The notes below the pieces were generated by a model. It worked only from the letters and a program-made list of their open reading frames with translations. It was not told the origin of the DNA and ran no database searches. Position numbers and translations under genes: made by a program. Below, piece after piece: positions 1 through 64,000 of a stretch of 64,000 nucleotides of DNA (the first letter of the stretch is position 1; the number at the start of each line of letters is the position of its first letter). Source of the DNA: a virus. The stretch is from positions 19,088 through 83,087 of the IMG/VR virus record IMGVR_UViG_3300019360_000007; one strand, written 5' to 3'.

Positions 1-1024
1 CGAAACCCCGGTACGAGTAGAAGATCCTCTGCCCGGCGAAGGTGTCCACGAAGGCCGGGTTCCACACGAGCTGTCCGCTGGCCTGGCCCACGATGCCGGC
101 GAGCGTGGGGTCGGTCGAGAAGTCGAACTCCTCTGCCTCGTCGTCCGTGACGACCTTGATGCCGCCGAACCCGGACACGCCGACAGGCTGTGCCACGGGA
201 ATCGAGGAAGCGTCCGGTCGCGTGCCGATCCTGACCATCGAGTAGGAATCGGGCGCGGAGCTGTCTCCCGGCAGGAAGTCGCCGAGGATCACGTGCGACG
301 GAGCCGGTGCCAGAACGTAACTCCCGTCGACGAGGAGCACGCCGAGATCTCGCGGAGGAGTGCCTCGCAGGGGGCGCCATCGCTGGACCCTCCCGTCCCA
401 CTTGAAGCGGTTCTCGTAGCGGTCGTTCCGAGACCACCAGAATGCCGGGGGCGAGATGGTGTAGTCCGTGTCCGTCGCTCGATCTCCGCGCTGGCTGGAC
501 ACTCCTCCCCCGAGCGTCGCGAGCGTCACCGGATCCGTGATCGTGAACACCCCGCTGACGGGATCGAAGTCGCCGTGCCCGACGAGCTGGACCTCCTCTC
601 CGGTGTCGCCTCGGCGCACCACGAGACTGACGACGCTCACGATGGTCCGGTTGGCGTCGTCGATGATGATGGAGGAGTTAGAACCTGACGCGCCGAACGG
701 ATTGTCCGCGACCAGGACCACCAGATCTCCCTGCGGGAAGGAGACCGTCGCGTCGCTCACGACGAACTCGCCCGCGTCGCGCAGGTCGGCCGTGTTGGCG
801 GCCCAGACCAGGTACTCCGTCTGCCCGTCGTCCGGGCGCAGGAGCACGGCCGCGCGGTACTGGTCGGCGGACAGCTCGACGAGGTCGGGGGACGGCAGGA
901 CGTAGTCCCCCGAGAGGGGTTTGAAGTCGCGGTCGACACCGTTCGACGCCTCGTCGGTCGTCGTGGCGTTCGCCGGCGCCGTGCGAGGCGCCCTGAGCAC
1001 GAATCCTGTGAAGTCGAATCCCAT
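1..1024 (-). CDS. Virion-type protein, 3' end cut by window edge
   Basis: An uninterrupted frame runs from an ATG at 1024 to the left edge, at least 341 codons. The protein starts MGFDFTGFVLRAPRT and is rich in D, V, S and short beta-type stretches, with a motif-like end reading GQRIFYSYRGF. I do not recognise the family. It follows the baseplate spike and small protein genes in the same direction, 25 bases after the preceding stop, so a baseplate, wedge or receptor-binding role is likely but is inferred from position only. The start has only a weak GAG upstream. The true length is unknown. Confidence 0.7.
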   Translation of the reverse strand, partial: MGFDFTGFVLRAPRTAPANATTTDEASNGVDRDFKPLSGDYVLPSPDLVELSADQYRAAVLLRPDDGQTEYLVWAANTADLRDAGEFVVSDATVSFPQGDLVVLVADNPFGASGSNSSIIIDDANRTIVSVVSLVVRRGDTGEEVQLVGHGDFDPVSGVFTITDPVTLATLGGGVSSQRGDRATDTDYTISPPAFWWSRNDRYENRFKWDGRVQRWRPLRGTPPRDLGVLLVDGSYVLAPAPSHVILGDFLPGDSSAPDSYSMVRIGTRPDASSIPVAQPVGVSGFGGIKVVTDDEAEEFDFSTDPTLAGIVGQASGQLVWNPAFVDTFAGQRIFYSYRGF

Positions 1025-1049
1025 CGGTGCAGCTCAAAGTGGGGGCGGC

Positions 1050-1634
1050 TCAAAATACCAAGCTGATGCTCGTCCCCGTCGCGGGGACGGGCGACGGCGA
1101 CCCGGTCACTCCCCCGAACCCGAAACCCGTCTGGACCATGTCGGCGATGCCGATCCCGAGACCCTGAGCGACCCTGGGAGCCATCTGCCCATTGACGCCG
1201 GATGCCTGGAGATTCGCGAGGAGGATCCCGATGAGCGTCGCCGAGTTGGACAGGCTGATCTTCGACACGTCTCCGCCCACGCCCACGCCCGCCGAGATGC
1301 CGCTGTACTGCGCGGCGGAGTTGAGGACCGTGGCCAGCCCGGACCCTACCGCCGTGCCGAGCCCGGCCGCGGACTGTCCGTTGATTCCCGCCTGCTGGAG
1401 GCCGGCGATCACGAGCGCAGTCCCCCCCGCGAAGAACAGCTTGCCGTTCACGGAGCCGGCCCCGGCCACGCCGACCGTCGATCCCTTCACGAGCACGTTG
1501 GTGGGGAGAGGGATCCAGCTCGGGACGGACTTGCCCACCGCGGACGCGATGCGCGGGAGGTCCTGAGACCCCGGGAACACGGCCTGTCCGGCAGTGATGA
1601 TGGCCGACGTGATGGCCGCGCTCACGAGGGCCAT
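1050..1634 (-). CDS. Gly/Ala-rich baseplate-region protein
   Basis: A 194-residue protein starting MALVSAAITSAIITAG. The ATG at 1634 overlaps the stop of the upstream spike gene (ATGA), which fixes the start and implies translational coupling. It is rich in Gly, Ala, Ser and Val, with repeated short hydrophobic segments (AGLQQAGINGQ, LANLQASGVNGQ) that look like an internal repeat, and it ends in a small Pro/Ser/Thr-rich tail. There is no enzyme motif. Its position directly after the spike suggests a small baseplate component or a protein that packs against the spike. Function is not recognised. Confidence 0.75.
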   Translation of the reverse strand: MALVSAAITSAIITAGQAVFPGSQDLPRIASAVGKSVPSWIPLPTNVLVKGSTVGVAGAGSVNGKLFFAGGTALVIAGLQQAGINGQSAAGLGTAVGSGLATVLNSAAQYSGISAGVGVGGDVSKISLSNSATLIGILLANLQASGVNGQMAPRVAQGLGIGIADMVQTGFGFGGVTGSPSPVPATGTSISLVF

Positions 1635-4060
1635 CAGATCGGCACCCCCAGCCGGTGACCCTGGCTGCCCATGCCGAAGAAGGACAGGGGAAGGTTGGTG
1701 AGGGGATCCCGGTCGGCGCTGCTCACGATGGCTCCGACGTTGCCGTTGCCTCCGAGCGTCGTCACGGTGCCCGACAGCTTGGTGAACCCGTTCGACTTGA
1801 GGGTGAGGGACGCCAGCGCCTGGACCGTCGTGGCGAGGGTCGTCTGGACCAGTAGCGTGCCTGTGGGGACGGTCACCCGGACCCCGGAGCTGGTGTCGAC
1901 GGTGATCTGGTTGACCCCCGCTCGCGCGGTGAACGTCCCCACGCCGGTGCGCCACGTGATGTTGCCGACGAGGACCGTCGTGGTGTGGTCGCCGAGGTCG
2001 ATCCTCTCGACACGGTCCCCGAAGAGCATCGTGTACTCGTCGGTCTTGCCTCCCGCATGGCCCGTCAGAGGCGTCCCGATGAACTTGGTCTCGCGCAGCG
2101 GAGCGTTGCTCGGGAGGAAGCTCTTGGGACCTGAGTAGAGGTTGGTCTCGCGGCCGAGGACAGACTTGTCCACAGTGTTCGACTGGAGGAGGAGCTTGTC
2201 CGTGAGTACATTAGTGCTCTGCTTCGATGTGATGAGCACCTCGTTCGTGTCCGTGATCTGGACCGCGTTGGCGCCTGAGATCTTGGCGATGCGGGCGGCC
2301 GTCACGTGGACGTTTCCGTTCGGGCTCTCGACCGCGACGGCGGGGAGCGTGCTCTCCTGGAGAGCGTCGGTCCCCGTCCTCGCGGAGAAGCTGCCCCGCG
2401 TGGTCGGGGCGTTCCCGCGGATCAGGACTGCCCCCGTCTCCGTGCCCACCGTCAGCGCGAAGTTGTCCGTGGGATCTCCGTTGCGGAGGTTGAAGACCAG
2501 GTTGGGCGCGTTGATGACGACGGGACCGTTCGCGTCGAGCCTCATGCCGCCGTTAAGGGCCATCTCCAGGGAGTCTCGGTCCTGGGGTCCGCTGAGGAAC
2601 GCCTTGAAGCGTCCATCCTTCGTGGCGCTGACGAATGCCGGGGGAACGCGCGACGGATCGTCGACGGGAGGGGTGATCTGGAACAGCGAGGCGGCGTGGT
2701 CTCCGATGGGAGACCCGATGCCCGATTCCAGGCGAGGATCGATGCGCGTGCCGTCGAAGATCCTCGGGGCGAGCGGAAGACCGTAGAGCAGCCGACCACG
2801 TGTCGTGTACGGATCGTTGCCCACAACGGATCCGAGGACCCAGAGGAGAAATGGGCCTCCAGCGGCCACGGACGTGTCCTGGACAGCGTCGGCGGGCAGA
2901 CGGTCGGCATCGAGTCCGTCCATCTGCTCCGTGACCGGCAATCTCCCATCCCACGTGTGGTCCATCTCGATCCTGTACTCGGTCAGCGTCTCCGACTCTC
3001 CCTGTTCCTCGGCGATGGCTGCATTGGCAGGGATGGACGTGTTCTCAGGATTCGGGTCGAGGGAGACGCGATACAGCGGCTTGCCGCCATACTCGGCATC
3101 TGACGTGACTCGACTCGGGTCCAGGGCGTATCCGTCGGTACCGATGTAGAAACCGCGAGAGAGGAACGAGTACGGGTCGATGTTGTCCTGCAGGAAGACC
3201 CCGCTGTCCGGGAACGGCAGGCTTGAGTCAGAGCGGAAGAAGACAGCGTGTGGGGTCAAGACGTTCTGTGCCGTCGAGCTCGCGCCCAGGGTGGCGGGAG
3301 GGAGAGGATTGCCGGACTCGTCCTGTTGGACACCCGCCGTCCAGTCGACCCCGTCGCTGAACATGCGCGCGGGGAGGAACGTGGCGTCTCGCTGGACCAT
3401 GCCGGCGTAGATCCGGGCGCCTCCGATGGCGTGGAACTGTTGGAGAGACCTGAACAGGATCGCCTGATCCTGGTCTCGGAGCCGCACCTCGTTCGCCCTG
3501 CGGCTGGCGATGAGGACGCCCTCGTCGAGGACCACGTCCGAGCCCTGACTCGACGACAGCACGACATTGCCTGGCAGCATGGGGACGGTCTTGAAGCGTC
3601 GACGACCGTAGATGCCCTCGAAGTGGGCCTGCTTCTTCGGATTCAGGTCGGTCTCGGATGGCAGGAAGCTCTGTACGGGAAGCCATTCGATGCCGGCCTC
3701 CACGCCGATGGGCAGCCATGCCAAGATGACCGGGAACTTGCTCTCCGCCGCAAGCCACCCGACGACGCAGACGTCACCTGGCTCCGGCAAGGCCCCCATG
3801 AAGTGGCGTGCTCCCGCGGCCGCGGCCGTCACCGGAATCGGGACCCACTCGAAGATGTCCGACTCGCCAGTCATAACTTGGAGAACGGCCTCCTGACGGG
3901 CATAGTCGACCCGCACCACCCGAGCGATCGAGAGGCCGTACGCGGCCGGCCCTGTGCTGAGGTCCTTCGACTTGACTCTATGCTCAGGAGAGACGTCGAA
4001 GGAGATCTGCGCGGACGGGACGGGACGGTCGACGTCCATCGTTGAAGGAGGTCTCGGCAT
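1634..4060 (-). CDS. Putative baseplate spike protein (OB-fold, gp5/gpV-like)
   Basis: 808 residues. Residues about 45-115 read as an OB-fold like the N-terminal domain of contractile-tail spikes: a charged beta strand, VPIPVTAAAAGARHFMG, then PEPGDVCVVGWLAAESKFPVILAW, which resembles the 'PxxGDxVLVxFxxGdpxxPvVxG' pattern of gp5/VgrG/gpV proteins. The remaining ~600 residues are beta-rich (many D/N/T/G turns, VVLDEGVLIASRR, TVTTLGGNGNVG), as expected for a trimeric stalk. It lies 3 bases downstream of the hub gene, the usual hub-spike order. The spike would sit at the tip of the tail tube and pierce the envelope. The OB call rests on pattern recognition only. Confidence 0.6.
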   Translation of the reverse strand: MPRPPSTMDVDRPVPSAQISFDVSPEHRVKSKDLSTGPAAYGLSIARVVRVDYARQEAVLQVMTGESDIFEWVPIPVTAAAAGARHFMGALPEPGDVCVVGWLAAESKFPVILAWLPIGVEAGIEWLPVQSFLPSETDLNPKKQAHFEGIYGRRRFKTVPMLPGNVVLSSSQGSDVVLDEGVLIASRRANEVRLRDQDQAILFRSLQQFHAIGGARIYAGMVQRDATFLPARMFSDGVDWTAGVQQDESGNPLPPATLGASSTAQNVLTPHAVFFRSDSSLPFPDSGVFLQDNIDPYSFLSRGFYIGTDGYALDPSRVTSDAEYGGKPLYRVSLDPNPENTSIPANAAIAEEQGESETLTEYRIEMDHTWDGRLPVTEQMDGLDADRLPADAVQDTSVAAGGPFLLWVLGSVVGNDPYTTRGRLLYGLPLAPRIFDGTRIDPRLESGIGSPIGDHAASLFQITPPVDDPSRVPPAFVSATKDGRFKAFLSGPQDRDSLEMALNGGMRLDANGPVVINAPNLVFNLRNGDPTDNFALTVGTETGAVLIRGNAPTTRGSFSARTGTDALQESTLPAVAVESPNGNVHVTAARIAKISGANAVQITDTNEVLITSKQSTNVLTDKLLLQSNTVDKSVLGRETNLYSGPKSFLPSNAPLRETKFIGTPLTGHAGGKTDEYTMLFGDRVERIDLGDHTTTVLVGNITWRTGVGTFTARAGVNQITVDTSSGVRVTVPTGTLLVQTTLATTVQALASLTLKSNGFTKLSGTVTTLGGNGNVGAIVSSADRDPLTNLPLSFFGMGSQGHRLGVPI

Positions 4061-4063
4061 CGG

Positions 4064-7000
4064 TCAGCTTCCCTCCGGCGGAGTCGCCGCCGGACCGGCA
4101 TTGTTGTTGTTGAACGCCTTTGCGTCCGGCGACGCGCCGTCGAGCACCTCGCCGCGATATCGTCGCTGCTGCAGGGCATGCTGCGAGGTCCTCTTGATGA
4201 TCTCCTCGCTGTGGAATGCCTCCGCCTTCTGCCCGCCCTGGTCGATGTCCTCGACGGCCACGAAATGCTCGCGCCCGTACGCGGCGAGGACCACATCGGC
4301 GAGTGACCCGCGACAGACGCAGGAGTCTCCGGCCCTCGCCGCGAGGTGGGCCGTGAGGTCGGCCAGCTTGTAGGCGGCGTTGGAAATCGTTGTCTGGAAG
4401 ACCGGGCTCTTGCCGTAGTTGGCGGCGAATCCGATGAAGTTGCGCACGAACTGCGTGTCCGAGATGTCGAAGGACTCCTGGTCGACGAGGTTGGGATCGT
4501 CTCCGTTCGCTGCGAGCATTTCCCTCAGAACATCCCGTCCAGTTGGAGTCGTCCCGAGAGCCGAGACAGTCAGGGCGAGGTTCTCTGCCGACTCCTCCAG
4601 ATCGGCCCGTTCCCGATCATCGGCGACGGCTCGATCCACGACTCTGGACGCGTCTATCGTCGCTTCCCCTCCTTCCTGGCCGAGATTCTGGGACAACGGG
4701 GTCTCCCGCTCCCCCAGAAACTTGGCGAGGAAATCAGACACCGCATTCCTGACCCCCGACAGGAGGTTGGCTCCTGGGCTGGTGCGGCCCTCCGTCGCCA
4801 GGGTGAACTCGCGGAGGAACTCCTCGGCGGTCTGCGCCGTCACGTTCCGGAACGGATCCTGGCCGCTGTGAATATACGCAAAGGTTCCTCCGGGCTCCAC
4901 AGACAGGCCGCGTCCGTAACGGAACGCGCCATAGTGCTGGTAGCCCTTCTCGTCCGAGACAGGGAACACAGGGCTGTGTAGAGGGAGATCCTTCTTGCCC
5001 TCCTTGACAGCCTTGTCCTCGGTGAAGAAGGACACCACCGCAGCGATGGCGTCGTCCAGACCAAAGGTCTTGGAGAGTATTTCGTTGAAGTCTCCGCGGA
5101 TCTCTGACAGGCGCATGTCCTTGCCCGTGGCCGGATCCAGTGCCGCGGCCACCACCTCGTCGAACTTCTGCTCGATTACCCTGGCAATGCCGACGGCGAA
5201 GTTGGCGGCGAGCGCTTCCACGGCCCGCGTCCACGCACGTCCGTCGTCTTTCTGCGCCCCGAAAGGCTTGTAGCCAGGGAGCATGGCGACGTCGGAGATC
5301 CTGAGATCCGGGATCTCGATAAGATCGGGAGCATCCCCCAGCTGCTGCGAGATCACCTGGACCGCGCTTGCCGGTACCTGATCGGGCGAGAGAGGGGCAA
5401 TGATGTCCTCGAGAGGAGGGAGTTCCACGAGCGTCAAGCCCACGAGATCGCCGTTGTCGTAGATGGGCAGGTCCACAGTCCCCACGTCCAGCCCGATCTG
5501 CTCGTACACGGGCCCGAAGACCTCCTGGACCGTCTTCGACGGATCGTCGAGGTCCTGCGCGGCATCGAGGAACATCTGGGTGATCTGCTTGGATACTCCC
5601 TGTCCGTTGAACGTGATGGATCCCGCGGTCTGCGAGGTCCCTACCACCTCCGTGAACTTGCTCCCCTCGTGGCGCATGAACGATATCGTATGAATCTGGT
5701 CAGTCGTGAGGACCCGCGGTGTACGCTGGGGCCCCTGGGCGATGTTGAGCCCTACACGGCACTTCCCCACGCCGATCTCCGCCTCCGGGTATCTTAGGTT
5801 CTGGTTCGGACGCGTCACCTCCGACTTGAACTGGACTACGAGACGATCCGTCGGCGTGAAGGCGGGTCGCGTGGTCACACTGGGCGGGTTCTCCAGCTCG
5901 GGGGCTTCCTGCGCAGGCTGCTCGGGAGAATTGGCGTTCGATGCGACCGTGGTAGGAGGAGGACTGTCGGAAAGCGTGATCCTCCCGGGAGAAGGGATCA
6001 GGGGGATGTCCTCCCTCTCGCCCTTCTTTCCGCGCTTCGTTCGGGCTCCGAATCTGGTCACCCAATTGTTGGCCTCCGCCGAGGGTTCCGCCCAGAAGCT
6101 CCTCGTATCAGGAAACGGTGCTTTCGGCTCGTCCACGGCTCCTGTGTCCGGGTCGAGCCCCAGGCGCTTGAAGAACTTCTTGCGCTCCTTGGGATTTTTC
6201 GGCGGGTTGAGCTGACCGTTCAGATACTGCTCTCGCTTGTCCTGGTTTCGCTGCTGGATCTCGGCCGCAGTAGCATCGTCTCGCCGATCCATGTGCATGA
6301 ATGTGGAGGGAGGTCCCTTCCCCCCCTTAGGACGTATGGAATAGAATCCCATCCCGGAGATCAAGCCCTCGTTGAAGCCCCTCGCCACTTCCTCTCGAAT
6401 GGCATTGACGGCCACGTCGTATGGACCAGGGGAGATTCCGTTGTCCTTGGCCGTGGCGAACGTCTGGTTGGCGAACAGGACGTCGATGGCCACGCCCGCC
6501 GAGTGGTACGCCTCGGAATCCGAGGGCTCAAACTCGGGGCGGAATCCAGAGAACAGCTGTGGATTCGCGAAGATCAGGCCGTTAGAACTCGCCACTGCTT
6601 CCTGGTAGTCGCTTCGAGCCAATATCCTGTTCACGACTTCATTAACAGCGGCGGTGATGTCCAGGAGACGCTGCGCGTGCGTGGCATCCATGTTCCTCGA
6701 CGCCGCTTCCCCCCTAGTCTTCGTCTGTCCCAGCAGTTTGTCGAACTCGGCCGGCATGTCTAGCCACCCATCGATCCCGGGCAGAGTAGGGACGAGTTCT
6801 CGCAGCTGGGTAAACAGGTCTGCTCCGATGCCCACGATGTTGCCCGTCAGCACATTGGAGAGAGCGCTGGCCGCCCTCCGTACCGTCGACCTGGTCCTGG
6901 CCTTAGCCCGATCTCCGTCGTCGAACACGATGATGGGTGCGCCCTGCATATCCGGGTCGGGGTGCGAGCACGAGTAGTACCTGTACTGCCCGTTGACGGA

Positions 7001-9544
7001 CCCGCACAGATACTGGCCTTTGAGATGGCTGAGAGTCTCGAAGTAAGCGAGAGTGACTTCCCCGCCGTGGATACCGTCGACCTTTCTCTTGATGGGGTCG
7101 TTGCGATTGGGCTGGAGAGCCTCGAAGACGAGAGCGAGTTTCTGGATGCTGCCGTTCTCTCCCAGAATGCTGTTGAACTTCTGTCTCTCGCTCTCCAGCT
7201 CTCCCTCAAGCACACCGAGCTGGTCGCGGAGCGGATCTCGCTGGGATGCTCCCGCGGCGACCGCCCTCGTCTTCGACGTCTCCTGCAGTCCTAGTCTTCT
7301 CGCCAAATCGGCAGCGTTGGCGAATCCGCTGGCGATGGCCGCTTGCCGCTCGACCTTGTCGATCTCGGCCTCCGTCCCCCTGAGCGGCCCGAGAGCTTCA
7401 CCCAGCTCCCGGAAACTCCGCTTCAGGTCCTCGATGTCGAACACGAAGGACTGCTGTGGATTCTGGCTGTAAGTGAGCCGAAACTTCGTGATGTCCCTGG
7501 GGTCCGTCGTGACGGCTCCTTCCTCGTTGAGCGGCTCGAAGGCCCTGACATTGTCGAAGTCTCTCTTGAGGAGTCCCCAGAGGACGTCGGCGTCTCCCTC
7601 GACGGCATTGAAGTAATCGAGGCCGACTCCGACCACGGTGTAGTTGGGGTTGAGCTGTTGGGGATCAATAGCCATCACGACGTTGGGAAAGCCCACGATC
7701 CTGGGGACGAAGATCGGCTTGTCCGTGTTGCCGGGCATCACGCTCTGGAACACCTCCAGGGGGCGTGGCGGCAGATCGGGCCGGTTCAGCTTGATCTGCC
7801 AGATGGCACTCTTGCCCTCGGCCGGTGCCTCCAGCACGCCGGGGGCGTGGAACTTGGCCCTGCGGCAGGTCAAAACCAGATTCGTCGTGCATTGGCCGCC
7901 GAACGCGAACTGATGGCTGATCTGCGAGATGTAGTAGTAGCAGTCGATGAACGGGATGTAGACAGGGTAGCCTGGTCGAAGTTCGGGACGGATCGGAATC
8001 GTGGCGCTCGCGCTGTACGTGTCCACGTTCGCGAGATCGAGTCGCGAGACGGCCATCCAGAAGAGAACCTTGGGATCCGTCTGATACGTGACGTCGAGGG
8101 AGGCCGCAGGGCGCCAGCCGAATTGCGCGACCAGCTTGTAGTCGACATACATGCCCCTCTTGAGCAGCTCTGCTCCCTCCGCGAGGCCGGTAAATCCGCC
8201 AATCCACACGCCCTTGACGATGGCGTAGGTTGCCTCAGGTTCCTTCTCGACGACCGAGATGTTGATGATGTCCTCGTCCTGGAGTCGGTAGTACCTGTTC
8301 GTCGACGTGTCCAGGTTGTAGAACGGAGGCTTGAACACGAGGTCGCCGTCGACGTCCTGGTAGAACTCGTAACCGGTCACGTCACACACGGCAGTGGCGA
8401 GGTCCATCTTGGTCTGGTACGTCGATTGCCATTCGTTCACTGCTCCAACCTCGGAGATCGCCTGTGAGAAGGCGAACATGTCCAGGACAGACAAGTCGAC
8501 CAGCTCTCCATCCTGCCGAATCACCGGCGAGTAAACGAGGTCAGAGCCGAGGTTGGCGAGACCCAGGGACTTGGCCACGGACCATCGCGCAGAGAACGGA
8601 TCTTTCTCTCGACGCTGGGCAGACGGATCGCTGAACGTGGAGCTGGTCAGGAGACCCTGGATGTCACTCACGTCATGCTTCGCCAACCAAGCCTGCTGCG
8701 TGGCGTTGAACAATCGACCGTTGACCCCGAACATGCGCAGGTTCTGGATACGTGTCTTGAACCTCTGTTCCCAGTAGAGGACAGCCATGTCGTAGATCTG
8801 GCGTCCCGCGGGACCCGTCGATTCCGCGACGCTTGTCAGGTTCGATTCCTGATCTAGGGCGAATTCCACGCCCGCCGCAGCCCCGGCCACGTCCCTGTAG
8901 AGGGTATAGATGATGGCGAACGGGTGCATGGAGTTGAAGACGTTCCCGACCAGGGTCGTCCGCGCCGGGTCGTTCGTCGGTCTCTCGCCGAGCTGCGCGG
9001 CCGAGGTGGCTACGTTCTGGAAACGCCAGAAGTGCAAGAGAGACGCACACTGCAGGGAACCGTGGTAGAATCCGTCCGAGTACTCGTAGGTAACCTGCGT
9101 CACTACTCCGTGGAAAACTGGGTAATACGGGTAGGAGGCATACTTGGAGAGGTCAAGACGGTCATTGGCCGTCGGGTTGGGGAATGAGATGTCGGGGCTG
9201 GCGAGGTGGGAAAACATCCCGCGCACGGGAAAGTAACCACGCATGAAGATGTGGACTTCAAGACCTGGGCGCAGGATGTTGTAGCCGTCGACGAAGACCT
9301 GCTGACCCTGCACGCGGGGCAGAGTCAGGTTAATGTTCGCCGAGTGCGACCCGGGCTGTGTGCCCGTCTCGACGTTGAGAGAGGTCACGAAATGCTGGAT
9401 GTCGACGCGTCCTCGACATCGGGGACAACCGGGGATGGACGTGTCGCCGTTGATGAACACCAGGGCGTCGGGTGTGTACTTGACGACCGCGCGGTTGTTG
9501 AGGCGCCACGTGCCCGCGTAGGGTCTGTTCTCGATGCCGGCCAT
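4064..9544 (-). CDS. Giant baseplate hub with embedded M15-type peptidase
   Basis: 1826 residues, far longer than ordinary hubs (about 350-450). The first ~560 residues look like a gp27/gpD-type hub, with strands such as INLTLPRVQGQQVFVDGYN and a paired domain ending near GQCTTNLVLTCRRAKF. A coiled-coil-rich middle follows. Around residues 970-1100 is a peptidase M15/VanY-like signature: SEAYHSAGVAIDV near 1010, then GMGFYSIRP and FMHMDRR near 1083, giving the H..D and HxD zinc ligands of D,D-peptidases. The C-terminal ~600 residues are unassigned and end in a Pro/Asn-rich tail. The fusion suggests a cell-wall-cutting activity carried on the tail tip. Neighbours are the spike and the two DPF/NPF-tailed tail proteins. 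Confidence 0.75.
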   Translation of the reverse strand: MAGIENRPYAGTWRLNNRAVVKYTPDALVFINGDTSIPGCPRCRGRVDIQHFVTSLNVETGTQPGSHSANINLTLPRVQGQQVFVDGYNILRPGLEVHIFMRGYFPVRGMFSHLASPDISFPNPTANDRLDLSKYASYPYYPVFHGVVTQVTYEYSDGFYHGSLQCASLLHFWRFQNVATSAAQLGERPTNDPARTTLVGNVFNSMHPFAIIYTLYRDVAGAAAGVEFALDQESNLTSVAESTGPAGRQIYDMAVLYWEQRFKTRIQNLRMFGVNGRLFNATQQAWLAKHDVSDIQGLLTSSTFSDPSAQRREKDPFSARWSVAKSLGLANLGSDLVYSPVIRQDGELVDLSVLDMFAFSQAISEVGAVNEWQSTYQTKMDLATAVCDVTGYEFYQDVDGDLVFKPPFYNLDTSTNRYYRLQDEDIINISVVEKEPEATYAIVKGVWIGGFTGLAEGAELLKRGMYVDYKLVAQFGWRPAASLDVTYQTDPKVLFWMAVSRLDLANVDTYSASATIPIRPELRPGYPVYIPFIDCYYYISQISHQFAFGGQCTTNLVLTCRRAKFHAPGVLEAPAEGKSAIWQIKLNRPDLPPRPLEVFQSVMPGNTDKPIFVPRIVGFPNVVMAIDPQQLNPNYTVVGVGLDYFNAVEGDADVLWGLLKRDFDNVRAFEPLNEEGAVTTDPRDITKFRLTYSQNPQQSFVFDIEDLKRSFRELGEALGPLRGTEAEIDKVERQAAIASGFANAADLARRLGLQETSKTRAVAAGASQRDPLRDQLGVLEGELESERQKFNSILGENGSIQKLALVFEALQPNRNDPIKRKVDGIHGGEVTLAYFETLSHLKGQYLCGSVNGQYRYYSCSHPDPDMQGAPIIVFDDGDRAKARTRSTVRRAASALSNVLTGNIVGIGADLFTQLRELVPTLPGIDGWLDMPAEFDKLLGQTKTRGEAASRNMDATHAQRLLDITAAVNEVVNRILARSDYQEAVASSNGLIFANPQLFSGFRPEFEPSDSEAYHSAGVAIDVLFANQTFATAKDNGISPGPYDVAVNAIREEVARGFNEGLISGMGFYSIRPKGGKGPPSTFMHMDRRDDATAAEIQQRNQDKREQYLNGQLNPPKNPKERKKFFKRLGLDPDTGAVDEPKAPFPDTRSFWAEPSAEANNWVTRFGARTKRGKKGEREDIPLIPSPGRITLSDSPPPTTVASNANSPEQPAQEAPELENPPSVTTRPAFTPTDRLVVQFKSEVTRPNQNLRYPEAEIGVGKCRVGLNIAQGPQRTPRVLTTDQIHTISFMRHEGSKFTEVVGTSQTAGSITFNGQGVSKQITQMFLDAAQDLDDPSKTVQEVFGPVYEQIGLDVGTVDLPIYDNGDLVGLTLVELPPLEDIIAPLSPDQVPASAVQVISQQLGDAPDLIEIPDLRISDVAMLPGYKPFGAQKDDGRAWTRAVEALAANFAVGIARVIEQKFDEVVAAALDPATGKDMRLSEIRGDFNEILSKTFGLDDAIAAVVSFFTEDKAVKEGKKDLPLHSPVFPVSDEKGYQHYGAFRYGRGLSVEPGGTFAYIHSGQDPFRNVTAQTAEEFLREFTLATEGRTSPGANLLSGVRNAVSDFLAKFLGERETPLSQNLGQEGGEATIDASRVVDRAVADDRERADLEESAENLALTVSALGTTPTGRDVLREMLAANGDDPNLVDQESFDISDTQFVRNFIGFAANYGKSPVFQTTISNAAYKLADLTAHLAARAGDSCVCRGSLADVVLAAYGREHFVAVEDIDQGGQKAEAFHSEEIIKRTSQHALQQRRYRGEVLDGASPDAKAFNNNNAGPAATPPEGS

Positions 9545-9548
9545 CGTC

Positions 9549-10988
9549 CTAGAATGGGTTGAGAGTCGTCGGCGCGAAGGGATTGACGGCCTGCGACCCC
9601 GGAGACGGTACCGCGGTGGGACCGTTGAACGTCCGTGGATCGACGAGCGGGTCGAGGACGGCGGTGGAGGGAGCCGCGGAAGGGGCGAACGGGTCGACAG
9701 CGCTGGAGACGAACGGATTGATGGTGCGCATCGCGTTCGCCTCCTGGTTCGGAACGAAGGGAACTTGGCCGCGCTGGACCGAGCTGGGGCTGGGCATAGG
9801 AGGGGAAACGTACGGCCGGACGGCGCCGGACTGCGATCTGTCGAACATGAAGGACACCGTGAACTCGAAGCTGAAGTCCACGGCCCCGTGCTGCCTGCCC
9901 TCGTCGTAGCTGTACTGGAAGTTCTCGAACTGCCCCAGGTAGACGAACTGGTCGTAGGTGATCTCGACGTGGCCGATGAACAGGTGGGCCTCGGAGCGAG
10001 GCCTACCCGCGGTGTCGTAGATGTACCCGTTGTTCCTGTAGAACGTGAACAGCCCCATCAGATTCTGCCAAGCGGCCGAACTCCACTTGGACGCGTACTG
10101 ATACCCGCTGACTCCCACGGTCTCGAACGGGACGACCCCATGCGCCGTCGAGGCTTGACGAGCCGTCCCACGACTCCCGGCGACGAATCCGGCGGACCTA
10201 CCGGACACGCTCATCCTCACCTGCTCCTCGCCCCACGACTGGAAGACGTAATTGTACCTATTGCGGTCCTGGTAGACCTGCTTCTTCGCGTACGTGATGG
10301 TGAGGTTCTGGGGGTTGACGAGCAGGGTGAGCGCGGGCGTGACCGCGATGCGGTTGACCTGCACGATCACGTCCAGGGCTTGGATGAGGTCCGAGACCGC
10401 CGCCTGGTTCGCCTGTGACTGCTCGACCGCCAGTGGATCGAACTGGATCCCGTTGGCCGCGATCATCTTGTCGAGACGAGACAGAGTCGCCCCCCTGGTC
10501 GGTCCCGATGCGAAGAAATTGGACTGCCTGAACTGCCTGCGACGTTCCGTCACCTTGGAGAAGTTGTTCGACGCTCTGAGCGCCGTGTCGATGATCTCGA
10601 TGTTCTGGTCTCCCGTGATGGGCGGACGAGTACCCAGGAGAGCTTGACGAGCCTCCTCGATCTCGGCCGGCGACGATGTCGGGTCGGCAAGCACGGTGTC
10701 CAGGTTGCGCTGAGCATCCTCGAAGGCGAGCCGGAGAGGCCCGTCGAAAGCGCCGCTCGTCTGCGCCTGTCCTCGTCCGAGCAACGCGTCGAGGAGGATG
10801 TCGGGCGGCACGATCCTGAACGTGAATGGCGATCCGAGACGCGAGGACCGCAGACGCTGGAGAGTCCCGTCGACCGCGCTGGACTCGGCGGAGAGGGTGT
10901 TCGCGATCCAGTTGGGGCCCGTGTCCAGTCCAGCGTAGCTGCCGAGAGGTTGGAACTTCGTGAGAGATGTCTGGCTGGCGTCTGCCAC
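9549..10988 (-). CDS. Tail/baseplate protein with DPF/NPF tail (paralogue A)
   Basis: 479 residues. I chose the GTG at 10988 (VADASQTSLTKF), one base after the upstream stop; a longer frame would overlap that gene by 86 bases. The middle contains LLVNPQNLTITYAKKQVYQ followed by a WGEEQVRMSVSG stretch, matched in the next gene upstream by LVLHVNPRTMQLSYAKQ and WGDATEEISFEAATGGF. This NP..l.i.YaK.....WG...e.is pattern is familiar from phage baseplate or tail-end proteins. The C-terminal ~75 residues carry repeated DPF/NPF triplets. It probably belongs to the tail-tube end or baseplate core; the exact role is unknown. Confidence 0.7.
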   Translation of the reverse strand: MADASQTSLTKFQPLGSYAGLDTGPNWIANTLSAESSAVDGTLQRLRSSRLGSPFTFRIVPPDILLDALLGRGQAQTSGAFDGPLRLAFEDAQRNLDTVLADPTSSPAEIEEARQALLGTRPPITGDQNIEIIDTALRASNNFSKVTERRRQFRQSNFFASGPTRGATLSRLDKMIAANGIQFDPLAVEQSQANQAAVSDLIQALDVIVQVNRIAVTPALTLLVNPQNLTITYAKKQVYQDRNRYNYVFQSWGEEQVRMSVSGRSAGFVAGSRGTARQASTAHGVVPFETVGVSGYQYASKWSSAAWQNLMGLFTFYRNNGYIYDTAGRPRSEAHLFIGHVEITYDQFVYLGQFENFQYSYDEGRQHGAVDFSFEFTVSFMFDRSQSGAVRPYVSPPMPSPSSVQRGQVPFVPNQEANAMRTINPFVSSAVDPFAPSAAPSTAVLDPLVDPRTFNGPTAVPSPGSQAVNPFAPTTLNPF

Positions 10989-10989
10989 G

Positions 10990-11763
10990 TCAGGACTCCT
11001 CGAACGGGTTGATGGTCGTGGGAAAGGACACGGCCGTGGGGCCCGAGAATGCGCGTGGATCTCCCACGAATGGGTCAAGGAGCGCAGTGGAGGGAGAACC
11101 CGCCGCCTCGCTTTCGCCCGTCGAGAGCGTGGAGGCTGGACCCAGGGATACGGGCCTGGCCGACTGGAACCTCATGATCTCGCGGTCGATGAGGAACCGG
11201 GCGCTGAGGTTGAACTGGTACGGGGTCTCGGCCGCCTCGGCCACGGTGAACTGGCCATCGAACCACCCGATGTGCGACGCGCCGTCGAACGTGATCTTGA
11301 TGTACCCCTGCGCGGCGATGTTCCCGAAGACATCGTAGATGGCCCCGTTGTTGTGAAACAGCGCCAGGAGGTCGAGGTACTTGTCGTAGGCTATGGTCTC
11401 CCGGCGTCCCTGATCTCCCGAGGATGATCCGCCGATGTTGGACAGGCCCGTGTAGAGCCGCATGAATCCCCCAGTCGCCGCCTCGAAGGAAATCTCCTCG
11501 GTGGCGTCCCCCCAGTGGAACTCGACGAACCCGGCCCTGGTCTGCACGCGCTCGATCTGCTTCGCGTAGCTGAGTTGCATCGTTCTCGGGTTCACGTGGA
11601 GGACGAGGCGAAGGCCTCCAGCGACCTGATCGAGCAGACTGGTCTCCCTGTCCGGGAGGAGGATGTCGAAGATGACAGGGCGGCGACCTCGCCTGGGCCC
11701 TCCCTCCTCGCCCTTGAGAGGACCTGAGAACGCTCCTCGGAAGACTGGAAGCTGGCTAGGCAT
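10990..11763 (-). CDS. Tail/baseplate protein with DPF/NPF tail (paralogue B)
   Basis: 257 residues; the ATG at 11763 overlaps the tape-measure stop by 8 bases. It is a shorter relative of the following gene: both have the NP....YaK...WG core, a box like YDKYLDLLALFHNNGAIYD (YRNNGYIYD in the other), a strand pair IKITFDGASHIGWFDGQF, and the same C-terminal tail PSTALLDPFVGDPRAF.GPTAV...NPF. The duplication and position next to the tape measure fit baseplate-tube initiator proteins analogous to T4 gp48/gp54, but this is analogy, not a family match. Confidence 0.7.
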   Translation of the reverse strand: MPSQLPVFRGAFSGPLKGEEGGPRRGRRPVIFDILLPDRETSLLDQVAGGLRLVLHVNPRTMQLSYAKQIERVQTRAGFVEFHWGDATEEISFEAATGGFMRLYTGLSNIGGSSSGDQGRRETIAYDKYLDLLALFHNNGAIYDVFGNIAAQGYIKITFDGASHIGWFDGQFTVAEAAETPYQFNLSARFLIDREIMRFQSARPVSLGPASTLSTGESEAAGSPSTALLDPFVGDPRAFSGPTAVSFPTTINPFEES

Positions 11764-14700
11764 TGCCGGTCGCCCTCAACGCGCGCATGACGGTGCTGTA
11801 GATTCGTCGCTGGTCCCCGCCGTGGATGTTGACGTTGACCGTCCCGCGCGTCCGTGGGCCGCCCGCCATGCCCGTCGCGATGGGTCCTCCAGGACGCATG
11901 GCCATCACCGTGTCGCGCTCGTCGGTGATGATGGGCCGTCCACCTCCAGCCGGCAGGATGAGGTCCTTGGCCGCTTGGGCCGTCTCAAACACTTGGAGAT
12001 TCTTGAGATCGTTTGCTTTGCGCGCCGTGTCCAGCGTGGCGACGGCGATCTCCGCTAGATTGACGTTCGCCTCCTGCTGAAGCTGCTTCGTCGGATCCGA
12101 GGCCTCCTGCATCGCCTGTCCAACCGCATCTCGGACACGCTCAAAGAACTGTTCTTGCGTCTCCCCTACATAGGTCTGGCCGGCTGCCTCTGCCGCTCGT
12201 TCCTGCACTCGCAGACCCTGGGTGGTCGTCATGCCCGACGCCATGGTCACCCGCCGCGCGAAATCCTTCGCGGCCTCGGTCCACTGCGTCTCGAACTTGT
12301 TCTCGATGGTATCCGGCATGTCCTCCATCATCGCCATCATCTCCTCGTACCCGGCACTGAGGTTGGGCGAGATGGCCTCCAAGGCCATTCCCTGTTCTCG
12401 CATCTTCTCCTCGATCGCAAGGAGGATCTGGCTGGTGTACATCCCCTCGGTGTCCATGTGCGACAGGATCTCCGACCCTCTCTCAGCAGTCTCGCCCATG
12501 TGTCTCATGTCCTCGTTAGCCTGTGCCAGAACCTCGATCTGGTCGTCGAAGCCTTTCTTGAGAATGGGATCCTGCGTCCCCTCCCTGGACTTCTGCAGAC
12601 CCTGGATGAGCTTGTTGTTGGCCTCGATCGCATTGGTCACGTCGGTCTGCGTCTTGGCCAAGTTTCGCTCGACCGTGGCACGTCCCTTGACCCCCGGATC
12701 TTCCGGGCTGAAGACGTGCCACCAGTCGAGGAAGCTCATCCAGAAGTCGTGGACCTCTTTCCATATCTTATTGAGGATCTTGGCGATGTTCGCCTCCAGC
12801 ACGTTGGACAGCTTCTCCGTGTTCTGCGATATTTGCCGCGCGAGTTCGATGTCCTCGGACACCGCTTGTCCTGCGGCCTTCTGGTATCGGTCGTTCTGCG
12901 CGAGCATCAGGCCCTGCTCGTCCGTGACCTGCTTGCCAAGAATGACTGTGTTCGACTTGGAGTCGAAAGTCGCACCGACGATCTCGCCTGTCTGGGTGAC
13001 AACGGCCCCGTACAGCTCGGCCATCGCTCGCATATCCTCGTTGGCGATCTTTTGCTGTCCGCTCTGTATTCGACCCTGAATCGCCCGAAGCGACTTCAAA
13101 TCGGCGGCTGTGGCCCTGGAGGCGTCGATCAACGCATCGAGCTGCTTCCCGGAAAATCCCGTGACCTGCTCGGCGGCAGCCCGTCCTGGGGCTCCCTCCT
13201 CCGCGATGAAGCGGTGGAGCATCCGACCCGAGAAGACCTGGCTCTGCGTGAGCATCGCCAGCGTCGCGGCCGGTCCGACCCGACCCATCGCCTCGACTTG
13301 CTGTCCCAGGTCACCCTGGCCTGCCTGGATCGTCTCAATCAGGTTGTCCATCCGCTGGACCATCTCCGGCTCGTACCCGATCCGCTTGAGCTTGGCCATC
13401 AGCTTCTCCCGCTCCTCCTCTCCCATCTTCCCGAGACTCTTGACCAGAGAAGCTCCGCTCGTGATGCCCGCCTTCTCCCAGAGATTCTTGTCGGAGAGAT
13501 TCTTGGTGAGGTCTGCGTAGATCCCCTCGGCCTCGGCCTCGGCCACGTCGGCGAATATGCGGGCCGTCTCGGCCTGACCCGTAAGCAAGATCTGCTTGAG
13601 GCGAGCCTCCGTGGTCGCGTCCGTCCACGTATTGGTGAGGGACTTGAACAGCTCGACTCCGGCCGTCTCCCCCATGATGTTGCTCAGGTACTTGAGCATC
13701 TTGCCCGCCTCCTCAAGGCGCACGGCGTAGAAGCCCATGCCCGACGTGGCCTCGAGGATCGTCGAGTAGAATCGTTTCGTGGAGAATCCGGACAGCGCCG
13801 CCTCTCGGTGGACGGTCGAGAGTCCCTCGGCGATCTGGCCGAGACCTACGCCGAAGTCGTTGGCGAGATCCCCCATATTGGTGCCCACCATCTGCAGGTC
13901 GATACCGAACAGCTTCGAGTACGTGATGGCCAGCTCGGCCGCGTCCGCGTAGTCGTGCATGTTCGCCGCGCCCCGGTCTATCTCCTCTCGCATCTTCCTG
14001 AACTGGTAGTTCGCCTCGTTCATCGCCCCGAGCACGCGGAACATGTCCTGTGCATTGACGCGGAACCCATTGATCTTGCTGGCGGCGTCCGTGATCTGCG
14101 TGCGAATCGTCTCCAGTTCCTGACCGAAGCGCTGCCCGGCCTCCACGGGTCGTCCTCCGATGCCGAAGTCTGCAATGCCCGCCGTGTCTGCGATGGCCTT
14201 GTTCATCTCAACGATGCGGTCGTTGAGGTCCATGAACAGCTTGACCAGGGCCATGACGGCCCCGGCCACGGCAGCTATCGCCACGAGGGCACCCCCGAAA
14301 CCGGCCACGGCCCTTCCGGCAACGGCCATCCCTCTGGCCTGGGTGGGGTCGACCTCCCTGATCCTCCGTGCTCTATCCTGTTCCGCTCGTCCTCGCTGCT
14401 GAATTCTCCCAGCGATCCCTCGACCGAGACCCAATATTCCCTCGGGCGAAGATATCCCCGCCTGGATCTCCTGGACAGAGTCCTTGAAAGCGTCGGCGCT
14501 CTCGCTGAATGTCCTGACCTGACGTCTGCTCATCGCCTCAAATGCTTCGGCCTGAGCCTCGACCTCACGGGCAAATCGCTTGGACCTTTGATCGAGCGTG
14601 CGCTCGATCTTCTCGGCCTCGGCGACCTTCCCCTCAAGCATGAGCTTGTGCCACTTCTCTGCGGCACCGATGATGTTCGTGTCGAGAAACTTCCTGATGG

Positions 14701-14887
14701 CCTCCCCTGATCGCCCTGAGGCAAGCGCGAGCTTCATACCGTCGGACATCCCCGACGCGACCTTGCGTTTCACGTCGGCGGCGAAGTCCTTGGCCGCTTC
14801 ACTCAGGCCTCGCCCGAGATTGTTGACGACGTCGTCGATCGATTTCTTGTCGAAAAGGAATTCGGCTACAATGCGGGGATTCGCCAC
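11756..14887 (-). CDS. Tape measure protein
   Basis: 1043 residues, GTG start at 14887 preceded by GGGGAGGA eight bases upstream. It is long and mostly helical, with coiled-coil stretches (EAEKIERTLDQRSKRFAREV), a hydrophobic segment at about 198-220 (GALVAIAAVAGAVMALVKLF) of the type found in tape measures, and a Gly-rich C-terminus. It lies between chaperone-like genes and baseplate genes, the standard place for the tail-length ruler. It would fill the tail tube during assembly and exit at DNA ejection. The length predicts a tail of about 150 nm at ~1.5 A per residue (a rule of thumb for tape measures). Confidence 0.85.
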   Translation of the reverse strand: MANPRIVAEFLFDKKSIDDVVNNLGRGLSEAAKDFAADVKRKVASGMSDGMKLALASGRSGEAIRKFLDTNIIGAAEKWHKLMLEGKVAEAEKIERTLDQRSKRFAREVEAQAEAFEAMSRRQVRTFSESADAFKDSVQEIQAGISSPEGILGLGRGIAGRIQQRGRAEQDRARRIREVDPTQARGMAVAGRAVAGFGGALVAIAAVAGAVMALVKLFMDLNDRIVEMNKAIADTAGIADFGIGGRPVEAGQRFGQELETIRTQITDAASKINGFRVNAQDMFRVLGAMNEANYQFRKMREEIDRGAANMHDYADAAELAITYSKLFGIDLQMVGTNMGDLANDFGVGLGQIAEGLSTVHREAALSGFSTKRFYSTILEATSGMGFYAVRLEEAGKMLKYLSNIMGETAGVELFKSLTNTWTDATTEARLKQILLTGQAETARIFADVAEAEAEGIYADLTKNLSDKNLWEKAGITSGASLVKSLGKMGEEEREKLMAKLKRIGYEPEMVQRMDNLIETIQAGQGDLGQQVEAMGRVGPAATLAMLTQSQVFSGRMLHRFIAEEGAPGRAAAEQVTGFSGKQLDALIDASRATAADLKSLRAIQGRIQSGQQKIANEDMRAMAELYGAVVTQTGEIVGATFDSKSNTVILGKQVTDEQGLMLAQNDRYQKAAGQAVSEDIELARQISQNTEKLSNVLEANIAKILNKIWKEVHDFWMSFLDWWHVFSPEDPGVKGRATVERNLAKTQTDVTNAIEANNKLIQGLQKSREGTQDPILKKGFDDQIEVLAQANEDMRHMGETAERGSEILSHMDTEGMYTSQILLAIEEKMREQGMALEAISPNLSAGYEEMMAMMEDMPDTIENKFETQWTEAAKDFARRVTMASGMTTTQGLRVQERAAEAAGQTYVGETQEQFFERVRDAVGQAMQEASDPTKQLQQEANVNLAEIAVATLDTARKANDLKNLQVFETAQAAKDLILPAGGGRPIITDERDTVMAMRPGGPIATGMAGGPRTRGTVNVNIHGGDQRRIYSTVMRALRATGNA

Positions 14888-14890
14888 GGC

Positions 14891-16129
14891 CTATTCCTCC
14901 CCACCATCGCCATCGAAGGATGCTGTAGGCCGTCTGCGCTCTATGTTCTCCTGAAGCGTTCTCCGATCCTCGTCAGGGCGGACGAGCATGCGTAACATCT
15001 CAGGATCCGCAGATACGTCGGGCGAAATGTGCCCCGCGTCATCGACCTTGAGGGTTCCCGACGAGGGTCTCGACTTGATGTACTTGTCGTATGCCCTGTT
15101 GTGAGTGTTGTCGAGGAGAACGCGTGAGCCCGGGAGTCGGTCTCTCAATCTCGCGATCAGCTCCCGACCAGCGTCGCCCGACAGCGGGACCATCTGCGAC
15201 CTGGGAACGCCTTCCTCGTCGAGCGCTCTCTGCAGAGCGCGCTGGCTATCGATCGCCTCCGCGCGGCGGCGCTCGACGTCGTTCCGGATCTTGTCCTTGA
15301 CAGACTCCACGACAAGGTCGTGGTCGTCTTTAATCCCGAGGACCCAGCGACGCATTTCCTCGCGCATCTCCTCGGGACTCTCGGCTTGACGGAACTCCTG
15401 GAACGCACGTTTCTTCGCCCGCGGAGCACCGTCCCGCTTCGGTTTGAGCACGCCCGTGGCCTCGTAATAGACGCGATCCATCGTAGCCTGACGTTGGCGG
15501 CGGCGATCGGCGTCCCGCTTCGAGTCCTGCGCCGCGATCTTCTTGACTCCTTTGGGGGCGTGGGGTCCGACAAGGAACTTGGCGATGGCCCACTCGTAAT
15601 CGTTGGCCTCTCTTTCGTCCTCCAGGTTATTGAAGTACGTCCACACGCGTCTCACTGGATTGGTCCCGAGGCAGACCCCGTGCAGACTTCTTCCCTCGGC
15701 GACTCGGTTACGTTCGGCCGTCCAGAGCAGTCTGGACTCCGCCTCGTAAATGAACGCCTCCACCCTCTCCGTCGCCTCGTGTACCTGATTCATCAGGGCA
15801 GTCACAATCGCGTTGAGATCATCGAGCACCGTCACGGGGATCTGACGACACATCTCGTACAGGCGGTAGATAGCCTCGTCGTCACCGAGAACGACCTGAC
15901 CATCGACCATCCATGTGGCCGATGCAACGAGCCACGCGCTCCAATCTCGAGGCGTCGTACCCCATGTTCTCGTCCTCAGGATGAACCAGTCGTCATCGCT
16001 CAGGGAGCGCAACACGAGGCGTGTCCCGCTTACCGCCACGTGATGGAGCAGGAACCCAGGGTAGACCAGGGCCCGAACTCCCTCGTAGATCCGGTGGCGC
16101 TGCTCGGGGCCGGTGACGGCAAGCTGCAT
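14891..16129 (-). CDS. Tail assembly chaperone-like protein, second partner
   Basis: 412 residues, ATG at 16129 (MQLAVTGPEQRHRIYEG). The N-terminal half is helical with many Trp, Arg and Glu; the C-terminal half is highly charged (KRDADRRRQRQATMDR). It lies just upstream of the tape measure (3-base gap), where the longer product of the tail assembly chaperone pair is usually encoded. It is in the same reading frame as the upstream chaperone-like gene, separated by TAG plus one GCC codon, and lacks a clear ribosome binding site, so it may be made by coupling or amber readthrough. The function is inferred from order only. Confidence 0.65.
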   Translation of the reverse strand: MQLAVTGPEQRHRIYEGVRALVYPGFLLHHVAVSGTRLVLRSLSDDDWFILRTRTWGTTPRDWSAWLVASATWMVDGQVVLGDDEAIYRLYEMCRQIPVTVLDDLNAIVTALMNQVHEATERVEAFIYEAESRLLWTAERNRVAEGRSLHGVCLGTNPVRRVWTYFNNLEDEREANDYEWAIAKFLVGPHAPKGVKKIAAQDSKRDADRRRQRQATMDRVYYEATGVLKPKRDGAPRAKKRAFQEFRQAESPEEMREEMRRWVLGIKDDHDLVVESVKDKIRNDVERRRAEAIDSQRALQRALDEEGVPRSQMVPLSGDAGRELIARLRDRLPGSRVLLDNTHNRAYDKYIKSRPSSGTLKVDDAGHISPDVSADPEMLRMLVRPDEDRRTLQENIERRRPTASFDGDGGEE

Positions 16130-16132
16130 GGC

Positions 16133-17410
16133 CTACGGCTCGCCCGGACCCCTGAACCGCTCGTTCCTTGCGCCAGGGGTGGGATTCACAGTCGGAGGAT
16201 CGTTGCCACGTCCGTGCGCGTTGGGTCTGTCTAGCGTCTGCGCGGGCATTTTGAAGACCGGCTTGCCGTGAAGCTGGACGGGCGGGTCCTGTCCCGACCG
16301 GGGGGGCTGCGGCTTCCCGGTCCTGACTGCTCCCGCCCGACCATCGACGAGAGCATCGTTGATGTTGCTCGCAGCCCGCATCCCCTCCGTTCGCGTGTCG
16401 AGCGACGTCGCTTGTGGGCGTCCTCCGCGACGCTGGGCCTCTCGGGCCTGCGCCGCGCGGTCGGCCGTCGTGGGGAGCCCTGCTTCAGCCCGCGCGTTCT
16501 CGTGCTCCTGACGAGCACGTTGGCGCTCTTGGTGCTGCTGTCGGAGCAGCGCCTGTCGTCTCGTTTCGCTCCGCAATGCCTCGTCGGGATCCGTGGGATC
16601 GAAAAACGAATCCCCATCGTGAGGCAGCGGGATCCCAGTCTCCTCGGGAACTTGCGTCGTGGACGGGACCTGTGGTCCTGCCGCCGGAGATGACGGCTCC
16701 TGGGATCGCGCCGGAGCCGTCGCCGCCGCGGGCACAGCGGAACGACGTCCAGGCGCCCGCTCTGGGGGAGGTTCGGACTCGGGAGCGGGCTCAAGCAGAT
16801 CGTCCACGGCCTTCTGGACCGCCTCCACGGCCGATGTGTCCGGGGAGGTCGGCCTCGGACCGCCGGGAGTTCTTCCGTCCTGCTTGGCCTTGGTGTCGCG
16901 GAGTTCCTTGATGCGCTTCTCCAGCCTGGTGATCTCCTCCTCGACATCAATCGGCTCAAACTTGATGCTGCGCGACGCATTGATCTCAATGCGCCCGACG
17001 AGTTCACCGTACTTGGCGAACACCTCCGTCAGCATGGTCCTCGACCACTCGCGCGCGATCATGTCTCTGATCGCCTCCCACTTCGGGACGGACACGCTCT
17101 TGCCACCGTCGAGTTCCCCCGTCTCGATGTACTCGACACCTCGAAGGTCGAGATCACCGATCTGGACCAGCGAGAACCCCAGAGCCGCATGACGCATGCG
17201 GTCCATGAAGTCTGTGAATGCGGCTTGGTCCGGTTTCTTCTCGGACCCCGTCTCCATCGCGGCCTGAGCGTACCGCTGGACCTCTGTCTCCTGGTCGGGA
17301 CGAAGGGCTCTCAGGGTGATCTGAAGACCTTGTGCCTCAAACGTGAATTCAAGGTCGCGGATGCTCTCGACTCTGGTGATCGCGGCCTCTAGGGCCTTCA
17401 GGTTGACCAT
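16133..17410 (-). CDS. Tail assembly chaperone-like protein, first partner
   Basis: 425 residues; the ATG at 17410 is preferred over a GTG 12 bases upstream because GGAG lies 7-8 bases before it. Residues 1-150 look like a compact domain (LEFTFEAQGLQITLRALRP) typical of small tail chaperones, followed by a coiled coil (EEEITRLEKRIKELRD) and a long Pro/Ala/Arg/Gln-rich, probably disordered tail of ~230 residues. It sits after the tail tube gene and before the tape measure. It ends CCG TAG GCC ATG, directly in frame with the next gene. Role inferred from gene order and the N-terminal domain appearance. Confidence 0.6.
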   Translation of the reverse strand: MVNLKALEAAITRVESIRDLEFTFEAQGLQITLRALRPDQETEVQRYAQAAMETGSEKKPDQAAFTDFMDRMRHAALGFSLVQIGDLDLRGVEYIETGELDGGKSVSVPKWEAIRDMIAREWSRTMLTEVFAKYGELVGRIEINASRSIKFEPIDVEEEITRLEKRIKELRDTKAKQDGRTPGGPRPTSPDTSAVEAVQKAVDDLLEPAPESEPPPERAPGRRSAVPAAATAPARSQEPSSPAAGPQVPSTTQVPEETGIPLPHDGDSFFDPTDPDEALRSETRRQALLRQQHQERQRARQEHENARAEAGLPTTADRAAQAREAQRRGGRPQATSLDTRTEGMRAASNINDALVDGRAGAVRTGKPQPPRSGQDPPVQLHGKPVFKMPAQTLDRPNAHGRGNDPPTVNPTPGARNERFRGPGEP

Positions 17411-17613
17411 GACTCTCTCCACATCGTGGTGGAGCAGGTCGGTGGATCGTGCTCACAGCGCAAACGATTCACATGTGTGAGTGCCCGTGTACATGTACGT
17501 CTGACCGTCCCACGTTGGGGAGGATGCGGACAGCTCGAAGTGGGATTCTTGCATTCCCATCTGATTCACGTTCACGTCTGCGTCTGTGACGCTTCCACCG
17601 ATTGCTCGGGTTG

Positions 17614-17633
17614 AAAAACCCCCTGGCGGGAGG
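17614..17633 (-). terminator. Candidate intrinsic terminator after tail tube gene
   Basis: On the minus strand the sequence reads CCTCC, loop CGCCA, GGGGG, then TTTTT, a short stem (one G-T pair) followed by a U run, 44 bases downstream of the tail tube stop. It could attenuate transcription so that chaperone and tape-measure genes are made at lower levels than the tube. The rest of the 266-base gap (17411-17676) shows no gene; it holds several short palindromes around ACATGT. Confidence 0.55.
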
Positions 17634-17676
17634 CGCTGGCTTGGGCAGGATCACGAGACCGTACCCGAGAACTGGA

Positions 17677-18468
17677 CTAGACCGTCACGAAGTCGGAGGC
17701 GGCTCTCTGATCGCCCACGTTGTAGCGCACCGAGCCGACCTGGCCGATGGTCGGGTCGTTGCCGGTGGCGAGGAACTCGCCGTACTCGGACGAGAAGTCG
17801 TGCACGTCGGAGATCGTGATGTCCCCGGTCTCCATGAGCATGCCAGTGTCGCGGCCCAGGTTCGTCAGAGACCACGAGTTGAACCAGCACGTCTCGTAGA
17901 GCGTGATGATGGCCGTGTGGCCGCGCAGGTCGCCGGGGAAGTTGTTCGGGTCGTTCGTGACCTGCGGGTAGGTGATCTCCTTGACGCCGCCGTCGAAGGT
18001 CCCGCCCCCGCCGTTGAACCCGACTCCGGCCTGTCCGGTGAGGTCGAAGTCCGCCAGCGTGGAGAAGACGAGCTGCTGCTCCACGTCGAACGGCCAGCGA
18101 TGGTGACGCAGGGAGCGCACCGGTCCGCTGATCCCGCCCGCGTAGCCAGTCGCCTGCCAGAGGTTCGAGAGGTAGAGGAGAGCCCGCTCGAAGCCGGCAG
18201 TCATCGCCTCGGTCACGCTCGGGACGAGCTCGGCGATCATGTCGCCGAAGCCGATGCCGCGGAGAGTGTCGATGGTGCGCGTCTCGTTCGGGGTGAAGCT
18301 CGACAGCACGCCCATCTGGAACAGGAGGTTCGCGTCGCTGCCGTAGGCCGGCGTCAAGACGCGGACCTTCTGGCTGACTGCCGTCCTCGTCTGCGGCGAC
18401 GTGCCGTAGTCGTAGATGTAGCTGGAGCCCTGAACTCCCTGCGCCGGGTTGAGGTCTTTGTTGGCCAT
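17677..18468 (-). CDS. Tail tube protein
   Basis: 263 residues, ATG at 18468 with AGGAAGG seven bases upstream, one of the best ribosome sites in the window. It is a beta-rich protein with Gly and aromatic residues and balanced composition (TDPNN-type turns, GVGFNGGGGTFDGGVKEITY). Size, the strong start, the terminator behind it and the position between the sheath region and chaperones/tape measure all fit the major tube subunit inside a contractile sheath. There is no direct motif, so the call depends on context. Confidence 0.65.
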   Translation of the reverse strand: MANKDLNPAQGVQGSSYIYDYGTSPQTRTAVSQKVRVLTPAYGSDANLLFQMGVLSSFTPNETRTIDTLRGIGFGDMIAELVPSVTEAMTAGFERALLYLSNLWQATGYAGGISGPVRSLRHHRWPFDVEQQLVFSTLADFDLTGQAGVGFNGGGGTFDGGVKEITYPQVTNDPNNFPGDLRGHTAIITLYETCWFNSWSLTNLGRDTGMLMETGDITISDVHDFSSEYGEFLATGNDPTIGQVGSVRYNVGDQRAASDFVTV

Positions 18469-18557
18469 GATCGCCTTCCTCTCGTCAGGCGGCCGACCCC
18501 GGGGGGCCGTTCACCGCGCAAAGTGGGGACGAGGGAGTCCCCTCCGAGAGAGAGGCG

Positions 18558-18564
18558 CCTATAG
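18558..18564 (-). promoter_or_regulatory. CTATAGG motif, candidate promoter for tail tube
   Basis: Minus-strand CTATAGG overlaps the stop of the Nudix gene, 90 bases before the tail tube start. The same heptamer, or one very close to it, occurs upstream of the FmdB gene at 32459 and of the paralogue cluster at 55461. It could be a promoter core, but no -35 box is evident. Confidence 0.3.
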
Positions 18565-19203
18565 CCTGGCAAGCGAGACCAGCCAGCGGCGGGCAATGCG
18601 CGCGGCCACGCCCTCCGCGGCTCGCGGAGAGTCCCCAGGACCGGCACCTTCGCCCCTCGCCGCCCTCGCCAGCGGGTTGCCTTCCACGAGCCTCCAAGCC
18701 TCCAGGGCTCGCCTCATGGCCTTCCGCTTCTCGGGGTCCTTCTCGGACCGCAGACGACGTGCCAGCTCGGTCGGCGGCACGTTAATGAAGGTGGCCAGCG
18801 AATCAGAAGATCCACCTCTCGCGAGCGACGCCTCTCGCGCCGCGATCTGCCGCCGCAGGCCGGGATGCAGGATGTTCCAGTGGGCGCGGATCCAGGCGGC
18901 GTCCGCCCAGACACAGGCGTCGTGCTCGCCGCACAGCGTCGGGGTCCATCCCACGTTCTCGCTCGTGGCCATGACCAGACAGTACGCTCCGTCGCGCGCC
19001 ATCTCCAGGACATCGTGCGGAGGCAGGTGTCCCGTCTCCTCCGCGAACTCCCTCTCCGCCGCCGCGAGCGGGGACTCGCCGTTCTCCAGGTGTCCTCCTG
19101 GAACGGACCAGAGCCCGACATCGTCGGCATCAGGCCCCGGTGCCCGTCGAACGAGGAGAACGACCTTCCCGTCAGTGAGCCAGAGCCCTGCGCGCTCGAT
19201 CAT
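18559..19203 (-). CDS. Nudix hydrolase
   Basis: 214 residues. Residues 35-58 carry a near-complete Nudix box: GGHLENGE, then REFAEETG, i.e. GX5EX7REUXEEXG with the final hydrophobic replaced by His. The catalytic helix glutamates are all present. Such enzymes cleave nucleoside diphosphates linked to another moiety (NTPs, NAD-type, capped RNA). The strand WSVPGGHLENGES is typical. The C-terminal ~80 residues are basic and helical (LARRLRSEKDPEKRKAMRR) and outside the domain. Its place between tail genes suggests a cargo gene rather than a tail part; the substrate cannot be read from sequence. Confidence 0.85.
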   Translation of the reverse strand: MIERAGLWLTDGKVVLLVRRAPGPDADDVGLWSVPGGHLENGESPLAAAEREFAEETGHLPPHDVLEMARDGAYCLVMATSENVGWTPTLCGEHDACVWADAAWIRAHWNILHPGLRRQIAAREASLARGGSSDSLATFINVPPTELARRLRSEKDPEKRKAMRRALEAWRLVEGNPLARAARGEGAGPGDSPRAAEGVAARIARRWLVSLARL

Positions 19204-19225
19204 GCGGCGCCCGTACGCCGTCGGC

Positions 19226-19552
19226 TCACCGGCGGCCGGCTGCCCTCGGCGGAGTGAAGCGGTACTTCTCGGGGTCGACCAGGCCGGACTCGTCGGGCTC
19301 CATGCCGACGCGCTCGTCCTCGATCCTGTCGGCGATGCGCACCAGGTCCGTGTAGACCTGTGGCCGGAGATTCAGCGCCCGGGCCACCAGCGCGAGCTGC
19401 TTGATCAGGGCGGCGAGGGCGACGTCCTCGAAGTGCTCCTCGGCGAGGAGGTCGCGGACGAGACCCGGCAGGGGACGCAGCGTCGAACGATAGTCGAGCG
19501 CGCGCTTGACCCTGCGCAGGAAAGTCCAGTCGTCGAGAATCTGCATGGCCAC
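19226..19552 (-). CDS. Small helical protein of unknown function
   Basis: 108 residues, GTG at 19552 or ATG two codons on; the ATG has AGGTGG just before it. Mostly helical (ALAALIKQLALVARALNLRP) with a Pro/Arg-rich C-terminal end. It follows the next gene by 5 bases and precedes the Nudix gene by 22 bases, so it is part of the same operon. I do not recognise the family. Confidence 0.7.
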   Translation of the reverse strand: MAMQILDDWTFLRRVKRALDYRSTLRPLPGLVRDLLAEEHFEDVALAALIKQLALVARALNLRPQVYTDLVRIADRIEDERVGMEPDESGLVDPEKYRFTPPRAAGRR

Positions 19553-19557
19553 CTGAA

Positions 19558-19830
19558 TCAGATTCGATGCTTGGCGATGGCGGCGACCATCGCCTCTTCC
19601 ATGGCCTTCTCCGCCTCTTCTGCCGTTGCAGCACCGTTGTAGGCGGCCTCGGCAGCACGGTAGATCTTGGGAATGTCCATGATGTTGACCTGAACGCGCT
19701 GCCCGTGCTTGTAGTAGGTCTTCGAGATCAGCGCCTCGAGCTTCTTGCCCTTGAGCTTGGCCGTCGACTTGGCCCAGTGCTCGGACGCCTCGCGCAGCAG
19801 ACGACGTGCTTCTTGGATGTTCGGCTTCAT
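19558..19830 (-). CDS. Small lysine/alanine-rich helical protein
   Basis: 90 residues starting MKPNIQEARRLLREA. The ATG overlaps the stop of the upstream gene by 4 bases (ATGA), indicating coupling. Composition is Ala/Lys/Glu-rich and helical, with a central stretch YYKHGQRVQVNIMDIPKIY. No known motif; possibly a nucleic-acid-binding or scaffolding helper. Confidence 0.75.
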   Translation of the reverse strand: MKPNIQEARRLLREASEHWAKSTAKLKGKKLEALISKTYYKHGQRVQVNIMDIPKIYRAAEAAYNGAATAEEAEKAMEEAMVAAIAKHRI

Positions 19831-21374
19831 GGCGTCACCTTCACGATGTCTCCGTCGAGATAGCGCTGCATGCGGGCCGAGTAGAGTCGGTCACCCTTGC
19901 CGCGGAACACGACGAGGGACCGCGTGACCTTGGTGACCACGACCTCGTCTCCAGGGGCGTATGTGATCCCGGATCCGTAGTCGGCCAACCGCGTGAAGCG
20001 CATCCTGTCACCGACCTTCGGAGGGTCCGGGAGCCTGAAGCCCTCCTCCCGCATCTGGAAGTAGCGGGGGAAGTACTGCCGGATGGTCCTCTCGTGCTCC
20101 TCGGGACGCCCAACACGCGAACCCATCTTCCTCGCGGCGATATGGTCCCATTCCGGGTTCTCAAGGAACGGGATGCTGTAGGCGACGTCCTCCTCGTACC
20201 AGAAGGCACCGCCCCACACCTCGCCGTGCTTGATGGCGGCGGGGCTGAGCATCTTCCTCGCCACCGACGGAGCCACCCGCATCCCGCCGTGACCTGCCGT
20301 CGAGAACCAGGACACTCCGGGGACGATCTTGTACTCGGTCTGGGCCTGTCCCCACGGGGTCCTCGGCGCGGAACGGTCTCCGTCAGCCCAGTCTCGGTCG
20401 GCACGAGCGGTTCTCTCGTGCGCCTCCTTTCCATGGCGGAGGGCCCTGTCGATCAGCCCGGTGATCGCCGCTCTCTGACGCGGCGTGACGTCCTTGCCTT
20501 CCTCCTTCAGCCACGCCCTCAGGTACTGCGCCACTCCGACGGCCTTCGGAGATCCAGGCGCCATCCGTTCCAGACGGATCTCCGTCGCCCGGATCGCCTT
20601 GTCGAGGCCGTCTCTCTCGATGGCGTCTAGCCACCTCCGGCCGGCCCGCAGGTAGACATCCTTCGGGACGTTCACCGCCTTGGCCACCACGTCCTCGGCC
20701 GCCCTGAGATAGACCGCGCCATGCTGCGTCACTCCCCGCATCCCGAAGTCTGGATCGCGGACGTTCCCGCGTGGGTTCGTCCTCTCCGGCCCCTTCCAGC
20801 CCTTGGCCTTGAGGATGTCCCCGTTCTCCATGTCCACGAACGTGTGGACGCTCCGGCTGGAGCCCTCGTTCTTGACGATGCGCCAGTACTTCGGCCCGCG
20901 GTCGAGGGTGATCGTCGGCGGAGTCAGCTTCGGGTGGTGGGCGGCGAAGTACTTGTTGAGGGTCTCCTGGACCAGCTCGGCGTACTTCTCGGTCCGCCGG
21001 ACGATCTCCTGATCAAACGCCGCGCGCTTGACGAGACTGTACACGTCCCCCTCGTGCGGATCGGTCGATATCGTGATGACCTTGCGCTTGGCAAGAGCCC
21101 TGGCCGCCGACATGATCTTCCCGAGGTTGAGTCGCGTGCTGCGAGCAAGGTCCGTGAGGCTCGCTCGACCAGAGTCCGCTCGTCGTAGCGCATCGAGGAT
21201 GACATCCTGTCCGGCGGCAGCTTCCCGCGCTCTCGTGTCAGCATCGACCGACAGGAGGTCGGACGCCTCTCGTAGGAGGATCCGGGCCGTCATGACCCTC
21301 TCCGGGGACATCTTGCTCAGGAGATGCTTCTTGATCACTTGGCGAGCCTCCGTCACTTCTCTTCCGGCGGCCAT
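19827..21374 (-). CDS. Conserved phage protein of unknown function
   Basis: 515 residues. Residues ~65-100 look like a winged helix (SLTDLARSTRLNLGKIMSAA). Around 180-205 is the run FVDMENGDILKAKGWKGP followed by RGNV, a pattern I recognise as recurrent in phage proteins of unknown function. Around 345-400 is VPGVSWFSTAGHGGMRV followed by a W/Y/E/D-rich segment and a YFPRYF box, reminiscent of the DUF7007 type. The C-terminal 70 residues look like a small beta barrel (VGDRMRFTRLADYG, GDEVVVTKVTRSLVVF). The modular layout suggests a DNA- or host-interacting accessory protein rather than a tail part. Confidence 0.65.
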   Translation of the reverse strand: MAAGREVTEARQVIKKHLLSKMSPERVMTARILLREASDLLSVDADTRAREAAAGQDVILDALRRADSGRASLTDLARSTRLNLGKIMSAARALAKRKVITISTDPHEGDVYSLVKRAAFDQEIVRRTEKYAELVQETLNKYFAAHHPKLTPPTITLDRGPKYWRIVKNEGSSRSVHTFVDMENGDILKAKGWKGPERTNPRGNVRDPDFGMRGVTQHGAVYLRAAEDVVAKAVNVPKDVYLRAGRRWLDAIERDGLDKAIRATEIRLERMAPGSPKAVGVAQYLRAWLKEEGKDVTPRQRAAITGLIDRALRHGKEAHERTARADRDWADGDRSAPRTPWGQAQTEYKIVPGVSWFSTAGHGGMRVAPSVARKMLSPAAIKHGEVWGGAFWYEEDVAYSIPFLENPEWDHIAARKMGSRVGRPEEHERTIRQYFPRYFQMREEGFRLPDPPKVGDRMRFTRLADYGSGITYAPGDEVVVTKVTRSLVVFRGKGDRLYSARMQRYLDGDIVKVTP

Positions 21375-21472
21375 TCGCCGCGCCCGAAGACCTCCAGGTA
21401 TCCCTCAAACTTCGCGAGCATCCGCTCGTCGTCCGTGCATCTCGTGGGAGCCTCCTGGAACGGGATACCCAC
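21353..21472 (-). CDS. 39-residue ORF overlapping the next start
   Basis: GTG at 21472, stop at 21353, overlapping the downstream start by 22 bases. The peptide begins VGIPFQEAPTRCTDDERM and ends in an acidic/aromatic GEWPPEEK, with protein-like composition. A GAGGAG lies ~14 bases upstream. It is too short to assign and may be a leader that couples translation of the 515-residue gene. Confidence 0.4.
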   Translation of the reverse strand: MGIPFQEAPTRCTDDERMLAKFEGYLEVFGRGEWPPEEK

Positions 21473-21510
21473 GAGGGGGATATAGGCTCCTCACCGAGGG
21501 CTGGCCGGAC

Positions 21511-21609
21511 TCAGGTGCCCTCGTCGTCGGCGCGTGTCCTGCCGGACCGCAGACGACGGACCGGCATGTAGACGATAGGCTTGATGCCGAACCCGAGGCG
21601 GGCGGCCTC
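21511..21609 (-). pseudogene. Possible C-terminal gene remnant beside homing endonuclease
   Basis: After the homing endonuclease stop, an open stretch in the minus strand encodes EAARLGFGIKPIVYMPVRR and a basic, acidic-ended tail before TGA at 21511. It has no convincing start other than an internal ATG at 21567 (18 codons). It reads like the end of a longer protein, possibly left when the endonuclease gene inserted. There is no ribosome site. Confidence 0.3.
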
Positions 21610-21616
21610 TTAGTTT

Positions 21617-23317
21617 CTAACCGGAGATCTGGGCCCCGATGCGGGGCGGCTCAATGCCCAAGTCCAGGAGACGTCGCCTGAGAAAACCCTCGTCGAGCCC
21701 CTTCGGATCTGACTGACGCACCACGAGTGTGGCGTATCCCTCCTCCCGAGCTCGCCGCAGTTTGAGAAGATCGAGCCGAACGCGACGCTCAAAGTTCTCA
21801 GGGACCTTGTGCCAGTACGGGATGAACTCCTCGTGCTGACGCCCGTGCGCCTCGACCAGGAGCTTCACGAGAGGAAAATAGCCGTCGTAGCGCAGAGGAT
21901 AGTTGGTCTCCGGGTTCCTGATCCTCGTGTCCGTGTACTCCCACTCGTACGCCAGACCGCCGAGGACTTCGGCCACCCGGTCGAGCACCCGCTTCTGAAA
22001 AGCGAGACGGTTGCGGGTGGGGAGACCAAGCTGGCGGCAGTACCGACGGACGGCAAGTTGAGAACAGTCGCGCGCCTCGGAGGCTTCCGCCACGAGGACC
22101 CTGCCTGCGGAGTCCATGAAAGGGCGAAGTTGCTCCTCCGTAAGGTCCAACCGAAGCGCAGTCTTGTCCCTGATGACGGACCCTGTCGCCACGAGAAGGG
22201 ACTGGGGAAACAGAGACTTGTAGGCCACATGTGCGTGGGCATTCTGGACGTGACTGTTCAAAGCCTCAGCCCTGTGGCCACACAGGCGGCATGTGACGTA
22301 GTCTTCGGGTTCGCACTTGCCTTCCCACTGGGCTTCGATTTCCTCAAGTTGGCGGGCGGCCCGGCAGTCATCACAGCGCGTCTCGTGCGTCTCGGGAGCA
22401 AGAAACGCCGACACCTCGTGTAGGACGCGACAGTCGGGACACTCGATCTGCTTCGTAGCCCCCGCATGCGAGGACCTTTCCCATGACTCGGATTGCGCTT
22501 GAGACCTCCGCTCAGTCAAGGAATGCGCCCGGATCGGGACGTCGCCATGCTTGTTACGGTACTCGTCGGCCGTCAGCCCGTGCGCCTTGAGGTGCGTCGC
22601 CAGGGTCTCCCCACGAAACTCGCACTCTCGGCATCGCACGTAGTCGTCGTTCTCGATCTTGTCGACCCACCGGAGGTCCTCCTGGCCGTCCCTCCAGACG
22701 CGGTGAGCCTCATCCCCAGCAGCACAGCGATGACGCACGTGGGAGGCGAGTCCGCGTACCCCCTCGCACCGGAATCCACAAATCGGGCACTCCCGATCAG
22801 GATGACGCTCGGCACCCCTGCACTCCGAGCACAGAAGCCGGAGAGAGCGCGCAATCGAAACTCGATTTGCCCGGTAGATCTCGCCGCACCCCGAACACAA
22901 GACGTCAATCTCTTCAAGATCCCGAGGGCCCGAACGCGCCTGATTGTGCGCTACCGCCTTACGACGTTGGAGGTCCCGCGCACGCCCCTGCATGAGGGTT
23001 TCGCCGAATTCCTCCCCCCACCACCGCCTGACGACCGAGAAGTGAACCCCCGTGTGCTCAGCCACGCTCTTGAGAGAAAGCTCCCCATGGAACATAGCCA
23101 CCGCCGTGATTCGTGCCCGGTCGAGTTCGACGCCCTTGAGACGGCTCCTCTGGCCACTCTGGGCCGCTCTTTTACGGGCCTGCAAGCCCTCCTCGCCGTG
23201 CACCTCAACCCACCACCCCCGGACTTGATCCCGAGGAATGCTGAGGGACTGAGCTGCGTCGACGAGCTTAACGCCCTCATCGAACATTTGGAGGGCGCGC
23301 TGACGGATGCCGTCCAT
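21617..23317 (-). CDS. Zinc-finger homing endonuclease, EDxHD (Vsr-like) type
   Basis: 566 residues. The N-terminus has two similar helix-turn-helix segments (VDAAQSLSIPRDQVRGWW, VAEHTGVHFSVVRRWW). Five zinc-finger-like CxxC units follow between residues ~130 and 400, two of them of the MucR/Ros kind (CRECEFRGETLATHLKAHG). Residues ~465-560 form a nuclease domain: RYDGYFPLVKLLVEAHGRQH, with Asp near 478 and E..H near 490, matching the PD-(D/E)XK-derived EDxHD homing endonucleases related to Vsr and I-Bth0305I. It lies directly after the sheath gene and behind a start-blocking hairpin. It is likely a mobile gene that cuts a phage relative lacking the insertion. Confidence 0.8.
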   Translation of the reverse strand: MDGIRQRALQMFDEGVKLVDAAQSLSIPRDQVRGWWVEVHGEEGLQARKRAAQSGQRSRLKGVELDRARITAVAMFHGELSLKSVAEHTGVHFSVVRRWWGEEFGETLMQGRARDLQRRKAVAHNQARSGPRDLEEIDVLCSGCGEIYRANRVSIARSLRLLCSECRGAERHPDRECPICGFRCEGVRGLASHVRHRCAAGDEAHRVWRDGQEDLRWVDKIENDDYVRCRECEFRGETLATHLKAHGLTADEYRNKHGDVPIRAHSLTERRSQAQSESWERSSHAGATKQIECPDCRVLHEVSAFLAPETHETRCDDCRAARQLEEIEAQWEGKCEPEDYVTCRLCGHRAEALNSHVQNAHAHVAYKSLFPQSLLVATGSVIRDKTALRLDLTEEQLRPFMDSAGRVLVAEASEARDCSQLAVRRYCRQLGLPTRNRLAFQKRVLDRVAEVLGGLAYEWEYTDTRIRNPETNYPLRYDGYFPLVKLLVEAHGRQHEEFIPYWHKVPENFERRVRLDLLKLRRAREEGYATLVVRQSDPKGLDEGFLRRRLLDLGIEPPRIGAQISG

Positions 23318-23352
23318 GACGAGTCACCCTACTAGAAGTAGGATGACTCGTC
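23318..23352 (-). promoter_or_regulatory. Hairpin abutting homing endonuclease start
   Basis: Nine perfect base pairs (GACGAGTCA with TGACTCGTC) extended by six more (one G-T) around a 5-base loop end immediately before the ATG at 23317. The likely ribosome site (TAGGG) is inside the 3' arm, so the structure would block initiation. T4 I-TevI is controlled by a comparable RBS-hiding hairpin. The remaining 92 bases to the sheath stop hold no gene. Confidence 0.7.
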
Positions 23353-23444
23353 AATAGGACAGAATTTTTGCTCGTGAAGGCCCAATCGACACACCTCATT
23401 CACGACAAACGACCCACCAAGGACCGAAATCGTGAATGATTACG

Positions 23445-26400
23445 CTAACCTCCGAGATTCGAGCGCAGGTTGAACGTGATCACAATATAGAGCAAAGGAA
23501 AAATCGGTTGGTAGAATGCTTCCACCTCCACAACGGTGGGGTCGTTCGTTGTGCGCGCCTGGATGCCGGTGAACGCCGCGATGATCTCGGCGTTCTTGAG
23601 CGCCTTCATGGTGGTCGCGAGCTGGCCCTCGATCTCGGACAGGACGCCCGGCAGGAACTTGATGCCGATGAACCTGTCGAGGTCGCGCCGCGCTGCCCTC
23701 TGGACCTCGTCGGCGATGGTGATGACCGTCGGGAGCTTCGTGAGGATGTTCGTCGGATCGGTCGTGAGTCCCTGCCGGACCCGGATGACCGTCCCCCGCT
23801 GCTCCATGACGGTGACGCCCTGCACGGCGACCTGGTTCTGCTCGACCGCGTCGAGTTTGCGGGCCAGCTCGTCGAACCCGACGATCCGAGCCCTCGTCCA
23901 CGGGGTCGCCACGTCGATGTTCGGCGACGCCCTGTTGCCCGCCATGGCGGCCGCGAGGTAGGTACCGTCCACCAGGAACTGCTTGAAGTTCCCGAGCGCG
24001 TCCTGGATCGTCAGGGTGACGATGTCCGGGTACACGAGGCGGATGCGCGTGTTCTCGATCTGCTGCGCGATCCCGCCGACTTCCGTGGGCTGCGTGCCCG
24101 AGGCCACGCCGATGATGCCGGTCCGCTCGGCGCGGAACCGGATGCTGGACTGGATGTCGCAGTGGTTGCTGAGCTGGAGGAACAGGTCGATGTCGTCGCC
24201 CCGCATCGGGGTGATCGTGTCGAGCACCGCGCCTCCAGGCAGAGAACCGCGCAGGTCGTTGAGCGCGTCGCTGTAGCTCTGCGTGCTCGCCTGGTTGCTT
24301 CCCGGGATCTTCGGCACCTGCTTGATGCCGAGGACCACGGCTCCGTTGAGGAACGCCAGGAACGCCGCGAGGGAGACCTGGTTGTCCGGCGTCGTGTCCC
24401 CGTAGTTCCGCTCCACGGCCCTCTGGCTCGTGAAGAGCATCGTCTCGAAGTCCGCCGCCGTCTTCGCGTAGTTGTAGGTGATGAAGTAGGAGTCCCCGAC
24501 GGCGGGCTCCTGGCCCCCGCGGTCGAAGGTCTCGACGATGGCCGTGTCGCCCTGCGGGATCGACGATCCCTCGGTGTTCGCCACGATCAGCTCGAGCCCG
24601 GAGATCGAGTTGACCGGGATGTTCGCGTCGGTCGTGACGAGCTTGCGCACCTGGAACGTGAACGAGGCCCCGGCCCCCGTCGGGTAATCGGCCCCGCCCG
24701 TGCGCGGGAGAATCGTGAACACGAGACCCGTCACCGTGTCGCGGTAGCTCTGGCTGATCATCCCGTCCTGGCCCACGCCGCTGTTGAAGCACGACGTGTT
24801 GGCCGAGCCCGACCCGTCGACGGGGTCGCTGCTCGTGACGAAGAAGCCCTGGAACCCCGACTCTCCCGCGGCGCCCTGGCCTGACGTGACGCCGAGGCCC
24901 GTCCCGGTGAGCAGCCAGTCAGCCGTGGTCGCGGTCTCGAACAGGATGTTCGACGAGGACCCGAGCCCGACGATGTTGTTGGCCTGGCTCTCGATGAACA
25001 GGAACTCGTTGTTCGCCGAGTCGCGCTCGACTCCCGCGAGTGCCTGGGCCGCGAACCACGTCAGGTCAGGCATCTGGTAGTCGAGGATGGCCCCGTTGAT
25101 CGTCGAGCTGTGGTGCATCATCAGCGCGGAGGCCACGAGCTCGGGATCGACCGTCGAGCGCGCCGCGGTCGCGCCCTCGGAGAACCCGAGCACGTTGTTG
25201 GCATTGCCGTTGCCGAGGGTGATGGCCGAGTTCGTGGTCACGATCCCGCTGACGAGGCGGATGCCGGCACCCTCCTGGGCCACCACGGAGGCCGGGAGAC
25301 CGGCCCCGACCGCGGCGTCCTGGATCTGCTTGAGCACCGTGTTCGGGAACGTGATCGGTCCGAGCGGCACGTCGGCCTGTCCGGCCGCCGGGATCGCCGC
25401 GCCCACCGAGTCCTTGAAGACGACGGTGAACGCGGTCCCGTCGATGTTCACCTTCCAGACGTTGTTCTGCGGGTTCACGCCGCCCGACCCGTAGAAGCGC
25501 ACGCGAGGCTGGCCATCGCGAGCGTCAGCGAAGGTACCGGCCGGGACTTGGCCGTCCTTGAAGCCGACCTCTCCGAACAGGGACGCGGGACGCAGCGTGG
25601 CCTCGATCCCGGCGAGGCCGACAGCCTTGGGCTGCAGGCCCGTCTCCGTGACCGCGTTCGTGCCCTGCGTGATCAGGCTCGTCTGCGCGACCTGGCTCTG
25701 CGGCTCCAGCGAGCCGGAGCCGGGGAGGACGCGGTTGCGCATGATGATCCGGTCGTAGATGAGCCGTCCCGACGTTCCCGACACCGTGAAGCGGCGCGCG
25801 ATGTCGCCGTCCACGATCTTGGTCTGCTCCTGGCTCGGCAACGCGTCCGTGGACAGGCCGCAGATGATGGCGAAGTCCTCCGCGACGGTGGCGCCGTCGA
25901 GGAATTCCCAGACGCCTCCGCCGAGACCGGAGCCTCCCGTGAGTGTCGCGCCCGATACCGGCAGGCGGATGGCGGTCGAGCTCGCCAGGGTGATGAAGTT
26001 GCCCGTCGGACCGGGCACCGCCGCCGTGATGTCGACGACGGCCGAGGTGCCGCTCGAGTTGTCCGCGGTCACGATACCCACGAGCCCGTTCAGCGCGTCG
26101 GAGATGGCTGCCACGAGGGACGACGCCACCTGCACCGTCGTCGCGCCGCCCACGAACGTCGCTCCCGAGACGGGCAGGCGCACACCGGTCGACGAGGCAA
26201 TCGTGTAGGTGTTGCCGATCACGCCGGGCGTGTCGGACCAGACGGTCACCGTGGTGCTGGTGCCTCCCGCGTTGTCGGCCGACACCGCGGCCGCCAAGCC
26301 GTTGCCGAGGTCGTTGATGGCGGCCACGATGCTGCTCGCGACCGTGAGGTTCGTGCCCACGCCGCCCGCCAGCGTCGGACCGCTCCGGATGAGCCTCGTC

Positions 26401-29400
26401 GCGCTGCTGCTCGCGAGGACGATGGTGTTGCCGGCGTTCCCCGGCGTGACGGCCGTGATCGTCACGACCGCCGCGACGACACCGGTGAACACGAGGGCGG
26501 GGAGAGACGCCGTGATCGACGCCCCGAGCGAGGTGGCGACGGTGGTGTTGTCGCCCACGCCACCGAGCAGCGTGCCCGCCGAGAGCGTGATCCTCGTGGC
26601 ACCAGTCGACTCCATCAGCAGGATGCCGTTTCCGACGGTCCCCGGCGTGAAGGACATGATCGTGACGACGTTGCTGGTGCCGCCCGCGTTGGTCGCGACG
26701 ACTCCTCCCACCAGACCGTTGCCCGCGTCGGCGATGGCTGCCACGAGACTCGTGGCGGCCGAGATGTCGTCGCCCACGCCTCCCGTGAGCGTCGCGCCGG
26801 AGAGCACGAACCTGCCCGCGGCGGTCGTGCTGAGCGTAATCGTGTTCCCCACGGCTCCCGGCGTGACGGCCGTGAGGACCATGGTCGTGGCCCCCGAAGA
26901 CGTCGCGGTGACGTCCACGGCGAACGAGTTGGCGACGTCGTTGACGGCCGCAATCGCGTCGTCGCGCGCGGACGTGTTCGTGCCCAGGCCGCCCGCGAGC
27001 GTCGCGCCGGCGAAGGTGAGGCGCGCCGGCGCGGTCGACACCGTGGAGATGGAGTTGCCGCCGGTCCCGGGCGTGATCGCCCGGAGGTCCACCGTGGCCG
27101 ACGTGCCGCCCGTGTTGTGCGCCTGCACCGTGCTGGTCAGGCCATTGAGAGGATCGAGGATGGCCGCAACGATGGCGGTGGCCGTCGTGATCTCGTCGCC
27201 GACGCCGCCGGCAAACGTCGCGGAGATCGTGACGGTGCCGTCGGAGGACAGGTTGGCCACGGCGTTCGCCGCCATGCCCGGCACCGTCCACGTCACCGTG
27301 ACGTCGTTCGGACCGGGGCCGACCGCCGCGCTCGAGAACGCGGCGAACGAGTTGAGCGGGTCGTTGAGGGCGGCCGCGATGTCGGCGGCGATGGCCGCCG
27401 TCGTGCCCAGCGTGTTGTCGTAGTCGTTCGCGCCCGGAGTACGAGGACCGCCGGCCGGGACGAGGACGTACGGACCACCCGCGATGGCGCCGGTGTCGAT
27501 GGTGATCGTCGCCGACGAGGGGGAGGCCGTCACCGTGATCGTCGCCGTCGCCTGGGTGCCAGCATCGAAGTTCAGTCCGCCCGGCGTCGTAACGTTGTCC
27601 GCCGTGAGCGGGATGCCGGCGATGGTGATCGTGTCCCCGTAGAGCACGCCCGTGCTCGGGAGCGCCGTGGTGACGACGGTCAACGTGCTGAGAGCACGCA
27701 CGCCCGCGAAGAAGTCGTCCGCGCCCGAGGTGCGGGCGACGTCGACGGGAGTCAGCACGTTGCCGTTGAGCGTGAGCGTGTCCGCGGCGACGACCGGGTA
27801 CGGGGCCGCCGAGGCCACCCGGACGCCGCTGAACCCGACGGTTCCGGTCGCGGCCGTGCCGACGTTGAAGTCGAGGCCACCCGGCGTCAGGGTGTTGCTC
27901 GCCGTGAGGGTCACGGGGCCGCCACCGACGACGGACGTGTCGATGGTGATCGTGTCCCCGTACTGGACGCCCATTAGAGTGGCCGTGCCCGACGCACGGG
28001 TGCCGACGTCGAACTCGTTCGCCGCCGGTGCCCCCGAGACGCCGAGGAACACTTGGCCGTCCACGGTGACCGTGTCGCCTGGGATCGGCCCGGCGACGGT
28101 GATGGTGCCCGTCGCGCGCGTGCCCTCGTTGAAGTTCAGGCCGCCCGGCGTCTGGGCGCCGGCCGCCGTGATCAGGACAGGTCCGCCGCCGGCATCGATG
28201 GTGAAGGTGTCGCCCGGCTGGACGCCCATCGGCATGAGCGTCGCGCGTGCTTGGCCCGTGTCGAAGTTCTGCGCGCCCGAGATCTGCGCGAGATCCCCCG
28301 TCAGGGTCACGCCGTCGATGGTGACGGTGTCTCCGAGAACCGCGAGGGCCGAGGTCACGGTCCCGGTGGCGAAGGTGCCGAGGTCGGTCGGGGTCGCCGA
28401 GAACGTGAACCGCATGCCTCCGTCGGCGTTCGCCGTGCACGTGATGTCCATGCCGGAGAAGCTGGCGGGGAGCGCCCCGATGGCCGTCTGGAGCGCGGAG
28501 TCGACCGCCGCCGCCATGGTCGTCGGCGACGTGTAGGTTCCCGGGGCGATGGTCGCCGTGACGGGACCCGTGGGTCCGTTGGTCACGCCGGTGTAGTTGA
28601 AGACGAGCTTGTCGTAGCGCCCGGCCGTGATCACCGTCGACCCGAGGAACCTCGTCGTCCCGTCGAGGAAGGGGTTGTTGGCGACGAGCTTCGCCTCGGC
28701 GTTGATCGCCTCGACGTACGCGTCGGCGTTCACCGCCGTCTGCGAGGGCACCGTGACGGTGACGACGACGCCGTCCACGGTGAACGACACGTTGTCGTTG
28801 ATCCCGCTGAGGATGTCGTAGGTCGTCTTGCCGGAGTCGTCGGTGTACTGGATCTCCTCGCCGAGCAGGCTCGCGTAGAACCCGAGCCCCTGGATCCCGT
28901 GCGGGGCGGAGAGGTCGATGCCCGCCGCTCCGCCCGCCAGCGCGCTGCTGTCGATGGTGAAGCGGGCCCGGTCGGACGCACCCGAGACGAAGAAGTACGG
29001 GCCGGCGCCCGGCACCGTGAACTTGGCGATGGTCGCGTCCTTGTCCGCGAACTGGACCGTGACTGTCTCCTCGACCGGCCCCTGCGTGCCGCCCTCGAAG
29101 TGAACGTCGGGCGTGAGCTCGCTGCCGGAGGGGAATTCGATGGTCACGCCCGTGAGCGCGGGACCCTTGCTCCCGAACTTCGGCGTGTAGATCGGGTTGC
29201 CGTTCTTGTCGAACAGGAAGTACGTGCCGATGCCCGACGGTCCGCTGGTCTCGACCTGGACCGTGTACTCCTCGTCGACCATGATGTTGTACCAGAAGGT
29301 CGCGAAGACGTCGGCACCCACGGGAACCGGGTTCTCGAGCGTGATGATCGTCCCCTCGACCTTGGTCACCGACACGGCGCCCCGGTTGAGCGCGTCCTCG

Positions 29401-30887
29401 ATGCCGAACCCCCAGAACGCCTGGACCAAGTTCGGGTTGTTGGTCGGCAGGTCGATGCGGGTGTTCGAGACCGAGAGGAACACGTCCTGCCCGAGCGGCG
29501 TGTCGCGCCCGTTGCCCGTCGTCGGCTGCGCGGGGAGACGGAACTGCGTGCGGCTCTCCACGGCGGGAATCACCGTGTCGACGACGACGACCTCCGTCGG
29601 CGCCATGAACCAGCGGTTGTCGATCAGGAGGGCCGAGATCTGCGTGGGCCCGAAGGGCGGAGCCCCCGGAGTCGTGATCCCGGGCGAGATCAGGAAGGCG
29701 GCTCCCCAGACGATCAGGTCGTCCTTGAGAACGAAGTCCGCGCCCTCGATGAAGTCGTTGTTGCCGGGCACGATGCCGCAGCGGATGACCTCCGTGACGT
29801 TGATGTTCGCGAGGTAGTCGAACGTGTCCTGCCAGGTGTTGAAGAAGTATTGGATCGTGACGGTGTCGCCGACCGCCGGGGCGAAGGGCAGCGTCACGGC
29901 CCTGTTCTGGCCGTCGACCTCCGTCGGGATGACCTGGACCGAGTTGACGCGCACGGTCACCTTCGACGTGTCGGTCGTGGTGATGCCGCCGTTCGAGCCG
30001 TCGACGATAGGCCCGTTGAAGGTGAAGAACGTGCGGTTCCGACGCGTGTTCTGGTTCTGCGTGAAGCCGAGAACCGAGTTGGCCGTGCCGTTCCCGATCA
30101 GGAGACCGTTGTCGGCGACGAGGCGCACCGCCGTGAGGCCGAAGTTGTTGGTGTAGGTCGACGCCACCAGCGACGTGCCGGCCGCGGCCCCGTTGATCAG
30201 GGAGACCACCGTGGCGGCCGTGACGCTGCCGGTGGGGAACGTGGCGGTCACGACCTGCTGCGTAGTTGCCGACTGGTCGAAGTCCACCGTCACGAGGAAC
30301 TGGTTGTTGGAGGAGGTGAACTCGTAGGCGTTGCCGATGGCCCCGTCGAGGATCGCTCCTTGCGTGGACACCTGGTCGGACAGGTTGTCCGTGATCTGCG
30401 TGTCGGTCCGCTTGAAGAAGTAGGTGACCCGGACGTCGTCGCCGAAGTCGGGCGCCGTGCTGATCTCGATCACGCCGATGTCGGCGCGGGCCACGCTCAG
30501 GACCACGTCGGGGCGACCGTTGATCGTGACCAGGATCGAGCTGGGGTCCGTGGCCGTCTTGCCGGAGCCTGACCCGTCCGTGATCGGGTAGTTGCGGACC
30601 CGGATACGGCGGCGCTCACCGTTGAAGTCGCCGAGGATGACCTCGCCGGTCATCGTGATCTCGACGACCGCGCGACCGGTCTCGTCCTCCTGGGGGACCT
30701 GCTGGTCGACCGAGCTGCTCGATCCGCGGATGACCTCCAAGTCTCGCTGCTGGAGCAGCTCGTTGCCCGTCCCGATGAGCACCGGAATGCGGACGCCCGC
30801 GAGGACGCCGGAGACCGGCGAGTCGAACAGGGTTCGGGTATAGACGCCAGGTGGCGCGTAAATGGTCCCAGGAAAATCCGCGGGCAT
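23445..30887 (-). CDS. Giant tail sheath protein
   Basis: 2480 residues, three to five times the usual sheath length (500-700). The N-terminus PADFPGTIYAPPGVYTRTLF is sheath-like. The C-terminal ~400 residues show the conserved sheath region: ITPMRGDDIDLFLQLSNHCD, NTRIRLVYPDIVTLTIQD, LVDGTYLAAAMAGNRASP (the 'aG..A..d' box), TRARIVGFDELARKLD and a final LYIVITFNLR strand. Between them, about residues 850-1655 consist of two families of tandem beta repeats that probably form decorations outside the contractile core. Start ATG at 30887 has AAAGGAAGC eight bases upstream, inside the last codons of the GIY-YIG gene. Confidence 0.9.
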   Translation of the reverse strand: MPADFPGTIYAPPGVYTRTLFDSPVSGVLAGVRIPVLIGTGNELLQQRDLEVIRGSSSSVDQQVPQEDETGRAVVEITMTGEVILGDFNGERRRIRVRNYPITDGSGSGKTATDPSSILVTINGRPDVVLSVARADIGVIEISTAPDFGDDVRVTYFFKRTDTQITDNLSDQVSTQGAILDGAIGNAYEFTSSNNQFLVTVDFDQSATTQQVVTATFPTGSVTAATVVSLINGAAAGTSLVASTYTNNFGLTAVRLVADNGLLIGNGTANSVLGFTQNQNTRRNRTFFTFNGPIVDGSNGGITTTDTSKVTVRVNSVQVIPTEVDGQNRAVTLPFAPAVGDTVTIQYFFNTWQDTFDYLANINVTEVIRCGIVPGNNDFIEGADFVLKDDLIVWGAAFLISPGITTPGAPPFGPTQISALLIDNRWFMAPTEVVVVDTVIPAVESRTQFRLPAQPTTGNGRDTPLGQDVFLSVSNTRIDLPTNNPNLVQAFWGFGIEDALNRGAVSVTKVEGTIITLENPVPVGADVFATFWYNIMVDEEYTVQVETSGPSGIGTYFLFDKNGNPIYTPKFGSKGPALTGVTIEFPSGSELTPDVHFEGGTQGPVEETVTVQFADKDATIAKFTVPGAGPYFFVSGASDRARFTIDSSALAGGAAGIDLSAPHGIQGLGFYASLLGEEIQYTDDSGKTTYDILSGINDNVSFTVDGVVVTVTVPSQTAVNADAYVEAINAEAKLVANNPFLDGTTRFLGSTVITAGRYDKLVFNYTGVTNGPTGPVTATIAPGTYTSPTTMAAAVDSALQTAIGALPASFSGMDITCTANADGGMRFTFSATPTDLGTFATGTVTSALAVLGDTVTIDGVTLTGDLAQISGAQNFDTGQARATLMPMGVQPGDTFTIDAGGGPVLITAAGAQTPGGLNFNEGTRATGTITVAGPIPGDTVTVDGQVFLGVSGAPAANEFDVGTRASGTATLMGVQYGDTITIDTSVVGGGPVTLTASNTLTPGGLDFNVGTAATGTVGFSGVRVASAAPYPVVAADTLTLNGNVLTPVDVARTSGADDFFAGVRALSTLTVVTTALPSTGVLYGDTITIAGIPLTADNVTTPGGLNFDAGTQATATITVTASPSSATITIDTGAIAGGPYVLVPAGGPRTPGANDYDNTLGTTAAIAADIAAALNDPLNSFAAFSSAAVGPGPNDVTVTWTVPGMAANAVANLSSDGTVTISATFAGGVGDEITTATAIVAAILDPLNGLTSTVQAHNTGGTSATVDLRAITPGTGGNSISTVSTAPARLTFAGATLAGGLGTNTSARDDAIAAVNDVANSFAVDVTATSSGATTMVLTAVTPGAVGNTITLSTTAAGRFVLSGATLTGGVGDDISAATSLVAAIADAGNGLVGGVVATNAGGTSNVVTIMSFTPGTVGNGILLMESTGATRITLSAGTLLGGVGDNTTVATSLGASITASLPALVFTGVVAAVVTITAVTPGNAGNTIVLASSSATRLIRSGPTLAGGVGTNLTVASSIVAAINDLGNGLAAAVSADNAGGTSTTVTVWSDTPGVIGNTYTIASSTGVRLPVSGATFVGGATTVQVASSLVAAISDALNGLVGIVTADNSSGTSAVVDITAAVPGPTGNFITLASSTAIRLPVSGATLTGGSGLGGGVWEFLDGATVAEDFAIICGLSTDALPSQEQTKIVDGDIARRFTVSGTSGRLIYDRIIMRNRVLPGSGSLEPQSQVAQTSLITQGTNAVTETGLQPKAVGLAGIEATLRPASLFGEVGFKDGQVPAGTFADARDGQPRVRFYGSGGVNPQNNVWKVNIDGTAFTVVFKDSVGAAIPAAGQADVPLGPITFPNTVLKQIQDAAVGAGLPASVVAQEGAGIRLVSGIVTTNSAITLGNGNANNVLGFSEGATAARSTVDPELVASALMMHHSSTINGAILDYQMPDLTWFAAQALAGVERDSANNEFLFIESQANNIVGLGSSSNILFETATTADWLLTGTGLGVTSGQGAAGESGFQGFFVTSSDPVDGSGSANTSCFNSGVGQDGMISQSYRDTVTGLVFTILPRTGGADYPTGAGASFTFQVRKLVTTDANIPVNSISGLELIVANTEGSSIPQGDTAIVETFDRGGQEPAVGDSYFITYNYAKTAADFETMLFTSQRAVERNYGDTTPDNQVSLAAFLAFLNGAVVLGIKQVPKIPGSNQASTQSYSDALNDLRGSLPGGAVLDTITPMRGDDIDLFLQLSNHCDIQSSIRFRAERTGIIGVASGTQPTEVGGIAQQIENTRIRLVYPDIVTLTIQDALGNFKQFLVDGTYLAAAMAGNRASPNIDVATPWTRARIVGFDELARKLDAVEQNQVAVQGVTVMEQRGTVIRVRQGLTTDPTNILTKLPTVITIADEVQRAARRDLDRFIGIKFLPGVLSEIEGQLATTMKALKNAEIIAAFTGIQARTTNDPTVVEVEAFYQPIFPLLYIVITFNLRSNLGG
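25930..27405 (-). repeat. Seven tandem ~71-residue repeats inside the sheath
   Basis: Each unit follows the pattern VAAI.D..NGL...V.A.N, then GGTS..V.I...TPG..GN.I.L.S, then RL..SGATL.GGVGD. Unit ends are visible as FAGGVGDE, LAGGLGTN, LTGGVGDD, LLGGVGDN, LAGGVGTN, FVGGATTV and LTGGSGLG. The repeats are diverged at DNA level but keep frame and length, consistent with folded beta modules and not a slippage artefact. Confidence 0.85.
27420..28340 (-). repeat. About seven ~40-residue GDTVTIDG repeats inside the sheath
   Basis: Units of the form GDT.TIDG..LT, then (G)A.TPGG.NF..GT.ATGTITV, occur about seven times just N-terminal to the 71-residue repeats. The first family and this family join at a segment containing both signatures. 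They probably form small beta-sandwich or beta-roll modules on the sheath surface. Confidence 0.75.
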
Positions 30888-30888
30888 G

Positions 30889-31617
30889 TCAGCTTCCTTT
30901 CAGTGCGGCTCGGAAGGCGTCGAGGGAGATCCGCGTGAAGTGGAATCCGCGACACGGAGTTCCACGACGAATCGACTTGGCGACGGCATCGAAGGACAGG
31001 CCAAGGGCCTTGGCTGCTTCGGTCGCCGACGAAAAAACGGAACCGTCGGAGCGTCGGACGGGATTCGCGTTGCCTTCACGAATGCGACGCTTGTGTTCCT
31101 CGGTGAAGGCCTGTCCCGTATGGGCGGCAGACATCTTGGCGCGCGTCTCTTCCGATGGCACACGACCCGAATGGCTCGTGGACATTCGCGCCCTGCTCTC
31201 CGCGGAATGCCTTCGTCCCTTCCAGAAATCACCGCGCCCATTCTCCAAGTTGGCGAGCTGTCTCGCGGAGACCCCGCGAGCCTTGGCCGAGGTCGACATC
31301 CTCTTGCGCGTCTCCTCGCTCGCGACAACTCCGTCTCCGCCCTTGGTCAGGTTGTAACCATGCGCGCGCTCGGCCGAACGGTAGAGGGCGATATAGTGCC
31401 GCTCCCGTTCGTTGGCCTCGGCGAGGGTCGCGATTCCCTTCTCAAGCACTTCCCAGGCCATGGCGGGTCCGTACTTGCGAAGAGCCGCGGAGAAATGGCG
31501 ACTCCTCGTGCGAGCCAGGTAGAGGTGCTCGATCTTGCGCTGGTCGAGACTGCGCCGCGTGATCCCGACGTAGACCTTCCCGCTGGGCGACGTGACCCTA
31601 TAGACCACGTACGTCAC
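30889..31617 (-). CDS. GIY-YIG homing endonuclease with NUMOD domains
   Basis: 242 residues from a GTG at 31617 (VTYVVYRVTSPSGKVYVGIT), preceded by AAGGAG 12 bases away; the frame is open further upstream but that part is unlike protein. Residues 3-90 are a GIY-YIG domain (YVVY...KVYVGIT, R18, E in the EANERE helix, GYNLTKGG). Residues ~95-180 hold four NUMOD3-like units (SEETRKRMSTSAKARG, HSAESRARMS, SEETRAKMS, FTEEHKRRIREG). The C-terminus is a NUMOD1-like helix-turn-helix (SSATEAAKALGLSFDAV). It inserts directly before the sheath and its last codons contain the sheath ribosome site. A mobile selfish gene. Confidence 0.9.
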   Translation of the reverse strand: MTYVVYRVTSPSGKVYVGITRRSLDQRKIEHLYLARTRSRHFSAALRKYGPAMAWEVLEKGIATLAEANERERHYIALYRSAERAHGYNLTKGGDGVVASEETRKRMSTSAKARGVSARQLANLENGRGDFWKGRRHSAESRARMSTSHSGRVPSEETRAKMSAAHTGQAFTEEHKRRIREGNANPVRRSDGSVFSSATEAAKALGLSFDAVAKSIRRGTPCRGFHFTRISLDAFRAALKGS

Positions 31618-31997
31618 GTCCGCAGGACGCTCCTTCCCGCTCGCGCTCGACTCGGAGGAGGAGCACGTCGCGTCGGGCCACGGGGTCGCCGTGGCGAGTT
31701 CGGTGGAGGTCTGGAGCATCGAGGTCGGCTGTTCGCTCGGGATCACTCCCGTCTGTCGGGCGCACTTCTCCTGCGAGCGCGTGACGCCCTGGGTGCAGTC
31801 GCGGATCGCGCTCGGTAGAGCGCCTTGGTTCACGTCTCCGTGCCCGTCTCCGTCGGTCTGTCGGTTCACGTCTAGCCGTCCCCTCGCGGGGAGGAAGCGT
31901 TCTGCGGGCCTGCTAGGCAGGCTGCGTTCACATCTCGTCTGTCGGTCTGGTCACGTCTGGGTCCTCCCTGCGGGAGGCCGGGGTTGCGACTGTCGCC
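31618..31997 (-). other. 380-base region without a convincing gene; repeated TTCACGTCT motif and hairpins
   Basis: Between the FmdB gene and the GIY-YIG gene I see no reliable CDS. On the plus strand TTCACGTCT or a one-base variant occurs at 31829, 31865, 31927 and 31950. Small hairpins occur at 31880-31891 (CCCC/GGGG), around 31910 (GCCTGCTAGGCAGGC) and around 31963-31977 (CCTCC/GGAGG). As this precedes the sheath in the operon it may hold a sheath promoter or mRNA-processing elements. Confidence 0.45.
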
Positions 31998-32459
31998 TCA
32001 GCGAGCAGCCTCCTCGGGAGCGGAGCCGGAGCGCCCCTCCCGCCAAGCCTTGAAACGGTGCATGACCTCCTGGTTGACCAGTCGGGCCTTCTTGGCGGCG
32101 CGGCGCTCGGTCTCGGTCATGACGAAGTACTCGCCGCTGTCGAGCCGACTGAGGTGGTCCCCGGTCGTATCGTTCGCGGAGATCACGCGACGCTTGTAGT
32201 CCTGGCGTCGCTGGAACTCCCTGAGGTTCGCCTCCGCGCTGCGGCCGATGACCACGTCGACGTCGTGATCCACCGAGCTGGCTCCCGTGTTCTGGGGACG
32301 GGGCGCATCGGGCACGTGGGCGAACTTGAAGCTCGGCGTGGGGATGCGCCTGTCGGCACCCTCGCCGCAACGCTTGCACGGGATCGTGTCCCTGACCTTC
32401 CCGGCCGGCTGCATTGACCCGAACCGCAGACCGCAGCTCGGGCACTGGTAATCGAACAT
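31998..32459 (-). CDS. FmdB-type zinc ribbon protein
   Basis: 153 residues. The ATG at 32459 starts MFDYQCPSCGLRFGSMQP, and a second pair follows in IPCKRCGEGADRRIP: two CxxC knuckles of the FmdB/regulatory zinc-ribbon family. The C-terminal ~100 residues are charged and helical and end in EEAAR. Longer upstream readings lack protein character. In phages these zinc ribbons often sit among structural genes; the role is unknown, perhaps protein-protein or nucleic acid binding. A second member is at 56286. Confidence 0.8.
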   Translation of the reverse strand: MFDYQCPSCGLRFGSMQPAGKVRDTIPCKRCGEGADRRIPTPSFKFAHVPDAPRPQNTGASSVDHDVDVVIGRSAEANLREFQRRQDYKRRVISANDTTGDHLSRLDSGEYFVMTETERRAAKKARLVNQEVMHRFKAWREGRSGSAPEEAAR

Positions 32460-32486
32460 CGGCAAGGTCGCTCCGTCTACTAGGTC

Positions 32487-32498
32487 GCCCCTATAGAC
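32487..32498 (-). promoter_or_regulatory. GTCTATAGGGGC motif, candidate promoter
   Basis: Minus-strand GTCTATAGGGGC lies 28 bases before the FmdB start, in a 53-base gap. It matches the CTATAGG element found before the tail tube and the 55-kb paralogue cluster. An A/T-rich stretch (TTTTCGT) precedes it. No separate -35 hexamer is clear. Confidence 0.3.
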
Positions 32499-32512
32499 AC
32501 GAAAACGAGCGC

Positions 32513-33772
32513 CTAGCGCAGCATCTCGCCCGTCCCGTAGACCCCCGAGCGGCCCAGCTTGCCGACGAAGAACGGGTCCCACGGAGCCCGGAGACCGAGG
32601 GACGCCAGGGTGCGGAAGTTCGTCTGGATCTTCGCGATCTCCTCGTCGGAGAGCCCGGCGATCTGCTCGATGAACGGGGCGATGAGGGGGGCCTGGCCCT
32701 GCGGCACGGGCTCGCCCCCGGCCTGCTCCACCCCGCGGATCGTGATGCCGAGGGGGACGTGGATGCTCCAGTCGGTCTGGAGCTGCAGGCTGAAGCTGGC
32801 GTTGTAGAACCAGTCGTCAGCGACCTCGTCGTACTGCTCCTCCGTCTCGCCGCCCATGTTGACCGAGGCGATCTCGATCCCCATGCTGGAGAGCCGTGGT
32901 CGCGCGGTCGCCCAGAGGTACAGAGCGGTCTGGTCGAGGATCTCGCGCTGAGACAGAGGGTCGCGGGCGATGACGTCGAAGTCCAGGGTCAGGTCCCAGC
33001 GACCCCCGAACTCAAGTGCCGAGATGGTGCGCTTGTCCTGGACCACGACGGCCAAGCGGTCCCCGGCCGTGATGCGCCTCCCGAACGCAAGGACCGTCCC
33101 GGGAACGGGTTCCCGTAGAGCTCGGTCCTCGCGAACCTTCCACGGGCCCGTCGTCTCGCCCGGGCAACGGTAGTCGGCGGACAGGAACTCCTCGTCGGCC
33201 AGCTCGTCGATCAGGTCGATCTCGCCCGTGTCCGGGTCGGCCGTGTAGTTGGGGCCCTCGTAGAGCCGGAGGTTCCCGGGCATCCGGTAGAGGCGCAGCG
33301 TGCCGGAGAGGAACTTCCCCTTCTGGAGCTGGTACTGGGTGTCGTTGATCTTGAGGACCGTCTCGTCGATCACGTCGAGGAGCGGGTCCACGAAGAACTC
33401 CTGGTCGGTCGGCGAGCCATTCGCGTCGCAGAAGTCGAGGAAGTAGATGCCGGCCGCCGAGGGGAAGAACCCGCCGTTGTTCTGGATGGCGACGAAGTCC
33501 TCGCGCACCCACTCGACGGAGAGGTTCGGGTACCCCTCGACGTGGGCGAGGTACACGTAGCTCATCACGTGGCCCTGGAAGTTGTCGGCGGCGAGCGCGA
33601 CCTGGTTGCCGGCAGAGTTCTTGATCACGATGCCGAACTGCGGGCGCTCGCGGAAGCTGTACTTCCCCTGGATGTGCTGGACGATGTCCTTGTACTTCGG
33701 GTGGTACGACCAGTATCGGCGAAGCTCCTCGATGAACTTCCGATGCACCTGAGTTGTGAGGAAATAGTACAT
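32513..33772 (-). CDS. Virion structural protein, tail/neck region
   Basis: 419 residues, ATG at 33772 with GAGGGGTAGGAG in front. The N-terminus MYYFLTTQVHRKFIEELRRYW is followed by a mixed alpha/beta protein with turns such as DANGSPTDQEFFVDP and strands YASFSL-like (DWFYNASFSLQLQTDW). A Leu-rich helical C-terminus ends GKLGRSGVYGTGEMLR. No enzyme motif. It is near the actin-like gene and upstream of the sheath, so a tail-terminator, neck or sheath-cap protein is plausible but unproven. Confidence 0.7.
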   Translation of the reverse strand: MYYFLTTQVHRKFIEELRRYWSYHPKYKDIVQHIQGKYSFRERPQFGIVIKNSAGNQVALAADNFQGHVMSYVYLAHVEGYPNLSVEWVREDFVAIQNNGGFFPSAAGIYFLDFCDANGSPTDQEFFVDPLLDVIDETVLKINDTQYQLQKGKFLSGTLRLYRMPGNLRLYEGPNYTADPDTGEIDLIDELADEEFLSADYRCPGETTGPWKVREDRALREPVPGTVLAFGRRITAGDRLAVVVQDKRTISALEFGGRWDLTLDFDVIARDPLSQREILDQTALYLWATARPRLSSMGIEIASVNMGGETEEQYDEVADDWFYNASFSLQLQTDWSIHVPLGITIRGVEQAGGEPVPQGQAPLIAPFIEQIAGLSDEEIAKIQTNFRTLASLGLRAPWDPFFVGKLGRSGVYGTGEMLR

Positions 33773-33864
33773 CTCCTACCCCTCGATCTCCGAGACCAGG
33801 ACGTGGTCGCTCACAGCGCGAGGGCTCCGGGAGTGCTCACCTGGAGGCCTTCCGCATAGGACGA

Positions 33865-34884
33865 CTAGGGCTCGTCGTCCTCGTACTCCTGGAGAGCCTG
33901 GACGAGGAGACCGCGCGCGACAGCCTCCAGCGGATCGCGGGCCGCCCTGATCTCGCTGACCTCGATGGGAAAACGCCTGCGCTTCTCCTCGAACACCTTC
34001 TTGAAGAACTCCAGGAACCCGCCAGCCTTGCTCGTGCCCCCCGAGACCACGATGGGGATGGCCTTCGGCAGGGCGAACCGGCTGCGCACCTTCTCGAACT
34101 CGCTCGCGATGGTGTCGAGCGTGTACTCGATCAGGTTCTTGTAGTAGACGACCAGGGCCTCCTGGTCGCGGTCGGTCGGGTGCAGGAGATCGAGACCCTT
34201 CTCCTTGAGCGCGCACGTGCGGGCCTGGGTGGAGCCGACGCTCCTCGCGGCCCCGGCATCGATCCAGTCTCCTCCGCGACCGACGCTCGCGGTGAATCCC
34301 TCGACCGTGTTGATCGCCAGCGCGATGTTCGTCATCCCGGCGCCGTAGCTCAGCGCGACCCCGCTGAATCCTTCCTTGGCGCACTCGCTGTAGACGATGG
34401 CCATTGCCTCGTTGCCGGGGACCGCACGGTAGCCGCACTCCTCCACGATCCTCTGGAGAACGCCTCGGTGGTAGATGACGTCACGCGACGGGTCATCCAC
34501 CGGCGCGGCGGGCACGCTGAAGCAGCAGACCTCGCGCTCCTCTGCGGGATCGCCCAGGACGTGGCGCACGAGGACACCGAGGATCTCGAGCGCGTCGACC
34601 TCGCCCGCCGAGACGAGGCCAGACTGGAGCGGTCGCCTGACCTCGGCCCCGAGCATGTTGGCCATGTCGTAGGCCGCGTCGCCGACGATCACGAGCCTGT
34701 CGTTCTTCTCCACGTAGTTCACGTTGGAGAGCCGCAGCATCTTCCGGTGCTCGCGAGGGAAGTCGATGAAGGCGTCGCGCATCCTGTTGGTCACGACGCC
34801 GTCGCCCGTACGACGGGCGGAGACCACGTTCATCGTCCCCAGGTCTAGCCCCCTTCCGGGGATCGGTCCTTCACGCTCTGCCAT
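33865..34884 (-). CDS. Actin-like (ParM/MreB/Hsp70-fold) ATPase
   Basis: 339 residues. Phosphate-1 loop: GLDLGTMNVVSARR at residues 11-24. Phosphate-2 loop: ALSYGAGMTNIALA near 178. Adenosine motif: IPIVVSGGTSKAGGFLEFF near 278. The connect region VGRGGDWIDAGAA is also in place. The length is right for a ParM/MreB-class bacterial or phage actin. It may form filaments to position phage DNA or particles, but its place within a tail/neck gene run (between a structural gene and a proline-rich protein) leaves open a chaperone-like assembly role. Start ATG 34884. Confidence 0.8.
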   Translation of the reverse strand: MAEREGPIPGRGLDLGTMNVVSARRTGDGVVTNRMRDAFIDFPREHRKMLRLSNVNYVEKNDRLVIVGDAAYDMANMLGAEVRRPLQSGLVSAGEVDALEILGVLVRHVLGDPAEEREVCCFSVPAAPVDDPSRDVIYHRGVLQRIVEECGYRAVPGNEAMAIVYSECAKEGFSGVALSYGAGMTNIALAINTVEGFTASVGRGGDWIDAGAARSVGSTQARTCALKEKGLDLLHPTDRDQEALVVYYKNLIEYTLDTIASEFEKVRSRFALPKAIPIVVSGGTSKAGGFLEFFKKVFEEKRRRFPIEVSEIRAARDPLEAVARGLLVQALQEYEDDEP

Positions 34885-34941
34885 GGATCGGTGCCTCGTT
34901 CATGTCCGACCGCCGCGATGTATCGCGGGGACTGGCCTATC

Positions 34942-35586
34942 CTACCCGCCTCGCTTCCTGATAGCCCTCAGCGCCTCCGCAGCGTCGTCCACGTCGCCGC
35001 CCCCGTCCGACGACCGGCGCTCCACGGCGATCCTGGCCTTCGCGTCGGGATCGACGATGCGCTGGGGCATGTAGAGCGGCTCCTCGGGAGCCTTCCGGGC
35101 CGCGACGGGAGCGCCCACGGGCGCGGGCGTTCCGGCGGGCAGCAAGCGACGGAGAACGTGTTCCAGGGCCGTCTCGAGCTGGCCCTGGTCGACCGTGCCG
35201 CCCTGCGCCTGAACGGTCGCGAGGGCTCGGCCCACCTCCTCCGCGATGGCCGGCCTCAGGTCTCCCATGAGCTCGGCCTTGACCTTCCTCGCGATGGCGT
35301 CGGCGTCGACGTCCACGCGCTCGGGAGCTGGGGCCTCCGGCCGCGGACGCGGTACCGGCCTGCCCAACGAGACGAACGGGGGCTGCGGAAGCCGGGGCGC
35401 CTTGTCGAGTCCTCGTCTGGGCTTGCGGTACACGCGTACGTTTCCCTTCGACTGCTCCTTGCGCAGGTCAGCGGACCCTGCGGCCACGTCCAGGGACACC
35501 CACCGCTCCTCGCCCCGCAGGAGACGCAGGCCGAGATCCGGGATCTCGCACGGGTGCGAGCAGATGATCTGTGCCTCCTGCTTCAC
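34942..35586 (-). CDS. Pro/Arg-rich protein of unknown function
   Basis: 214 residues, GTG at 35586 overlapping the upstream stop (GTGA). The N-terminal ~60 residues look folded (IICSHPCEIPDLGLRLLRGEERW), with a helical domain at 95-150 (DADAIARKVKAELMGDLRPAIAEEVG) and otherwise low-complexity Pro/Arg/Ala. It could be a neck/joining accessory protein; nothing identifies it. Confidence 0.65.
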   Translation of the reverse strand: MKQEAQIICSHPCEIPDLGLRLLRGEERWVSLDVAAGSADLRKEQSKGNVRVYRKPRRGLDKAPRLPQPPFVSLGRPVPRPRPEAPAPERVDVDADAIARKVKAELMGDLRPAIAEEVGRALATVQAQGGTVDQGQLETALEHVLRRLLPAGTPAPVGAPVAARKAPEEPLYMPQRIVDPDAKARIAVERRSSDGGGDVDDAAEALRAIRKRGG

Positions 35587-36122
35587 GTGATCGGGAGCTT
35601 GTTGAGCACGGCGATGGTCTCGTCCTCAAGCATGGCCTCCATCTTGCGGCGCGCTCGCTCGTAGCCTCTGCGGACGAAGTTGTGCTTGCGGAACCCAGGA
35701 TGGATCCACGCCTCGGCCTTGGTCGCGGGCGTGCTCTTGATGAGCACCGTACCCGCCGGTCCCTTCATGGGCACGCGCGAGACACCCTCCTGTCGCGTGA
35801 GCCAGTCCATGGGGTAGGGACGCCTTCCCTCGGTGATCTGCTCGATCCACGGCCAGTCCGAGTAGACCTCGACCGTGGACCCCGAGACCTCGAAGCGGAA
35901 CGAGGCGAAGAATCTCTCTGAATCCGGGATCCCCTCAGGGAACCCTCTGGGCGTGGGACGACCGCCCTGCTTCGCGAAGTCCTTGCGGGCCTCGGCCACG
36001 ATACTGTCGACGAGCACCTTGCCCACGCGCTTCAGGAAGGCGGGAGTGACGATGTCCTTCTGCTCCAGAGTGGCCCAGGTCTTCCCGTAGGACTTCCTGA
36101 TCCTGATGCCTGTCTCCGCCAT
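35583..36122 (-). CDS. Tail-completion/neck-type protein
   Basis: 179 residues from ATG at 36122 (MAETGIRIRKSYGKTW), two bases after the homing endonuclease stop. It has the feel of HK97-gp10-like or minor neck proteins: a helical N-terminus, SERFFASFRFEVSGSTVEVYSDWPW, a RRPYPMDWLTRQEG turn and a basic C-terminal helix (RRGYERARRKMEAMLED). Such proteins join head and tail. The original start context may have been altered by the upstream endonuclease insertion. Confidence 0.55.
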   Translation of the reverse strand: MAETGIRIRKSYGKTWATLEQKDIVTPAFLKRVGKVLVDSIVAEARKDFAKQGGRPTPRGFPEGIPDSERFFASFRFEVSGSTVEVYSDWPWIEQITEGRRPYPMDWLTRQEGVSRVPMKGPAGTVLIKSTPATKAEAWIHPGFRKHNFVRRGYERARRKMEAMLEDETIAVLNKLPIT

Positions 36123-36124
36123 CG

Positions 36125-37144
36125 TCAGATCGCCACTTCCTCGACTGGGCACCAGTTGCGGTAAATCCTCTGCGACGACCCGAGGCGGCTCATCAACCCT
36201 TTGAAGTGCGTGAGCGCGCTGCCGTCGTGGATCTCGGTCTCCGAGTAGCGCGCGACGCTGTACCCGAGATCGAAGAATGCCAAGGCCGTCTCCCGGTCCC
36301 CGTCGATACGCGCTTGGGGGTCGCCACGGATGACCTTCGGGCCGTGGAACGCCTCCCCATCGCAGAGCACCACGATCTTGCGCCCGTCGCCGACGGCCAC
36401 CTTGATGTCGGCCTCGCGCTTGACCTTCCGGTTGCCGATGCGCAATGTCGTCCACGAGTTTCTACCCGCGATCTCATAGCCCGTCCCCTCTAGTTGTGAG
36501 GCGAAAGTGTGTTCTAACTGGCTGTCCGTGCGTGCCGATTCAATGTTGTTCATTATGGTCTCGACCTTGCGTCCCAACATCCGTTCGTCGAAATCTGGAA
36601 AAGCGTGCTCTCCGATGGATCGGATGATCTGGTACGTCACGCCAAGGCGACGTGCGATGTCGTTGAGACGCTCCCCTCCCTCAACTGCCGCAACCACTTG
36701 GCAGTAGAGTGGGTCCCCGCGAAGCCATCGCACACTGCGTGAAGCGAGACCGTCCCACTGTGCCTTGCTCCCTTGGGCTGTCATGAACTGACGAGGATCG
36801 GGGGGTTTGTCGAACGACAACGCCTCGTAAGCGCGTTTGCTCATCGTCGCGCGAAGTACCTCGCACTGAGCACACCGTTTCCGGTCGTTCTCGGTCTTGT
36901 CGGTGATCTTGAACAGGCCGCCACACTTGCGGCACCGCAGCGTGGCCCGATATTCGGTCCTCCACGCGTACCACCGTTGCTTCAGTTCTTGGTGTTCTGC
37001 GTCAATGTTGTGTCGAAGATGCCCCGCAAGCCCGCGGTAATTCCTGAGGATCTTGCCGCAGATCTCACAAGATCCTAAGAACGGAAGCAAGCCCATCTCC
37101 AACCAATACCACGAACGCCCGCTCAGGTGGAAATATTTTCCCAT
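36125..37144 (-). CDS. Vsr-like homing endonuclease with zinc fingers
   Basis: 339 residues from ATG at 37144, which overlaps the upstream gene by 22 bases; an ATG at 37096 (323 residues, MGLLPFLGSCEICGK) is an equally possible start. A C2H2-like finger (CEICGKILRNYRGLAGHLRH), a CxxC pair (CRKCGGLF / CAQCEVL) and a helix-turn-helix (LNDIARRLGVTYQIIRSIG) precede a nuclease at ~230-330: SQLEHTFASQLEG, READIKVAVG, VLCDGEAFHG and DGDRETAL give the E, D, H, D pattern of EDxHD/Vsr-like endonucleases. Likely mobile, inserted between two neck/tail genes. Confidence 0.8.
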   Translation of the reverse strand: MGKYFHLSGRSWYWLEMGLLPFLGSCEICGKILRNYRGLAGHLRHNIDAEHQELKQRWYAWRTEYRATLRCRKCGGLFKITDKTENDRKRCAQCEVLRATMSKRAYEALSFDKPPDPRQFMTAQGSKAQWDGLASRSVRWLRGDPLYCQVVAAVEGGERLNDIARRLGVTYQIIRSIGEHAFPDFDERMLGRKVETIMNNIESARTDSQLEHTFASQLEGTGYEIAGRNSWTTLRIGNRKVKREADIKVAVGDGRKIVVLCDGEAFHGPKVIRGDPQARIDGDRETALAFFDLGYSVARYSETEIHDGSALTHFKGLMSRLGSSQRIYRNWCPVEEVAI

Positions 37145-38649
37145 ACCGGCGTGCGGCCGCGCTGCTCTCTCTCGTCCGGGATGTTGTCCTTCTCGGTCTG
37201 CATCGGCGTCTGCTGGTAGTTCGCTCCCACGGGATACGGCCCGAGCGGTGGGTACTCGGTCTGCCAGCCTCCGCCCTGCATGATGGCCGGGCGCCCCCTG
37301 CACTCGGGCCAGCACAGCTCCGTCGTGTCGAACAGGGGGATCTTGTAGCGGATGTCGTTCTCCTCCAGGTAGGCGATCTGGAAGTGCTGCTGCATGATGT
37401 TCCCGCGCGCGGACGGCTTGCGCACGGGGCCGATGCTGTAGCGCTCGTTCGTCTGCTTGACGATGAAGTCGCGCTGCGTGAGCAGGGGCGACGGCCCTGT
37501 CCACACGTCCTGAACGTGTTCGAGCCGCCTTCCCGTCGGGGTCTGCCGCACGGCCCGGTCGTTGTCGTCGGGCGAGAGGATCATGTCGTACGGTCCCTCG
37601 TACCCGCCGACGAAGGACGTCCCGAAGCATACCTCGCATCTGGAGTCGGGCTGCTGGTTGAACTCTATCGTGCGCGGGTCCCTGCCGCAGAAGCACTGCT
37701 CGCCGCTCTGCTTGCGGATGAACACCTTGACGCGCTCGCCGCCCTGCTCGAGGATCCAGTTGTTGCGCCGGATGGCCTCGCGCCAGATGTAGTCCATCCG
37801 CTCGACCGCCCTGTAGGTGACCGGCTCGGCGAAGTCTAGCGGCGTTTCCCTGAACCCCGTGGGCGACGATCCGTCCCTCGACACCGTCGTGACCCTGTAC
37901 CATGCCTTGTGGTCGAGCTCGGTCTTCACGGCGTTGCGGTTGTAGTAGTAGGTGATCGAGACGGCCGTCTGCGGACCCTGCGGGATCGTGGGCTCGATCC
38001 AGCGCTCGGTCGCGAAGTCGTAGCCTCTCGTGTTGATGAGCGTGACCTCGCCCGTGGGGCCGAACACCGCGTGGACGGGGACGATCTTGTTGTCGATGAT
38101 CAGCTGGACGTCCATGGGAACGTCCGCCGCGATGGCCTGGCCCGACTTCTTCACGATGGGCCAGCTCTTCGTGCGGAAGACCCACGGCCTCTCGTTCGCC
38201 GACTCACCCCGGTTGATCCACGCGGTGTCCCAGTCGACGACCTCGTTCTGGACCAGTACGTTGTCGGTGTAGTCCCGGTAGAAGGTGCCTCCAACCGGCG
38301 TGGCGTTGAGGCGATGGTACGGACCTCGCTCGCTCGTGTCGCTGCGGTAGACGTTGACGCCGACGACGGCGAACTTGCTGTTCTTCGCCAGGATGGAAGG
38401 CTCGTCCCATCGCAGATCGAGGGTCCCCGTGAACAGGGGGCTCACGACCTCGACGTTGGTGGGCGCAACGGGACACTCGTTCGGGCCGACCTCCCACCCG
38501 ATGCAGCTGGGGCCGAAGGGGCCGGGACTGGGGCCGGGATCAGGGCACGGCGGCGTCGGACCGGGCGGCGTGGGCGTGGGGCACGAGACCGGCTCGAGCG
38601 GGTTCGGCTTCTGGATCCACGGTTCCTGGCCCTGGTTGACGCACGTCAT
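37123..38649 (-). CDS. Virion structural protein with FN3-like domain
   Basis: 508 residues. A Pro-rich linker (residues 15-45, repeated PxPxPGP) leads into an FN3/Ig-like domain at ~60-140 (PTNVEVVSP, LDLRWDEPS, VVGVNVYRS). The centre has YYYNRNAVKTELDHKAWYRV and a CxC..C pair (EQCFCGRDPRTIE, RCEVCFGTSF), possibly metal-bound. The C-terminal half includes VWTGPSPLLTQRDFIVKQ. It precedes the Vsr-like endonuclease, which overlaps its 3' end. Probably a neck, head-tail connector or decoration component; not identified further. Confidence 0.7.
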   Translation of the reverse strand: MTCVNQGQEPWIQKPNPLEPVSCPTPTPPGPTPPCPDPGPSPGPFGPSCIGWEVGPNECPVAPTNVEVVSPLFTGTLDLRWDEPSILAKNSKFAVVGVNVYRSDTSERGPYHRLNATPVGGTFYRDYTDNVLVQNEVVDWDTAWINRGESANERPWVFRTKSWPIVKKSGQAIAADVPMDVQLIIDNKIVPVHAVFGPTGEVTLINTRGYDFATERWIEPTIPQGPQTAVSITYYYNRNAVKTELDHKAWYRVTTVSRDGSSPTGFRETPLDFAEPVTYRAVERMDYIWREAIRRNNWILEQGGERVKVFIRKQSGEQCFCGRDPRTIEFNQQPDSRCEVCFGTSFVGGYEGPYDMILSPDDNDRAVRQTPTGRRLEHVQDVWTGPSPLLTQRDFIVKQTNERYSIGPVRKPSARGNIMQQHFQIAYLEENDIRYKIPLFDTTELCWPECRGRPAIMQGGGWQTEYPPLGPYPVGANYQQTPMQTEKDNIPDEREQRGRTPVWENIST

Positions 38650-38655
38650 GACGGC

Positions 38656-38997
38656 CTAGCTGGGAGGGGAGGCTCCTCCCGTCGTCTCATTCTGGCGCGT
38701 CTGAGGCGGCGAGACCAGCCGGATCGTCCCGTCGGCGAGAGCGACCCACTGCTGGCCGTCCTGGACGCCCAGGCGGCGGCTGATGCCGTTGATGATCTCC
38801 TGCAGCTTCCTCTCGATCTCGTCGAGTTGTCCGAGGACCCTCACCTTGCGCACCTCGTGCTCGCCCACCTGCTGGAGCAGCCGCGCGGACTCCTGGCGGA
38901 GACTCGTGATGGCCCCCTGCTCCTCGGGGGACATGCGACCGATGTTCCCCGGGATCTCGGGCTGCGGCGACGGTGTGTTCGGGCTGTCGGTTTCCAT
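38656..38997 (-). CDS. Small coiled-coil protein
   Basis: 113 residues, ATG at 38997. A Pro-rich N-terminus is followed by a heptad-like helix at residues 25-75 (SLRQESARLLQQVGEHEVRK, then LDEIERKLQEI) and a small beta C-terminal segment (QQWVALADGTIRLVSPP). It lies 6 bases after the next operon gene. Probably an oligomeric structural or scaffold protein. Confidence 0.7.
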   Translation of the reverse strand: METDSPNTPSPQPEIPGNIGRMSPEEQGAITSLRQESARLLQQVGEHEVRKVRVLGQLDEIERKLQEIINGISRRLGVQDGQQWVALADGTIRLVSPPQTRQNETTGGASPPS

Positions 38998-39006
38998 CTT
39001 CCGACT

Positions 39007-39240
39007 CTACCCGCCGTTGAGAGCCTTCTCCTGCTCCTCGTCGAGGAGATAGCGCCGGACGGCGCGAAGCTCGGCGACGTAGTTGTCGAAGTGCGTCCCT
39101 ACCCGGTCACCCAGGGTCATCGTGTGCGAGTGCGTCACGACGGAGGGGAGCTTCTCGAAAGACCAGAACGTGACGCCGTCCTGGTTCGTGTACTCGTACA
39201 CCCGGTTCCCGCGCCCGATGGTGGCGTCCTTCTCGGTCAC
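39007..39240 (-). CDS. Small structural-type protein
   Basis: 77 residues from the GTG at 39240, overlapping the upstream stop (GTGA). It begins VTEKDATIGRGNRVYEYTN and ends in an acidic/helical LRAVRRYLLDEEQEKAL. The longer open frame in front is in another gene's coding region. Unknown function; a small virion or tail protein is plausible. Confidence 0.65.
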   Translation of the reverse strand: MTEKDATIGRGNRVYEYTNQDGVTFWSFEKLPSVVTHSHTMTLGDRVGTHFDNYVAELRAVRRYLLDEEQEKALNGG

Positions 39241-39725
39241 GGACCCTCCGGCCTCGGCGCCTCGGCGCCCTTGTCCTGGCGCTGCTCGAGGATGCGGATG
39301 ATCTCGTCCAGGTCGTCCTCGCTCTTGCGCGCCTGGACGATCTGCTGCTCGATGAGGGCCGTGCTCGCGTCCGAAGAGTCGCGAACGTCGCCGGGGTTCT
39401 TGACCTTCGCGAGCACCTCGTCGTCCTTCTTTTCCAGGGCCTTCTTCATGGTCTTCTTCGGCGTGCACCTGCCGTCGAACCACAGGTGGCCCTCGGGACA
39501 CGCGGCGTCAAGCACGGCGTCGACGACGTCCGCGGGGTTCGCGCGGGGCTGTGGGTCCTCTGCGATTTCCGGCGTCGAGGTCGATGCCTCGACGTCGACC
39601 TCCTCCGTCCCCTCGTCCGCGACACTGTCCGCTTTCTCTTCCACGCGTGTTGTGGGGGACATGATGTCCGACTCGGGACGCGGATCGGCACGCGTCTCGC
39701 ACGCGAGACACAGGAGGGCCGCCAC
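39237..39725 (-). CDS. Acidic coiled-coil protein with CxxGxxW-type pair
   Basis: 162 residues from GTG at 39725, one base after the upstream TAG; an ATG at about 39661 (MSPTTRVEEKADS) is an alternative. The N-terminal half is very acidic and Ser/Thr-rich. CPEGHLWFDGRCTPKKTMKK at ~85-105 is a Cys pair of a kind seen in many phage proteins. The C-terminal ~55 residues form a charged helix (STALIEQQIVQARKSEDDLD). Possibly scaffold-like. The first nine residues (AALLCLAC) are too short to be a good signal peptide. Confidence 0.6.
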   Translation of the reverse strand: MAALLCLACETRADPRPESDIMSPTTRVEEKADSVADEGTEEVDVEASTSTPEIAEDPQPRANPADVVDAVLDAACPEGHLWFDGRCTPKKTMKKALEKKDDEVLAKVKNPGDVRDSSDASTALIEQQIVQARKSEDDLDEIIRILEQRQDKGAEAPRPEGP

Positions 39726-39726
39726 G

Positions 39727-40026
39727 CTACTGGCGCGGAGCGTTGAGGAGCTTCTTGACCTCATCGATCTTCTCGTCCAGGCTGTCGAGCTTGCCCTCGA
39801 GCCTGACCATGGCGAGGGCGTTCTTCTGAACCGCGTCGGTCACGTAGGAGAGCTTGTCGAGATCCTCCTGGAGCTCGCTGATCCTCTCGTCCTGGATGGC
39901 GTTCTTCACCTCGAGCTTGACGCCCCAGACGATGAGAGGGACCACGAGGACCGACAGCACCTTGAGGGCGATGTCGAGCAGCTTGCCGCCCCCGTCCTTG
40001 CCTGACTGACTCGATCCAGTTCCCAC
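39727..40026 (-). CDS. Membrane-anchored coiled-coil protein (holin/XhlA-like layout)
   Basis: 99 residues from GTG at 40026, preceded by GGGGGAGGATGAC. A Gly/Ser N-terminus leads to one transmembrane segment at ~20-42 (LLDIALKVLSVLVVPLIVWG), then a coiled coil to the end (ERISELQEDLDKLSYVTD, LEGKLDSLDEKIDEVKKL). The layout resembles haemolysin XhlA-type or spanin/holin accessory membrane proteins, but no clear lysis genes lie nearby, so the function is open. Confidence 0.7.
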   Translation of the reverse strand: MGTGSSQSGKDGGGKLLDIALKVLSVLVVPLIVWGVKLEVKNAIQDERISELQEDLDKLSYVTDAVQKNALAMVRLEGKLDSLDEKIDEVKKLLNAPRQ

Positions 40027-40027
40027 G

Positions 40028-40393
40028 TCATCCTCCCCCGACCCTGCGGAGACAGCTCGCCAGGAACCGTCTCGTGACCCTGGCGACCTTGTCGAGGGAG
40101 ACGCGACCGGCCTCGACACGGATCCACCCGTCCTTGCTGAGCGTGTCCACGGCCTGCCGGAAGAAGTTCTCGCCCTCTCCGTGGAACGGGTAACGCTGCG
40201 AGATGTTCTCTGCCATGGTCTCGAGATCCATGAGTTCCTCCGCGGGGAGGGACTCCAGGTAACGCAGGATAATACTCTGAGCCTGCTGCAGCGTGTTCCC
40301 GGCGAAGTCGTTGCGGAGGTCCGTGTCGTCCGTCATGCGCGGCGCGAGGTCCCCCTGGAGCAGAGGCGTCGTCTGGTTCTCACGCTTGGGCAT
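40028..40393 (-). CDS. Small winged-helix-like protein
   Basis: 121 residues, ATG at 40393. The C-terminal ~75 residues (LMDLETMAENISQRYPFHGE, FRQAVDTLSKDGWIRVEAGR, VSLDKVARV) resemble a winged helix with its beta wing. The N-terminal ~45 residues are polar. It could bind DNA or be a structural adaptor; a family match is not possible from sequence alone. Confidence 0.65.
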   Translation of the reverse strand: MPKRENQTTPLLQGDLAPRMTDDTDLRNDFAGNTLQQAQSIILRYLESLPAEELMDLETMAENISQRYPFHGEGENFFRQAVDTLSKDGWIRVEAGRVSLDKVARVTRRFLASCLRRVGGG

Positions 40394-40428
40394 CGCGATC
40401 CTCGGATTCTTTCACGTCACGGAGCTGC

Positions 40429-40445
40429 GGCCACCCTAGGTGGCC
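40429..40445. other. Perfect hairpin GGCCACC/GGTGGCC in 81-base gap
   Basis: Seven-base perfect inverted arms around CTA, 29 bases after the poly-gamma-glutamate hydrolase-like stop on the minus strand. There is no T run, so a classical intrinsic terminator is not shown; it may protect or process the transcript end. Confidence 0.45.
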
Positions 40446-40474
40446 GATAGGGAGTCCACCGAGGGCCGCACCGG

Positions 40475-41368
40475 TCAGATGAGGGCGTCGAAGACCGAAG
40501 CCACGGCGTCTGCGATCTCCTGCCAGTGGTCCTGTCGTGCTTGGTAGGACTGATCGATCTGCACCCCTCCAGTCCCGCCAGATGTGATCCAGTTGGTCAG
40601 GTTGTCGGGGTTGTCACCGCCGAACTCGTCCTCGGCGGTGGCCACGCGGACAGGGATCGACGGGACGACGACGGCCGCAATGGCATCGCGAACCCGCTCC
40701 TTGAGCGACTGCGACGCACCGCCGCCGATCAGGATCTCGCTGTCGGTGAACCCGTGGAAGGCCACCGCATACTGGAAGCCTCGACTGCCGATGGAGTCAA
40801 GGAGCGGGAACGAGCGCCGAGAGATCTCGGTGCTCGTGATGTGCCAGCGGTCGAAGGCGCCCCCTCCCGATCTCCAGCCCTTGCAGCGCCACGACGACAC
40901 CCCCTTGGCTGCGAGCTGCGACGCCACCCTCTCGGCCTGATCGTCGGTCCAGTTCTCGAGGGCACCGCCGTGTGGAGCGAGCGCCACGAGGCCCGTGTGG
41001 ATCCCGTCGTCGTCGAGGCGCTCGAGGAGGATATTGGCGTTGTCGTCGAAGAGCGCCGTCGTGGTCTCTGCGGCCTTCTCCCCGCCGTGGACGGCCACGG
41101 CGGCGTCGACCTCCGCCTCGTCGGCCGGCGGGATCGATGCCTCGACGAAGTTGATCGTCAGGTTGTCGTCTCCCGTCTCGACCGAGGTGAGCGTCACGCT
41201 CAGGCCGAGTGCCACGATGTCGTCGTGGAGCTTGCGTCCCTCGACCTTTCCGTTGGCGGTGTCGTTGGCGATGCTGTACAGGAGGATTGCCATCAGAAGA
41301 TCTCCATCACGATGAGGCGCCTTTCCGTTGGCGGTGTCGTTGGCGATGCTGTACAGGAGGATTGCCAT
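40475..41368 (-). CDS. Poly-gamma-glutamate hydrolase-like protein (PF05908 type)
   Basis: 297 residues from the ATG at 41368, which overlaps the upstream stop (ATGA); a second in-frame ATG at 41293 would give 272 residues. Zinc-ligand-like motifs are in the right order: LVALAPHGGALENW near 130, RWHITSTEIS near 175 and YAVAFHGFTDSEILIGG near 203, as in the phage PghP/YjqB family that cuts poly-gamma-glutamate. Sitting among fibre genes, it may be a virion depolymerase or a soluble enzyme freed on lysis. Its N-terminus is duplicated (see the tandem repeat). Confidence 0.75.
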   Translation of the reverse strand: MAILLYSIANDTANGKAPHRDGDLLMAILLYSIANDTANGKVEGRKLHDDIVALGLSVTLTSVETGDDNLTINFVEASIPPADEAEVDAAVAVHGGEKAAETTTALFDDNANILLERLDDDGIHTGLVALAPHGGALENWTDDQAERVASQLAAKGVSSWRCKGWRSGGGAFDRWHITSTEISRRSFPLLDSIGSRGFQYAVAFHGFTDSEILIGGGASQSLKERVRDAIAAVVVPSIPVRVATAEDEFGGDNPDNLTNWITSGGTGGVQIDQSYQARQDHWQEIADAVASVFDALI

Positions 41369-41395
41369 CAGAAGATCTCCATCACGATGAGGCGC
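41246..41395 (-). repeat. Perfect 75-bp tandem duplication at a gene junction
   Basis: The 75 bases at 41246-41320 are repeated exactly at 41321-41395. Each copy includes the last codons of the fibre-like gene, the TGATG stop/start junction, its GGAG, and the first 16 codons of the hydrolase-like gene. The period is 25 codons, so the hydrolase frame stays open and gains MAILLYSIANDTANGK twice. The absence of any mismatch suggests a recent event or an assembly artefact. Confidence 0.95.
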
Positions 41396-42054
41396 CGTTC
41401 CGTGAGCCTCGCCCGGGCCGTTCCTCCCAGGACGCGCCACCTGATCTCGTAGGTGTGCGACGCCTGCGTGGGAGCGATGTCGAGGAACTGGACAACCCCA
41501 GGACCGTCGGCGTTGCCGAGGAGGCCTAGAATACCGGAGACACTGAACTCCAGGGCCCGGACCGTGTCTGCGATCTGCGCGCCGTCATTGTAGAGGGTGA
41601 TGAGGAACTCGTCTCCGTCCTGGACGTTGAACGTCCCGTGAAATAGAATCAGGACATCTCCTCCGTTGGGAGTCACCGTGCGCGTCATCTCGGGGATCAC
41701 CACGAAGCTGGCGCTGGTGGTCGTCGGAGAGCTGGTTGTCCCGACCACTTGGCTCCTCACCGGAGCGCTCCCGACCATGAACACGCGTGCCCAGCCCGTG
41801 GTCGTCCCGTTCGTGTTGACCCAGAGCTGGCCGGTACCGGCCAGCGTCCTCTGGTAGACGTCGCCCTCGTTGCCCGCGAGGAGCGCGACGTTGGGGTCGG
41901 CGGTCCCGCGCTTGATGTTGTCCGCCGTGAGGATGCCGCCGCTCTGCAAGGTCAGATCGACGGACAAGACGATGCTGTCCGCTGCCACGTCCACGGTGCG
42001 GGGGAGCCCCGTCGTGTCGTCGTCGAGCAGGAGATTGTCGATTTGGCTGGCCAT
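41368..42054 (-). CDS. Fibre-like virion protein
   Basis: 228 residues, ATG at 42054. The first ~40 residues (NLLLDDDTTGLPR, SIVLSVDLTLQSGG) match those of the gene at 43897, pointing to a shared attachment domain. The middle is a beta-rich, Thr/Ser/Gly domain (GTTSSPTTTSASFVVIP) and the C-terminus is a sandwich-like domain (SHTYEIRWRVLGGTARARL). It probably decorates the virion or tail; the C-terminal codons fall in the tandem duplication. Confidence 0.65.
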   Translation of the reverse strand: MASQIDNLLLDDDTTGLPRTVDVAADSIVLSVDLTLQSGGILTADNIKRGTADPNVALLAGNEGDVYQRTLAGTGQLWVNTNGTTTGWARVFMVGSAPVRSQVVGTTSSPTTTSASFVVIPEMTRTVTPNGGDVLILFHGTFNVQDGDEFLITLYNDGAQIADTVRALEFSVSGILGLLGNADGPGVVQFLDIAPTQASHTYEIRWRVLGGTARARLTERRLIVMEIF

Positions 42055-42057
42055 CGG

Positions 42058-42276
42058 CTAGGTCTTCGTGACAGGCACGACCTCCACCGAGTCGACGGTC
42101 ACCTCCCACCCGGTCGAGACCGGGTCGCCCCCGAGCTCGCGCCCGAGGAGGCTCTGGAGGCGATTGCGAGCGTGACGCCGGAGCATTCCCACGATGCTCT
42201 CCTTGTCCTTCCCGGACAGAGCTTCCTCAGGCTTCGTCGGAATCGCGTCGAACGTCAGCGTGTACTTGACCTTCAT
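42058..42276 (-). CDS. Small beta-rich protein
   Basis: 72 residues, ATG at 42276 (MKVKYTLTFDAIPTKPEE). It has an N-terminal strand, a basic helix (VGMLRRHARNRLQSLLGREL) and C-terminal strands (WEVTVDSVEVVPV). It lies between two fibre-like genes with 3- and 7-base gaps. Possibly a fibre chaperone or clamp; not identified. Confidence 0.7.
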   Translation of the reverse strand: MKVKYTLTFDAIPTKPEEALSGKDKESIVGMLRRHARNRLQSLLGRELGGDPVSTGWEVTVDSVEVVPVTKT

Positions 42277-42283
42277 GCTGCAC

Positions 42284-43897
42284 CTACGGCCGCTGTGCGA
42301 TGAACTCCGGTTGGTAGAGGACGTCAGGAGTGGTCGTCACGCCGTTGGCGCCCTGGAGGATCCCGAGCTTGTAGACGATGCTGCCGGGAAGGATCGGGGG
42401 AGTCAGCGTTCCCTGCCCCGCCGTCCCGCTCAGGAACACCAACGATCCGTTGCTAGCGCCGGCAGGTGCCGCGGCGAACAGGATCGGGATCAGCGACCCG
42501 GCCACGGTGTAGATCTTGGCGGGGCTCGCGGCGGCGGCTCCGGCCGAGGCGACGCCGGCGACGATCCCGTCGAGGAGAGTGCCCGTGTTGGCGTCGGCCA
42601 GGATGGCGTTCCCGCTGCTGTTGATGCGTACGACGTTGCCGGTGACGAGCACGGCTCCCGCGGTCAGCGTGACCCCTGCACCCGCTCCGACGATATCGAG
42701 GAACTGGTTGACCTCCACGGCGAGGCTGCCGGTGGTCGAGTCGAACGTGACGAAGTTGCTCGTCCCGTTGTCGATGACCATCGCCGTGGCGTTGTTCGTC
42801 TCGAAGGTCATCTGGATGTCGTCTGCCGAGGTGATGTCCACCGTGCCGCTCGTGAGCGTGGATAGCGTAAGAGACCCGCTCGTCGCGCTCACGTTCGACG
42901 CGCCCGTGCCGTCAATGGAGAATGCTCCCGTTGACAGGAAGTCCATCGTTCCCGTGACGTCCACGTCTAGGTTGGCCCCGGCGTTCACGTCCATCAGGCC
43001 GGCCGACGTGATCTCCACCGTTCCCGATCCGGTGGTGGACAGAGTCAAGTTCCCGGTGTCGACCGTGAAGTTGGAGTCCGTGTCCGCATCGAGCGAGATG
43101 CTGGCCGTCGTATCGACGAGCACGTCGCTCAGCGTGACGACGAAGTCCTCGGTGCCGGTAAAGATGATGTTTCCCTCGGCGGCGGAGGTCGTGATCGTAT
43201 TGCCCTGCTCGTACGCCTCCTGGAGATCGACCACCCCCTGCGCCGATAGCGTGTTGAACACGATGCCCGAGGTGCTGCTGTCGAACGCGATCTCGAAGGT
43301 GCCCGACGATGTGCCGCGGAGAACGGCAACGTTGACGATCCTGATGTCACCTCCGGCAGTCGCGTCGGTCACGAACTGGTTGGAGACGAAGTCGACGGTA
43401 GCGCCCACGGTACCAACGCCGCGGATCGTGAGCGTCGTGCCCACGTGCGACTGGACCTCAAACAGCCCGTCGTTCGCCTGGTTGTTGGCCCCCGAGATCT
43501 GGATAAGGTCCCCCGCCGCGAAGGTGGCGGATCCGGTCGTGACGACCGTCGGGTTGCTCGTTGCCGCGACGCCTGCCGTGAAGCCTCCGGCCGCGACCGT
43601 GTCGGACGTCGCGGTGGGCAGCACGTTGATGACGATGCCTCCCGTCTGCCCGACCGTCGTCGTGTAGTCGGCATTGAGGTAGAGGTGGTTGTCGGAGATG
43701 TTGACCTGCTCGGAGTGGACCGTGGTCGTCGTGCCGTTGACGACCAAGTCTCCGTCGACGAGCACGTTGGCGCCGGAGATAAGCTGGAAATCCACGGAGA
43801 GCTGGATCGTGTCCGGCGTGCCACCTGTCTCCGGCGACCTGGGGAGCCCGGTGGTCAGATCGAGGAGGAGGAGATTGTCCGTCTGGTTTCCTGCCAT
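42284..43897 (-). CDS. Beta-repeat fibre-like virion protein
   Basis: 537 residues, ATG at 43897. The N-terminal ~40 residues resemble the 42054 gene. Residues ~60-95 (TTTVHSEQVNISDNHLYLNA) are a motif common in phage fibres. The body has repeated G.LTLSTTGSGTVEITSAG-type beta rungs (beta-helix-like). The last ~100 residues (NGSLVFLSGTAGQGTLTPPI) match the end of the gene at 44878. A trimeric fibre or spike is likely; the receptor is unknown. Confidence 0.75.
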   Translation of the reverse strand: MAGNQTDNLLLLDLTTGLPRSPETGGTPDTIQLSVDFQLISGANVLVDGDLVVNGTTTTVHSEQVNISDNHLYLNADYTTTVGQTGGIVINVLPTATSDTVAAGGFTAGVAATSNPTVVTTGSATFAAGDLIQISGANNQANDGLFEVQSHVGTTLTIRGVGTVGATVDFVSNQFVTDATAGGDIRIVNVAVLRGTSSGTFEIAFDSSTSGIVFNTLSAQGVVDLQEAYEQGNTITTSAAEGNIIFTGTEDFVVTLSDVLVDTTASISLDADTDSNFTVDTGNLTLSTTGSGTVEITSAGLMDVNAGANLDVDVTGTMDFLSTGAFSIDGTGASNVSATSGSLTLSTLTSGTVDITSADDIQMTFETNNATAMVIDNGTSNFVTFDSTTGSLAVEVNQFLDIVGAGAGVTLTAGAVLVTGNVVRINSSGNAILADANTGTLLDGIVAGVASAGAAAASPAKIYTVAGSLIPILFAAAPAGASNGSLVFLSGTAGQGTLTPPILPGSIVYKLGILQGANGVTTTPDVLYQPEFIAQRP

Positions 43898-43909
43898 TGG
43901 TTTTGCTCC

Positions 43910-44878
43910 CTACGTCCTGAGAGCCATGACCTGAGGACGAAAGACGACGGTCGGCGTGAACGAGACCCCGTCCGCGCCCCGCAGGACGCCGACCGCGAAG
44001 ACGGCATTGCCGGTCGCCGTCGGGGGCGTCAAGGTCGCCAACCCCGACGTGGAGTCCAGGAAGACAGTGCTTCCGTTCTGCGCCATGGCTGGCGCGGCGC
44101 CGAAGCGCGTCGCGGGGCTCGATCCAGATTTCGTGTAGACCTGCACGCTCGCACCGAGGATGACTGTCTCGCGAGAGACGCCGACGACCTCCCAGATCCC
44201 GCCCGCGATAGAAGAACTCGCGCGGACCACCTCTCCGGCGGTGTTGAGGGTGACGAGATGCCCGACAGACAGCGCCTCGCCAGCGATGAAGACCTCGATG
44301 GATCCGAGGTCCTGCGTGAGTATCTCGTCGAGGGCGTCCTGGACGTTCGTGGACGTGAGGACGGTGCTGGAGCTGTCGTAGCCGATGTCGACCACGCGTC
44401 GGCTCGCTATCAGGTTCCAGTTCGTGGTGGCGGCGTCCGAGATGATCCTGATCGCGTCACCTTGCAGGGTGAGCGACTGCGACACGGCACCGTCGACCGT
44501 GTCCGCGCCAGAGCGCATCACCGTCACGGCGTTCGTCGAGCTGTCGGTCTTCATCACGACGAGCTCGTCTCCGAACCTCGCCGTCGTGAGAGGAACGTCC
44601 ACTTGGATGGGTCCTCCCGAAGCGTCGACCAGGACGACCGACTCGGTCCCCATCGTGTGGTTCATCGATGCCACGACCACGGGACCGGTCGTGTCGGGCA
44701 CATACCCGAGCCGCGCCATGCACTCGTCGAGGTCCGGCTGGCGCGAGTTGTCGACGAGAGTCACCTCGGTCCAGGGAGGTCGAGCGAGCAAGTCCGCGGT
44801 CGCCCCAGAGCCCGCCTCGATGAACTTGTCGAGGTGCGACGCCGATACGCCCGCGAGCCTGTAGCGGAACGTGCTCAT
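43910..44878 (-). CDS. Fibre-like virion protein
   Basis: 322 residues, ATG at 44878 overlapping the upstream stop. The N-terminal half contains GYVPDTTGPVVVASMNHTMG and beta rungs. Residues ~165-190 read SSSTVLTSTNVQDALDEIL, a frequent phage fibre segment. The C-terminal ~90 residues (NGSTVFLDSTSGLATLTPPT) share the module seen at the end of the 43897 gene. Probably a tail or capsid fibre component. Confidence 0.7.
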   Translation of the reverse strand: MSTFRYRLAGVSASHLDKFIEAGSGATADLLARPPWTEVTLVDNSRQPDLDECMARLGYVPDTTGPVVVASMNHTMGTESVVLVDASGGPIQVDVPLTTARFGDELVVMKTDSSTNAVTVMRSGADTVDGAVSQSLTLQGDAIRIISDAATTNWNLIASRRVVDIGYDSSSTVLTSTNVQDALDEILTQDLGSIEVFIAGEALSVGHLVTLNTAGEVVRASSSIAGGIWEVVGVSRETVILGASVQVYTKSGSSPATRFGAAPAMAQNGSTVFLDSTSGLATLTPPTATGNAVFAVGVLRGADGVSFTPTVVFRPQVMALRT

Positions 44879-46638
44879 GCCGCGAACTCCATGCTGGCCG
44901 CGACGTCGACCCCTCCGGCCCCGATGCTGAGAGCCTTGGTCACCTCGATGTCGATGAGATCCCCCGCGGCCACGACCACGCTGTCGACGAGATCGGATCC
45001 GTCCGCGGCAGTCGAGGCGAGGCTGACGGCCAGCAGCGTGGCCACCCCGTTGACGCGCAGCGTGTAGACGATGGCGTTACCGTTCCCCACCAGACTGTTG
45101 TGCCTAACCCGCATGTTCCTGAGGGTGCCAGCGCGCGGCACTCTCCACTGGAGAGGAGCGAGAGGCGCCGTGCTGTCCTCCCACCACGGACTCAGGTAGC
45201 GCGTGGCCGTGCTCGCGGCGACCGACGCGTTGCCCCACGCGAGGACGGCCGTGGCCGCTCCGAGCGCGATGTCGATGCCGTTGAGATGGGAGGTCAGTTC
45301 CTCAAGACTCGTCGTCGGCGGAGTCAGGGTCCGCGTGTAGTTGACGGGGACGAAGTCGATGTCGAGGAGGTCACCGTCGATCTCGTCGGTCGCGGCGTGC
45401 ACGTGCGTCGAGGCGTGCAGTGCCGGCGTCGGGTTCCCGAAGCTGAGGACCCCCGCCCCGTTCGTGATGATCGCCTGGTTGGCCGCTCCGTCGGCCGAGG
45501 GCCAAGTCAGGCCGTCGATGATGACGTTGTCGCCGCCTCCACCACCAGGACTGAGGACGAGGTCGGTCACGCCCGCGATCACGTCGCCGGTCGACACCAG
45601 GATGTCGGTGCCACCGGTCGTGTTGCCGTTGGACAGGATCTGCGCCAGGGTCGAGATGACCGAGAGGGTCGCGTTGCCGCCTGCGCCGCCATCCGCTAGG
45701 CTGAGGCCCGTCCCGGCTGTCAGGACACGCTCGTCCGTCAACGTCGGGTTGAGCGACATCACGACGTACTCGGCGTTGGTCGGTGCTCCGCCCCCTCCCG
45801 GGATCGTCACGTCGACCGACCCCGGCCCCGTGCTCGACGCCGTGACTCCCGCGCCCACGAAGTTGAGGAGCGTGGCGGCCGGCTCGATGAGGATTCCCTC
45901 GTCCTCGATGGAGATGGCTCCGCCACCACCGCCGGAGAACGGGAGGAGCTGGCCAGCGACGTACCCGAAGATATTGGTCCCGAACCCGCTGAGATCGCCG
46001 TCGCTCTCAAACTGGACGGTGACACGTCCCTCCGTCAGGCAGAGGAGAACGCCGGCCGGGTGGATGGCGGCGGCGATGTCCGGGCCAGAGGAAGGGACGA
46101 CGACGAGGTAGGAACCAGGGTCCGCTCCTCCAAGCCCCGTCCCCATCGCCACGCTCAAGATCTCGTACTCGCCGTTGAGGTCCCGGAAGGCACCGACGAG
46201 TCCGGTGACCTCGATGGGCTCGCCGACGAGGTACCCGGCCGAGTCCACGTTCGTCGGCGGGTTGACGTTCGGGATGACCATCCTGAGGAGGCCGCCCACG
46301 CGCTCGATATTCAGGACGCCCGGACGAAGCGTCTGGCCCACGCCCGCTGGACCGCCGCAGTGCTCCTTGTCGCGGAGCTGGAGGATGATCTCGGTCCTGA
46401 TGAGGCCCAGCCGCGCGAGCTGGCAGATGGACCCCTCGTGCCAGCTGACGAACGTGCGCGTGGACATGGGGATGTCCACGGTGCTGTTCGGAGGGATCGG
46501 GACGTAGCGCGTCCGGTTCTTCTGGATCGTGATCTCGTCGAGGTCGTAGATCGTGACGGAGGCCGTGTTCGGGCGTCCGTCCGCGTACACCCCCGTGTGG
46601 GTACAGCGCACGATCAGGACGGAGACGATATTGCGCAT
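44875..46638 (-). CDS. Large fibre/spike-like virion protein
   Basis: 587 residues from ATG at 46638 (MRNIVSVLIVRCTHTGVYA); a GTG at 46677 would add 13 residues. Gly-rich beta repeats dominate (GGGGGAISIEDEG, GGGGAPTNAEYVVMSLNP). At ~400-470 LHASTHVHAATDEIDGDLLD followed by ELTSHLNGIDIALG is a well-known phage fibre pattern. The C-terminal ~120 residues look like a beta-sandwich (LRNMRVRHNSLVGNGNAIVY) suitable for host binding. It is the first gene of the fibre run. Confidence 0.7.
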   Translation of the reverse strand: MRNIVSVLIVRCTHTGVYADGRPNTASVTIYDLDEITIQKNRTRYVPIPPNSTVDIPMSTRTFVSWHEGSICQLARLGLIRTEIILQLRDKEHCGGPAGVGQTLRPGVLNIERVGGLLRMVIPNVNPPTNVDSAGYLVGEPIEVTGLVGAFRDLNGEYEILSVAMGTGLGGADPGSYLVVVPSSGPDIAAAIHPAGVLLCLTEGRVTVQFESDGDLSGFGTNIFGYVAGQLLPFSGGGGGAISIEDEGILIEPAATLLNFVGAGVTASSTGPGSVDVTIPGGGGAPTNAEYVVMSLNPTLTDERVLTAGTGLSLADGGAGGNATLSVISTLAQILSNGNTTGGTDILVSTGDVIAGVTDLVLSPGGGGGDNVIIDGLTWPSADGAANQAIITNGAGVLSFGNPTPALHASTHVHAATDEIDGDLLDIDFVPVNYTRTLTPPTTSLEELTSHLNGIDIALGAATAVLAWGNASVAASTATRYLSPWWEDSTAPLAPLQWRVPRAGTLRNMRVRHNSLVGNGNAIVYTLRVNGVATLLAVSLASTAADGSDLVDSVVVAAGDLIDIEVTKALSIGAGGVDVAASMEFAA

Positions 46639-46688
46639 GGCGCGAGCCGCCGGCGTACGGCTCCTGTCGAGCCGCACCTATCGAGCGA

Positions 46689-46966
46689 TTATCGAGATCC
46701 GACGACTCTGCGCTGGGCGGACGACGCGTACAGGAACTCGTCCTCGACTTCGCGAGGAGGAGCGAATCCTCCTCCCGCGTCCCACGCCTCGACCAGCTCG
46801 ACGTCGGTCGGCTCTCGCCGGTCTGCTCGACCCTCCCCGCGACACGCTGGGCACCTCGCGAGAGAGAGAGCAGCGTGGACTCCAGCCATCGTGGGCAGCC
46901 GGCGGGCACGACCATCACGGTGCCAGACCCGCGGCACGTGTGGCACGGCGCAGGGACCGTGGCCAT
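46689..46966 (-). pseudogene. DnaJ-type zinc-finger protein split by a frameshift
   Basis: A frame starting with ATG at 46966 encodes MATVPAPCHTCRGSG (first CxxCxGxG) and runs into a CT-repeat tract at 46861-46870. Just past it the -1 frame continues with CPACRGEG (second CxxCxGxG) and a plausible acidic C-terminus ending at 46689. Removal of one CT unit would join them as a ~92-residue protein. It is either a frameshifted gene, a slippage-regulated one, or a sequencing error. The second part alone can be read from an ATG at 46946 (85 residues). Confidence 0.55.
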
Positions 46967-47030
46967 CTCATGACGGAGGTGGAGATAGCCAGACAAGCGG
47001 CGCGACAGGTTCGATCCGGGTACAACGAGC

Positions 47031-47297
47031 ATGGTGGAGGACGCGGACAACCCCTGCCTGACGTGCGGTGCGTGCTGCGGACCCGTGCTACAGCTGCGCG
47101 GCGTGGTCCGCAGCGACGGAGAGCCGTGCGTCACCCACCGTGGCCGCGTCATGTGCTCGGGGCTGCGCGGGAACGTAGGAGTCCACGTGTCGTGCTCGAT
47201 CTACGAGCATCGCCCAGAGGCGTGCCAGATGTTCCAGCCCGGCTCAGCGGCGTGCAACGACGCGCGGAAGATGCACGGCCTCGGTTCGCTAACCTGA
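47031..47297 (+). CDS. YkgJ-like cysteine cluster protein (plus strand)
   Basis: 88 residues on the plus strand. CLTCGACCGP near the N-terminus is the CxxCxxCC signature of the YkgJ/UPF0153 metal-binding family, and SIYEHRPEACQMFQPGSAAC matches the conserved 'yehRP..C..F..G' part. This is one of only two plus-strand genes in the window, opposite to the structural operon and converging with the next minus-strand gene (9-base overlap). It likely binds zinc or iron; its function in the phage is unknown. Confidence 0.75.
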   Translation: MVEDADNPCLTCGACCGPVLQLRGVVRSDGEPCVTHRGRVMCSGLRGNVGVHVSCSIYEHRPEACQMFQPGSAACNDARKMHGLGSLT

Positions 47298-47519
47298 GCT
47301 GTCGTCGGTCTCGTCGTCCTTTCCCATGTGCCGACCATTGGGGAGGAGCGACGACGGCAAGACACCTCCGCTCCGTGTCTCCTCATAGCGGGCGCAGCGA
47401 GCGAACTCCGACGAACAGTAGGCCCCCAGCCAGTACCCGAGGGCCTCTCGCTCTCTCAGGATGGGAAACAGCGAGCACCTGCCTCGGACGGGACAGAGAC
47501 CGGGATCCTCGTCGCTCAT
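47289..47519 (-). CDS. Small cysteine-rich protein
   Basis: 76 residues, ATG at 47519. Four cysteines in CPVRGRC and YCSSEFARCARY suggest a metal-binding finger; a similar 'CPv...CplFp...YC...' arrangement appears in other phage small proteins. The C-terminus is low-complexity and acidic. It overlaps the end of the YkgJ gene. Confidence 0.6.
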   Translation of the reverse strand: MSDEDPGLCPVRGRCSLFPILREREALGYWLGAYCSSEFARCARYEETRSGGVLPSSLLPNGRHMGKDDETDDSSG

Positions 47520-47523
47520 GGCC

Positions 47524-47712
47524 TCATCTGCGGGTGCCGAAGGCGAGCTTGGAGTTGAGCCACCTGCGTCGCTGTTCGCAGGATCCGCACGTCCTCATGC
47601 CGACGGCGCCCGTCACCTTCCTGACGACGTCACCGGCTCCGATCTGCCGGATCGGGAGCGGGACGACGACCTTGGATGGCTGGCCGGGCTTCGACTTGTG
47701 GATGCAGGCCAC
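47524..47712 (-). CDS. Small basic CxxC protein
   Basis: 62 residues, ATG at 47712 (MACIHKSKPGQPSKVVVPLP). A CGSCEQRRRW pair near the C-terminus and many Lys/Arg. It is spaced 4 bases from the next gene. Role unknown; grouped with other cysteine-rich small genes. Confidence 0.6.
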   Translation of the reverse strand: MACIHKSKPGQPSKVVVPLPIRQIGAGDVVRKVTGAVGMRTCGSCEQRRRWLNSKLAFGTRR

Positions 47713-47781
47713 GATGTTCCTGTAGAGAACTACGCCATAACCGAGCCACCGAGAAGGCCGCCGACCGCATCCGCAGAACCG

Positions 47782-48147
47782 TCACTGCAACGTCTCAGTT
47801 CCCCCCTCGACCTTCCCGAACCGCTCCAAAGCGAAGATCCTGCGACGATAGTAAAGGGCCATGGGTGCCGCCGTGCGGTAATGCGGATTAGGAAGCAGAA
47901 GGTCGGGTTCGATCCGCGAGATCTCGCTCAGACGCCAGCCACGTTCGCGAAGTTGCTTTTTTGTGAAGTGTCCGTTGCACCGATTGGGACACAAGTGGGC
48001 CGTGTAGCCTCCTCGTCTCGCCCACTCCTCTCCACACTCCAAACATCTGTAAACCTTCGCGTCACGCACAATCTGTTGCAGACGCAGCTCCCTATCATCA
48101 GGAACCTTCTGTGGCCCGAAAGGGATGTTCTTGCGGTCCCCGTCCAT
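47782..48147 (-). CDS. Zinc-finger protein near homing endonuclease
   Basis: 121 residues from ATG at 48147 (MDGDRKNIPFGPQKVPDD). CLECGEEWARRGGYTAHLCP and a following C give one finger, then a basic helix FTKKQLRERGWRLSEI and a YYRRRIFALERFG tail. It lies 56 bases downstream of the YGV-repeat endonuclease and could have travelled with it. Upstream readings lack protein character. Confidence 0.65.
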   Translation of the reverse strand: MDGDRKNIPFGPQKVPDDRELRLQQIVRDAKVYRCLECGEEWARRGGYTAHLCPNRCNGHFTKKQLRERGWRLSEISRIEPDLLLPNPHYRTAAPMALYYRRRIFALERFGKVEGGTETLQ

Positions 48148-48203
48148 CGTCGTGTGCCTCTCCCGAAATGCGGAGTTCGTCGGATGCCCGGACAGCGAGC
48201 TGT

Positions 48204-50534
48204 CTACCCCACCTGGACCTCGCCAAGGAAGGCCGCCAACCTGGTCCGCACGGCCTCGCGATCCCCATTCACCTCGGACTCCCAAATGACCAGGCACTCA
48301 AGCCCAACCTCGGCGTACGCGGCCACCAGCTCGGACTCGTGCTCAAAAGGCGCCTTCCCCGTGAACATCCGCGAGTGCCAAAAGTCCCCGAACGCCTCGA
48401 CGACCTTGGTGACTCCCTTCCTCGGTTTCTTCGGATCGGGTCCGGGCAAGATGAAGTCCGGGTTCTTGAAGTGACCGAGCTTCGGAAGCCAACGCCAGAA
48501 TTTCCGGTCACCCGTGTACCGCAGCCGGGACTCCAGCGAGGCCACCCGACGCTCAAGCCCGTTCGGACCGAACTTCGTGGACTCGCCCATCTGATAGAGG
48601 AAGTAGGACGCGTAGTCCCTGTCTTGGAGCGGATGCGTGATCCCGTAACGCTCAAGGAGGTCCTCTTCGGAAGCAGCAGGAGGATCGGGATCTGAGAACA
48701 TCTTACCAACCTTGGAGAGGCAGGTGCGGATGGTCTTCTCTTTGATTTGCGGGGCTTCTTGGACAGTCGGAACGCCATACCTCTCCAAGCAGGTGGCAAC
48801 CACCTTCGCCATGATCTCCGGGCTCTGAAGCGGGCTGTCAACGCCATAGCGTTCTTGGCAGGTCTCTCTGCGCCTTTCCAGGAACTCGGCGAGCTGGAGC
48901 GGGTGCGTGACCCCGTACTTGGCCACGAATCGCTCGACCTGCTGTTCCCAGAACCCCTCGACCTGCGCGTAGTAGTCCACGCCGTACTTGGCCTGCATCC
49001 CCTCGATCACGCGACGCTTGCCTTCCTCAGAAGCGAAGAAGTGCGAGCCATAGTTCGCCTCCATCGTTTCGAGTTGCTTGCGCCTCACGTCAGGAACCAT
49101 CGCCGTCCACGAGACACCGTAACATTCAAGGTTGGTCTGGCGCTGCCTCTCCACGACCTCGGGCGAACACGACGGAGCAGGACCCCCGTAACGCTCCTCG
49201 TTCGTTGCCACGATCTTCTCCCGAATCTCGGGGGCAGCCAGAGACTCCTCGTGCCCGTAACGCTCAAGATTCGTCGCCCTGGTGCGAGCCCGAATCTCAG
49301 GCACCTGTTGCGGGTTCTCGGCCCCGTAACGCTCGCGCATGGTGTCTCGAATCTTCTCCTGCACCTCGGGCTGCGCAAACGGGTTGTCCTCGCCGCGGAG
49401 TACAGGTCGTTTCCCTTCCAAGGACGCCTGCACATCGTCGAACAGATTCGACTCTCGGGCAAACACACTTTCGGCTCCGTAACGCTCAAGGTTCGTGGCC
49501 GATGCCTTGGCCCGAACCTCGTCCGACTGCATCGGGTTCTCCACGCCGAACCTGTCCAGATTCGTTCGCAACCTTCTGGCTCTGGCAACCGCGTCTGCGT
49601 CCCTCGTCTGCCAGACCACACAGATTCCCTGATGCCGCTTCATCTGCGTCAAGCTCGTGCTCTCATGCCCACACAAGCACGGCTCCGGGCCTTGCGTATC
49701 AGGCCATCCCTCGCAGATGGCCTTGTGACGACTCGTGACCTTCGTGAATGCCTCGTCGCAGTGAGGGCAGATCTCGTAGGCACCTGACGCGATCAGATCT
49801 TCACGATGCAACCGTTCTCGTTCGGCACGCTTCCTCGCCAACTCCAAGTACCACGCCGGAGAGTGGAGGAAAGAGGATGCCCCGTGGCGCGCAGCGTTTG
49901 TCTGCTCCATGCGTCTCCTGATTCTTGGCGCCTGTTGCGGATTCTCGACCCCGTGACGCTCAAGATTCGTCGCACGGATCTTGTCCTTGATCCCCTCGGA
50001 CGCGAACACGTTCACTACTCCGTATCGCTCAAGGTTCGTCTCAGCACGACGTTGCTTCACCCCCTCAGCCTGGAGGTGATGCTCGACTCCGTACTTCTCT
50101 CGAGAAGCCTGGCGTGTCCTCTCCTTGACTTCCTCGCTCTGACCAATGTTGTCCACTCCATACTTGGCCCGCGTGGTCTCCACACGCTGGGCCTCGGAGC
50201 CCTTGGCCACCACCGGAGCCCCAGGGAACTTGGCCTCGTAGTGGCTCCGAGTCAGGCCGTTATGGAGGCGCTTGAGGTGGTCCGCTAGACGCTTCACGCG
50301 GACCTCTGTGCCTCCCGCGTGGCAGATCCGGCATGACACGTAGTCCTGGCCCTCGACCTTCCCAGGAGCCCACAGGCCGCGCTGGAAGTGCCGGTCGAAG
50401 TCGAACTGCGAGGGGGGAATCCCGATCACTGTATCCCACGCAGAACAACCGTTCGTGTGCTTCGGAATAGCTTTCGGTGACGAGAGGATCTTCTGGCAAG
50501 CGGGGCAACAGAGTTCGGGCATCCGTGCTAGCAT
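48204..50534 (-). CDS. YGV-repeat homing endonuclease with Vsr-type nuclease domain
   Basis: 776 residues, ATG at 50534 or four codons on at 50522. The N-terminus has CCPACQKIL and CRICHAGG fingers. From ~115 to 650 lie about 17 copies of a ~20-27 residue unit with core (E/K)RYGV...Q..E, e.g. NLERYGVVNVFASEGIK. A CxxC/H finger sits inside the array. The C-terminal domain (~640-776) contains HFKNPDFILPG, KVVEAFGDFWHSR and WESE, the E/D/GDxWH features of Vsr/EDxHD-type nucleases. It directly follows the C-half of the split-intein gene, so it is a likely homing partner for that locus. Confidence 0.8.
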   Translation of the reverse strand: MLARMPELCCPACQKILSSPKAIPKHTNGCSAWDTVIGIPPSQFDFDRHFQRGLWAPGKVEGQDYVSCRICHAGGTEVRVKRLADHLKRLHNGLTRSHYEAKFPGAPVVAKGSEAQRVETTRAKYGVDNIGQSEEVKERTRQASREKYGVEHHLQAEGVKQRRAETNLERYGVVNVFASEGIKDKIRATNLERHGVENPQQAPRIRRRMEQTNAARHGASSFLHSPAWYLELARKRAERERLHREDLIASGAYEICPHCDEAFTKVTSRHKAICEGWPDTQGPEPCLCGHESTSLTQMKRHQGICVVWQTRDADAVARARRLRTNLDRFGVENPMQSDEVRAKASATNLERYGAESVFARESNLFDDVQASLEGKRPVLRGEDNPFAQPEVQEKIRDTMRERYGAENPQQVPEIRARTRATNLERYGHEESLAAPEIREKIVATNEERYGGPAPSCSPEVVERQRQTNLECYGVSWTAMVPDVRRKQLETMEANYGSHFFASEEGKRRVIEGMQAKYGVDYYAQVEGFWEQQVERFVAKYGVTHPLQLAEFLERRRETCQERYGVDSPLQSPEIMAKVVATCLERYGVPTVQEAPQIKEKTIRTCLSKVGKMFSDPDPPAASEEDLLERYGITHPLQDRDYASYFLYQMGESTKFGPNGLERRVASLESRLRYTGDRKFWRWLPKLGHFKNPDFILPGPDPKKPRKGVTKVVEAFGDFWHSRMFTGKAPFEHESELVAAYAEVGLECLVIWESEVNGDREAVRTRLAAFLGEVQVG
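48580..50190 (-). repeat. About 17 (E/K)RYGV protein repeats
   Basis: Copies visible in order include AKYGVDN, EKYGVEH, ERYGVVN, ERHGVEN, ARHGASS, DRFGVEN, ERYGAES, ERYGAEN, ERYGHEE, ERYGGPA, ECYGVSW, ANYGSHF, AKYGVDY, AKYGVTH, ERYGVDS, ERYGVPT and ERYGITH. Spacing is mostly 20-27 residues, with a larger gap holding a zinc finger. Likely helical DNA-reading modules. Confidence 0.8.
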
Positions 50535-50581
50535 AGCACGACAGAAAACTGAAGGAAGTCACTGCGATGTGAGAAACCTCA

Positions 50582-51475
50582 CTAAACGAAACTCCTAGGT
50601 GAAAGAATCCCCCGGCCGACCGCGGGTCCAAAGGAGGACCTCACCCCGAAACCAAACTTCGGCTGCTGCAGGCCACGGATGAACTTGACGGTCCTCGACT
50701 TCGCCTCGGTCGCCTTGTCGAGCTGGCCCTCGGCGTTGCTCTTGAGAGACTCGTACTTGCTCGACTTCTCCAAGCTCAGCGAGATCCCGCCGATGGAGTA
50801 GTCGAACTCGTCGTGTACCCAGTTGACGCTGAGGGCGAACAGAGCATGCACCGCGGCTGCCCACAGGATGAACGTCCTCCACACAGGCTTTCGGGCGCAC
50901 AGGTCGTTGAGCGTCCTGATGCCCTCCGTCTCGGGGGGGAAGGCGTTGAACCAGTCCAGTCCCATCTGCAGATAGCAGAGCAGCTCGTAGTCCTCCCAGA
51001 TGTACCCGAACACGCGGTTGTACTTCTTAACCACGCCCTCCTGCTCGGGCGGGCGGAAGTGGTAGTTGCGATCCGGAGAGTTGCTGACGACGGCCTTGGA
51101 ACGATGGAGCACGAAGTTGTGCCAGTCCTCCGCCGTCAGGTCGTACATGTGACGCCGGTCTTCGATCCGCCGCACGACGAGAATACAGGGGCTTCCCACG
51201 GTTTCCTTGAAGACACCGAGGACGGCCTGTCCAGGGTGTAGCTTCTCCATCTCAACTTTCTCCGTGGGCGACACGAAGACGCGATGGCCTCCCGTGAGGA
51301 CCATGGACCCATGCTCGGTGGTTGCCTCCCAGATCGACTCCGAGATCACCTCGGCCCGGTGGGCGGCGAGAATCCGTTTCCAGCGGAGAGCCCCCTCGGG
51401 AGAGACCGAACGCACGCGGAGTTCTCCAGCTTGAAACGCGGAGTGCAGCTTGGCTTGGGTCTCAGCAGAGAGCAT
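50582..51475 (-). CDS. C-intein fused to C-half of a virion structural protein
   Basis: 297 residues from ATG at 51475, which has GGGGAGGG seven bases upstream. Residues 1-132 are a C-intein; residues 133-297 are the extein: SPDRNYHFRPPEQEGVVKKY, IWEDYELLCYLQMGLDWFN, a hydrophobic helix (RTFILWAAAVHALFALSV), then DEFDYSIGGISLSLEKSSKY and VRSSFGPAVGRGILSPRSF. That extein pattern is common in conserved virion proteins of many myophages. It needs the N-half (51595-52104) to make the full ~302-residue protein. Confidence 0.85.
   Translation of the reverse strand: MLSAETQAKLHSAFQAGELRVRSVSPEGALRWKRILAAHRAEVISESIWEATTEHGSMVLTGGHRVFVSPTEKVEMEKLHPGQAVLGVFKETVGSPCILVVRRIEDRRHMYDLTAEDWHNFVLHRSKAVVSNSPDRNYHFRPPEQEGVVKKYNRVFGYIWEDYELLCYLQMGLDWFNAFPPETEGIRTLNDLCARKPVWRTFILWAAAVHALFALSVNWVHDEFDYSIGGISLSLEKSSKYESLKSNAEGQLDKATEAKSRTVKFIRGLQQPKFGFGVRSSFGPAVGRGILSPRSFV
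51080..51475 (-). other. C-intein (132 residues), blocks B, F and G
   Basis: Block B: GSMVLTGGHRVFVS with the TxxH motif at residues 61-64. Then EKLHPGQAVLG (the 'l..Gd.v' strand). Block F: RHMYDLTAEDWHNFVL at 109-122. Block G: SKAVVSN ending in the required Asn at 132, followed by Ser as the +1 nucleophile. The usual penultimate His is Ser here. There is no endonuclease. It covers everything except block A, as in AceL-TerL-type C-inteins. Confidence 0.85.
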
Positions 51476-51605
51476 CCCGTAGCCCTCCCCTCTCGGTCCA
51501 GACGTGAAAGGACCAACGGGGGCGCCCCTTCTTGGAGAACACCTCCCAAGAGATGTCGTGCTTGCGCAGGAAAGGCACGAGCGCGCAGTGGGGGTCACTG
51601 AACAT
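51462..51605 (-). CDS. 47-residue ORF bridging the split intein genes
   Basis: ATG at 51605 overlaps the end of the N-half gene and the TGA at 51462 overlaps the start of the C-half gene by 14 bases. It begins MFSDPHCALVPFLRKHD and has a basic KKGRPRWSFHVW segment. GAGG lies eight to nine bases upstream. No known motif; it contains the C-half gene's ribosome site, so at minimum it may couple translation of the two halves. Confidence 0.5.
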   Translation of the reverse strand: MFSDPHCALVPFLRKHDISWEVFSKKGRPRWSFHVWTERGGLRDALC

Positions 51606-52104
51606 CCTTCAGAGCCTCCCACAAGTCGTCCATACGTACAATCATCCGTTCGCCGTCCACGTCCAATTCAATGGTTTCCTCGGCTCCAACACAGTTGTCC
51701 CTCAACATCACGCGGAGCTTGTCCACGAGCCCGGCTTCGCAGCTCGAGAGCAGGGGCTGTCCGTCCGTACACGCCGCCGGGTCGCTGACCCCGAACTCCT
51801 GCACGACTTCCTGGAACTCGTCCATGAGCGTCTTGCGGAACCTCCACCTGATCCGGTACTCGCCCGCGGAGGCGCCGGGAGGCACGAGGAGCGCCGCGTA
51901 GTACTCGCCGATGGACGGATTGACGGGCACGCGATCCATGGGTCCGATGAGGACCTCGACGCCCGGAGGACCCATGCTCTGGTCCACGAAGAAGATGGAG
52001 TAGAAGATCTCAGCGGCGTTCATCGGAACGCCGAGCTCGTCGACCAGGAAGATCTTGAGGTCGTTGCGGCCTAACTCGGTCCCAGGGGGGAAGCAGACGG
52101 CCAT
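51595..52104 (-). CDS. N-half of a virion structural protein fused to N-intein
   Basis: 169 residues, ATG at 52104. The N-extein (1-137) is a structural domain (GRNDLKIFLVDELGVPMNAA, YRIRWRFRKTLMDEFQEVVQ) ending LVDKLRVMLRDN. Residue 138 is the Cys that starts the N-intein. Joined to the C-half it reads LRVMLRDN-SPDRNYHFRPP, a continuous, familiar phage motif, so the split falls at a conserved site. Without splicing both halves would be incomplete. Confidence 0.85.
   Translation of the reverse strand: MAVCFPPGTELGRNDLKIFLVDELGVPMNAAEIFYSIFFVDQSMGPPGVEVLIGPMDRVPVNPSIGEYYAALLVPPGASAGEYRIRWRFRKTLMDEFQEVVQEFGVSDPAACTDGQPLLSSCEAGLVDKLRVMLRDNCVGAEETIELDVDGERMIVRMDDLWEALKDVQ
51598..51693 (-). other. 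N-intein (32 residues), block A
   Basis: The segment CVGAEETIELDVDGERMIVR followed by MDDLWEALKDVQ matches block A: catalytic Cys1, the (D/E)T motif, a beta hairpin with DG turn, and an amphipathic DLWEAL helix, closely parallel to the AceL-TerL N-intein layout (CVYGDTMVETEDGK...DLYKRLA). It ends at the stop codon of the gene, so the break lies between blocks A and B. Confidence 0.85.
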
Positions 52105-52108
52105 CGGC

Positions 52109-52672
52109 TCACAGCCTCACGTCTCCGAGGTCGAAGTCCTGGTCGTCGGCGAGGGGAACCTCCTCGTCCGCGGCGGGTGCACCGAGGTTGCGTATGTCGT
52201 AGGGTGGATCATCGTCCACTTCCTCGGACTCCACTTCCTCGTCGGCGTTGATCACCTCGACCTCGACTCCGGCGTCGTTCTTGACCTTGACCCCCACCTC
52301 GCTCTTGAGCTTCACGGCATCGTCGTCCGCACCGCCGGTGAGCGTCTCCCTGGTCCTCCGTCCCCACTCGTCCAGGACGGCCAAGAGATCGTTGAGATAC
52401 TGGGAGTCGCCCTGGTCGATGGACTTGTAGCTGATCAGGCGCGTGTAGACCTGGTTCTTCGCGCGGAACGCCTGCTCGATGGCAGCCTTCGTGGAGTCGC
52501 ACAGCTCGTCCACGGTCGAGGGACTCGAGACGCCCTCCTCGATCTGCGGAAGGATCTCTCGCTCCACGGCCTCCCTCGCGTACGAGGACACGAGCAGGGC
52601 CTCCTTCGCCCGCTCTTCCGCGACGTGGCGCTGGACGATGTCGTTCCCCGATATCAGCTCGTCCAGACGCAA
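52109..52672 (-). CDS. Acidic helical protein of unknown function
   Basis: 187 residues, ATG at 52672. The first ~115 residues are helical (ERAKEALLVSSYAREAVERE, AAIEQAFRAKNQVYTRLISY); the last ~70 are strongly acidic (NADEEVESEEVDDDPP). It ends 4 bases before the split-intein gene. Possibly a scaffold or structural adaptor. Confidence 0.7.
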   Translation of the reverse strand: MRLDELISGNDIVQRHVAEERAKEALLVSSYAREAVEREILPQIEEGVSSPSTVDELCDSTKAAIEQAFRAKNQVYTRLISYKSIDQGDSQYLNDLLAVLDEWGRRTRETLTGGADDDAVKLKSEVGVKVKNDAGVEVEVINADEEVESEEVDDDPPYDIRNLGAPAADEEVPLADDQDFDLGDVRL

Positions 52673-52673
52673 C

Positions 52674-52937
52674 CTAGTCTCCCCTGCCCTCGTGCGTGAG
52701 GGCCTTCATGACCTTGATCTCGTCGGCATAGGTCAGCGCCGGCACCTTGCTTGAGCGGTTGTAGTACTGGTCGCGCAGGTCCCTGACGCCGTCTCCATCG
52801 TTCTCCTCGAAGACGAAGAACACCCTGCCGCCCTCCCTCTGCGTCCCGAGGAGCTTCATCCCGGCGACTTTGAGGTAGGCGGCGTAGTACATGTCGGAGG
52901 TCCGGTACCCGCTCAGCTTCTCGTCTGTCATCGTCAC
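52674..52937 (-). CDS. DUF5659-like small protein
   Basis: 87 residues, ATG at 52937 (GTCACGATGACAG context). YRTSDMYYAAYLKVAGMKLL followed by GRVFFVFEEN is the pattern of DUF5659 proteins, small phage and bacterial proteins of unknown function. The gap to the next gene is 1 base. Confidence 0.65.
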   Translation of the reverse strand: MTMTDEKLSGYRTSDMYYAAYLKVAGMKLLGTQREGGRVFFVFEENDGDGVRDLRDQYYNRSSKVPALTYADEIKVMKALTHEGRGD

Positions 52938-53004
52938 ATCTTCCTTCTGTGAAGTCTGACCGTCCCCGTGCGGGGAGGAAGGTGGGCGCCTCGGCGCCCA
53001 CGAG
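52938..53004 (-). other. Intergenic hairpins after structural gene
   Basis: On the minus strand GTGGGCG/CGCCCAC forms a seven-base stem three bases after the stop at 53005, followed by a second stem CCCC/GGGG at 52964-52975. There is no long T run. The second stem and flanks (GTCCCC, then CGGGGAGGAA on plus) recur at 31878-31896. Confidence 0.5.
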
Positions 53005-53691
53005 CTAGAGCACCGTGCCGGTCTGCGAGTAGACGACGATGGCGGCGCCCATGGTGCCGGCGTAGGTGAAGGTCGCGCCCTTCATGAGCGAGAGGTTCCC
53101 GTACGTGTTCGACACGATGAACCCGTCGTTGTCGTAGATCTGCCGGTACGTCGTGTCGTCGAAGGTCCCCACGCGACCCGCGAAGGCCCCCGCTCCGTCG
53201 GAGAGGAGCGAACCGGCCGCGATGTTGTAGACGTGGCCGGCGAGGATGCTCAGCACCTCTGCGACGGATCCGGTCGAGCCTCCCGCGTCGATCGTCGTGC
53301 CGGCGAGAGCTCCGGCACCGACCAGGATGGCCGCGATGGCGGCCGAGTCCAGGACGGCCCCGGCCTGTGCCGCGACGATCGTTGCCGCCGCAGCCGCATC
53401 GGCGATGGGCGGGGTCAGGGCCGGGCCACCGGGAGCCGCGCCCTGATCGACGTTGCCGATGTAGTAGGCGGCGAGACCCGTGAGGTCGGCCGTCGCCGAG
53501 AGTGGAGGGCCGGGGGCGACGAACGGCGTGATCGCCGGGCTCGCGGCGATGTTGCGGACGTAGCCCGTCTGGCCTCCCTGCGTGTTCGGCGTGTAGATGT
53601 AGTTGCGGTTCGACGTGTTCGGCTTGAGGTCGACCTGCTGGAGCACCCCGTCGGGGATGTCGGTGCGGCGCATCACGAGGAAGACTTGCAT
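53005..53691 (-). CDS. Beta-rich virion protein, paralogue 3 of 3
   Basis: 228 residues, ATG at 53691. It starts MQVFLVMRRTDIPDGVLQQV and contains NRNYIYTPNTQGGQTGYVRN, then Ala-rich helices and a C-terminal beta hairpin ending SQTGTVL. The same blocks (RR.DIP.GVLQ, NYIYDPPGQ, GLAAY.I.NV, VLSILAG, final V..Y...GT) recur in the next two genes upstream. A decoration, head fibre or tail-surface role is possible. Confidence 0.7.
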   Translation of the reverse strand: MQVFLVMRRTDIPDGVLQQVDLKPNTSNRNYIYTPNTQGGQTGYVRNIAASPAITPFVAPGPPLSATADLTGLAAYYIGNVDQGAAPGGPALTPPIADAAAAATIVAAQAGAVLDSAAIAAILVGAGALAGTTIDAGGSTGSVAEVLSILAGHVYNIAAGSLLSDGAGAFAGRVGTFDDTTYRQIYDNDGFIVSNTYGNLSLMKGATFTYAGTMGAAIVVYSQTGTVL

Positions 53692-53703
53692 GGTCCGGTC
53701 TCC

Positions 53704-54768
53704 TTACGGGGTGAAGATGGTTCCGTCGTCGTTGTAGACGACCACGGCCTCGCCGTTGGGGCTCCCCGCGACGCCCGCGTAGACGAATCCCGAGTCGAGG
53801 AACCCGGCGAGCTCGCCTCCCGCCACGGAGAGATTGAGCGCGCCCGTCGGGAAGATGTCGCGGAGAGTGCCCGCGACGAATCCCGGACCGTTCGGAGCGC
53901 CGACGTTGGGGACGACGTCGAAGACGCCGCCCGCCGTCTCGATCTGCGTGTCCTTCGGAACCTGGTAGATCCGCCCCGCGAGAACGTCGAGGAGGTCGGA
54001 GAGCTGAGCCGCGGTGATGGACGCGGTGGCGACGACGGCCGCGATGACGACGTTGACCGAGGCCAGATCCGCGGCGACCGCCGGCAGCGTGAGATCGCCG
54101 AACCTGATGATGTCGTCGAGGATGTCGGTGGCGATGGTGTTCGCCTCGAGGGCCGTCAGCGCGGCCGCGTCCGCGCCGCCCGCGAGCGTCGCACCCGATG
54201 GGGTGATGTTCGCCGACATATCGGCGAGGGTGATCGCGTTCGACGCCGCGCCTGGCTCGACGGCCGTGATCGTCACGACGGCGGCCGCCACGGTGCCCGT
54301 CACGTAGGGTGTGAGGCCCAGGGCGGGATTGTTCAGGATCACGTTGAAGTTGCCAGCCGTCGCCGAGTTCGTCGTGCCGATGAGGACCTCCGTCGGCAGC
54401 ATCGGGGCGTCCCGGAAGGTGAACGTCACCGTAGGACCCCCGACGGGTCCCGTGCCGACGGTGATCGTCTCTCCGTCCGCCACGGCGGCGGGGCCGAACG
54501 TGAAGGTCCCGGACGCGAACGCGCCCGTGCCGTCGCTGACGTTCGTGATGATCCACGCAGCGAGACCCCTGATGGGGCGGAAGATCGACGGTCCCGCCGC
54601 CCCCGACGGGTCGTAGACCACGACCGTGTCGTTCAGGACCGGATCGACGTACTTGGTCTGGCCCGGAGGATCGACCACGTAATTGCGCAGGGACGTGTTC
54701 GGCTCGAGGTCGAGCACCTGGAGCGTCCCGGCCGGGATGTCGTCGCGCTTGAGGATGATGTACGGCAT
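53704..54768 (-). CDS. Beta-rich virion protein with sheath-type repeat, paralogue 2 of 3
   Basis: 354 residues, ATG at 54768 (MPYIILKRDDIPAGTLQVLD). It shares the paralogue framework (NYVVDPPGQTKYVD, GLAAWIITNV, LLDVLAGRIYQ) but has an insertion of ~110 residues (ADGETITVGTGPVGGPTVTF, AAVVTITAVEPGAASNAITL, SGATLAGGADAAA) that closely resembles the sheath's tandem beta units. The inserted module probably folds independently. Confidence 0.7.
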   Translation of the reverse strand: MPYIILKRDDIPAGTLQVLDLEPNTSLRNYVVDPPGQTKYVDPVLNDTVVVYDPSGAAGPSIFRPIRGLAAWIITNVSDGTGAFASGTFTFGPAAVADGETITVGTGPVGGPTVTFTFRDAPMLPTEVLIGTTNSATAGNFNVILNNPALGLTPYVTGTVAAAVVTITAVEPGAASNAITLADMSANITPSGATLAGGADAAALTALEANTIATDILDDIIRFGDLTLPAVAADLASVNVVIAAVVATASITAAQLSDLLDVLAGRIYQVPKDTQIETAGGVFDVVPNVGAPNGPGFVAGTLRDIFPTGALNLSVAGGELAGFLDSGFVYAGVAGSPNGEAVVVYNDDGTIFTP

Positions 54769-54789
54769 CTTCTGGTCTCCTTGGGCTCG

Positions 54790-55461
54790 CTACAGGAGGG
54801 TCCCGTCGTCGTCGAGCACGACAACGGCCGGCCCGAGCACGGCGTTCCACTCGAAGTCGGGACGCTTGCAGTTGAAGAGATCGCCCGCGCCGTTGGAGAC
54901 GTTGAAGGCTCCCGTCTGCAGCACGAGGCGCGTGTGCGGGGGCATCTCGAAGCTCCCGCGCGGACCCGGCACGAACGCATTGGCGCCGTCCTCGATGGTG
55001 CTTCCGCCGGGCAGCATGTACTTCGCACCCGCCAGGATGGCGAGGACGTCGGCGAGGCTGCCCGTCGAGTTACCTGCCGTGAGGTTCGTGCCCGCTCCCG
55101 CTCCCGCGGCGACGAGCTCCGCGGCCACATCGGCGAAGGTCACCGTCTGCCCTCCGCGGGCCCTGCCGATGATCTCGGCCGACGCCGTGTTGGCGATGGC
55201 GGCGGTCAGGGCCGGCGTGCCGACGGACTGGTCCTCGACATTGTCGATCAGGTAGGCCGCGAGGCCGCAGTAGTCCCGGACGGTGAGGATCGGGCCGGCG
55301 CCCGTCGTGGCCACGGTCTGGTTCTCCGGGACCTGGCGCACGTACCCGCTCTGACCGGGAGGATCGTAGATGTAGTTGCGCTGGCTGTCGTTGGGCCAGA
55401 GGTCGTCGATCTGCAGGACCCCGTTCGGGATGTCCGCGCGACGCATGATGATGTACGGCAT
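54790..55461 (-). CDS. Beta-rich virion protein, paralogue 1 of 3
   Basis: 223 residues, ATG at 55461 (MPYIIMRRADIPNGVLQIDD). NYIYDPPGQSGYVRQ, GLAAYLIDNVED and VLAILAGAKYMLPG align with the two following genes. The end is VVVLDDDGTLL. As first of three related genes behind a CTATAGG-type motif it may be strongly expressed, fitting a virion surface protein. Confidence 0.7.
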   Translation of the reverse strand: MPYIIMRRADIPNGVLQIDDLWPNDSQRNYIYDPPGQSGYVRQVPENQTVATTGAGPILTVRDYCGLAAYLIDNVEDQSVGTPALTAAIANTASAEIIGRARGGQTVTFADVAAELVAAGAGAGTNLTAGNSTGSLADVLAILAGAKYMLPGGSTIEDGANAFVPGPRGSFEMPPHTRLVLQTGAFNVSNGAGDLFNCKRPDFEWNAVLGPAVVVLDDDGTLL

Positions 55462-55504
55462 GTCGTGGTCCTCCGTGGTCCCAGGGGAAGCGCTCTGTCG
55501 ATCT

Positions 55505-55520
55505 GGCGTCCCTATAAAGG
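55505..55520 (-). promoter_or_regulatory. TTTATAGGGACG motif, candidate promoter
   Basis: The minus strand reads CCTTTATAGGGACGCC 43 bases before the paralogue cluster start, in a 78-base gap. TATAGGGA is similar to the start region of T7-class promoters and to the elements at 18558 and 32487. It is not a proven promoter. Confidence 0.3.
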
Positions 55521-55539
55521 GAATACCGATAACGCGCCG

Positions 55540-56289
55540 TCAGCGCACGACGCTGGCCACGCAGGCGACGAGCAGCGAGAAGGCCGGGTTTCCTCCGGTC
55601 GCGCAGATCACCAGCTCGTCCTTCATGCCCGTCGTGTGGCTGATGGTCGTGTTGGGAGGGACCACGGCGAGGGGCTGGTAGCGGCCGGTCGCGTAGAAGA
55701 GATCGAGCGCGCCGTCGAGGTTGGTGAGCACGAGCGAGTCGCCGAACGCCGGGAGGTGGAAGATCATCGCCTCGGGAGGCGCCGGGAGACCCGCCGCCGC
55801 CGTGGCCAGGCTGGGAGCAGTCCCGGCCAGGGTGAGAGCAGGACGCGGCACGACGAAGAACGCCGGATCCTGCACGATCAGGATGTCGCTCTGGTTCGAC
55901 GCCGTGGCAGCGCCCGGGAACGCGGGAGAGGCCACCGTCCGTACCTGGACACGTACGAACCACATCTGGCTGTCGGCCGGGACTTCGGGGGAGAGGCCGA
56001 AGAACTCGTTCGGGTCGAACGTCGCCCGCGTGTGTCCGCGCGTCGTGTCGCCCATGATGGCGGTCCTGCGCAGGCGAATGGGCTTCGTGATGAGAGACTG
56101 GTCCCGGCTCACGTCGAAGAGGGCCGTCGTCCCGACTCCGCCCACGCCGTTGAAGGCCCCGTACGCGTTGTCCAGGGAGTTGGCCACGCGGATGCGGTAG
56201 CCGAGGATGTTCGAGTCGTTCCTGAACTGGAAGGTCAGGTACGCGGGAGCCCTGTCCAGGACGTTCGGGATGGGGATCGGAGAACTCAT
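55540..56289 (-). CDS. Virion structural protein
   Basis: 249 residues, ATG at 56289. A beta-rich body: AYLTFQFRNDSNILGYRIRV, FFGLSPEVPADSQMWFVRVQ, a Pro/Ala linker, then ISHTTGMKDELVICATGG and a hydrophobic end (FSLLVACVASVVR). The final ~75 residues resemble fibre head/knob domains. It overlaps the FmdB gene stop by 4 bases. Probably capsid decoration or tail surface. Confidence 0.65.
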   Translation of the reverse strand: MSSPIPIPNVLDRAPAYLTFQFRNDSNILGYRIRVANSLDNAYGAFNGVGGVGTTALFDVSRDQSLITKPIRLRRTAIMGDTTRGHTRATFDPNEFFGLSPEVPADSQMWFVRVQVRTVASPAFPGAATASNQSDILIVQDPAFFVVPRPALTLAGTAPSLATAAAGLPAPPEAMIFHLPAFGDSLVLTNLDGALDLFYATGRYQPLAVVPPNTTISHTTGMKDELVICATGGNPAFSLLVACVASVVR

Positions 56290-56678
56290 GCGGTCTTCGC
56301 CTTCTCCTCGCGGGCTCTGTTCTCGTATCCCGAGGAGTCGAGACCGCGGTCCTTCGCGAGCCGGGCAGCGTCAGACCACGAGTCCGCCTGCTCTCCGCCC
56401 ACGTTCGGCAGGAGACGAGGGACCGTGCCGTCGCCTCTCATCTCGCGCTCGCGCGCGGCGAGGCGCTCGTTCTTCCTCCGCATCTGCCCGGCGATCCGCA
56501 GGTTCTTGCTCGTCCAGCCGTCTCCCGCGAGGACGAAGCCGGGGAACCGGTCACCCACGACGCGGGGCGCAGGCTCGCCGCAGCTCGGACACGGCTGCGG
56601 CTTCTGGTAGTCGGCCATCGGAGCCATCTCGTCGAAGGCGAGGTCGCACGGAGAGCAGCGGTAGCTGTAGAGCGGCAC
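56286..56678 (-). CDS. FmdB-type zinc ribbon protein
   Basis: 130 residues from GTG at 56678, one base after the upstream stop. VPLYSYRCSPCDLAFDEMAP and QPCPSCGEPAPRVVGDRFPG give two CxxC knuckles of the FmdB family. The C-terminal half is a charged helix (RRKNERLAAREREMRGDG). The longer frame upstream is in the neighbouring gene's region. A second, shorter relative of the one at 31998. Confidence 0.8.
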   Translation of the reverse strand: MPLYSYRCSPCDLAFDEMAPMADYQKPQPCPSCGEPAPRVVGDRFPGFVLAGDGWTSKNLRIAGQMRRKNERLAAREREMRGDGTVPRLLPNVGGEQADSWSDAARLAKDRGLDSSGYENRAREEKAKTA

Positions 56679-56679
56679 G

Positions 56680-59600
56680 TCAGTCCCCTCCCTCGCCAAG
56701 ATACCGTCGCAGTACCCGCCTGCCGATCTCGCGCTCGGCGACTCGGAGCGCCACGTTGGATGGAATCGGGGACAAGATCTCGACCTCGATCCTCTCGTCC
56801 CTATCGACGGAAAACCGAGCGAGACGCCGGAGCGGGGACTTCTCGGGCCGTACGAAGAAGTCGCGCGACCGCCGTAGGACGGCGTAGGCGTGCTTGCAGA
56901 CGGGCCTCCAGTGGGCCGGATCGCGAACTCTAGGAGGGGTGGCCGTCCCCCTCGGGTTCCCGCGCAGGTAGTTGGCCTTCTGCGCCCAGTGCTCGGGGCC
57001 CCACCACTGCCAGAACGGGCACGAGCACGAGACCCGCAGGTTGAGCTTGTCGATGTTGGTGGCGCGGCCGCGCTTGAACGCCTGCACCCGGACCACGTGC
57101 TTCCCGACACGCCACGTCCAGATCCAGTTCTTCGTGTCGGTGCGCTCGAGCCTGGGATCGAGCCCCGTCGCCCTGGTCTTGATCTTGGAGTCGACCCGGT
57201 CGAGGATCTCGGGCAGCGTGTAGGCCGTCTTCACCTCGAAGTTGTCGTTGCGCACGTACCTGTCCTGGCGGCCGTCGGGCACCTGCTGCGTGTTGTTGAC
57301 GAAGTCCCCCCACATCGGGATGACCTTGCCCGAGCCGCTGCCGGGATTGTTCACCTCGCGGATCGGGTACGTGCCTCCCGGCGCCGCGGGCTCGATCTTC
57401 CACTGGAGACCCTTCTGCGGCTTGCGGTCCAGGTCGGGAGCTCGGAGAGGCTCGCCCTTCTGCTTCTCGGGGTCCTTGCGCGGGACCGTGCCGCGTGGCT
57501 GCGACGGCGCGTAGTTCTGGTCGAGCTGCTCGGGCGGCTCGACCTTCTTGTGGTGGGTGTTCCAGTCGACGGGCCAGTTTCCCGCGAGGACGTCGAGGCC
57601 GAGGATCTCCATCGCCTCCGCGAGTGCCTCCAGGCCGGCGACGTGAGAGGCCGCGCGACGCTCCTGGAGAGCCTGCTCCCGTCTCCACTCGCGAGACCGC
57701 TCGGCGGGAGTCATCGGGCCGAGCCCCCGACGCTTGTACCGGAGCGGATAGAGACGTCTGTACTTGCGCCGCAGCTTGTCGCGCGGATCGAACTTGAGCC
57801 TAGTCCTGTACTTGACTCTCTCCCGGCGCTTGATCGGCTCGCGATGGCGCAGGTACCACTGCTTGTAGTAGACGCGGGACGGGCCTCTCTGGCTCTTCTG
57901 GTGAACGACGGGGAACAGGCCCGCCGCCTCCCGCTCGCCGTCCTCGCCAGCGGTGACGTCCTGGCGCCGCCTCACGTAGTTGTAGTCGAGCTTCGTCGGG
58001 TGCCCGTACTCCTCTCCCGGCTCGGACTTGGTCCTGTACGGCACCTTCCGATTCTTGTTGTAGTAAGTGGGCCCGATCCTCTTCTCCCTCTTCTCGTCGT
58101 TGTCGGACGGCAGGGGAAGAGCCCGCTCCTTCTCGCGCGGCTGCCGTAGCTCCACGGGCCAGATGTGGTCGAGCTTGTCCTGCCCGCGCCCAGGATAGTC
58201 ATCCTCCGTGTCGCTCGGGAGGATGCCCTTCTCCGACTTCTCGTCCACGAGCGTCTTGTAGCCCGGCCATTCCTGCCACTGTGACCTGTATGCACGGCGC
58301 ACCGTCTCCGCGATGTCCGAGATCTCCTGGATCGCGGCCTTCTTCTTCTTGCTCGCTTCGGCGATCTCCGGGAAGCCGTAGTCCGCGAGCACCACGGCAT
58401 CGCTCTCCGCAAGCTCCTTGTCGTCCAGGCGAGCATAGTCCCACCGCACCATCTCGCCCGTCGCCGGATGGAGGACGTCGAGGACGACCTTCCCGTCCGA
58501 GACCTTGTCCACGCGCCCCACGTACCAGCGCCCCTGGAACCTGTAGCCGATCTCGTCACCCTGGTGCAGGTCCGCGACGCGAGCCTTCGTTCCCGAGAAT
58601 CCTTCCGGGCGTTCCCTCGGGGCCTTCCGCGCGGTGATGTGGGGAACGGCTCCGAACGACGGCACGAACTTGGCTCGCTCCTTCTCCTCCCGCTCCTTCT
58701 CCTCCCGCTCCTTCTCCCTGCGGTCGTGCTCCTCCCACTCGGCGCGCGTCTTCACGACGGCTGGAATGCGCTTCCATCCGCTGAGACGCGCGTTCGTGAA
58801 CGTCGAGTTCCCATCGCGGACCGTGTACGTTCCGTCTCCGTTGTCGATCAAGCTGATCGGATCTCGAGGGAGTCCCTTCTTCCGCGCGGCTTCCATCAGA
58901 TCGTTCGCGTGCATCACCCCGCGGAGACGGACCTTTCCCGGCTTGACCTGTCCGATGTCGACGGGCTTCGATCCAGGCACCTGCCGGAAGTAGAGCTTGG
59001 GGTCCTCCGGGAGCCGGCGCAGGCTCTTGAGTACCTGGAGGATGTTGTCCTTCTTCGGATCCTCGGGGGCGTGCTCGTCGTCGACACGATGGACGTCGAA
59101 CCCCCTCATGTCGTGAGCTCGCAGCTCGTCGAACACGGGCTCCAGGATCCGCCCCGTCTCCGGATCGATGGGGAGGACCGAGATCTTGTGCGGCTTCGCC
59201 TCGATCACTCGGCCGTGGTGCACCTCGCCGCCCGAGTGGTAGGCGACCACGTCGCCCTCTCTCAGATCGGAGACCTTGTCGACGGGCTTGCCTGTCTTGC
59301 CCATCCTCTCCACGGCCTTCTTCCTCGCCTTCTCTCTCTTCTCCTCCTCTTCCCTCTTTCGCTTGGCCTCCTCCTCCAGCTTCTTCCTCTGCTCGGGAGA
59401 CAGCACGGGCGCACTCTTGCCCGGTGCGTCCCCCGCGGGGACGAGCTTGGCACGTCGTTCCTTGATCTTCTCCTCGTCGAAGGAGAACTCCCTGGTCGAC
59501 GACCGGCGTCCCGTCTCGGGATCGATGGGGACGACCCAGAACTTCGTGGCCTTCTCCTTCGTCCCCTGGCTCCTCACGACGCGTCCCATGAACGTCTCGC

Positions 59601-59871
59601 CGTCGTGCTCGTAGACGATCACGTCGTCGTCGTAGATGTCGTCCATCCGCACGGGTTTCCAGTGCTTCTTGGTCTCGACCTTCGCTCGAGACTTCCCTGG
59701 CGACTTCCCGTCCTCCTCCGAACGCTTCCAGTCCTCGTAGATGCGGTGCTGCTCCGCCATCGGGAGGGACGTGTAGAGCACCATGTTCCCCGTCTCGGGG
59801 TGGCGGAACTTCTTCCCCTCGACGGCCTTGCCGAACTCGGACTGAGCCGTCCTGATGCCGAAGTCCGGCAC
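56680..59871 (-). CDS. Large multidomain protein with ParB-like and SWIM-finger segments
   Basis: 1063 residues, GTG at 59871 directly after the upstream TAG. Residues ~60-270 have repeated small beta modules (GDVVAYHSGGEVHHGRVIEA, GRVVRSQGTKEKATKFWVVP) around a Lys/Glu coiled coil. At ~300-370, KPVDIGQVKPGKVRL and YTVRDGNSTFTNARLSGW resemble a ParB/Srx fold. Another KOW-like module is at ~430-490. The middle is basic and Tyr/Arg-rich. Near 946-995 CSCPFW and CKHAYAVL give CxC...CxH of a SWIM zinc finger. Possibly DNA-interacting; its virion or cytoplasmic location is unknown. Confidence 0.65.
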   Translation of the reverse strand: MPDFGIRTAQSEFGKAVEGKKFRHPETGNMVLYTSLPMAEQHRIYEDWKRSEEDGKSPGKSRAKVETKKHWKPVRMDDIYDDDVIVYEHDGETFMGRVVRSQGTKEKATKFWVVPIDPETGRRSSTREFSFDEEKIKERRAKLVPAGDAPGKSAPVLSPEQRKKLEEEAKRKREEEEKREKARKKAVERMGKTGKPVDKVSDLREGDVVAYHSGGEVHHGRVIEAKPHKISVLPIDPETGRILEPVFDELRAHDMRGFDVHRVDDEHAPEDPKKDNILQVLKSLRRLPEDPKLYFRQVPGSKPVDIGQVKPGKVRLRGVMHANDLMEAARKKGLPRDPISLIDNGDGTYTVRDGNSTFTNARLSGWKRIPAVVKTRAEWEEHDRREKEREEKEREEKERAKFVPSFGAVPHITARKAPRERPEGFSGTKARVADLHQGDEIGYRFQGRWYVGRVDKVSDGKVVLDVLHPATGEMVRWDYARLDDKELAESDAVVLADYGFPEIAEASKKKKAAIQEISDIAETVRRAYRSQWQEWPGYKTLVDEKSEKGILPSDTEDDYPGRGQDKLDHIWPVELRQPREKERALPLPSDNDEKREKRIGPTYYNKNRKVPYRTKSEPGEEYGHPTKLDYNYVRRRQDVTAGEDGEREAAGLFPVVHQKSQRGPSRVYYKQWYLRHREPIKRRERVKYRTRLKFDPRDKLRRKYRRLYPLRYKRRGLGPMTPAERSREWRREQALQERRAASHVAGLEALAEAMEILGLDVLAGNWPVDWNTHHKKVEPPEQLDQNYAPSQPRGTVPRKDPEKQKGEPLRAPDLDRKPQKGLQWKIEPAAPGGTYPIREVNNPGSGSGKVIPMWGDFVNNTQQVPDGRQDRYVRNDNFEVKTAYTLPEILDRVDSKIKTRATGLDPRLERTDTKNWIWTWRVGKHVVRVQAFKRGRATNIDKLNLRVSCSCPFWQWWGPEHWAQKANYLRGNPRGTATPPRVRDPAHWRPVCKHAYAVLRRSRDFFVRPEKSPLRRLARFSVDRDERIEVEILSPIPSNVALRVAEREIGRRVLRRYLGEGGD

Positions 59872-60297
59872 CTACGCCCTCCCGTGCCTGTCGGCCACGC
59901 GGCGGGCGAGATGACGCTCGGCAACCCTGCGGGCGGATCCCCGCAGCATGTGCGATCCGAACGCCGGTGCCCCCTCCACGGTCTCGTCCACCCTCGTTCT
60001 CCGGCTGAGCTGGAGCCGGTCCTTGAGGTGGTCTCTGCCCATGATCGACAGCGCATAGCTCGTCTCGTCGAGCTGCTGCTCCAGCCTCTCGATGGTCTGC
60101 GGCACGACCACGAGGAGGTCGCCAGCCACCTGGAAAATGTGCTCGCGAGCCGGGCTCGTCTTCACGAGCTTGACCACCTTCCCGATGAGCTGGTGGAGTC
60201 GGTGGACGTCTACCCGGGCGGCACTCACGCCGCCCGAGATGAGCGCCCATCCGGCCTGGCTGCCGGCCTTTCGCGAGCGTGACATGGCCCCTCGCAC
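59872..60297 (-). CDS. Small basic helical protein
   Basis: 141 residues from GTG at 60297 (GGGGAT upstream), or ATG at 60285 (MSRSRKAGSQAG). Helical (VHRLHQLIGKVVKLVKTSPA, TIERLEQQLDETSYALSIMG), with a basic end (ARRVADRHGRA). Its stop touches the next gene's start. Function unknown. Confidence 0.65.
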   Translation of the reverse strand: MRGAMSRSRKAGSQAGWALISGGVSAARVDVHRLHQLIGKVVKLVKTSPAREHIFQVAGDLLVVVPQTIERLEQQLDETSYALSIMGRDHLKDRLQLSRRTRVDETVEGAPAFGSHMLRGSARRVAERHLARRVADRHGRA

Positions 60298-60326
60298 GAG
60301 GGATCCCCATCAAGCGAAAACCGAGA

Positions 60327-61853
60327 TTAGCCGGTCTTCGTCTCGGCGAGACGCTTCTTGATCTCCGCGCGAGCGAGATCCGTCTCCACCGCCAGGATCC
60401 CTCTGAAGAAGGGATCGTTGTCCGCGTGCTTCATCGCGTCCTCGATCCTCTGCTTGAGAGGCCGATCTCGGTTCCACTCGAAGTCCGGCAGCACGGCTCG
60501 CACCACGTCGTAGGCCGCCTTCACCTCTGGGGGCATCTCGCTCCGAGGAGCCGGGCCTGTGGCAGCGTCCGGCAAGATCTCGGGAAGATCATCGCCAGAG
60601 ATGGCCTCCTGGACGTCGCCCGTGGCGACCCCGCCGCGAGTACGGGCGATCTTCGCGACCACGCCGGCCTCCTGCTCCTCCGCGTGGACCGGGAACTTCT
60701 CGACGCGAAGCTGCGCTCCCTCCTGCGTCCTCTCTATGGCCGAGCTGGACGTGTTGCTGTCGTCCGCGACGAACCGCCTGTGGGTAGGGGACAGGATGCG
60801 CCCGACCGCGACTCCCTCCTGGCCGCTCTCCTCCGTCGACCCTCGGGCCTCCCTCCTGCCCACCTCGACGTCACCCATCCTGATCGACTCGTGGCTCGTG
60901 CTCGCCACGGCAGCCTCCTCCATGCGGATGGGACCCTGCCCCGACAGGCGGATCGCCCCCACGTCGCGCTCCTCGTCCACGACGATGGCTCCGCTCCCGC
61001 CGAGTCGCGGGCTGGGCTTCGGGCTCTCGTAGACCGGCTTGGCCGGGGCGATGTCTCCGAGGTCGATGTCCTGCTGGCGCTCGACTGGCATCCGTCTCCG
61101 ACCTCCCACCGCGCCCACGGCAGAGCCGGGCTGACCGAAGTCGTCGACGATCTCCTTGTTCCCTCCGAGGGTCACGTGCAGGTCTTCCTGGCGCTCGACG
61201 GCGTACCGCTTCCCGGCAGCCTGCGCCGCCCTCGGAGCGGGACGAGCTTGGCCGACGGTGAGGGCTTCGATGGACGCCAGCAGATCGAGCAGGTCCGCCT
61301 CGCCCGATACCTCGGACTTCCTGGGCGCGACGGAAGGTTCGGTCCTGTTGACCTGTCCCAGCTCGAGTTCCATCTCCCGGACCATCTCCAGGACTTCCCT
61401 GTCTGGCTTCATGGCGAGCCACGCCGAAGTCGACTCGACGGGGACGCGCCTGGCGGCGTCCGCATTCTTCGACTCTCTGCGCCTGCGCCTGTCGTCCACC
61501 GAGAGGACGACGTCCTCCTCGGCACGCTGCGTCTCGACCGAGAAGACGGGAGCACGTTCTCTGCCGTGCTGTTCTGTCCCGCGCACGCGGATCCCGGCCG
61601 GTCGCGGGCGATAGACGGGAGCGACCTCGTCGAGGGGCACGAACCATCGTTCTCGGATGGCGCTGCGCAGCTGCGGGACGTCGGCGAACTCTCGCCCGTC
61701 GCTCAGTACGACGGTCGTGCCGTCGTACTGGAGCGTCTCCCCCTTCCGAGGACTGTATCCTCCCGATCCGGTCGCGATGAAACCGAGGCTGATGCCATCG
61801 ATGGCCGCCCGGTACGTTCGGAACTGGTTGGCTTGGAAATCGATCTCGGGCAT
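60327..61853 (-). CDS. Proline/charged phage protein of unknown function
   Basis: 508 residues, ATG at 61853. The N-terminal ~75 residues form a beta domain (YRAAIDGISLGFIATGSGGY, GETLQYDGTTVVL, LRSAIRERWFVPLD) of a kind I have seen in several phage proteins of unknown role. The rest is mostly charged and low-complexity, with repeated short beta fragments (VERQEDLHVTLGG, VERQQDIDLGDI, EERDVGAIRLSG), suggesting a repetitive, flexible protein. The C-terminal ~70 residues are helical (VKAAYDVVRAVLPDFEWNRD). Confidence 0.65.
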   Translation of the reverse strand: MPEIDFQANQFRTYRAAIDGISLGFIATGSGGYSPRKGETLQYDGTTVVLSDGREFADVPQLRSAIRERWFVPLDEVAPVYRPRPAGIRVRGTEQHGRERAPVFSVETQRAEEDVVLSVDDRRRRRESKNADAARRVPVESTSAWLAMKPDREVLEMVREMELELGQVNRTEPSVAPRKSEVSGEADLLDLLASIEALTVGQARPAPRAAQAAGKRYAVERQEDLHVTLGGNKEIVDDFGQPGSAVGAVGGRRRMPVERQQDIDLGDIAPAKPVYESPKPSPRLGGSGAIVVDEERDVGAIRLSGQGPIRMEEAAVASTSHESIRMGDVEVGRREARGSTEESGQEGVAVGRILSPTHRRFVADDSNTSSSAIERTQEGAQLRVEKFPVHAEEQEAGVVAKIARTRGGVATGDVQEAISGDDLPEILPDAATGPAPRSEMPPEVKAAYDVVRAVLPDFEWNRDRPLKQRIEDAMKHADNDPFFRGILAVETDLARAEIKKRLAETKTG

Positions 61854-61904
61854 GGTCGCGTCGAGGCTCGCGAAAAGCCTCTCATCGTCACCTTACCCGC
61901 ACGT

Positions 61905-62207
61905 TCAGCCCCGCATCGCGCCGTCAGCGCCCTGTCTGAACACGATGCTGGGCTCCGCCGACGGTCCCAGGTCCTCTCCGTTGAACTCCAGCATGGCCTC
62001 GCCGAGGCGCTCGCGTATCGCGCCCAGGAAGTCTCGGCGAACACGTACCCGGGCGACCACCGTCGCCGCTCCCTCCGCCGCCGAGTACACGAGGAAGTCG
62101 AGGAAGCAGTCAGGCCCGACCTCGTCGACGACGCGGAAGGCGTTCGCGAAGGCTCCGAACCGCACGGATGGCTCCACCTTCACCGTCGTGTGTTGCGGAC
62201 TCGACAT
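61905..62207 (-). CDS. Small mixed alpha/beta protein (DUF3467-like appearance)
   Basis: 100 residues from ATG at 62207 (MSSPQHTTVKVEPSVRFGAF). FANAFRVVDEVGPDCFLDFL followed by VVARVRVRRDFLGAIRERL resembles the DUF3467 pattern of small beta/alpha proteins (YaN...v..s..ef.ldF...Rv.....), a weak recollection. No enzyme motif. Confidence 0.55.
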   Translation of the reverse strand: MSSPQHTTVKVEPSVRFGAFANAFRVVDEVGPDCFLDFLVYSAAEGAATVVARVRVRRDFLGAIRERLGEAMLEFNGEDLGPSAEPSIVFRQGADGAMRG

Positions 62208-62226
62208 CGCGCTTCCCGACCGCACT

Positions 62227-62508
62227 CTACCTCCGCGCTTTCTGGCGAACGACGATCTCGCCGTCCTCGTCCACGAACCAGTCGCCGGGGCAGATGCTGT
62301 GCGGACGCTCGACACAGGGTCTCTGGTACGGCTCCCTGTAGTCGTACCCTCCTCGGATCTTGAATTCTCCCTGCGACGCCGGCGGCGATGTCCGCTCAAC
62401 CTGCTCCCAGAGCCAGTTCGCCGACCAGCCGTTCGACGGGCAGTACGGATCGAACTCGACGTCTACTGGACCGTCCTCGGCGCCTGGACTTGCCGAGTAG
62501 GCGAGCAC
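62227..62508 (-). CDS. Small hypothetical protein
   Basis: 93 residues, ATG at 62508 (MLAYSASPGAEDGPVDVEFD). Trp/Tyr/Pro-rich with three Cys (CPSNGW, RPCVERPHSICPGDWF) and a final short strand (EDGEIVVRQKARR). It follows the GIY-YIG gene by 39 bases. Unrecognised. Confidence 0.6.
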   Translation of the reverse strand: MLAYSASPGAEDGPVDVEFDPYCPSNGWSANWLWEQVERTSPPASQGEFKIRGGYDYREPYQRPCVERPHSICPGDWFVDEDGEIVVRQKARR

Positions 62509-62547
62509 GAGTCGAACTGTCGTGGCGAAGCTCAGGGGTGCCTACGT

Positions 62548-63117
62548 TCAGGGCTCCTCTATTGGGGAATCACCGCACTCTCGCAAATAGGCCCGCAGCT
62601 CGGGCGCGTCCTGGAACCACTCTGCGCCGAGCCGGAGATGCGCGAAGCGCTCGTGAGTCGTCGCCTCGTCCCGCATCTTTCCTGGCACGACGGCGACCAG
62701 CGACAGTCGCGAGGCGTTTGCGACCTGGAGCTCGGCGATGCGTCGGGGAACGTCCTGGGACCATCCGATCTTGATGGGGCCTTGTTGGCCGGCCTGAACG
62801 AAGTAGACGAACCCATCTCGCTCGGAAGGCCGCACGTAGTCGGGACGATAGACGACGGATTCCTCGCGGACCACGCCGTGCCGTTCCAGGCACTGCCACT
62901 TCCCTCCCGGGATGACGGCGTACGTCGGGGTCTCCGCGAGGGGCGTCCGCGCGAACCTGATCCCGCGGGCATCTGCCGGATCCAGATGAACCAGGTCCTC
63001 TCGGAGAACCTCTCCGGTCCTCGCGTCGCAGAGTCGCACGCGGTGCGTCGGGACGAAGTCCCGAGGAGCATCCGGATACATCCCCTCTACCTCGCGCCAC
63101 GCGACCACGACGCTCAC
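62548..63117 (-). CDS. T5orf172/MUG113-type GIY-YIG protein
   Basis: 189 residues from GTG at 63117, overlapping the upstream stop (GTGA). The N-terminal ~95 residues are a separate beta domain (WREVEGMYPDAPRDFVPTHR). Residues ~98-180 are the T5orf172/MUG113 form of GIY-YIG: GFVYFVQAG, IKIGWSQDVPRRIAELQVAN, then E..tHeRFAHLRLGAEWF. Such proteins are nuclease-like; here it may act as a DNA-processing or genome-exclusion factor. It is not obviously a homing gene. Confidence 0.8.
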   Translation of the reverse strand: MSVVVAWREVEGMYPDAPRDFVPTHRVRLCDARTGEVLREDLVHLDPADARGIRFARTPLAETPTYAVIPGGKWQCLERHGVVREESVVYRPDYVRPSERDGFVYFVQAGQQGPIKIGWSQDVPRRIAELQVANASRLSLVAVVPGKMRDEATTHERFAHLRLGAEWFQDAPELRAYLRECGDSPIEEP

Positions 63118-63764
63118 GGGACGCTCTCCACGTCGAGCATCCACACGTCGATGGCTCCCTGCACGGCGCATTCCCGCGGCATCTGATCGAGATCGTAGTT
63201 GTCATAGAGGCTCTCGGCCCGGGGCCGCATGAGACCGAGGACGACGTCCTCGGAGATCCCGAACGTCCTCATCACACGAAAGCTCTCGCGGTACGCCTGC
63301 ACCTCCAGAGCCCAGCGACCCTCGGCGAACGCGTACACGACGAGGAACCTCTCCACGCCGAGACGCTCGTATTCCCGCACGTGGACGCGCTCATGCCAGA
63401 GGATCTCGGCCCTCTCCGCCACGGACCAGGTCGGGAAGTCGCGGCCGAGGAAGATCGTGTCCGGGAACGTCGTCGTGAACTTGGACCAGTCCTCGATCCC
63501 GGACGCCTTGGGAACGAGCGCGATCCCTTGAGACTCCAGATCGTCCAGGACGCGGTCGAGCGCCACGTCTGGATCGGAGGACACCTCTCCCGGCGCGGAC
63601 ATGTCCTCGGTGCTGGCGGCGAGGTCGTGGTAGAAGCGGTGCGTCGGGACACAGTCCTCGTACGACGGAGGCCTGGGGATCCCGTGGGCCGCTCGGCACG
63701 CGGTCGAGAGCGTCACCAGCAGCGTCCACGCGGCGCGCACCAGCCATGTTACCGGCGTAGGCAT
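63114..63764 (-). CDS. Lipoprotein-like HExxH protein
   Basis: 216 residues, ATG at 63764. The N-terminus (PTPVTWLVRAAWTLLVTLS, then TAC) looks like a signal peptide with a lipobox-like Cys at residue 23. Residues ~120-130 hold ILWHERVHVREYER, a HExxH zinc-metallopeptidase core, followed by an EVQAYRE helix (about 152-158) that could supply the third ligand. The rest is helical. Possibly an envelope-acting protease or superinfection/lysis factor; this is the leftmost gene of the divergent pair with the TnpB-like gene. Confidence 0.6.
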   Translation of the reverse strand: MPTPVTWLVRAAWTLLVTLSTACRAAHGIPRPPSYEDCVPTHRFYHDLAASTEDMSAPGEVSSDPDVALDRVLDDLESQGIALVPKASGIEDWSKFTTTFPDTIFLGRDFPTWSVAERAEILWHERVHVREYERLGVERFLVVYAFAEGRWALEVQAYRESFRVMRTFGISEDVVLGLMRPRAESLYDNYDLDQMPRECAVQGAIDVWMLDVESVP

Positions 63765-63801
63765 GCTGGACTTGAACGGGTATACTTCTCGTTGAACGGG
63801 T
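63765..63801. promoter_or_regulatory. Divergent gap with 20-bp-spaced TTGAACGGGT repeats and TATACT
   Basis: TTGAACGGGT occurs at 63772 and again at 63792, with TATACT at 63781 between them. The gap separates the minus-strand lipoprotein gene and the plus-strand TnpB-like gene. It could hold promoters for one or both, or mark the left side of a transposon-like unit; neither is proven. Confidence 0.35.
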
Positions 63802-64000
63802 GATCGGACTCGCCCACAAGATCCCCCTCTATCCCGACCAACAGGGAGATGCCCACTTCCGTCGCGCCGCGGGCATAGCCCGCTTCGCCTGGAACTGGGC
63901 CCTAGCCCGCTGGAAGGCCAAGTACGAGGCGGGAGAACGAGGGATGTCGGGCTACTCCCTCGTCAAGGAGTTCAACGCCATCAAGGCGTCCGATTTCCCC
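63800..64000 (+). CDS. tnpB: TnpB (OrfB) N-terminal fragment, cut by window edge
   Basis: 67 codons on the plus strand from a GTG at 63800, open to the right edge. The protein (HKIPLYPDQQGDAHFRRAAG, then IARFAWNWALARWKAKYEAG) matches the N-terminal helix-turn-helix of IS200/IS605 and IS607-family TnpB: 'k..LyPt.eQ...l.r..G.aRfvyNwal..'. TnpB is an RNA-guided nuclease related to Cas12. No TnpA is in view, and the catalytic part and any omega-RNA lie beyond the window. Free-standing TnpB genes are common in large phages. Confidence 0.85.
   Translation, partial: MIGLAHKIPLYPDQQGDAHFRRAAGIARFAWNWALARWKAKYEAGERGMSGYSLVKEFNAIKASDFP

Follow-up and report, generated by a model that had tools for sequence, protein, structure and literature searches.

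The tail-sheath protein is defined by a core made of its N- and C-terminal parts, between which variable domains are inserted. In the sections of their survey cited here, Evseev et al. (2022) modelled more than 100 sheaths of 321 to 1283 aa and described multi-domain forms, mostly from large phages, whose additions are often Ig-like and lie away from the tube; adhesion or stability was proposed as their role (PMC9230969). Phage G (Donellivirus) has a 579-aa sheath, gp178, known from cryo-EM. The outermost sheath domain in that map comprises residues 120-218, and on contraction the sheath widens from 240 to 320 Å while its rise falls from 4.15 nm to 18.9 Å (PMC8570332). Longer sheaths are found in Tunturiibacter phage Tunturi_5 (gp326, 1204 aa, annotated as tail sheath) and, at 1665 aa and without annotation, in the uncultured phage LR745208.1. 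Jumbo phage CBB has a hairy tail with fine projections (PMC5259590). The gene for its ~119-nm whiskers is not known, and the sheaths of its Rak2-like relatives RaK2 and SP27 have 887-888 aa (PMC9230969).

We analysed a 64,000-nucleotide stretch of the IMG/VR virus record IMGVR_UViG_3300019360_000007 (positions 19,088 to 83,087; hereafter, the window). The 83,087-base record contains one sheath gene, a single open frame of 2480 codons that has no internal stop. With good confidence, its product is the sheath of the contractile tail of a myovirus of the huge-phage type; it carries a large modular insertion, predicted to point outward, in which two families of repeated half-modules, A and B, form an array. 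The protein shares a homologous core and a similar tail gene order with phage G; gp178, however, has one small outer domain and no A/B array, whereas the insertion here amounts to ~2,000 aa. The LR745208.1 sheath aligns at 47-48% identity with the regions on either side of the array (window aa 10-830 and 1648-2476), but nothing matches in between and the entire array is absent there. Tunturi_5 gp326 has counterparts of window aa 10-659 and of the core, but it is about half as long and also lacks the array. The Type 3 multi-domain sheaths likewise combine a two-terminus core with inserted beta-rich domains; the longest, however, has 1283 aa, about half the present length, and the cited sections of the survey describe no fixed-copy repeat array (PMC9230969). 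Type 3 is defined by at least three domains, with the extras away from the tube; many modules can be seen in the window protein, and their position is read from the insertion site only. Extra sheath domains are already known, and what is new here is the size, the A/B array and a stepwise series of relatives. No sheath longer than 2480 aa was present among the matches listed in the viral model library or among the relatives that we collected, in a search that was not exhaustive.

Identification of the sheath protein

Used as a tblastn query, the 2480-aa protein matched proteins annotated as tail sheath in Tunturi_5, Phrappuccino, phage G and numerous actinophages, and for short sheaths the match was limited to its C-terminal ~390 aa. 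A profile of the C-terminal region found 5li2, the solved structure of the Staphylococcus phage 812 sheath (E 5.7e-11), and in an alignment of seven sheaths the two termini make up the core, with the variable domains lying between them. The first-pass annotation of the window had proposed a sheath of 2480 residues with intact terminal sheath regions and with two families of tandem modules in ~800 residues of the middle. All of this holds: the frame is unbroken and its product homologous to annotated sheaths, the N terminus (PPGVYTRT...RIPVLIGTG) and the C-terminal region align with sheaths, and seven A plus seven B half-modules account for 816 aa.

Structural comparison was made with a relative of the window protein, the shortest complete one (L086, 1016 aa). 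Its AlphaFold2 model had a mean pLDDT of 70, with the core mostly at 85-94; the best PDB matches of this model were sheaths (8q1i, E 7e-15), and its best viral fold match was phage G gp178 (E 1.3e-37). When the complete window protein was compared with Pfam, PHROGs and NCBIfam, no sheath name was returned, and none of the curated sheath families (Pfam PF17482 and others) matched it. For PF17482, the 1016-aa relative was exactly at the cutoff and the Tunturi_5 sheath below it. A DUF4815 match (E 2.7e-4), being under the family cutoff, was set aside.

Judged by homology and position, the gene sits in a contractile-tail gene cluster (Table 1). Homologues of Tunturi_5 gp322 and gp324 and of phage G gp175 and gp177 neighbor it on one side. 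On the other side is the tail tube candidate, whose phage G homologue gp180 is itself a published tube candidate (PMC8570332), and then, by position, two chaperone-like genes, the putative tape measure and a protein with a weak gpV-like OB match. We base the sheath identity on core homology, the 5li2 profile match, the fold of the 1016-aa relative and this gene order.

Table 1. Features of the sheath gene and related genes (window coordinates)
Feature	Position	Strand	Evidence
Tail sheath gene, 2480 aa	23445..30887	-	Intact ORF; homology to annotated sheaths; kept in ~10 contigs
N-terminal sheath core part, aa 1-45	30753..30887	-	Common to Tunturi_5 and LR745208.1; partly phage G and Phrappuccino
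Outgoing arm domains (predicted), aa 46-838	28374..30752	-	Present in relatives with sheaths of 1635-1829 aa
Seven A half-modules, aa 839-1161	27405..28373	-	HMM, 7 matches
Seven B half-modules, aa 1162-1654	25926..27404	-	HMM, 7 matches; phrog_28344, E 1.9e-8
Returning arm domains (predicted), aa 1655-2084	24636..25925	-	Kept in relatives
C-terminal contractile sheath core, aa 2085-2480	23448..24635	-	5li2 profile match; BLAST matches: phage G gp178, Phrappuccino gp73
Tail tube candidate, 263 aa	17677..18468	-	Homologues: Tunturi_5 gp329, phage G gp180; in 47 related loci
Putative tape measure, 1043 aa	11756..14887	-	Position; by-eye sequence (long, hydrophobic segment); no family match
Tail terminator-like protein	32513..33772	-	Homologues: Tunturi_5 gp324 (annotated tail terminator), phage G gp177
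Other protein with one contiguous A-helix-B unit	53704..54768	-	By-eye reading; phrog_28344

Position of the insertion and predicted arms

In the alignment with shorter sheaths that the first-pass annotation had suggested, the window protein has no more than two stretches in common with those of phage G and Phrappuccino (507 aa), its first ~45 residues and ~aa 2092-2474. Relative to these sheaths, ~2,000 aa (aa ~46-2084) are inserted between the N-terminal part and the core, and the array is only part of this insertion. In the outgoing arm, three beta modules, each with (T)YFF/YNT..D at its end, can be recognized by eye (aa ~100-165, ~290-360 and ~455-545), and the model of the 1016-aa relative has three strand patterns that match them.

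By alignment, the insertion site is the position of the outermost sheath domain of phage G; the C-terminal match starts at phage G residue 192 (BLAST). Because of this site, and because extra domains of the modelled sheaths in the cited part of the survey lie away from the tube (PMC9230969), the 2,000 residues are expected to point outward, and the A/B modules would form arms on the tail surface.

By homology, both chain ends form the conserved core, the part that grips the tube and contracts. We propose that each subunit also bears an outward arm whose chain runs out through aa 46-838 to a tip of seven A/B domains and back through aa 1655-2084. The expected result is a tail covered with bristle-like arms, which would resemble the hairy tail of CBB.

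A tape-measure protein sets ~0.15 nm of tail length per residue. For the putative 1043-aa tape measure this gives a tail of ~156 nm, an estimate that depends on an unconfirmed gene assignment. With the rise of phage G and six subunits per ring, the same putative tape measure leads to an estimate of ~38 rings, 226 subunits and a sheath of ~60 MDa. At 220-230 subunits (estimate), the bristle coat would place ~1,600 A/B domains outside the contracting core. The first-pass annotation had envisaged a tail covered by thousands of extra domains. Insertion at the outermost-domain site makes such a coat the natural expectation, and the estimated ~1,600 A+B domains, or ~3,200 half-modules, are of the right order. 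Arithmetic from the phage G values suggests that the outer surface per subunit falls from ~5,200 to ~3,200 Å2 on contraction. The latter still fits an arm 25-30 Å thick, and the arms therefore do not forbid contraction. The protein raises the question of how a sheath whose subunit is nearly four times that of T4 (659 aa) still contracts, and a modular sheath of this kind is a testable source for the hairy tails of jumbo phages.

The A/B array

All seven A half-modules precede all seven B half-modules. The A units are ~45 aa long (range, 40-52; consensus RATGTLTVTGVVPGDTITIDGIVLTADGARTPGGLDFDEGT). The B units, ~70 aa long (range, 66-73; consensus ITVATSIVAAINDPLNGLATLVTADNTGGTSATVTLTAVTPGVVGNLITLASSAATRLVLSGATLAGGVGDD), resemble a helix followed by strands. 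HMMs built by hand from the window's own copies recovered the 7+7 pattern in the other contigs, with A copies mostly at E 1e-10 to 1e-18 (weakest, 5e-6) and B copies mostly at 1e-16 to 1e-27 (B1 weaker), far beyond chance. Self-BLAST of the whole protein produced no off-diagonal matches, tblastn with the array alone found nothing in 50,697 phage records, and a family-profile search returned no Ig family for the array. AlphaFold2 with 8 related sequences gave no usable model of the array (pLDDT 29). Contiguous A-helix-B units exist elsewhere: one can be read by eye in another window protein (Table 1), and sister sheaths contain them as well. A and B are therefore probably parts of one domain. 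The B array and the other window protein both match phrog_28344.

One hypothesis, to which we give less than even odds, is that the halves pair nested (A1-B7, A2-B6 ... A7-B1) through recursive insertion at the A/B joint. Each new domain would have entered the A/B joint of the preceding one, giving the order A1[A2[...A7 B1...]B6]B7. The equal and invariant 7+7, the A-A and B-B junctions, and the occurrence of one contiguous unit both in relatives and in the other window protein agree with nesting. In a mirror (distance-matrix) test, reverse pairing gave r 0.68 (rank 79 of 5040) and direct pairing r 0.08. When the outlying A7/B1 pair was removed, r fell to 0.32 (rank 133 of 720) and direct pairing did equally well. 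Since the signal depends on this pair, the test is not proof of nesting. Alternatively, A and B could each have been duplicated in tandem on its own; this would yield the same arrangement, and the equal counts would be a coincidence. If nesting is correct, each subunit would bear a hairpin-shaped bristle without branches, in which seven split domains are stacked; the sheath would have grown outward by recursive self-insertion, and a hairy tail could be made without separate whisker proteins.

The arms may act as a surface coat that makes weak, multivalent contact with cells or particles, a role we hold to be a little short of evenly balanced. Cross-bracing of neighboring subunits is a possible role that we put forward with more caution. 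The first-pass annotation had also suggested, as possible roles, sugar binding or stiffness during contraction. Arms that are specific sugar-binding receptors would be in line with a proposal, cited in the survey sections used here, that phage Ig-like domains are weak carbohydrate binders (PMC9230969). The array did not bear out sugar binding. It is acidic (pI ~4) and rich in Gly, Ala, Ser, Thr and Val, and its 816 aa include only 2 Trp and 6 Tyr, a composition that speaks against sugar-binding platforms of the classical type; the family-profile search found no carbohydrate-binding family match for it. We regard specific receptors as unlikely.

Origin of the array

The number of copies at the array site among relatives is 0, 1 or 7, and seven of each is the mark of the window clade. 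In four relatives (L044, L055, L064 and L066) the site is naked, with ~34 aa between the flanking anchors; four others (L021, L022, L053 and L087) have one A-B-like unit there, ~120 aa more. In a maximum likelihood tree of the core, L021 and L022 are the sister of the 2480-aa clade (support, 97/98). This places a 1-to-7 expansion on the 2480-aa branch, unless L021 and L022 lost copies. Sheath lengths in the tree form steps of ~500-580, ~1000-1200, ~1410-1550, ~1640-1830 and 2480 aa. The tree is rooted at its midpoint, and the branches of phage G and Phrappuccino are long; for these reasons, the direction of expansion rests on the nested copy series rather than on the root. Relatives with 0, 1 and 7 copies support an origin of the tip by multiplication of one A-B domain at a pre-existing insertion site. 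The lineage thereby records the stepwise gain of a large outer mass by a contractile machine whose core is still constrained.

Several relatives are on contigs of 300-619 kb, of which the largest in the 2480-aa clade has 618,736 bases. The lineage therefore includes huge phages. A scan of GTDB genomes with the sheath core found no relative and so suggested no host.

Conservation and selection

About 10 independent contigs from different metagenomes, including the 618,736-base one, keep the 2480-aa length and the architecture, and no disruption of the frame was found. All complete members checked carry seven A and seven B (the seventh A of L017 scores below threshold), at 68-92% identity in the array region. 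For the array, the Nei-Gojobori method gave dN/dS of 0.09-0.31, compared with 0.07-0.17 for the core; these values are approximate, since dS is near saturation in some pairs. The array value exceeded that of the core in 3 of 4 comparisons and equaled it in the closest pair, which fits the expectation for an exposed part. By these estimates the protein is kept as a whole under purifying selection, without decay.

The same data bear on three other explanations. The array might be a chance build-up of repeats, functionless and merely tolerated on the tail surface; the divergence of the A and B copies would agree with this, as would the statement, in the cited part of the survey, that the T4 sheath does not depend on its extra domains in order to form (PMC9230969). 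A copy number fixed at 7+7 across contigs this divergent and dN/dS well below 1 speak against it, and we judge it improbable. It is more doubtful still that the protein is a precursor cut by a phage protease so that only a shorter sheath, without modules, reaches the virion. Jumbo phages such as phiKZ do process many virion proteins (PMC13282480), but excising the middle would sever the N-terminal part of the core from the C-terminal part, and the exact 7+7 and low array dN/dS in ~10 contigs favor a retained structural part. Misjoining of metagenome repeats, which tend to break assemblies (L003, L100, L102 and L104 end inside the sheath gene, the last three inside the array), has a negligible chance of explaining the architecture and was rejected, since separate contigs from different metagenomes share it under purifying selection.

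Because contigs end in the sheath gene, the clade may be under-counted in metagenome assemblies.

Other genes near the sheath

The tail cluster contains an actin-like ATPase (33865-34884, -) that matches Pfam Volactin PF25216 (E 9e-74) and, weakly, actin-like ATPases in the PDB; relatives of this gene are near the sheath in 47 related loci. Endonuclease-like genes flank the sheath gene on both sides: GIY-YIG/NUMOD3 upstream (30889-31869, -) and, downstream, an HTH/zinc-finger protein with a weak HNH-family match (21617-23317, -). Several stretches of a 776-aa protein (48204-50534, -) match homing endonuclease families. Between the tube candidate and the sheath are a NUDIX-domain gene (18559-19203, -), with relatives in only 7 related loci, and a DUF7717/DUF7007 gene (19827-21374, -). 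On L010 (record G000), a 3341-codon frame (9177-19199, -), cut by the end of the stretch, adjoins the tail genes and possibly encodes a baseplate protein.
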